The notes under the pieces are model-generated. The model did not search any database, was not told the DNA's origin, and worked only from the letters and a program-made list of their open reading frames with translations. This document shows positions 1 through 23,220 of a stretch of DNA of 23,220 bases, in pieces. Location of the stretch: positions 1-23,220 of the IMG/VR virus record IMGVR_UViG_3300047564_003371; one strand, given 5' to 3'. The stretch's first letter is position 1, and each line of letters starts with the position of its first letter. The DNA comes from a virus. A program made the position numbers and the translations under genes.

Positions 1-2
1 CT

Positions 3-569
3 GTAATGATGTCTACAGCCGGCGCCCGCGACAAAGTCAAAGGAACATGGAACAAAGCTAGACCTGGTTTAGCTTCTGCAGGTGAAAAAATGATGTCACC
101 AAAAGGTATTGGTATAGGAATGGTAGCTGGTATCGGGGTAGACATGATGAAAGATGCAGCCATTGCCGGCGGACACGAAGAAACTGCTAAGGTTTTGGAT
201 GTTACTGGTAGTGCTCTAAGTATGGCTGGCACTGGTGCTATGCTTGGTACTATGATAGGTGGTCCGGTTGGTACGGCAGTGGGTGCAGCCCTGGGTGGCG
301 TAGCAGGAGGCTTAGTTAGCGTTTGGAAAAATTATTTAAGTGAAGAGTCTGCAAGTGTAGCTAAAACTATGGAAGAACAACAATTATCAGCTGCTGAAAA
401 GAGAGAAAAAGAAAATAGAGATGCACTAGACGCCAATAGAAAAATGATTGAAGAACTCAAAGCAATTAGAGAAGAAGCTGGATATGGCAACCAAATTAAC
501 GCCCGCGGCGTAAGCTATCAGGCATCTACAGAACGTAAAATTGCGGACCTACGATTTAATAACAACTAA
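3..569 (+). CDS. Glycine-rich hydrophobic protein, 3' part of a gene open at the window edge
   Basis: The frame is open to the left edge (the codon before the first ATG at 6 is GTA), so this is probably the C-terminal end of a longer protein; whether the ATG at 6 is the true start cannot be decided. From that ATG, residues about 33-47 and 73-105 are hydrophobic and rich in spaced Gly and Ala (a glycine-zipper pattern), enough for membrane-active helices. Residues about 112-155 are Glu/Lys/Arg-rich and likely a coiled coil, followed by a short polar tail. Tail tape-measure and DNA-ejection proteins often combine such hydrophobic and coiled segments, so a tape-measure C-terminus is one possibility, but no motif proves it. 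In T4 the gene before gp20 is the tail tube gene gp19; this sequence does not look like gp19. It ends 22 bases before gp20. Confidence 0.6.
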   Translation, partial: VMMSTAGARDKVKGTWNKARPGLASAGEKMMSPKGIGIGMVAGIGVDMMKDAAIAGGHEETAKVLDVTGSALSMAGTGAMLGTMIGGPVGTAVGAALGGVAGGLVSVWKNYLSEESASVAKTMEEQQLSAAEKREKENRDALDANRKMIEELKAIREEAGYGNQINARGVSYQASTERKIADLRFNNN

Positions 570-575
570 TAAATA
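568..575 (+). promoter_or_regulatory. T4-type late promoter octamer before gp20
   Basis: AATAAATA, one mismatch to the T4 late consensus TATAAATA, overlaps the upstream stop codon and lies 16 bases before the gp20 ATG. By T4 spacing, transcription would begin near 581. The gp20 start has an AGGA Shine-Dalgarno at 582-585. Confidence 0.45.
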
Positions 576-591
576 TATGACAGGATAAAAA

Positions 592-2301
592 ATGAGTTGG
601 CGTAAACACTTTCAAATACCACAAACCGCAAATGAACTAGCACGAGTAAAAAGTAATACTTCTGCTCATAATGGAACTTCGACAAAATTTAACAGTTGGT
701 TAAAAGACGTTTACACAGGAACTCCGAATCGTATTGACAGATATAATCAATATGAAATTATGGATTCCGACAGCGAAGTAAACGGTGCCTTAGATACTAT
801 ATCTGAATTCTGCACTCAATTTGATTACGAAAGTAATTTGCCTTTTTCAATTGAACATTTTCAAGATCCTACAGATGCCGAAGTCAAAGTATTAACAGCT
901 AGTCTACGTCAGTGGTGTATGATCAATGACTGGAATAAACGCATATGGCGTATGGTGCGTAATGGTTTAAAATATGGCGATCAGTTCTTTATTCGAGATC
1001 CAGAAACCTATGAATTATACTATGTTAGTGCCGCCGACGTTAGTAAATTAATTATAAATGAATCCAAAGGCAAAGAAGTAGAGCAGTATATTATTAAGAA
1101 TTTGAGCTTGAATATCACCGATAAAGTAGCATCTGAGCCTTTAATAACTGATCAGAATTTCGGTCCTACTCAATTCGCTAAAACAGCATTCACACAGTTT
1201 GCCAGTCCTACTGCTTCTAATGCATCTAGTAATCAAGTTGAAATAGCAGTCAACTCTAGTCACATAGTGCATCTAAGTCTTAGCGAAGGTATGGACATTA
1301 ACTATCCATTTGGTACAAGTATTCTAGAAGCAGTATATAAAGTATTCCAGCAGAAGTCGTTGCTGGAAGATAGTATCATTATCTATCGTGTCCAACGTGC
1401 TCCAGAACGTCGTGTATTCTATATTGACGTAGGTAACATGCCTGCTAACATGGCTATGAGTTTTGTGGAACGTGTTAAAAATGAAATTCATCAGCGTCGT
1501 ATTCCTAGTAAAACAGGCGGTGGAACCAGTATGATGGATGCTAGCTATAACCCACTAAGCATGTTAGAAGACTACTTCTTTGCACAGACAGCAGAAGGTC
1601 GTGGTAGTAAAGTTGAAGTTTTGCCAGGCGGAGATAACCTAGGTCAGATTGATGACTTAAAGTATTTTACAAACAAGTTAATGCGAGCTCTGCGTATTCC
1701 TAGTAGTTATATGCCTACAGGTCCTGATGATGGCACAGCAGTATTCAATGACGGTCGTGTAGGTACAGCGTTCATTCAAGAATATCGTTTTAACAAATAT
1801 TGCCAACGCCTACAAAACTTAATGATTGGTCCACTGGACAAAGAATTTAAAATGTTCTTGAAGAAAAAAGGTGTTGAGTTAGATTCCAGCACATTCAAGC
1901 TACAGTTCTTACCACCACAAAGCTTCAGTGAATATCGTGAAATTGAAGTTAATAATGCAAGAGCCGCAGTATTCAGTCAGCTGGCAGAAGTTCCTTACAT
2001 TGCAAGACGTTTTGCTTTGAAGAAATATCTAGGCTTAACTGATGAAGAAATTGTTGAAAATGAAACAATGTGGCAGGAAGAAAATCCCGATGGTGCAATA
2101 TCTACTCCCGCAGATGATGCAGCATTAGCCGGCGGAGACTTAAATACATTAGGAATACAACGTCCTACCGAAGACGATATGGGACAGCTAGACACACTAG
2201 CACAAGAACCACAAGCAACAGGAACAGAGCAAGCACCTAGTCCATTAGGCGGCACTGCCCCTGCTGTAACCCCAGGAGCTACACCAAATGCGCCTCAATG
2301 A
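592..2301 (+). CDS. gp20: Portal vertex protein, T4 gp20 family
   Basis: This is the portal protein, the dodecameric ring at the unique head vertex that starts head assembly, passes DNA and joins the neck. The 569-residue product has the T4 gp20-type layout: an N-terminal YNQYEIMDSDSEVNGALDTI segment, the IIYRVQRAPERRVFYIDVG segment in the middle, and the GRGSKVEVLPGG then MRALRIPSSYMP segments typical of T4-like portals. T4 gp20 is 524 residues; the extra length is mostly a Pro/Ala/Thr/Gly-rich low-complexity tail from about residue 505. The ATG is preceded by AGGA and by a late-promoter-like octamer. It opens the head-gene cluster. The last 14 bases overlap the next gene in another frame. 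The family call is secure from sequence and from its neighbours gp21-gp23. Confidence 0.97.
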   Translation: MSWRKHFQIPQTANELARVKSNTSAHNGTSTKFNSWLKDVYTGTPNRIDRYNQYEIMDSDSEVNGALDTISEFCTQFDYESNLPFSIEHFQDPTDAEVKVLTASLRQWCMINDWNKRIWRMVRNGLKYGDQFFIRDPETYELYYVSAADVSKLIINESKGKEVEQYIIKNLSLNITDKVASEPLITDQNFGPTQFAKTAFTQFASPTASNASSNQVEIAVNSSHIVHLSLSEGMDINYPFGTSILEAVYKVFQQKSLLEDSIIIYRVQRAPERRVFYIDVGNMPANMAMSFVERVKNEIHQRRIPSKTGGGTSMMDASYNPLSMLEDYFFAQTAEGRGSKVEVLPGGDNLGQIDDLKYFTNKLMRALRIPSSYMPTGPDDGTAVFNDGRVGTAFIQEYRFNKYCQRLQNLMIGPLDKEFKMFLKKKGVELDSSTFKLQFLPPQSFSEYREIEVNNARAAVFSQLAEVPYIARRFALKKYLGLTDEEIVENETMWQEENPDGAISTPADDAALAGGDLNTLGIQRPTEDDMGQLDTLAQEPQATGTEQAPSPLGGTAPAVTPGATPNAPQ

Positions 2302-2494
2302 AGTTAGACAAGGACATCAAGATCCTAGTGAAAATGAATTTGCTACTGCTAGTAAAATGGATACAAGACGTCCGCGCCTTACCCTTGAGCATCTTAGCAA
2401 GCTGAGAAAAATGCGCGAAGTTCGTAAGTTAGAAATGGACGAACGACGCGAACTTTATAAAAAAATATACCAGCGACCTGTTGCTCCTATGTAA
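2288..2494 (+). CDS. Small basic protein overlapping the 3' end of gp20
   Basis: This 68-residue product is highly charged, with a Lys/Arg/Glu-rich helical centre (residues about 30-60, including KLRKMREVRKLEMDERREL) and no hydrophobic segment. Its ATG lies inside the last codons of gp20 (14-base overlap, +1 frame), an arrangement that suggests translational coupling to the portal gene. A hairpin with a T-run follows 18 bases after its stop, so it looks like the last gene of a gp20 transcript. I do not recognise a family. T4 has the small head-core genes 67 and 68 in the same interval between gp20 and gp21, so a minor head or core role is plausible from position alone. The codon pattern and the terminator directly behind it support a real gene. 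Confidence 0.7.
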   Translation: MRLNEVRQGHQDPSENEFATASKMDTRRPRLTLEHLSKLRKMREVRKLEMDERRELYKKIYQRPVAPM

Positions 2495-2512
2495 ATAGGG
2501 CATACTTAACTA

Positions 2513-2540
2513 AGTTTTCTCTGAGAAAACTGCGTTTTTA
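2513..2540 (+). terminator. Hairpin terminator after the gp20 transcript
   Basis: An 8-bp stem (AGTTTTCT at 2513-2520 with AGAAAACT at 2524-2531, loop CTG) is followed by GCGTTTTTA. The stem is A/T-rich but perfect and has a T-tract, so it is a probable, moderately strong intrinsic terminator separating gp20 from the gp67-like gene. Confidence 0.55.
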
Positions 2541-2572
2541 ACGGTATTTCTCCACCACTTTTATACTATAGC

Positions 2573-2580
2573 TGTAAATA
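2573..2580 (+). promoter_or_regulatory. T4-type late promoter octamer before the gp67-like gene
   Basis: TGTAAATA, one mismatch to TATAAATA, lies between the hairpin at 2513-2540 and the ATG at 2624. The predicted leader of about 38 bases carries the palindrome TTTTGGCCAAAA (2599-2610), directly followed by the Shine-Dalgarno AAGGAG at 2610-2615. Confidence 0.4.
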
Positions 2581-2623
2581 TACTTACAGACAAACCACTT
2601 TTGGCCAAAAAGGAGATCAACAA

Positions 2624-3433
2624 ATGTCTAAACATACATTAGAACAAGTATTAGAGGCCCTAATTAACAAGGAAGAAGATCGTGCGAGCGAGTTGCTACA
2701 TCAATATTTCGTTAGCAAGGGCAAAAGCATTTACGAAGAACTAAGTCAGTTCGACGAAGCTGCTGAAGAAGAACTAGATGAGTCAGAGGACGAAGATCTA
2801 GAAGAAGGCATCGGCGGCGCAGCCGACCAAGATTTTGAAGATGAAATCATTGCCAACGAAGAAGATCTAGAAGATGAACAGCTATTCGGCGAAGCCGAAG
2901 GCGACGACGAAGAAGATCCAATGAGTGCTGATGAGCCTAAAGAGCCAGAAGCCACTGCTGATTTAGCCTTAGGCGGCCAAGAGCCAACTGAGCCTACTGA
3001 TGCACCGGCCGGCGACGCAGAAGAAGCACTACAAAAAGTAGATGATGCACTAGCAGATCTAAAAGCAATTTTTGCAGACCTAATGGGCGGGGAGGCTGGC
3101 GATATGCCTGCTGAAGAACCTACAGAAGAAGGCTTTAGTGCTTTTGGTGAAGCAGTTTCTTTAAAAGCAGTTCCAAACCCAACACACGGTGACAATGGTC
3201 AAAACACCAAGAGTCCAGTAGCTACAACAAAGCGTATCGATAGTAACGGTGCTAAAGCTGTTAACTTTACAGGCGAAGCAGGTAAAGGCATGGCTGATCC
3301 AAGCGTCAAAACAGACGACATGGGCAACGTAAACAAAGTTGGCAATGCTAAAGCTCCTGCTCCAAAAGGTGTAAGTGTTCCTAAGAATAGCGACGCAGCT
3401 AGTAACAAAACTAGCCCTGTAGCAAAGGCTTAA
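2624..3433 (+). CDS. gp67: Acidic prohead core protein, T4 gp67-like
   Basis: The 269-residue product starts with a short amphipathic helical region (about 1-40) in which the LEALINKEEDRASELLHQYF segment parallels the N-terminus of T4 gp67 (an LIEAIKSNDLVAARKLF-like helix). A very acidic Asp/Glu stretch follows (about 44-110), as in gp67. The second half is Ala/Thr/Pro/Lys-rich and disordered. In T4, gp67 is an abundant internal core protein, cut by gp21 into peptides that stay in the head. An LEE/G site near residue 60 fits the gp21 (L/I)xE preference. T4 gp67 is only about 80 residues, so the long tail is unusual. A strong AAGGAG precedes the ATG, and gp21 starts 4 bases after its stop. The assignment rests on position, the N-terminal helix and acidity. 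Confidence 0.65.
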   Translation: MSKHTLEQVLEALINKEEDRASELLHQYFVSKGKSIYEELSQFDEAAEEELDESEDEDLEEGIGGAADQDFEDEIIANEEDLEDEQLFGEAEGDDEEDPMSADEPKEPEATADLALGGQEPTEPTDAPAGDAEEALQKVDDALADLKAIFADLMGGEAGDMPAEEPTEEGFSAFGEAVSLKAVPNPTHGDNGQNTKSPVATTKRIDSNGAKAVNFTGEAGKGMADPSVKTDDMGNVNKVGNAKAPAPKGVSVPKNSDAASNKTSPVAKA

Positions 3434-3437
3434 TAGC

Positions 3438-4073
3438 ATGGCATTACCACTAGTAGAAGCCCTAACATTCGACCAAGCGGGGATGAGAACCCACTTGATT
3501 GAGAATGCCAGCGGTGGCAAGGATCTCTACATGGAAGGTATTTTCATTCAAGGCGGGGTAAGAAATCAAAATCAGAGAGTTTATCCTGTCAACGAAATCG
3601 CTAGAGCATGTAGTAACATTGCCCAAAAAATTAAAGAAGGTCTCAGTGTGCTAGGCGAAGCCGATCACCCAGATGACCTGCAAGTTAACCTAGACCGTGT
3701 TTCTCATATGATTACTAATATGTATATGAATGAGAATAACGGTATTGGTAAATTAAAAATCCTACCTACACCAATGGGTAACATCGTAAAAACTCTATTA
3801 GAGAGTGGTGTGAAACTTGGTGTTTCCAGTAGGGGTTCAGGTAACGTCAATGAATCTGGTGGCGTTACTGATTTTGAGATTGTCACGGTAGACATCGTGG
3901 CTCAACCTAGTGCTCCAAATGCATATCCCAAAGCTATCTATGAACGTGTAATGATGGATCGTAGACGCGGCGCCCTTATGGACGTTGCAAGTGCTGTAAG
4001 ACATGACAATGTTGCACAAAAATACCTCAAGGAAGAGGTTCTCAGGTTCATCAATAACCTAAATAAAAAATAA
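3438..4073 (+). CDS. gp21: Prohead core protease, T4 gp21 (peptidase family S77)
   Basis: This is the serine protease that sits in the prohead core and, after assembly, cleaves the scaffold, the internal proteins and the capsid N-terminus. The 211-residue length matches T4 gp21 (about 212). Matching motifs are DLYMEGIFIQ near residue 29 (T4: GLYIEGIFMQ), NQRVYP at 45-50 (T4: NKRLYP), LGEADHP at 72-78 holding the catalytic His77 (T4: LGELNHP), and GVSSRGSG at 128-135 holding the nucleophile serine (S130 or S131; T4: GVSSRGLG). It has no Shine-Dalgarno of its own and starts 4 bases after the gp67-like stop, so translation is probably coupled. gp22 follows after 10 bases. Confidence 0.96.
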   Translation: MALPLVEALTFDQAGMRTHLIENASGGKDLYMEGIFIQGGVRNQNQRVYPVNEIARACSNIAQKIKEGLSVLGEADHPDDLQVNLDRVSHMITNMYMNENNGIGKLKILPTPMGNIVKTLLESGVKLGVSSRGSGNVNESGGVTDFEIVTVDIVAQPSAPNAYPKAIYERVMMDRRRGALMDVASAVRHDNVAQKYLKEEVLRFINNLNKK

Positions 4074-4083
4074 GGGGAAATAG

Positions 4084-5190
4084 ATGAGCGGAATTAAAGA
4101 ACTATTCGGCACTGGGGTTTTATCTGAGGACGTTCAGACACAACTACAAGAAGCATGGGATAACCAAGCTAAAGTGTTGCGTGAACAAGTAGAATCTGAA
4201 TTAAGAGAAGAATTCAGCCAACGCTATGAACACGACAAAGGCTTAATTGTAGAGGCTGCTGATAAAATGATTTCCGAAGCACTTCGTAAAGAACTAGAAG
4301 AATTTGCACAGGACAAGCATAGCGTTGTTGAAGCTCGTGTAGCTTACAAACAACAAATGCGTGAACATGCAAAACTTTTAAACAAGTTCGTTATGGAACA
4401 AATGTCTAAGGAAGTTAAAGAACTTAGAGAAGATCGCAAGGCCCAAAAAGCAAACTTTGAAAAACTTGAAGAATTTGCACTTAAGAAACTTAGCAACGAA
4501 CTACGTGAGTTGAAAGAAGACGAAGACAAATTAGTTAAAGCTCGTGTCGACCTAGTAACCGAAGGTCGCAAAGTAATTGCTGAAGCTAAAGCAAAATTCA
4601 TTAAAGAAGCTGCTGTTAAGGCAGAAAAACTTCTAAGTGAAACACTACGCACAGAAATTACACAGCTTCGTGAAGACATTCAAGTCAGTCGCGAAAACTC
4701 CTTTGGTCGTAAGATCATGGAAGCGTTTGCTGCTGAATTTATGGCTAGCGGATTTGCTGATGGCACTCAGGTTAAGAAACTCGGTGATCAGTTAACTGCT
4801 CTTACAACTAAACTAAACGAAACAAGTAAGTTAGTCGAAAGTAAAGATGTAGAAATTGCTCAAGCGCAAGCAAAGATTCGTATTGCTGAAGATGCTGTTA
4901 AGCGTCAGGCAATAATGCAAGAGTTGGTAGCGCCTCTCGGTAAAGAGAAGCGTGACATCATGGAAGATCTGTTAAAGACAACTAAGACAGAAAACCTACG
5001 TGAATCGTATAACAAATATCTACCAGCTGTTTTAAGTGAAACCGCAGCGAAGCCAACAGGCCGTGCTGTAATTTCCGAAAGCGCAACATCGCAGAAGACT
5101 GCGGTAACAGGCGACAAAACTTCTAGTGAGAACGCTGCTCCCGAGGCAGATATCATATCACTAAGAAAATTAGCCGGAATTGGAAAGTAA
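4084..5190 (+). CDS. gp22: Prohead scaffold (major core) protein, T4 gp22 type
   Basis: This is the major assembly scaffold, which fills the prohead and is degraded by gp21 before DNA packaging. The 368-residue product (T4 gp22 is about 270) is almost entirely charged alpha-helix or coiled coil from about residue 20 to 280, full of Lys/Glu/Ala/Leu, with a looser Ser/Thr/Ala-rich stretch at about 310-350 and a short LRKLAGIG C-terminus. Several sites fit gp21 cleavage: LQE/A at 23, IVE/A at 57 and ISE/A at 65. It lies directly between gp21 and gp23, as in T4, with an AGGGG Shine-Dalgarno before its ATG. The assignment comes from position and composition, since scaffold sequences diverge quickly. 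Confidence 0.9.
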   Translation: MSGIKELFGTGVLSEDVQTQLQEAWDNQAKVLREQVESELREEFSQRYEHDKGLIVEAADKMISEALRKELEEFAQDKHSVVEARVAYKQQMREHAKLLNKFVMEQMSKEVKELREDRKAQKANFEKLEEFALKKLSNELRELKEDEDKLVKARVDLVTEGRKVIAEAKAKFIKEAAVKAEKLLSETLRTEITQLREDIQVSRENSFGRKIMEAFAAEFMASGFADGTQVKKLGDQLTALTTKLNETSKLVESKDVEIAQAQAKIRIAEDAVKRQAIMQELVAPLGKEKRDIMEDLLKTTKTENLRESYNKYLPAVLSETAAKPTGRAVISESATSQKTAVTGDKTSSENAAPEADIISLRKLAGIGK

Positions 5191-5208
5191 TTATTAAAGG
5201 AGACTATA

Positions 5209-6390
5209 ATGTCTGAGAAACTTTTCGAGGCCCAAAATTGGACTGCTACTAAAGACGTTCTACTAGAAGGGCTAAATGGCAACCGTAAGGCTGTCATGGA
5301 AACTGTGTTAGAAAACACAAAGAAAAACATTATGGAAGCTGCAAGTGCTGGTGCTACACAGACTGGTAACATTGCGGTTCTAAACAAGGTAATTCTACCT
5401 GTTATCCGTCGTGTTATGCCAACAGTTATTGCCAACGAAATCATCGGCGTTCAGCCAATGACTGGCCCTGTTGGTCAAATTCACACTCTACGTGTTCGTT
5501 ATGCTGAAACAGCAGCTGGTGTAACAGCCGGTTCTGAAGCTCTTAGCCCATTCAACATTGCTAAGGCTTACAGCGGTAACGGCGATGCAAGCAATCCAGG
5601 TGGCGTTCAAACAGCTACAATGGAAGGTCAAGTTGGTAAGAAACTAAGCATCCAGATTCTAAAGCAAACAGTTGAAGCACAAACTCGTAAGATGAGTGCT
5701 CGCTGGACTTTTGAAGCTGCTCAAGACGCACAAGCCATGCACGGTTTGGACGTTGAAGCAGAAATCATGGCTGCTCTAGCACAAGAAATTACTGCTGAAA
5801 TCGACCAAGAGTTGCTAGGTAAACTACGCACTCTAAGCGGTACCGCAGTTCACACATTCGACCAAGGTTCTGGTGGTACAGCATTCACTGGTACAGCAAC
5901 TTTCGTTGGTGACCAGCACGCTACACTAGCTATCATGATCAATGATGTTGCTAACAAGATTGCTCAGCGCACACGTCGTGGTGCTGGTAACTTCGTTGTT
6001 GTAAGCCCAACAGCACTAACAGTGCTACAAAGTGCTACAACAAGTGCGTTTGCTCGTACAACAGAAGGTACTTTCGAAGCTCCTACAAACACAAAATTTG
6101 CTGGTACATTAAACAGCAGCGTTCGTGTTTACGTAGACAGCTATGCTGACGCAACAGCTCCTATCCTAGTTGGATACAAAGGTCCTAATGAAATGGACGC
6201 CGCAGCATTCTACTGCCCATACATCCCATTGATGAGCAGCGGTGTTGTTCTTGATCCAGCTACAATGGAACCAGTCGTATCATTCATGACACGTTATGGT
6301 TACGTTGAACTAACAAACACAGCAAGCTCTTTGGGCAATGCTGCTGACTACCTAGGCAAGATTGCTATGGGTTCTGTCAAGTATGCTTAA
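5209..6390 (+). CDS. gp23: Major capsid protein, T4 gp23 family (HK97 fold)
   Basis: This protein forms the hexamer lattice of the head. Recognisable T4 gp23 features include the VLNKVILPVIRRVMPTVIAN segment near residue 57, GVQPMTGPVGQIHTLRVRY, EALSPFN, and a C-terminal part with VYVDSYAD, ILVGYKGP and AAFYCPYIPL ending in the MTRYGY segment. An IME/A site at residues 41-44 fits the gp21 cleavage consensus, predicting a mature protein of 350 residues after loss of a 43-residue pro-segment. At 393 residues it is clearly shorter than T4 gp23 (521), so insertions present in T4 are absent. A strong AAAGGAG precedes the ATG, and a strong terminator follows. Coding is clean and codon use is uniform, fitting a highly expressed gene. 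Confidence 0.97.
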   Translation: MSEKLFEAQNWTATKDVLLEGLNGNRKAVMETVLENTKKNIMEAASAGATQTGNIAVLNKVILPVIRRVMPTVIANEIIGVQPMTGPVGQIHTLRVRYAETAAGVTAGSEALSPFNIAKAYSGNGDASNPGGVQTATMEGQVGKKLSIQILKQTVEAQTRKMSARWTFEAAQDAQAMHGLDVEAEIMAALAQEITAEIDQELLGKLRTLSGTAVHTFDQGSGGTAFTGTATFVGDQHATLAIMINDVANKIAQRTRRGAGNFVVVSPTALTVLQSATTSAFARTTEGTFEAPTNTKFAGTLNSSVRVYVDSYADATAPILVGYKGPNEMDAAAFYCPYIPLMSSGVVLDPATMEPVVSFMTRYGYVELTNTASSLGNAADYLGKIAMGSVKYA

Positions 6391-6412
6391 TCAAGCATAG
6401 AGTTTTACTACT

Positions 6413-6447
6413 CAACACAAAAGGACCTCAGGGTCCTTTTGTTGTTT
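6413..6447 (+). terminator. Strong intrinsic terminator after gp23
   Basis: A stem of at least 9 bp (AAAAGGACC at 6419-6427 with GGTCCTTTT at 6432-6440, loop TCAG), extendable with CAACA/TGTTG past one bulge, is followed by a T-rich end. It marks the end of the head-gene transcript. Confidence 0.85.
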
Positions 6448-6454
6448 ATAAATA
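6447..6454 (+). promoter_or_regulatory. Perfect T4-type late promoter
   Basis: TATAAATA matches the T4 late consensus exactly and begins at the last base of the gp23 terminator. Only six bases separate it from the ATG at 6461. By T4 spacing (octamer at -13 to -6) the predicted first transcript base is about 6460. Confidence 0.75.
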
Positions 6455-6460
6455 TTTGAA

Positions 6461-6688
6461 ATGTTAAAAACAGTTAATAATCAAGTAAAACAGCAGAGAA
6501 TGAAAATATGTCAAGGCTGCGAATCACTTACATCATTTAGAACCTGCAAACAGTGCGGCTGTTATATGCCAGCAAAGGCAATGCTTGCTGTAGCTGAATG
6601 TCCTTTAGGCAAATGGAAAGAATCAGAGCCGGGTCAAAATCTAATAAATAAGATAGAAGAAATGATTCTTGAAAGCTGGAACCGATAA
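6461..6688 (+). CDS. Small zinc-ribbon-like protein next to the capsid gene
   Basis: The 75-residue product has six regularly placed cysteines: CQGC, then CKQCGC nine residues later, then MPAKAMLAVAECPLGKW. Two CxxC pairs and a later CP are typical of a small zinc-binding fold. Short proteins with this cysteine layout are common in tailed phages, but their role is not known to me. Two starts are possible. The ATG at 6461 is six bases past a perfect late promoter and has no Shine-Dalgarno (leaderless). The ATG at 6500 would give a 62-residue product beginning MKICQGC with only a weak AGAGA before it; the conserved part starts right there. The stop overlaps the next ATG by one base (TAATG), so the two genes are co-transcribed. 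Confidence 0.8.
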   Translation: MLKTVNNQVKQQRMKICQGCESLTSFRTCKQCGCYMPAKAMLAVAECPLGKWKESEPGQNLINKIEEMILESWNR

Positions 6689-7086
6689 TGTCTGTCTATA
6701 CAAAACTAAATGGTACAACCACTGATGCGTTTAAGATCGGATTAAAAAACGAAAGAATAACGCTGACAGGAATCACTGTTAACGATAATGCAACAACTTT
6801 GCTCAACCGCGATAATCAAAAATACACAGTAGAATCTACTGTGTTTTTTACAGCCTATGTAGTCGGACGTAGTATAACAAATACAGCGGCATATGAAATA
6901 AAAGGTTGCTACTTAAATGGTACAACCACAGTAACTGGATACGTAGTTAATACCTACGTAGACACTGCCAGTTTTACTGATCCTACAATGAGTTTCGATA
7001 ATTCTGGAGAGTTAACTGTTCAATGCACAGGTATTGCTGGAGATACTGTAAATTGGACAGCTTCAATTGATTTTGTAATGGTATAA
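6688..7086 (+). CDS. Small beta-rich virion-like protein, unrecognised family
   Basis: The 132-residue product is rich in Thr, Val, Asn and Gly in alternating patterns that suggest an all-beta fold, with no signal peptide, membrane segment or catalytic motif. It begins at the TAATG overlap with the zinc-ribbon gene and is followed after one base by the next gene, so it belongs to one operon reaching toward the fibre genes. Composition and position suggest a head decoration, fibre knob or other exposed virion protein. I do not recognise a named family. Confidence 0.8.
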   Translation: MSVYTKLNGTTTDAFKIGLKNERITLTGITVNDNATTLLNRDNQKYTVESTVFFTAYVVGRSITNTAAYEIKGCYLNGTTTVTGYVVNTYVDTASFTDPTMSFDNSGELTVQCTGIAGDTVNWTASIDFVMV

Positions 7087-7087
7087 A

Positions 7088-8236
7088 ATGGCAATTAAAA
7101 TTAATCATGCAACAGAAACCTTAACTCCCGAAGGTGGAACAATAGATATTGATGCCAGTGGAGCACTTAAACTGCCACGTGGCACTACTGGCCAGCGCCC
7201 TGCAGGCGAAGAAGGTCAATTACGTTATGCAACGGAATTATTAAATCCTGAGTTCTTTGATGGTACTAGCTGGCAAGTTATAGCTAATAAAACCTATGTA
7301 GATACTCAAATCACATCCTCAGGTACAAATTTAGATAATAGAATTTCTAATCTAACACTGAATGATTTAACGGATGTTACTGTCAGCAATCCAGTCACTG
7401 GCGAAGTTTTAGTTTATGACACTACATTCGGACAATTTAGAAGTCAAACAAATACAATTACTCCGATCACTAGATACTTCATAGGTGATAGCACAACATT
7501 AGAGTATGACATTCAGACCAGTGTAAGCAGTCCAAACTTACTAGTAGTATCCATTAACGGTATTACACAAGAACCTTATTACAGTTATAGCATTATCAAC
7601 GGCACTACATTAGCATTTGACGAGGCTCCTGAGTCCGGGGATAGAATACAAGTTAGAATTTTACGTAGCAACACAACCAGCGATAGACCGCGTCCTAAAA
7701 TTGTTGATGTCAGCTATAGCACTATTGGCATTTACACCACTGTTTCTATTGTAGCGCATGACATTACCTACGGAACTGGTGTAAAGATTGGCAATAAGAA
7801 TATAACACGAATTGACTATCCTGCAGAAAATATCCTGCAGGTTATGGTAGAAACTAGTCAAGTTGATGGTCCAATATGGAACACACCACAAGACTTGACT
7901 CTAATAGACACAAGTGGCAACGAGTATGTTTATAAAAATTTAATAAACTATGGCTTGAACAAACCCCAGTTCTTAGATAGCACTAACTATATTGGACGTT
8001 TTAGGGGAGGAGATAGCATTAGTTTCGACATTTCGATAAATAATGCTACAAGCGTAACACTTGCACCTGCTTATGCAGGGGAATCCGGGTTAAGTTGGTT
8101 ATCTATATCACTTAACCAAAATCGTATCGTAGGAACTGCTCCTAATAACAGTAGCCCTAGTCGATACGAATTTACAGTAACGGCATCCAATGGTTCAGTT
8201 GAAATAACTAAAAACTATTGGCTGCTAGTCATATAA
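7088..8236 (+). CDS. Multidomain structural protein with Ig-like C-terminus, probable fibre or adhesin
   Basis: The 382-residue product is modular. Residues about 1-75 carry the LPRGTTGQRPAGEEGQLRY segment, a motif common near the N-terminus of marine phage fibre proteins that leads into FDGTSWQ and TYVDTQI. Residues about 131-193 hold a small domain with INGITQEPYYSYSI and FDEAPESGDRIQVRI, also found at the C-terminus of the 1670-residue fibre downstream. Residues about 300-382 resemble a bacterial Ig-like (He-PIG type) domain with the IVGTAPNNSSPSRYEFTVTA pattern. It therefore looks like a cell-surface-binding virion protein. There is no recognisable Shine-Dalgarno, and the gene starts one base after its neighbour's stop, so translation is probably coupled. 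Confidence 0.82.
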   Translation: MAIKINHATETLTPEGGTIDIDASGALKLPRGTTGQRPAGEEGQLRYATELLNPEFFDGTSWQVIANKTYVDTQITSSGTNLDNRISNLTLNDLTDVTVSNPVTGEVLVYDTTFGQFRSQTNTITPITRYFIGDSTTLEYDIQTSVSSPNLLVVSINGITQEPYYSYSIINGTTLAFDEAPESGDRIQVRILRSNTTSDRPRPKIVDVSYSTIGIYTTVSIVAHDITYGTGVKIGNKNITRIDYPAENILQVMVETSQVDGPIWNTPQDLTLIDTSGNEYVYKNLINYGLNKPQFLDSTNYIGRFRGGDSISFDISINNATSVTLAPAYAGESGLSWLSISLNQNRIVGTAPNNSSPSRYEFTVTASNGSVEITKNYWLLVI

Positions 8237-8290
8237 AAACTATTCTCATGTTGGTGGCACCAAACTTAAAAATGCCAGGGAGAGGATAAG

Positions 8291-8503
8291 ATGCCGTTGA
8301 TTAAACTTAAAGCAAGTTCAATTGTTGACAGCGTAAATTTACGGGGTCAACCGACAACATCGGATCCACTCAGCGGTATTGCAACTACTCAAATGGTTAA
8401 CCAAGAAATTTCCAATTTAATAAGCGGAGCACCTGAATTGCTAAACACTTTAGGTGAATTGGCTAATGCGTTAGATAGTGGAAGTGATACACAAATTGAA
8501 TAA
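8291..8503 (+). CDS. Tail-fibre N-terminal stub (70 residues), paralogue of the next gene's start
   Basis: The product begins MPLIKLKASSIVDSVNLRGQ and contains GAPELLNTLGELANAL. The next gene begins MPLIKARSSSIMESVDLRGQ and contains SSPQLLDTLNELAAAI at the matching position, so this is a paralogue of only the first 70 or so residues of the giant fibre. It ends cleanly at TAA just where the homologue reaches its GDDPNFATT segment. It has its own good Shine-Dalgarno (GGGAGAGGA), so it is probably translated. The two DNA copies have diverged well beyond recent duplication. It could be a remnant of a lost fibre gene, a small adaptor using the shared attachment domain, or a landing site for fibre exchange by recombination. 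Confidence 0.7.
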   Translation: MPLIKLKASSIVDSVNLRGQPTTSDPLSGIATTQMVNQEISNLISGAPELLNTLGELANALDSGSDTQIE

Positions 8504-8521
8504 GATTTCATTAGAAGTCTT
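8502..8521 (+). other. Hairpin at the stop codon of the fibre stub
   Basis: AAGATTTC (8502-8509) pairs with GAAGTCTT (8514-8521) with one G-U pair and loop ATTA, overlapping the TAA at 8501-8503. There is no T-tract, so it is not a standard terminator; it may shield the RNA end or influence coupling to the next gene. Confidence 0.3.
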
Positions 8522-8538
8522 GTAATGAGGATATAAAA

Positions 8539-11500
8539 ATGCCATTAATTAAAGCAAGATCAAGCTCGATTATGGAAAGCGTTGACCTACGTGGTCAACC
8601 TACAGCGGAAACACCAGTGCAGGCAACTAATACAAATCAGTTGGCTAGCACAGCATTCGTTAAGACAGCTATTGCAGAACTTATTGATAGTTCTCCCCAA
8701 CTGTTAGACACATTGAATGAATTGGCTGCTGCAATCGGCGACGATCCTAATTTTGCAACTACAGTTGCCAACAGTATTGCTACAAAAGTACCATTAGATG
8801 GTAGCGTAGCAATGACTGGTGAGTTGACCTTAGCCGGAGTTCCAACCTTCGATCTAAGTGCAGCTACCAAAAAATATGTCGATGATGCCATCGACGCACA
8901 GATGATCTACAGCACAGATGATGTTGCTGAAGGTACAACTAATTTATACTATACAAACGGTCGTGTTCGTAGTGCTGTAAGTCTAGACAGCGACAACGGC
9001 GTAGTATTAAGTTATGACCAATCGACTGGTCAATTTACATATCGTCACCCAACCAGTGACGGTGTATTAGAAGGTGCAACAAACTTATACTTTACAACAG
9101 CTCGTGCTCGTAACAGTATTAGTATGAACAGTGATGACGGCACTATTATTTCTTATAGTGCAATTACTGGTCAAATTACATTTACAACACCTGATACAGA
9201 TAAAATTGTTGAAGGTTCAACAAATTTATACTTCACAACAGCTCGCGCTCGTGCAAGTATCAGTAATGGTGCTAACATTGCATACGACAGTAGCACTGGT
9301 GTTATCAGCACACAGGCTGCTGTTTGGAGTGTAAACGGACAAGAACACGATGTTGTTTTAGACACAGATGATATCGCTGAAGGTTCGACAAACTTATACT
9401 TCACTAATGCTCGCGGAGCTGGTGCAGTAAGTTTAACAACAAATGACAGTAACGTTTTAAGTTACAATACTGGCACAGGTGTATTTACATTTGTTAAGCC
9501 AACAACTGATGCTATTTCAGAAGGTAGTGTAAACTTATACTACACTGATGCTCGCGTTCGCGCAGCCGTTAGTGCAGGCGGTGATCTAAGCTATGATGCT
9601 GGTACAGGTATTTTCAGTTACACAACACCAACAACAGATGGTATTACTGAAGGTTCTACTAACCTATACTTTACCAATGCTCGTGCTCGTAACGCAGTAA
9701 GCCTAACCAGCGATAATGCCAACGTTCTAAGCTATGATAATTCAACTGGTGTATTTACATTCAGTCTGGGTAATCAAACAACAGATGACGTTGCTGAAGG
9801 TACAAACAACCTATACTTTACTGACGCTCGCGCTCGCGCAAGTATCAGCACAACTGGTTGGCAAATCAGCTATAACAGCGGAACTGGTGTAATTACAGTG
9901 GCAACACCTAGCACAGATGATGTTGCTGAAGGTACAACTAATTTATACTACACAACAGCTCGCACTCGTGCTGACGTCAGCGCAGTTGACGCAGGTGGTG
10001 ATGGATCATTTGCATATGATAGTGCAACTGGTGCATTTACTTACACTGGCCCAAGTGCAAGTGAAGCAAGAGCTCATTTCTCTGCTACTGACGCAGGTGG
10101 TGATGGATCATTTGCATACAACAGCACAACTGGTGTATTCACATACACTGGCCCAAGTGCTAGTGAAGTTCGTGCTCATTTAAATTCTGCACAAACTAGT
10201 GGTGATGGTACATTCAGCTATGATAACACAACCGGTGTATTCACCTATGTTGGTCCAGATGATGCCGACTATCGTCAAGCTGTTAGTGCAAATGCTGCCA
10301 GCGGCGATGGTAATTTACAATACGACAGTAACACTGGTGTGTTCACATATGATGGTCCTACAAATACTGATTATCGTGGTGCCATTAGTGCAACTAAAGT
10401 TAGTGGTGATGGTGACATCGCTTATAACAGCACAACCGGTGTAATTAGCTATACTGGTCCAAGCAGTGCAGAAGTTCGCGCTCATCTAAGCGCAGTTGAT
10501 GCAGGCGGTGATGGCTCATTCAGCTACGACAGTGCTACAGGTGCATTTACCTATACAGGTCCAAGCGCATCCGAAGTTCGTGCTCACCTAAGTGCAACTA
10601 CAGCTTCTGGAGTTACATACAACAGCACAACTGGTGTAATTGCTCTAGCAAGTATTCCTAACAGCAGTTTAACAAACAGTGATATCACCGTTAACGGTTA
10701 TACAACAGCGTTAGGCGGAAGCGTAACATTAGATACAGATGATGTATCTGAAGGTACAACGAACCTATATTACACACAGGCTCGCTTTGACAGTGCGTTA
10801 GCTGCTAAAGACACTGATGATGTTGCAGAAGGTTCTAACCTATACTACACACAGGCTCGCTTTGACAGCGCATTTGCTGCCAAGTCTACAACAGACCTAG
10901 CTGAAGGTTCAAACTTATACTACACAACAGCTCGCACTCGTGCAGATGTTGGTGCTGGTACAGGCGTAAGCTATAACAGCGGAACTGGTGTATTCAGTAT
11001 TGGCCAAAGTGTTGGTACAACTGACAACGTTACATTCAATGATCTAACAGTCAGCGGTGATCTAACAGTTAACGGTACATTGACAACAATCAATTCTACT
11101 GATTTAACAGTTACAGATAAGAACATCACTATTGCTCAAGGTGCTGCCAATGCAGCCGCTGCCAATGGTGCTGGTATTACTGTTGATGGTGCTAATGCTA
11201 CAATCACTTATGCTAGCGGTACAGATAGCTGGGAATTTAACAAAGACGTTAATGTCAACGGTGATTTCTCTACAACTGGTAGCCTAACAGCAGCCGGTTT
11301 CAATGGTCCTTTAACAGGCAACGTAACTGGTAACGTAACTGGTGATTTAACTGGTAATGTAACAGGTAACGTAGCTGGTGATGTTACAAGCACAGGCACA
11401 AGCACATTCGCAACGGTCGATATCAACGGTGGTAACATCGATGGTACAGTAATTGGTGGCGTAGCTCCTGCCGCTGTAACTGGTACAACAATTACAGCTA

Positions 11501-13551
11501 ATACTGGTTTCAGTGGTAACCTAACTGGTAACGTAACTGGTAACCTAACAGGTGATGTAACTGGTAACGTAACTGGTAACCTAACTGGTAACGTAACAGG
11601 TCAAGTCAGCGATATCAGCAACCATGACACTGATGCTCTAGCAGAAGGCACTACAAACTTATACTTTACTGATACTCGCGCTCGTAATGCTGTAAGTCAC
11701 GTAGATGCAGGCGGCGATGGTAGCTTTAGCTACGATAGTGCAACTGGTGTATTCACATACACTGGTCCAAGCGCCAGCGAAGCTCGTGCTCACTTCACTG
11801 CAACAAACAGTGGTACAGGTCACGGCGCACTATCTTACGATAGTTCAACAGGTGCGTTTACATTCGCTAAAGTAACTGCTTCTAATATCCGTGGCGAATT
11901 AAGTGCTATTAAAGTTAGTGGTGACGGTAACTTTAGCTATAATTCAACAACCGGTGCATTTAGCTATACCGGTCCAGATGATGCTGATTATCGCACAGCA
12001 GTAAGCGCAGTTGATCTAGGTGGTGATGGCTCATTCAGCTACGATAACACAACCGGTGTATTCACATATACAGGTCCAAGTGGTGCCGAAGCAAGAGCTC
12101 ATTTCTCTGCTATTGACGCTGGCGGAGATGGCAGTTTCAGCTATGACAGTGCAACCGGTGAATTCACATATACTGGTCCAAGTGCTAGTGAAGCAAGAGC
12201 CCACTTTAGCGCAACCACAGCTTCTGGAGTTACATACGACAGCGCAACTGGAGTATTCAGCCTAGCTAATATTCCAAATAGCAGTTTAACCAATGATAGT
12301 ATTACAATCAACGGTGCTACTATTGCTTTAGGTGGCAGTGATACATTAGACACTGATGATATTGGTGAAGGTTCTACAAATGAATACTTTACACAAGCTC
12401 GCGCCCGTAACGCAGTTAGCTTGACAACAAGTGATGCAACAGTTCTGAGTTATGATAGTTCAACCGGTGTATTTAACTTTGACTTAGGCGGTATTAATAC
12501 CGACGAAGTAACAGAAGGTACAACCAACTTATACTTCACACAGGCTCGTGCTCGTCAAAGTATCAGTGCAACTGGCTGGCAAATCAGCTATAACGATGCA
12601 ACTGGTATCATTTCTGTAGCAACACCTACAACTGATGACGTAGCAGAAGGTGCGACAAATCAGTATCACACAACTGCTAGAGTTAGAAATGCTATTAGCC
12701 TAACATCTGACAACCAGGATGCTCTGAGCTATAATAGCACAACTGGTGCATTTGCATTTAGCTTGTCTAGCGTAGACACTGATGAAATCGCAGAAGGTGC
12801 GACAAATCTATATTTCACTACTGCTCGTGCTCGTAACAGCGTCAGCAACGGTAGCAATATTGATTATGATCCATCTACCGGTATAATCAGCACACAAGCC
12901 GCTGTTTGGAGTGTTAACACACAAACAGGCGACGTTGTATTAGACACTGACAATATTGCAGAAGGTAGTAACAACCTATACTTCACAGATGCTCGTGCTC
13001 GTAGTGCTATCACTCTAACTACAGATGACAACAACATTCTAGCATACAACACCGGTACAGGTGCATTTACATTTGTTACACCTACAACTGATTCAATCAG
13101 CGAAGGTGCAGTAAATCTATACTACACTGATAATCGTGCAGATGCAAGAATTGCTGCGGCAAGTATCCGTGATTTAAGCGATGTTAATAGCTCAGAAGCT
13201 CTACAAGACGGTTACACGCTTGTTTGGAGTAGCGCATTAGGCGAATTCGTTCCACAGAACATTGCCGTTACAGCTACAACACTGAACTTTACCGGTGACG
13301 GTACAACAACTAGCTTCAGCACTGGTGTAAATGTTACTTCAATTGATAACACACAAGTGTATATCAACGGTTTAATCCAAGCACCTACATACTCTTACAC
13401 AATTAGCACAGCTAGTAATGTAACAAGTATTGTGTTTGATACAGCCCCAGAATCCAACGATTATATCTTCGTTCGCGTAAGCTCTACTAGCACATTGACT
13501 GCTGGTGGTATTCTAAACGAATCAAGTAACATCGACGGTGGTACATATTAA
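8539..13551 (+). CDS. Giant repetitive tail fibre protein (1670 residues)
   Basis: The N-terminus (MPLIKARSSSIMESVDLRGQ, then SSPQLLDTLNELAAAIGDDP) is a T4-like fibre start and probably attaches to the tail or a partner fibre. The body is built of repeats. About 18 copies read D-D-x-x-E-G-(S/T)-(T)-N-L-Y-(F/Y)-T-x-A-R-x-R. Eleven copies of about 32 residues read GGDGSFxYDSxTGxFTYTGPSASEARAH, in two blocks of six and five. A central linker holds NVTFNDLTVSGDLTVNGTL and TGNVTGNLTG runs. Residues about 1583-1648 form an INGLIQAPTYSYTI domain shared with the gene at 7088-8236. Such fibres trimerise and carry receptor contact, usually at the tip. The Shine-Dalgarno is GAGGA, and a terminator follows 19 bases after the stop. 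No frameshift is visible across 5 kb. The repeats make copy-number change likely. Confidence 0.92.
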   Translation: MPLIKARSSSIMESVDLRGQPTAETPVQATNTNQLASTAFVKTAIAELIDSSPQLLDTLNELAAAIGDDPNFATTVANSIATKVPLDGSVAMTGELTLAGVPTFDLSAATKKYVDDAIDAQMIYSTDDVAEGTTNLYYTNGRVRSAVSLDSDNGVVLSYDQSTGQFTYRHPTSDGVLEGATNLYFTTARARNSISMNSDDGTIISYSAITGQITFTTPDTDKIVEGSTNLYFTTARARASISNGANIAYDSSTGVISTQAAVWSVNGQEHDVVLDTDDIAEGSTNLYFTNARGAGAVSLTTNDSNVLSYNTGTGVFTFVKPTTDAISEGSVNLYYTDARVRAAVSAGGDLSYDAGTGIFSYTTPTTDGITEGSTNLYFTNARARNAVSLTSDNANVLSYDNSTGVFTFSLGNQTTDDVAEGTNNLYFTDARARASISTTGWQISYNSGTGVITVATPSTDDVAEGTTNLYYTTARTRADVSAVDAGGDGSFAYDSATGAFTYTGPSASEARAHFSATDAGGDGSFAYNSTTGVFTYTGPSASEVRAHLNSAQTSGDGTFSYDNTTGVFTYVGPDDADYRQAVSANAASGDGNLQYDSNTGVFTYDGPTNTDYRGAISATKVSGDGDIAYNSTTGVISYTGPSSAEVRAHLSAVDAGGDGSFSYDSATGAFTYTGPSASEVRAHLSATTASGVTYNSTTGVIALASIPNSSLTNSDITVNGYTTALGGSVTLDTDDVSEGTTNLYYTQARFDSALAAKDTDDVAEGSNLYYTQARFDSAFAAKSTTDLAEGSNLYYTTARTRADVGAGTGVSYNSGTGVFSIGQSVGTTDNVTFNDLTVSGDLTVNGTLTTINSTDLTVTDKNITIAQGAANAAAANGAGITVDGANATITYASGTDSWEFNKDVNVNGDFSTTGSLTAAGFNGPLTGNVTGNVTGDLTGNVTGNVAGDVTSTGTSTFATVDINGGNIDGTVIGGVAPAAVTGTTITANTGFSGNLTGNVTGNLTGDVTGNVTGNLTGNVTGQVSDISNHDTDALAEGTTNLYFTDTRARNAVSHVDAGGDGSFSYDSATGVFTYTGPSASEARAHFTATNSGTGHGALSYDSSTGAFTFAKVTASNIRGELSAIKVSGDGNFSYNSTTGAFSYTGPDDADYRTAVSAVDLGGDGSFSYDNTTGVFTYTGPSGAEARAHFSAIDAGGDGSFSYDSATGEFTYTGPSASEARAHFSATTASGVTYDSATGVFSLANIPNSSLTNDSITINGATIALGGSDTLDTDDIGEGSTNEYFTQARARNAVSLTTSDATVLSYDSSTGVFNFDLGGINTDEVTEGTTNLYFTQARARQSISATGWQISYNDATGIISVATPTTDDVAEGATNQYHTTARVRNAISLTSDNQDALSYNSTTGAFAFSLSSVDTDEIAEGATNLYFTTARARNSVSNGSNIDYDPSTGIISTQAAVWSVNTQTGDVVLDTDNIAEGSNNLYFTDARARSAITLTTDDNNILAYNTGTGAFTFVTPTTDSISEGAVNLYYTDNRADARIAAASIRDLSDVNSSEALQDGYTLVWSSALGEFVPQNIAVTATTLNFTGDGTTTSFSTGVNVTSIDNTQVYINGLIQAPTYSYTISTASNVTSIVFDTAPESNDYIFVRVSSTSTLTAGGILNESSNIDGGTY
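9982..10602 (+). repeat. Block 1 of the GGDGSF-type fibre repeat, six units of about 96-100 bases
   Basis: Six consecutive units encode GDG(S/T/N)FxY(D/N)SxTGxFTYTGP followed by SASE(A/V)RAH or DADYR segments. Units 1, 2 and 6 are nearly identical as protein and close at the DNA level. The block ends in a TTASGVTYNSTTG and IPNSSL module. Confidence 0.85.
11314..11604 (+). repeat. Short TGN(V/L)TG repeat runs
   Basis: Two runs (about 11314-11382 and 11509-11604) of a 12-base-scale unit of the form ACTGGTAACGTA encode TGNVTGNLTGDVTG strings. The low-complexity DNA is prone to slippage. The runs flank a segment encoding TSTGTSTFATVDINGGNIDG, a pattern common in marine phage fibres. Confidence 0.8.
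11698..12218 (+). repeat. Block 2 of the GGDGSF-type fibre repeat, five units
   Basis: Five units of the same kind as block 1, one of them diverged (GTGHGALSYDSSTGAFTF), again ending in a TTASGVTYDSATG and IPNSSL module. Both blocks share the DDADYR variant unit, so the whole segment was probably duplicated rather than single units only. Confidence 0.8.
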
Positions 13552-13570
13552 TCTTTGATTAATATCTAAG

Positions 13571-13597
13571 AAAAGGGTGCAATTTGCACCCTTTTCC
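13571..13597 (+). terminator. Intrinsic terminator after the giant fibre
   Basis: The stem AAAAGGGTGC (13571-13580) with GCACCCTTTT (13586-13595), loop AATTT, ends in TTTTCC. It is a clear stem-loop with a short T-run and works in the sense of the giant fibre gene. Confidence 0.8.
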
Positions 13598-13610
13598 ATT
13601 TGTAAATAAA

Positions 13611-13618
13611 CATAAATA
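13611..13618 (+). promoter_or_regulatory. T4-type late promoter octamer
   Basis: CATAAATA, one mismatch to TATAAATA, lies 13 bases after the terminator and 19 bases before the ATG at 13638, giving a predicted transcript start near 13624. Confidence 0.5.
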
Positions 13619-13637
13619 TATAAAATGGATTCCAGAT

Positions 13638-14138
13638 ATGCCAATATTTCGCGGTAAAAACTTTGTCAGCGCTGTCTCAGATTATAAAGATAGTGTTCGC
13701 CTAGCCACACGATCAAATATTAATCTTTCTGCTAATATTTTAACAATAGACGGAATAAGTCTTGCCGATAAAGATAGAGTGTTATTACTTGGCCAATCTA
13801 CTCAAAGTCAAAATGGAATTTATAGTTGGAATATTTCTACCAGCAGATTGACCAGGTCCGATGATGCCGATAGCATCTTTGAACTTAGTTCAGGTAATAA
13901 AGTTTATGTAGAAGAAGGCAACGCTCATGCCAAATCGACTTGGACTCTTATAACCAATGGGGTCATCAATCCCGGATCTACTAATTTAGTGTTTGCCAAA
14001 GAAGGCAGAATTAACACAACAGATGTCAGCGGAACATATGGTTCTGCTACCAAAACTTTGCAGGTCACTGTAGATGAAACCGGCGAAATTAACGGTATTA
14101 CAGCCCTTGATATTAATGTCGACGGCGGCGAATTTTAA
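13638..14138 (+). CDS. Fibre-associated structural protein with VRLATRSNI / GIYSWN module
   Basis: I place the start at the ATG at 13638, giving 166 residues beginning MPIFRGKNFVSAV; an earlier in-frame ATG at 13584 lies inside the terminator and upstream of the promoter. Residues about 15-125 follow a pattern well known in phage tail and fibre proteins: VRLATxxNI, LTIDGIxLAxxDRVLL, QSxxxNGIYSWN, LTRSDDAD and then GNKVYVEEGNAHAKSTWTL. This is an all-beta domain thought to be part of fibres or baseplate accessories. The remainder is a short beta-rich tail ending in a DINVDGGEF segment. Its own terminator-promoter boundary upstream means it can be expressed separately from the giant fibre. It may be an adaptor or chaperone-like partner for the next fibre. 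Confidence 0.82.
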   Translation: MPIFRGKNFVSAVSDYKDSVRLATRSNINLSANILTIDGISLADKDRVLLLGQSTQSQNGIYSWNISTSRLTRSDDADSIFELSSGNKVYVEEGNAHAKSTWTLITNGVINPGSTNLVFAKEGRINTTDVSGTYGSATKTLQVTVDETGEINGITALDINVDGGEF

Positions 14139-14167
14139 CCAATATCCTTAGCATAAGCTATTTTTTT

Positions 14168-14175
14168 GATAAATA
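14168..14175 (+). promoter_or_regulatory. T4-type late promoter octamer before the 712-residue fibre
   Basis: GATAAATA, one mismatch to TATAAATA, lies 58 bases before the ATG at 14234, with a predicted start near 14181. The leader includes a further TATAAATT at 14205-14212 and a small ORF at 14199-14255 that overlaps the fibre start. Confidence 0.45.
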
Positions 14176-14198
14176 CTTTTTAGAATAGTAGGGAACGA

Positions 14199-14255
14199 AT
14201 GACCTATAAATTCAACAGGAGTATATACTCAAAATGGCCAATACAATCATTTTAA
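14199..14255 (+). CDS. Possible 18-residue upstream ORF overlapping a fibre start
   Basis: The ATG at 14199 is preceded by AGGG with good spacing and reads MTYKFNRSIYSKWPIQSF before TAA, running 22 bases into the fibre gene in another frame. The fibre's own AGGAG lies within it. It could couple or tune translation of the fibre, or be chance. Confidence 0.2.
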   Translation: MTYKFNRSIYSKWPIQSF

Positions 14256-16372
14256 AGCGCAGTGCGACCCCAGGTAAGGTACCTACCACCGGTCAATTAG
14301 CATTGGGCGAAATCGCAATCAACACATATGATGGTTTACTATATATCAAGAGAGACAACGGCACATCCAGCGTTGTTCAAATTGGTGGTGTAACCAGTGT
14401 TAACGGCGAAACAGGTTCGGTAACTATCGATACAGGCGACGTTGCTGAAAACGGTAATCTTTATTTTACAAATGCTCGCGCACGTAGCGCGATCAGTGCT
14501 GGTTCTGGCATTAGCTATAACAGCTCAACTGGTGTAATTACTACAGCACAAGGTCTAGCAACAAGTTCTAGTCCAACATTTGCTGGTTTAACCCTAACCG
14601 GTAATCAAACAATTACTGGTGATATTCTACCTAGCGCAGACAACGTTTACAGCTTAGGTAGTGCAAGTTACATGTGGAAAGACGTGTTCGTCGGTCCAGG
14701 TTCTTTGTATATTAACGGACAAAAAGTTCTAGAAGATAACAGTGGTACAATTACAGTTACCGCCGATGTAAACCAAAGTCTACAACTTTTAACTAGCGGT
14801 ACAGGTAATGTTCAATTGGGCACCGGTGCTTCTGGTGTAATTCAAGTTTCATCAACATTACAAATTGCCAGTGGTAAGAATATTACTGACTCAGCAGGTG
14901 TAAAAGTCAACTTTGGTGATCCAATTGAAATGAACAGCAACAAGATCATTGGTCTTGGTGCTCCAAGTGCAAGCACAGATGCTGCAACTAAAGGATATGT
15001 TGACACATCAGTGGCAGCAATCAGCACAAGCAGCATTAGTCAAGGTAATAGTAACATTACAGTAACTGATACAGGTACTGGTACAGTTACAGTTACTGTT
15101 GATGGTTCAACAGCATTAACAGTTGATGCTAATGGTGTTGTAGTTGCTGGTAACTTCACAGTTAGCGGTACAACAACAACAGTTAACTCTAACACAGTAT
15201 CAGTTGCTGACAATATTCTAACATTGAACAGCGATGTAACTGGTGCTCCAAGTCAAAACGCTGGTATTGAAGTTGAGCGTGGAGATGAAGCAAACACACA
15301 AATTCGTTGGAACGAAGGTACAGATAAGTGGACATTTACTAACGACGGCGCTGTTTACTATCCAATAGCAGCAAACACCGACGACTTAGCTGAAGGTTCA
15401 ACAAACCTATATCATACAACAGCCCGTGCTCGTGGCGCAGTAAGTGCCAGCACAGCAACTGGTATCGGTTACAATAGCACAACTGGTGTGTTTAGTCTGA
15501 GCGGTATCCCAAACAGTAGTTTGTCTAACAACAGTATTACAATCAACGGCACATCAGTGGCATTAGGCGGCACACGCACTCTAGACACAGATTCTGTCAG
15601 CGAAGGTTCAACAAACTTATATCATACAACAGCTCGTGCTCGCAGTAGCGTAAGTGCTGGAACAGGTATCAGCTATAACAGCACAACTGGTGTAATTTCC
15701 ACAAGTGCTATTCCAAACGCAAGTTTGTCAAACAGCACAGTTACAGTTGGTTCTACATCAATCAGCTTGGGTAGTTCAGCTACAACAATCGCTGGTTTAA
15801 CTAGCGTTACATCTACTAGCTTCACTGGTGCCTTAACTGGTAATGCTGATACAGCTACTAGTGCTGGTAAGTGGACAACAGCCCGTACCATTACACTGGG
15901 TGGTGATTTAACTGGTAGTGTAAGCATTGACGGTAGCGCTAACGTTACATTGACTGCTACAGTTGCAGGCAACACGGTTGCACTTGGTACAGATACAACT
16001 GGTAACTACATGGTTGACGTAAGTGCAGGTACTGGCATCAGCGTAAGCCATACAGCAGGTGAAGGTTCTACAGCTACAATTACTAACACTGGTGTTACAG
16101 CTCTTAACAGCTTAACAGGTAGCAGAACACTAGCTCACTATCATGCTACATTCCAAACTGTAACAGCCGCACAAGAAACAACTAACGTTTCTGGCACAGT
16201 TACATTTACATTTGCTGATTTAAGTGGTAGCGTCCATCATATGGTATTACTAAACCGTCTGCCATTACGTCCAACTGAATACAGCGTAAGCGGTACAACG
16301 TTAACTCTATCAGCTGGTTTAGGCTTGTTAGAAGGTGATGAAGTTGAAGTAACAGGAAGTAAATTAAGTTAA
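14234..16372 (+). CDS. Tail fibre protein, 712 residues
   Basis: The N-terminus (IILKRSATPGKVPTTGQLAL followed by GEIAINTYDGLLYIKRDNG) is the usual start of many phage fibre and tropism-determinant proteins. The body shares modules with the giant fibre: three EG-TNLY-T-AR-R repeats, an IPNSSLSNNSITINGTSVAL module, and a TVSVADNILTLNSDV, IEVERG, IRWNEGTDKWTFTNDG stretch known from marine phage fibres. A 225-base module (15863-16087) is repeated in the next gene. Residues about 637-712 are unique, with SLTGSRTLAHYHATFQTVTA and a hydrophobic tip, the part most likely to touch the receptor. The Shine-Dalgarno is AGGAG 15 bases upstream. Confidence 0.92.
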   Translation: MANTIILKRSATPGKVPTTGQLALGEIAINTYDGLLYIKRDNGTSSVVQIGGVTSVNGETGSVTIDTGDVAENGNLYFTNARARSAISAGSGISYNSSTGVITTAQGLATSSSPTFAGLTLTGNQTITGDILPSADNVYSLGSASYMWKDVFVGPGSLYINGQKVLEDNSGTITVTADVNQSLQLLTSGTGNVQLGTGASGVIQVSSTLQIASGKNITDSAGVKVNFGDPIEMNSNKIIGLGAPSASTDAATKGYVDTSVAAISTSSISQGNSNITVTDTGTGTVTVTVDGSTALTVDANGVVVAGNFTVSGTTTTVNSNTVSVADNILTLNSDVTGAPSQNAGIEVERGDEANTQIRWNEGTDKWTFTNDGAVYYPIAANTDDLAEGSTNLYHTTARARGAVSASTATGIGYNSTTGVFSLSGIPNSSLSNNSITINGTSVALGGTRTLDTDSVSEGSTNLYHTTARARSSVSAGTGISYNSTTGVISTSAIPNASLSNSTVTVGSTSISLGSSATTIAGLTSVTSTSFTGALTGNADTATSAGKWTTARTITLGGDLTGSVSIDGSANVTLTATVAGNTVALGTDTTGNYMVDVSAGTGISVSHTAGEGSTATITNTGVTALNSLTGSRTLAHYHATFQTVTAAQETTNVSGTVTFTFADLSGSVHHMVLLNRLPLRPTEYSVSGTTLTLSAGLGLLEGDEVEVTGSKLS
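15863..16087 (+). repeat. 225-base fibre module, copy 1
   Basis: It encodes AGKW..ARTITLGGDLTGSVSIDG and onward to GEGSTATITN. Copy 2 lies at 16759-16983 in the next fibre gene with the same length and no gap. They share a 24-base exact match at 15992-16015 and 16888-16911. Confidence 0.85.
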
Positions 16373-16387
16373 TATAACTAGTCAAAG

Positions 16388-16411
16388 GCAAGGGGTTGAC
16401 AATCCCCTTGC
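16388..16411 (+). terminator. GC-rich hairpin after the 712-residue fibre, no T-tract
   Basis: GCAAGGGG (16388-16395) pairs with CCCCTTGC (16404-16411) around loop TTGACAAT. The stem is perfect and sits 15 bases after the fibre stop, but no T-run follows, so it may be a weak terminator, an RNA-end protector or a processing site. Confidence 0.45.
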
Positions 16412-16494
16412 TGATGCGCTAATTTAAAATTAGAAGCTCTGGGAACAACTGATTGTATCCTTCGAACTAGTTAAACCCCATAAGGAGGATTAAA

Positions 16495-17817
16495 ATGTCT
16501 AAACGTGTATTACGAAGTGCAGGAACTACAACATCCCAGTCACTTGACGCAACAAAAAATTATAAGTATAACTCTTCAGGTACGTTAGTCGAATCTACAG
16601 GTACCCCCGGCGGCGATGAGATTGTTTTTACAGGTAGCAAGTCTAGCTTGAAGCGTCTTGCAGACCTGGAGCGTAACGTTTCTATTCTTGCCGCTAAGTC
16701 GTTAACAGAAGACGGTTCAAGTTCTGGTTATTACAGTTCCATTGATTATGCAAGTCGAGCAGGTAAGTGGAGTTCATCACGCACAATCACATTAGGTGGT
16801 GATTTAAGTGGTAGCGTTAGTATGGATGGTAGTGCTAACGTAACGTTAACTGCCACAGTAGCTAGCAACACAGTTGCACTAGGTACTGATACAACTGGTA
16901 ACTACATGGTTAACGTCACTGCTGGTACTGGTATCAGTGTAAGCCACACACAAGGTGAAGGCTCTACAGCTACAATCACTAACAGTGACTTAGGTAGTTC
17001 ACAGAACATATTCAAGAACTTCACAGACGGCACAACAACTGCCGCTGCCGACAGCAACAACGATACATTCAAGTTCCGTGGTTCTGCAGGTGTAACAGTT
17101 GCAGTGGCCAGCGATGACGCTACACACGGTGATAGCGTATTAGTAAGTTTGAGCAGTGTTCCAAACAGCTCATTGGCTAACAGCAGTATTACTATTAACG
17201 GTACAGCAATTAGCTTAGGCGGTTCTGGATCAATCAATACTAGTGCTATCAGCGAAAGTGGTAACTTGTATTACACAGATGCTCGCGCTCGCGCAGCCAT
17301 TACAGGCGGAACAGGTGTTACTGTTAGCACTGGTGTTGTGAGTATTGGCCAAGCAGTTGGTACAGGCAGTAGCGTTCAGTTCAACGCAATTGGTATCGGT
17401 ACAGCAGCAGGCGCCACAGCTGGTACAATTCGTGCTACAAACGAAATTACAGCTTACTACTCAGACAAGCGCCTAAAAGAAAATATTAAGCCAATTGAAA
17501 ATGCTCTTGCCAAGACATTACAGTTACATGGTGTTACTTATAACGCCAACGATGTAGCTGCAAGTTTTGGTTATACAAACAAAGAAGCACAAGTTGGTTT
17601 GTTAGCTCAAGACGTTAAAGCAGTTCTTCCAGAAGTAGTTGTACCTGCTCCGTTTGACCTAGTCGTTCGAGACGGCAAAGAAGTCAGCAAGTCTGGTCAA
17701 GATTTCATGACTGTTAAGTATGAAAAGATTGTTGCTCTTCTAGTAGAAGCAATCAAGGAACTTAACGACAAAGTCGAAAGTCTAGAAGCCCAACTTGGTG
17801 GATCTAAGTCACTATAA
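16495..17817 (+). CDS. Tail fibre with C-terminal Peptidase S74 self-cleaving chaperone domain
   Basis: The 440-residue product has a short N-terminal coiled-coil-like part (SSLKRLADLERNVSILAAKS, about 50-70), then residues about 88-165 holding the 225-base module shared with the previous fibre, an IPNSSL-like module (SVPNSSLANSSITINGTAIS), and one NLYYTDARARAAI repeat. From about residue 318 to the end is an S74 domain: YYSDKRLKENI with the Ser323-Lys328 pair at the usual i, i+5 spacing, then QVGLLAQDVKAVLPEVV, VKYEKIVALLVEAIKEL and a final coiled coil. In known S74 proteins (endosialidases, fibres) this domain drives trimer folding and then cuts itself off, here expected at S323. The Shine-Dalgarno is AAGGAGG, the strongest in the window. 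Confidence 0.94.
   Translation: MSKRVLRSAGTTTSQSLDATKNYKYNSSGTLVESTGTPGGDEIVFTGSKSSLKRLADLERNVSILAAKSLTEDGSSSGYYSSIDYASRAGKWSSSRTITLGGDLSGSVSMDGSANVTLTATVASNTVALGTDTTGNYMVNVTAGTGISVSHTQGEGSTATITNSDLGSSQNIFKNFTDGTTTAAADSNNDTFKFRGSAGVTVAVASDDATHGDSVLVSLSSVPNSSLANSSITINGTAISLGGSGSINTSAISESGNLYYTDARARAAITGGTGVTVSTGVVSIGQAVGTGSSVQFNAIGIGTAAGATAGTIRATNEITAYYSDKRLKENIKPIENALAKTLQLHGVTYNANDVAASFGYTNKEAQVGLLAQDVKAVLPEVVVPAPFDLVVRDGKEVSKSGQDFMTVKYEKIVALLVEAIKELNDKVESLEAQLGGSKSL
16759..16983 (+). repeat. 225-base fibre module, copy 2
   Basis: It matches 15863-16087 over the full length, with protein differences mostly conservative (for example GSVSIDG against GSVSMDG, TAGEGS against TQGEGS). It is long and similar enough to serve as a recombination site between the neighbouring fibre genes. 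Confidence 0.85.
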
Positions 17818-17827
17818 TCAATGACAC

Positions 17828-17846
17828 AGGGAGACTATGTCTCCCT
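17828..17846 (+). terminator. Hairpin after the S74 fibre, no T-tract
   Basis: AGGGAGAC (17828-17835) pairs with GTCTCCCT (17839-17846), loop TAT, 10 bases after the stop. The stem is strong but the following bases are AGTCTAGATT, so it is a weak or RNA-stabilising structure rather than a classic terminator. Confidence 0.45.
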
Positions 17847-17860
17847 AGTCTAGATTAAAT

Positions 17861-17868
17861 GATAAATA
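17861..17868 (+). promoter_or_regulatory. T4-type late promoter octamer
   Basis: GATAAATA, one mismatch to TATAAATA, 24 bases before the ATG at 17893, predicts a transcript start near 17874. The gene has an AGGAG Shine-Dalgarno at 17879-17883. Confidence 0.5.
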
Positions 17869-17892
17869 AATCAGCATAGGAGATTTACTGAG

Positions 17893-18087
17893 ATGGCTAT
17901 TTTACCAGCAACTGGTTCCGAAATTGTTATGGGTCGTGTTAAACAAGCGTATACTAACGTTGCCCCCGGTGCAAGTCAAAACATTACACTAAGTGGAACA
18001 CTTGGTGCATACATGGGTCACACAGCAGGAACTCAAATTAGTTTAAGTTCACGTTTTGGCGGACAAACAACACCTTACGCATACTAA
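17893..18087 (+). CDS. Small virion-like protein, 64 residues
   Basis: The product is Gly/Ser/Thr-rich with MGRVKQAYTNVAPGASQNIT and a C-terminal SLSSRFGGQTTPYAY. Short proteins with a SEI.MG start and an FGG-TTPY end occur among fibre and tail genes of marine T4-like phages, but I cannot name a function. It has its own late promoter upstream and an intrinsic terminator directly downstream, so it can be a one-gene transcript, which fits a structural protein made in its own amount. There is no membrane segment or signal peptide. Confidence 0.8.
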   Translation: MAILPATGSEIVMGRVKQAYTNVAPGASQNITLSGTLGAYMGHTAGTQISLSSRFGGQTTPYAY

Positions 18088-18108
18088 AATTATAATTAGA
18101 AAAACATC

Positions 18109-18116
18109 TATAAATA
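18109..18116 (+). promoter_or_regulatory. Perfect late promoter overlapping a terminator
   Basis: TATAAATA matches the consensus exactly. Its last five bases are inside the left arm of the terminator at 18112-18143. The predicted first transcript base is about 18122, past almost all of the left arm. Confidence 0.75.
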
Positions 18117-18143
18117 CCTCAAACTAGTTTGAGGTATTTTTTT
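18112..18143 (+). terminator. Intrinsic terminator for 17893-18087, also holding the next gene's ribosome site
   Basis: The left arm AAATACCTCAAA (18112-18123) and right arm TTTGAGGTATTT (18128-18139) pair perfectly with loop CTAG; seven T residues (18137-18143) follow. The right arm contains GAGG (18131-18134), correctly spaced (9 bases) as Shine-Dalgarno for the ATG at 18144. Confidence 0.85.
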
Positions 18144-18701
18144 ATGGCCACTAAAACATCAAAATCTGCTGGCAATGCATTACAGCCAATGTTCGACCTT
18201 TGCCCGCACTTTAGCCAAAGCGAATTTGAATTAACAAATTTTTCCGTTTCCACAGGAGTTTCTTATCCAAGATTTATTATTAATACAATAAACAGGATTC
18301 GAAAGATAGACAGTGATTTGGAATCTGAAAAGAGAACGTTCGAGCGTAATGTTCTTCTAGAAGAAAAACGACAATTAGAAGACTTTTTAAGTAAACAAGA
18401 CACTAACAAAGTAGAAACATCTTTAAAAAATTGGCAAGGCATTGAACAAGAATATTGGGTAAATTATTTAGGAAAAATTGCTGCCATAGAAATTCTGACA
18501 TCCGGAAAACCTTCAGCTGAAACAATGGATAAGATGGTAAAACTTCCTGAAGATGCATATATCACATCTACTCAAATCTGTGTCAAGTTGGCTAATGCAA
18601 TTCGTGAAGCTACAGTCAAGGCAGAAGAAGCAGTGGGAGTATTTAAAAATCAAGAAAATTCCAATGCTCCTAAAAAACTTGTTCTGAAAAAAGTTAAATG
18701 A
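18144..18701 (+). CDS. Unrecognised helical protein before the glycosyltransferase
   Basis: The start is the ATG at 18144, giving 185 residues; the frame also runs back to a TTG at 18129 inside the terminator stem, which is unlikely. After an N-terminal segment with LQPMFDLCPHFSQSEFEL and GVSYPRFIINTINRIRK, the protein is mostly charged helices (residues about 50-120, coiled-coil-like), then PEDAYITSTQICVKLANAIRE and a Lys-rich tail (KKLVLKKVK). There is no membrane segment, signal or catalytic motif that I can name. The stop overlaps the glycosyltransferase start (ATGA), so the two are co-expressed. A structural or adaptor role is possible, but I do not recognise the family. Confidence 0.85.
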   Translation: MATKTSKSAGNALQPMFDLCPHFSQSEFELTNFSVSTGVSYPRFIINTINRIRKIDSDLESEKRTFERNVLLEEKRQLEDFLSKQDTNKVETSLKNWQGIEQEYWVNYLGKIAAIEILTSGKPSAETMDKMVKLPEDAYITSTQICVKLANAIREATVKAEEAVGVFKNQENSNAPKKLVLKKVK

Positions 18702-19333
18702 CCGAAGACATTCGTATAGCAGTATGCGTTCCTACTAGGGACATAATGCACAGTTCTTGTGCTTATTCTCTGTATAATCTAGCAACCAGTTTAACTGAAT
18801 ACGGAATTGAACATAAGTTATTTGTTAGTCCAGGAACATTAATTGCTAATCAAAGACACGAGTTAGTTTTATCTGCTCAAGAATGGGGCGCAACTCATGT
18901 TATGTTTATCGACAGCGACATAGAGTTTAGTCCTTATCATGTCATTGATTTAATCGAGTTCGACGAAGAAATTGTAGGAGCTGCTTATAGCAAACGAGTC
19001 GAACCGATAATCCCTACGGCATGGCACAAAATAGATGATTGGGACAGTTATATCAAGGTAGAAGAACAAACAGAAAGCCATATCAAAATAGAAGCTATGG
19101 GCTTAGGCTTTTGTTTGATAAAGACGTCTGTCTTTGAACGTTTGGACTTACCTTGGTTTCAATTGGGTTTTCATAATAATCAATATACCGGAGAAGATAT
19201 TGAATTTTTTAGAAAGTGCAATGACAACAGTATACCAATTTGGCTCGATATACAAATCACATGCGAGCTTAGTCATTTAGGCACAAAGAGATTTAAAGTC
19301 GTTGACGATATTGAAATAAACCTTGCCACTTAA
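18698..19333 (+). CDS. Glycosyltransferase, GT-A fold (GT2-like)
   Basis: The 211-residue protein begins IRIAVCVPTRD, the first beta-strand and sugar-nucleotide site of GT-A enzymes. It has a metal-binding DxD motif, D72-S-D74 in HVMFIDSDIEF, an acceptor-side MGLGFCLIKTSVFERL segment (134-149), the GEDIEFFRKC motif (165-174) typical of phage and bacterial GT2-like proteins, and SHLG near 192-195. It should transfer a sugar from a nucleotide donor. The target is not shown; being at the end of the fibre island suggests virion proteins, and cell-wall or DNA-base targets are alternatives. The start overlaps the previous stop by four bases. The 3' end overlaps the minus-strand gene 19293-19682 by 41 bases. 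Confidence 0.88.
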   Translation: MTEDIRIAVCVPTRDIMHSSCAYSLYNLATSLTEYGIEHKLFVSPGTLIANQRHELVLSAQEWGATHVMFIDSDIEFSPYHVIDLIEFDEEIVGAAYSKRVEPIIPTAWHKIDDWDSYIKVEEQTESHIKIEAMGLGFCLIKTSVFERLDLPWFQLGFHNNQYTGEDIEFFRKCNDNSIPIWLDIQITCELSHLGTKRFKVVDDIEINLAT

Positions 19334-19682
19334 CTAACCATCTGTTCAGTCTGATGATGTTAGTTTCAGCTGCCGCCATATTTTTTGCATCTACAAAATA
19401 TCTTTGAACAGCCAAATCTTTTTCTGTATTTTCTATTAGTAAGCTCAAGGTCTTATCTTCTTGACTGAGCAGTAATTTTATAATGGGATGAGTGATTTCT
19501 TCGTTGTTAAGAAGATGTTGTGTTTGTAAATACCAACGTTCTACATAACTAGTTTCTGGTTTGAATAGACTATTAAGCAGAGGATTGTTTAGCCTGTTGT
19601 CCCAACAGTAATATAAGTCTATAGATCTAGCTACCTTAAGCGGCTTTTCTGTCTTCGGAAATGGTATTATCTCTGCTGCCAT
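19293..19682 (-). CDS. Unrecognised small protein downstream of the Nudix gene
   Basis: The 129-residue product begins MAAEIIPFPKTEKPLKVARS and is mostly helical, with WDNRLNNPLLNSLF, an ERWYLQTQHLLNNEE segment and a basic C-terminus (RLNRWLVKWQGLFQYRQRL). It has no membrane segment or metal site. Its ATG lies inside the end of the Nudix frame (47-base overlap), fitting the tightly packed minus-strand operon gp14-gp15-Nudix-this gene. The Shine-Dalgarno is weak (GTGGA too far upstream), so it is probably translated by coupling. Its last 41 bases are antisense to the glycosyltransferase gene. I do not recognise the family. Confidence 0.75.
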   Translation of the reverse strand: MAAEIIPFPKTEKPLKVARSIDLYYCWDNRLNNPLLNSLFKPETSYVERWYLQTQHLLNNEEITHPIIKLLLSQEDKTLSLLIENTEKDLAVQRYFVDAKNMAAAETNIIRLNRWLVKWQGLFQYRQRL

Positions 19683-20112
19683 TCTTTTTATCCACCCACG
19701 TATAAAAGTTCTTAAATTTAGTTTTCAGTCTGGTTGATCCTAACATTTGTCTGACTTTAGGATGTAGCGGACCAGGTAGCCCGTCTATATCAGTCCATGC
19801 ATAACCACTGTTTTCCCAATTTAAATCTGGTATAAATTCTTTGCCCACTAAGACAATATAAGTGTCATAGATAAAGTCTTTACTGCGACTTTGATAACTG
19901 TGCAAAGGTAATATTTTTTTAATTTTTGTTAGATTAAGTTCTTCTTCTAATTCTCTTAGTAGAGCATCAACTATGGCCTCATTAACCTCTACCTTACCCC
20001 CGGCGAATGTCCATGTGCCTGGATGACTTTCATGAGGAGAGCGTAGCACAGTCATTACTTTGCCAGACTCTTCGCTGACAATAATTGCTCCTACTCCTCT
20101 AAACTGTTTCAC
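19636..20112 (-). CDS. Nudix hydrolase
   Basis: The product has an intact Nudix box, G-x5-E-x7-R-E-L-x-E-E, read as GGKVEVNEAI then LLRELEEEL; the glycine late in the consensus is Asn. Nudix enzymes cleave nucleoside diphosphates linked to another moiety (dNTPs, nucleotide sugars, NAD, capped RNA); the substrate cannot be read here. I place the start at GTG 20112, giving 158 residues beginning (V)KQFRGVGAIIVS. That GTG overlaps the gp15 TGA as GTGA, and GGAG lies nine bases upstream. The frame extends to TTG at 20130 but nothing favours it. The box is preceded by LRSPHESHPGTWTFAGGK, the usual substrate-pocket region. A hydrolase inside a neck-gene operon is unusual. Confidence 0.9.
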   Translation of the reverse strand: MKQFRGVGAIIVSEESGKVMTVLRSPHESHPGTWTFAGGKVEVNEAIVDALLRELEEELNLTKIKKILPLHSYQSRSKDFIYDTYIVLVGKEFIPDLNWENSGYAWTDIDGLPGPLHPKVRQMLGSTRLKTKFKNFYTWVDKKNGSRDNTISEDRKAA

Positions 20113-21461
20113 AGATATAATCTCCACCAACCATGTTGATATGTGCCTTCGACAGCACTAATCCACTGACCATTACGCCACTCATATAATAAGTTCGATG
20201 CTATATTTAACACCACTGCATTAGAATTACTAGCACTATCAAACGATACTATCCAGTTACTTCCGTTATATTCGACGATGTCGTTAGCCTTAGCATTAAT
20301 AACTCCCCACTGACTTCCGTTAGGCACATCGTTGATTACAAGATATCGTTGACCTAGAGACGCCGCCGGTAAGTTTTTTCCTGGAGCTACTTTAATAGGA
20401 TTAATTACAGCAGATATTGCAGGAATAGTAGCGTCTGGCAGTGTGTTAATGTCTATAGTAAGATTTAATATATTAGGATATCCATCTTCTATGCTATCTA
20501 TCGTAGCAATAATGTCCTGACTAAAATCACTAGGGTCGGGCCCTCTTCTTAGCCTTAGATTACTAATACCAAATTTTATTTCTCCGTAAGGCTTTAATAC
20601 GTTTTCCCAAGTTAATGGATTACCCTGTTCATCAGTAGTGCCACCACCTCTACTTAATATAGTAGCACGATTGCCTTCGATGCTGGCCTGCAATTTTAAA
20701 TCGTCGAAAGTTACAACAACCCATTCTTTATTAGGTATTGGGTTGCTAGGATCCCACTCAAAAATATCTTGATTTTGTTTTCTTTTAATTTCAGTTAGAA
20801 TAGTATGTATTAAAGTCTGACGCTTGACCTTAGCAGGAGGGTTGATCAAAATAGGCAGTGTAAAGTTTAGTGCAGCCACATCAATAATATCGTCGGTACC
20901 TTGCGGCACTTGACGAGCACTCCATACTACGTTAACTAACTCAATAAAAGTCAAATTGCTCCAGTCGAACGGGTTATCGTTTGTTTTCAAGTTAATACTA
21001 GGATTAAACAAAACTAACAACTGTTCCATGAGCTGTAGCTTTTGATCAGTGTTACTGGTCCATATATCGACCTGCACAGTCAGGTCGTAAGGTACTGGCA
21101 TATAACGTTCGATGGTATAAGTATTACCTACTTCGTCGTCAACATATTCTCCTGTTTGATAATTAAACTTTTTTTCGTAAACTTGAACCTTATCAACGTG
21201 GGTGGGGTTCATTCTACGTTCTGCGCTAATTTGCAAATCTGTAACATATACGCTGATAAAAGGCACAGTATTAATCATGTTTTCACTTTGATTCTTCATG
21301 ATGTGAGCAGCCATACGATTAATGTCACCATAGCGCACAGGAACTTGAATATAACTTTCTTGCCCGTTTCTATCTTTGCCAGTTTTTATACTGAAGCCTC
21401 CTAGTATACGCATGAACTGTGTCAAATAGCGTCTTATTTGTTCATCGTAAAAAAATTGCAT
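20109..21461 (-). CDS. gp15: Tail sheath stabiliser and completion protein, T4 gp15 family
   Basis: gp15 forms the hexameric ring ending the tail and binding the neck, stabilising the sheath. The start MQFFYDEQIRRYLTQFMRIL parallels T4 gp15 (FGYFYNSSFRRYATLMGDLF), followed by the matching VPVRYGDINRMAAHI (T4: VPITYASKEHFM), a VPFISVYVTDLQISAERRMN segment, PYDLTVQVDIWTSNTDQKLQ and the LLVLFNPSINLKTND region, in the same order. At 450 residues it exceeds T4 gp15 (272). Residues about 353-450 are an added beta domain with LGQRYLVIND, AKANDIVEYNGSNWIVSFD, LYEWRNGQWISAVEGTYQHG. I recall a comparable C-terminal module in marine cyanophage gp15. The gene starts two bases after the gp14 stop and overlaps the Nudix start by four bases. 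Confidence 0.9.
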   Translation of the reverse strand: MQFFYDEQIRRYLTQFMRILGGFSIKTGKDRNGQESYIQVPVRYGDINRMAAHIMKNQSENMINTVPFISVYVTDLQISAERRMNPTHVDKVQVYEKKFNYQTGEYVDDEVGNTYTIERYMPVPYDLTVQVDIWTSNTDQKLQLMEQLLVLFNPSINLKTNDNPFDWSNLTFIELVNVVWSARQVPQGTDDIIDVAALNFTLPILINPPAKVKRQTLIHTILTEIKRKQNQDIFEWDPSNPIPNKEWVVVTFDDLKLQASIEGNRATILSRGGGTTDEQGNPLTWENVLKPYGEIKFGISNLRLRRGPDPSDFSQDIIATIDSIEDGYPNILNLTIDINTLPDATIPAISAVINPIKVAPGKNLPAASLGQRYLVINDVPNGSQWGVINAKANDIVEYNGSNWIVSFDSASNSNAVVLNIASNLLYEWRNGQWISAVEGTYQHGWWRLYL

Positions 21462-21463
21462 GA

Positions 21464-22510
21464 TTAGTAATCTACCTTAGGTTTAATAACTTGGCTTAGT
21501 GCTTGACGTTCTGGCATCTCTTCGCCACCTACTACTGTTATAGATTTATTATTAATAAATGGTGCGGCATTCAGGACGTTATCTCTTAAATCAACAGGAC
21601 CAGACTGAACATCCATACGCTGCCAACGAGTGCCCCTATAGGCAAACAGCACAGGCGGATTATAGTCTACACGTAAAAAGAAATCGCCCTGTTTCGGATT
21701 CAACGGGAAGCTCAAGCCCTGACTTATATCTTCACCGTGATCGTAAGTTGGGTTAGCGCCTTCTTGATATTTCTTTGTAGTGTCTTGTAATATATTTTTG
21801 CCGTCATCTAATATAGTGGGGGCTAATTGTTCACCACGCTCAACAATCGCGTTGCTAATTTTTAATTCTTGTTGATAAGTGCTGAGTGCTTCTTTTAATG
21901 TATCAACACCGTTGTCTGCTTTATTTTGTAGAATATCTCTGTATTCTTGAGCGTCAGTCATTGGACTAGCTTTGATACGCCAAATGTGTGGATACCAAGT
22001 TTGACTAAAGCCTTCGGCAGCTCGAGCAGCATCTTGAATCACGTAAAATTTATTAATAGCTGGCTTGGTTTGGTCTAATAATAAGTCATCCCGAACATGC
22101 GGTAATTCAATGACGTCCCCGGCCATTAGTTTACGGCCCATTCGTTCAACCATATCGTTGGTATGAAAGGTTATAAAAATAGTATCAGCACTTAGGAACA
22201 ATCCGAACTGCGTTAAATCAAAATCCTGGTCTCCTACATTGTAGACACCGCGGAGTTCGTAAACATCTGGGTCGTATATACGGTCTCTGTTTTCCAAAAA
22301 TAACAAGTCTTGTATTTTGGTTTCGTTAAGTATATCGTCGGCACGATGATTTGGTTTAGTTGGGTCAGTGCTGGCACCTTGATCAGCAGGCTGTAGGTAT
22401 TTGTGAACCAATACCGCAGTCCCGCCAACCAAAAATTGTTCGCGGATCACCCGATCCATGAAATGGAAATCGTTGGTTTTTTCGTTTTTCCAAAGGCTTA
22501 GTCTTGGCAT
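21464..22510 (-). CDS. gp14: Neck protein, T4 gp14 family
   Basis: gp14 joins gp13 in the head neck, where it completes filled heads before tail attachment. The 348-residue product (T4: 256) has segments I know from marine T4-like gp14: the FHFMDRVIREQFLVGGTAVL start, LLFLENRDRIYDPDVYELRG, VYNVGDQDFDLTQFGLFLSA, NDMVERMGRKLMAGDVIELP, and EGFSQTWYPHIWRIKASPMT. A long helical stretch (about 185-245) and a C-terminal beta part (FLRVDYNPPVLFAYRGTRWQ) follow. The ATG at 22510 has no Shine-Dalgarno and is seven bases past a GGTAAATA octamer. T4 order is gp13-gp14-gp15-...-gp20; here gp14-gp15 are on the opposite strand, with gp13 absent from the window. Confidence 0.9.
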   Translation of the reverse strand: MPRLSLWKNEKTNDFHFMDRVIREQFLVGGTAVLVHKYLQPADQGASTDPTKPNHRADDILNETKIQDLLFLENRDRIYDPDVYELRGVYNVGDQDFDLTQFGLFLSADTIFITFHTNDMVERMGRKLMAGDVIELPHVRDDLLLDQTKPAINKFYVIQDAARAAEGFSQTWYPHIWRIKASPMTDAQEYRDILQNKADNGVDTLKEALSTYQQELKISNAIVERGEQLAPTILDDGKNILQDTTKKYQEGANPTYDHGEDISQGLSFPLNPKQGDFFLRVDYNPPVLFAYRGTRWQRMDVQSGPVDLRDNVLNAAPFINNKSITVVGGEEMPERQALSQVIKPKVDY

Positions 22511-22517
22511 AGTCTAG

Positions 22518-22525
22518 TATTTACC
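22518..22525 (-). promoter_or_regulatory. Late-promoter-like octamer before gp14
   Basis: On the minus strand GGTAAATA (two mismatches to TATAAATA) ends seven bases before the gp14 ATG at 22510, giving a predicted start at about 22512 and a two-base leader. Confidence 0.35.
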
Positions 22526-22548
22526 TGCTTTGAAACGGTTTTGATTAT

Positions 22549-22577
22549 TTGACACAAATTGGTAAAGGTCTTATAAT
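22549..22577 (+). promoter_or_regulatory. Perfect consensus sigma70-type promoter for the SprT-like gene
   Basis: TTGACA at 22549-22554, a 17-base spacer and TATAAT at 22572-22577 match the bacterial housekeeping consensus in every position. The predicted start is about 22584, the A of the ATG. Unlike the other promoters here it needs no phage late factor, suggesting early expression by host RNA polymerase. Confidence 0.85.
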
Positions 22578-22583
22578 ACAAAT

Positions 22584-23015
22584 ATGGACATAGAAATTCA
22601 CACAAAATCTGCTGAAAAACGCAGATTATTAGAATCCTTTGCAAAGGTATATGCAAAGCTCTTAAATATTGAACACCGCAATGGTGCTATAATAATAGCT
22701 ACTAAACGAGATGTTCGTTCTGAGCACGAAGCTGAGGGTTTGACCTTGGGCATGGGCAAAGATATTTTTATTTTCCTACAAAGTGATCTGGGCCTAGGAG
22801 ATACCCTAAGGGTTTTGGCGCATGAGATGGTTCATGCTAAACAGCACCTTTTAGGACAGATCAAATACCAAGTCCATCGTGGCAGGACCCAAACATACTG
22901 GATGGGTCGACTAAACAAGAACGACTACCTGCGTCAACCATGGGAAATTGCCGCATACAGGCAAGAGTCCATTTTGATGCATCGAGCAGTTCAAATCATT
23001 ACTAAAGGAATGTAA
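22584..23015 (+). CDS. SprT-like zinc metallopeptidase domain protein
   Basis: The 143-residue protein contains HEMVHAKQ (H80-E81-M82-V83-H84), the HExxH zinc and catalytic site, and PWEIAAYRQE (119-128), whose E121 may be the third zinc ligand, as in SprT-like or WLM-like domains. There is no signal peptide or membrane segment, so it acts in the cytoplasm. Related cellular proteins (SprT, Spartan) cut proteins crosslinked to DNA; phage members are often annotated by domain only, and the substrate is unknown. The ATG coincides with the predicted transcription start from a perfect sigma70 promoter, with no Shine-Dalgarno, so leaderless translation is likely. No other in-frame Met occurs before residue 57. 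The next gene starts directly after its stop (TAAATG). Confidence 0.85.
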   Translation: MDIEIHTKSAEKRRLLESFAKVYAKLLNIEHRNGAIIIATKRDVRSEHEAEGLTLGMGKDIFIFLQSDLGLGDTLRVLAHEMVHAKQHLLGQIKYQVHRGRTQTYWMGRLNKNDYLRQPWEIAAYRQESILMHRAVQIITKGM

Positions 23016-23220
23016 ATGGCAACCAAACGTTCTACAAAAACTACAGACAAAGTGGCTTGGCGCTTTGAAGCCCCTGCCAAAACCGTACCTTATCGCGATA
23101 CTGATGCAAAGTATGTAGGCGATGAACCAATTTATCCTGAGATAGAAACTCAGCGCACATGGTCGCCTTCGGAATACCAAACTAAACTGATGCGCTCGCT
23201 AAATTGGTATGCTCATACAC
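23016..23220 (+). CDS. Unrecognised protein, 5' part, cut by the window end
   Basis: The ATG overlaps the preceding TAA by sharing its context (TAAATG, zero gap). The 68 visible codons read without stop, beginning MATKRSTKTTDKVAWRFEAP, then KTVPYRDTDAKYVGDEPIYP and a helical QRTWSPSEYQTKLMRSLNWY segment. The basic N-terminus and W/Y-rich helix are all that can be described; no family is recognised. It is co-transcribed with the SprT-like gene from the sigma70 promoter. Confidence 0.75.
   Translation, partial: MATKRSTKTTDKVAWRFEAPAKTVPYRDTDAKYVGDEPIYPEIETQRTWSPSEYQTKLMRSLNWYAHT

Follow-up and report, generated by a model that had tools for sequence, protein, structure and literature searches.

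A consensus sigma70 promoter set on the start codon of a zincin-fold gene, probably giving a leaderless message, recurs in T4-like jumbo phages

The gene for a 143-aa zincin-fold protein in a T4-type virus record is probably transcribed from an early-type host promoter that gives a leaderless message, and it would belong to a conserved minor class of such genes in T4-like jumbo phages. Because many related giant phages share the layout, it looks like a genuine mode of expression for selected genes and not like a chance match. Promoter and spacing, the absence of a Shine-Dalgarno (SD) sequence from the predicted transcript, conservation, recurrence and the +1 register shared with sister promoters are features of the sequence itself; the actual 5' end, the early timing, the leaderless (70S-type) initiation and any benefit we infer from them.

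The window, by which we mean the whole analyzed stretch of 23,220 bases, is a virus record with the T4-type morphogenesis genes portal gp20, major capsid gp23 and tail sheath stabiliser gp15. Among named phages its capsid matches best those of jumbo phages such as Phosso and PA5oct (about 67%), and it is 94% identical to the capsid of three environmental contigs. The elements of the promoter site and the two genes behind it are as follows:

22549..22554, + strand: -35 hexamer TTGACA, exact consensus, also found in the window-clade relatives L002-L006
22555..22571, + strand: 17-nt spacer, the initial part of which, CAAATTGG, is conserved in an alignment of the window's promoter family
22572..22577, + strand: -10 hexamer TATAAT, exact consensus
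22578..22583, + strand: ACAAAT, the 6 bases from the -10 to the start codon, with the final base as predicted -1; a counterpart gap of 5-7 bases is retained in leaderless relatives
22584..22586, + strand: ATG, predicted transcription start and translation start, in the register of the ATA triplet of SD-led sisters; M1 is invariant in 31/31 aligned homologues
22584..23015, + strand: gene for the 143-aa zincin-fold protein (HEMVHAKQ, PWE), loosely SprT-like
23016..23220, + strand: start of the next gene, which runs off the window; its own SD, AAAGGA, overlaps the end of the first gene

The initial annotation had described a perfect consensus sigma70 promoter upstream of the ATG at 22584, and this was borne out. 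With a consensus -35, a spacer within 16-18 nt and a consensus -10 the site has the form of a host sigma70 early promoter, and scanning both strands of the window for TTGACA-N15..19-TATAAT revealed this single match. Shuffled sequences contained a mean of 0.02 matches, with one present in 2 of 100 shuffles.

Textbook spacing between -10 and +1 puts the transcription start on the A of the ATG at 22584, and the +1 of the 22549 promoter is predicted to be this base, perhaps with a shift of one or two positions. The same start had been proposed initially; the six-base gap and the +1 marked by SD-led sister copies agree with it, the real 5' end being a prediction. In frame, a stop codon is located 21 nt before the ATG without any ATG, GTG or TTG in between, as checked on L001, which agrees with the window in all 70 upstream bases. 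A single SD-like string is present, AAAGG at 22564-22568; it belongs to the promoter spacer, ahead of the -10, and would therefore be absent from a transcript of this promoter. The absence of an SD, also claimed before, was thus confirmed, and it extends to all 27 leaderless-type homologues described below, whose scanned upstream stretches contain no SD string and which all use ATG as start codon. A start further downstream was rejected: the next in-frame Met is residue 57, and the structural model places strand 1 at residues 2-6. The site therefore combines a predicted +1 at the start codon, a predicted transcript without SD and an AUG start, as found in leaderless messages.

The promoter is part of a family. 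Copies of TTGACACAAATTGG-N9-TATAAT were found in 97 stretches of IMG/VR, and the 87 non-redundant copies comprise 67 SD-led (median gap 31), 10 leaderless-type and 10 of neither type; five of the 10 leaderless-type copies belong to SprT-like genes of the window clade. In the 67 SD-led copies a pyrimidine precedes the predicted +1 in 87%; the +1 itself is A (72%) or T (28%), +2 is T in 88% and +3 is A in 85%, and the complete triplet ATA is present in 40 of them. This ATA start mark is in the same register as the leaderless ATG. A similar distribution was seen for the copies with an NTAAAT spacer in L001-L101 (n=54; 9 leaderless-type, 40 SD-led, 1 ambiguous, 4 neither). Family copies are frequently arrayed in rows ahead of small genes, and such rows are typical of early regions of phages; the repeated family therefore fits early transcription by the host polymerase. 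The 22 records picked for holding a family copy contain 1-6 copies each, which gives the family the many copies of an early promoter, and three of these records carry a capsid gene 94% identical to that of the window.

In the relatives L002-L006 TTGACACAAATTGG, TATAATACA and the ATG are retained with a gap of 5, 6 or 7 bases, while the flanks and most of the rest of the spacer are variable. The layout is also retained in homologues at 26-36% identity, mostly with the spacer TTGACAATAAAT or one near it, plus TATACT. An upstream classifier assigned 91 distinct homologues to a leaderless type (27), an SD-led type (28) and others (36); identical proteins and those with fewer than 75 upstream bases were left out of this set, and many of its low-scoring rows may be other zincin families. 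Without the 20 rows from pattern-fetched loci (7 of them leaderless-type) the leaderless type amounts to 20 of 71 homologues. In a tree of the 66 best-scoring homologues the layout is present in 26 of 39 members of one clade (20 of 29 without pattern-fetched rows) and in 0 of 27 members of the other, and it requires 7 changes, at least five of them forced by well-supported branches. The layout is conserved deep in the tree yet scattered on it, and is therefore old and kept, and also repeatedly gained or lost. Since 40 of the 66 homologues lack it, it is not essential to the gene.

The same genomic slot can also hold an SD-like leader. G033, G035 and G037 have the gene order of the window, with upstream neighbors 84-86% and 76-77% identical and downstream ones 63-75%; the protease in the slot is just 26-31% identical to that of the window over the aligned part. 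The promoter is kept in all three, exactly in G035 and with TACAAT as -10 in G033 and G037 (G033 has an additional single spacer change), and each is followed by an SD-like leader. Comparison of TATAATACACTTATA from G035 with TATAATACACTTATG from the window-clade L004 revealed a single-base difference, located at the predicted +3. L006 additionally contains a porin gene (Porin_4, Gram-negative; 5043-5921, with a further porin gene at L390 18588-19490) between the structural genes and the protease gene, and G033 has a 41% identical porin at that place; no cellular source of the L006 porin was found among the genome contigs searched. In L021 of the distant clade (6001-9217) the protease gene is followed by genes for a MoxR-type ATPase and a DUF2201 metallopeptidase-VWA protein, each SD-led, a pair described in jumbo phages in the available part of PMC7824862.

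To place the gap in a wider context we collected the TTGACA-N17-TATAMT sites of the window and of L001-L101, 123 after removal of redundant ones. For ORFs of at least 40 codons, the first ATG follows at a gap of 5-7 in 27 of the 123 and at 8-9 in none; at the remaining sites it is mostly located at 20-46, where an SD is usual (72 sites). A TTG candidate at gap 4-8 was seen once among the 123. The 27 sites precede 14 SprT-like genes, which brought the loci in, and 13 other genes, two of which are ambiguous with an SD-led ATG downstream. Whole-record counts yielded 35 sites with a gap of 5-7 in 20 of 27 records, several of these sites opening no ORF, compared with 10 sites with a gap of 9-11 in 5 of 27. 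With a 17-nt spacer the ATG lies at gap 6 in at least 120 stretches versus 25 at gap 10, and with a 16-nt spacer in 27 versus 0. A strong promoter at gap 4-8 precedes 24 of 803 ORF starts versus 53 of 64,000 random positions, 19 of the 24 being SprT-like genes, which brought the loci in. At L082 16850 (367-kb record G022) a TTGACA-N17-TATAAT apparently precedes, as judged by eye, a tRNA-like sequence and not an ORF.

These distributions bear on the question whether the promoter, although real and early, is a minor source of the working message, most of which would originate at other start sites or by read-through and so acquire a leader; the ATG at +1 would then be due to short intergenic space and leaderless translation would be weak or incidental. 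We consider this improbable. The homologues in L026 and L028 point in this direction, as they have no nearby promoter of their own and follow an upstream gene. In the window, on the contrary, the upstream neighbor is a structural gene on the opposite strand, and the -35 of L002-L004 and L006 is directly preceded by a GC-rich inverted repeat with T's behind it (identified by eye), which would stop read-through. The two peaks of the gap distribution and the preserved gap of 5-7 bases likewise speak against other starts as the main source.

A T4-type middle or late promoter, and thus a gene that is not early, is very improbable. The position of the zincin-fold gene beside structural genes would suit it, but the consensus -35 and TATAAT are of the host sigma70 type, and a late promoter was rejected for this site because the T4 late motif TATAAATA is absent at its -10. 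The statement that every other promoter of the window is late-type is unsupported, since TATAAATA occurs 2 times (6447 and 18109) with 1.99 copies expected by chance. The copy at 6447-6461 is located directly after a hairpin (6417-6442); a 75-aa gene has its ATG six bases further on, and the motif possibly marks a leaderless late start, two motifs in the window being no more than chance. In 18109-18146 a hairpin of 12 pairs comes after the motif and ends in T's immediately ahead of an ATG at 18144. Finally, a perfect promoter match without function is hardly credible in view of the 0.02 matches expected for the perfect form, the conservation, the recurrence and the sister promoters, even though promoter-like sites in general are no commoner than in shuffles (40 in 5000-23220, only that at 22549 scoring 12/12, versus a shuffled mean of 46.6, sd 6.6).

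Leaderless-type starts precede 44 protein families, a number that is not a frequency because some loci were fetched by a leaderless pattern. Fourteen of them, chosen as recognisable-looking, were scanned with Pfam and representatives of the other 30 with PHROGs; families above the library's own cut-off or with a named PHROG were regarded as recognised. These include deoxyribonucleotidase, deoxynucleotide kinase, 5'-3' exonuclease, UvdE endonuclease, TOPRIM, P-loop kinase, MazG, 2OG oxygenase, a primase-like protein and one terminase small subunit. Among the 30 families 18 had no PHROG match and the rest mostly matched families of unknown function, the named matches being a dNMP kinase, the primase-like protein, an HNH endonuclease-labelled family (the Pfam match of a relative is DUF2201 metallopeptidase-VWA) and the terminase small subunit. 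The largest family among the loci analyzed (48 members; e.g. L194 4221) encodes a protein of about 114 aa with no Pfam or PHROG match. The recognised families are mostly DNA, nucleotide and repair proteins. The takeover or defence role assumed in the initial annotation stays conjectural. Owing to the terminase small subunit, a packaging gene, the class is not purely non-structural. The deoxyribonucleotidase (NT5C) gene has a leaderless-type promoter of its own in 9 of 9 distinct upstream sequences:

L006 8677-9168; L391 3015-3500; L394 3734-4219; L002 5261; L003 6551; L004 9916: deoxyribonucleotidase (NT5C), in the morphogenesis region

The cultured phage PA5oct contains two such sites, one of which precedes no ORF. 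The other lies before EST35_0240, a putative exonuclease with its annotated start 7 bases after TATAAT (ATG at 158242) and neighbors annotated as structural genes; a leaderless-type gene of L263 encodes a protein with 44% identity to it. This example makes the leaderless class testable in a cultured phage. Such sites are absent in the cultured relatives Phosso, Vibrio 2.275 and DLP_6, and the one site of Erwinia phage pEa_SNUABM_47 falls inside a CDS. The exonuclease homologues of ECML-4, S-PM2 and X1 have no such promoter; those of the Salmonella phages SD-1_S14 and 7t3 have TATAAT followed by a short stretch with AGGAG and are therefore not leaderless.

The window protein was modeled confidently by AlphaFold, with a mean pLDDT of 93.1. 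Structural alignment of the model gave a Z score of 11.2 with the YbeY-type structure 1oz9, up to 10.2 with M1 aminopeptidase domains, 9.0 with Wss1 and 7.9 with SPRTN, several zincin folds scoring alike. H80, E81 and H84 of the HExxH motif as well as PWE are invariant in 31 of 31 homologues, and the Glu of PWE is likely the third metal ligand. Foldseek with the model found no match at E <=0.001, the best hit of a sequence profile search against the PDB had an E of 0.15, and NCBIfam and Pfam contained no entry matched above its own cut-off. The score with PF10263 (SprT-like) was 16.5 bits at a curated cut-off of 25.6; this profile matches 16 of the 31 homologues at E up to 0.1. Two effector metalloprotease profiles gave weak matches (PF14891, 19.8 bits, cut-off 25; NF041347, 16.6 bits, cut-off 150), which we read as shared HExxH only. 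The original label SprT-like applies loosely, the zincin fold and HExxH being present and the score lying below the Pfam SprT cut-off. The accessible part of a review (PMC7824862) proposes, from their variation among close relatives, that jumbo-phage SprT-like proteases cleave host proteins, and the divergent slot (26-31% versus 76-86% for the two large upstream neighbors) fits this proposal, the one point in favor of a host-directed role.

We propose that the promoter at 22549 acts as a member of the phage's own multi-copy early-type sigma70 family, on which host RNA polymerase would start at the A of the ATG or within one or two bases. On the resulting leaderless zincin message ribosomes would have to recognise the 5'-terminal AUG instead of an SD, and the following gene at 23016, which is probably read from the same message, would keep its own SD; its relative in L006 encodes 401 aa (phrog_11903, a family of unknown function). 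For the zincin-fold gene and the deoxyribonucleotidase gene, both inside the morphogenesis region, such a compact self-contained start may render expression independent of the late programme. Early leaderless expression by the host polymerase, as initially suggested, is thus supported by the host-type promoter and by the leaderless geometry kept in homologues, with timing, start and translation as predictions. A tentative and rather doubtful extension is that two translation programmes operate from one promoter family, SD-led for most early genes and leaderless for a small fixed set (protease, nucleotide and DNA enzymes). If true, 5' AUG recognition would keep up production of the leaderless set when canonical initiation becomes altered or saturated in the course of infection. 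A conserved leaderless class, SD-led sisters and an SD-led allele of the slot together offer a natural experiment that addresses the reasons for which genes lose their leaders, and gene finders gain a signal for starts that SD-based calling could overlook or misplace.

T4-like early promoters have a strong sigma70-type consensus, are present in many copies and are read by the host polymerase; the promoter family of the window is like them in consensus and copy number and differs in its leaderless subset. With SprT-like, Wss1 and SPRTN metalloproteases and the jumbo-phage SprT-like proteases (available part of PMC7824862) the window protein has the HExxH and the zincin fold in common, but it scores below the Pfam cut-off, and 1oz9 and M1 aminopeptidase domains match as well or better. 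For the jumbo phage AR9, UTRs of 26-491 nt are given, and the accessible text of the AR9 paper terms phage transcripts "often leaderless"; among the papers listed by our searches of an open-access library, we recognised none on a class of leaderless genes in jumbo or T4-like phages. In the Deinococcus-Thermus leaderless genes with a "-10 region adjacent to ORF" (PMC12340547, available part) the -10 element lies a few bases before the ATG, as here, but these are genes of cells in which the -10 motif alone can suffice, whereas the phage genes have a full -35 and -10 and are a minority. Leaderless phage genes are customarily cited as single cases, and lambda cI is the phage case of a leaderless mRNA in the accessible part of PMC9031893. 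The genes described here resemble the leaderless mRNAs of bacteria and phages such as lambda cI in the AUG at or near the predicted 5' end, the lack of a transcribed SD and the use of ATG only; in contrast to such single cases they form a recurrent class of many genes in lytic-type jumbo phages, under a promoter family that is otherwise SD-led.
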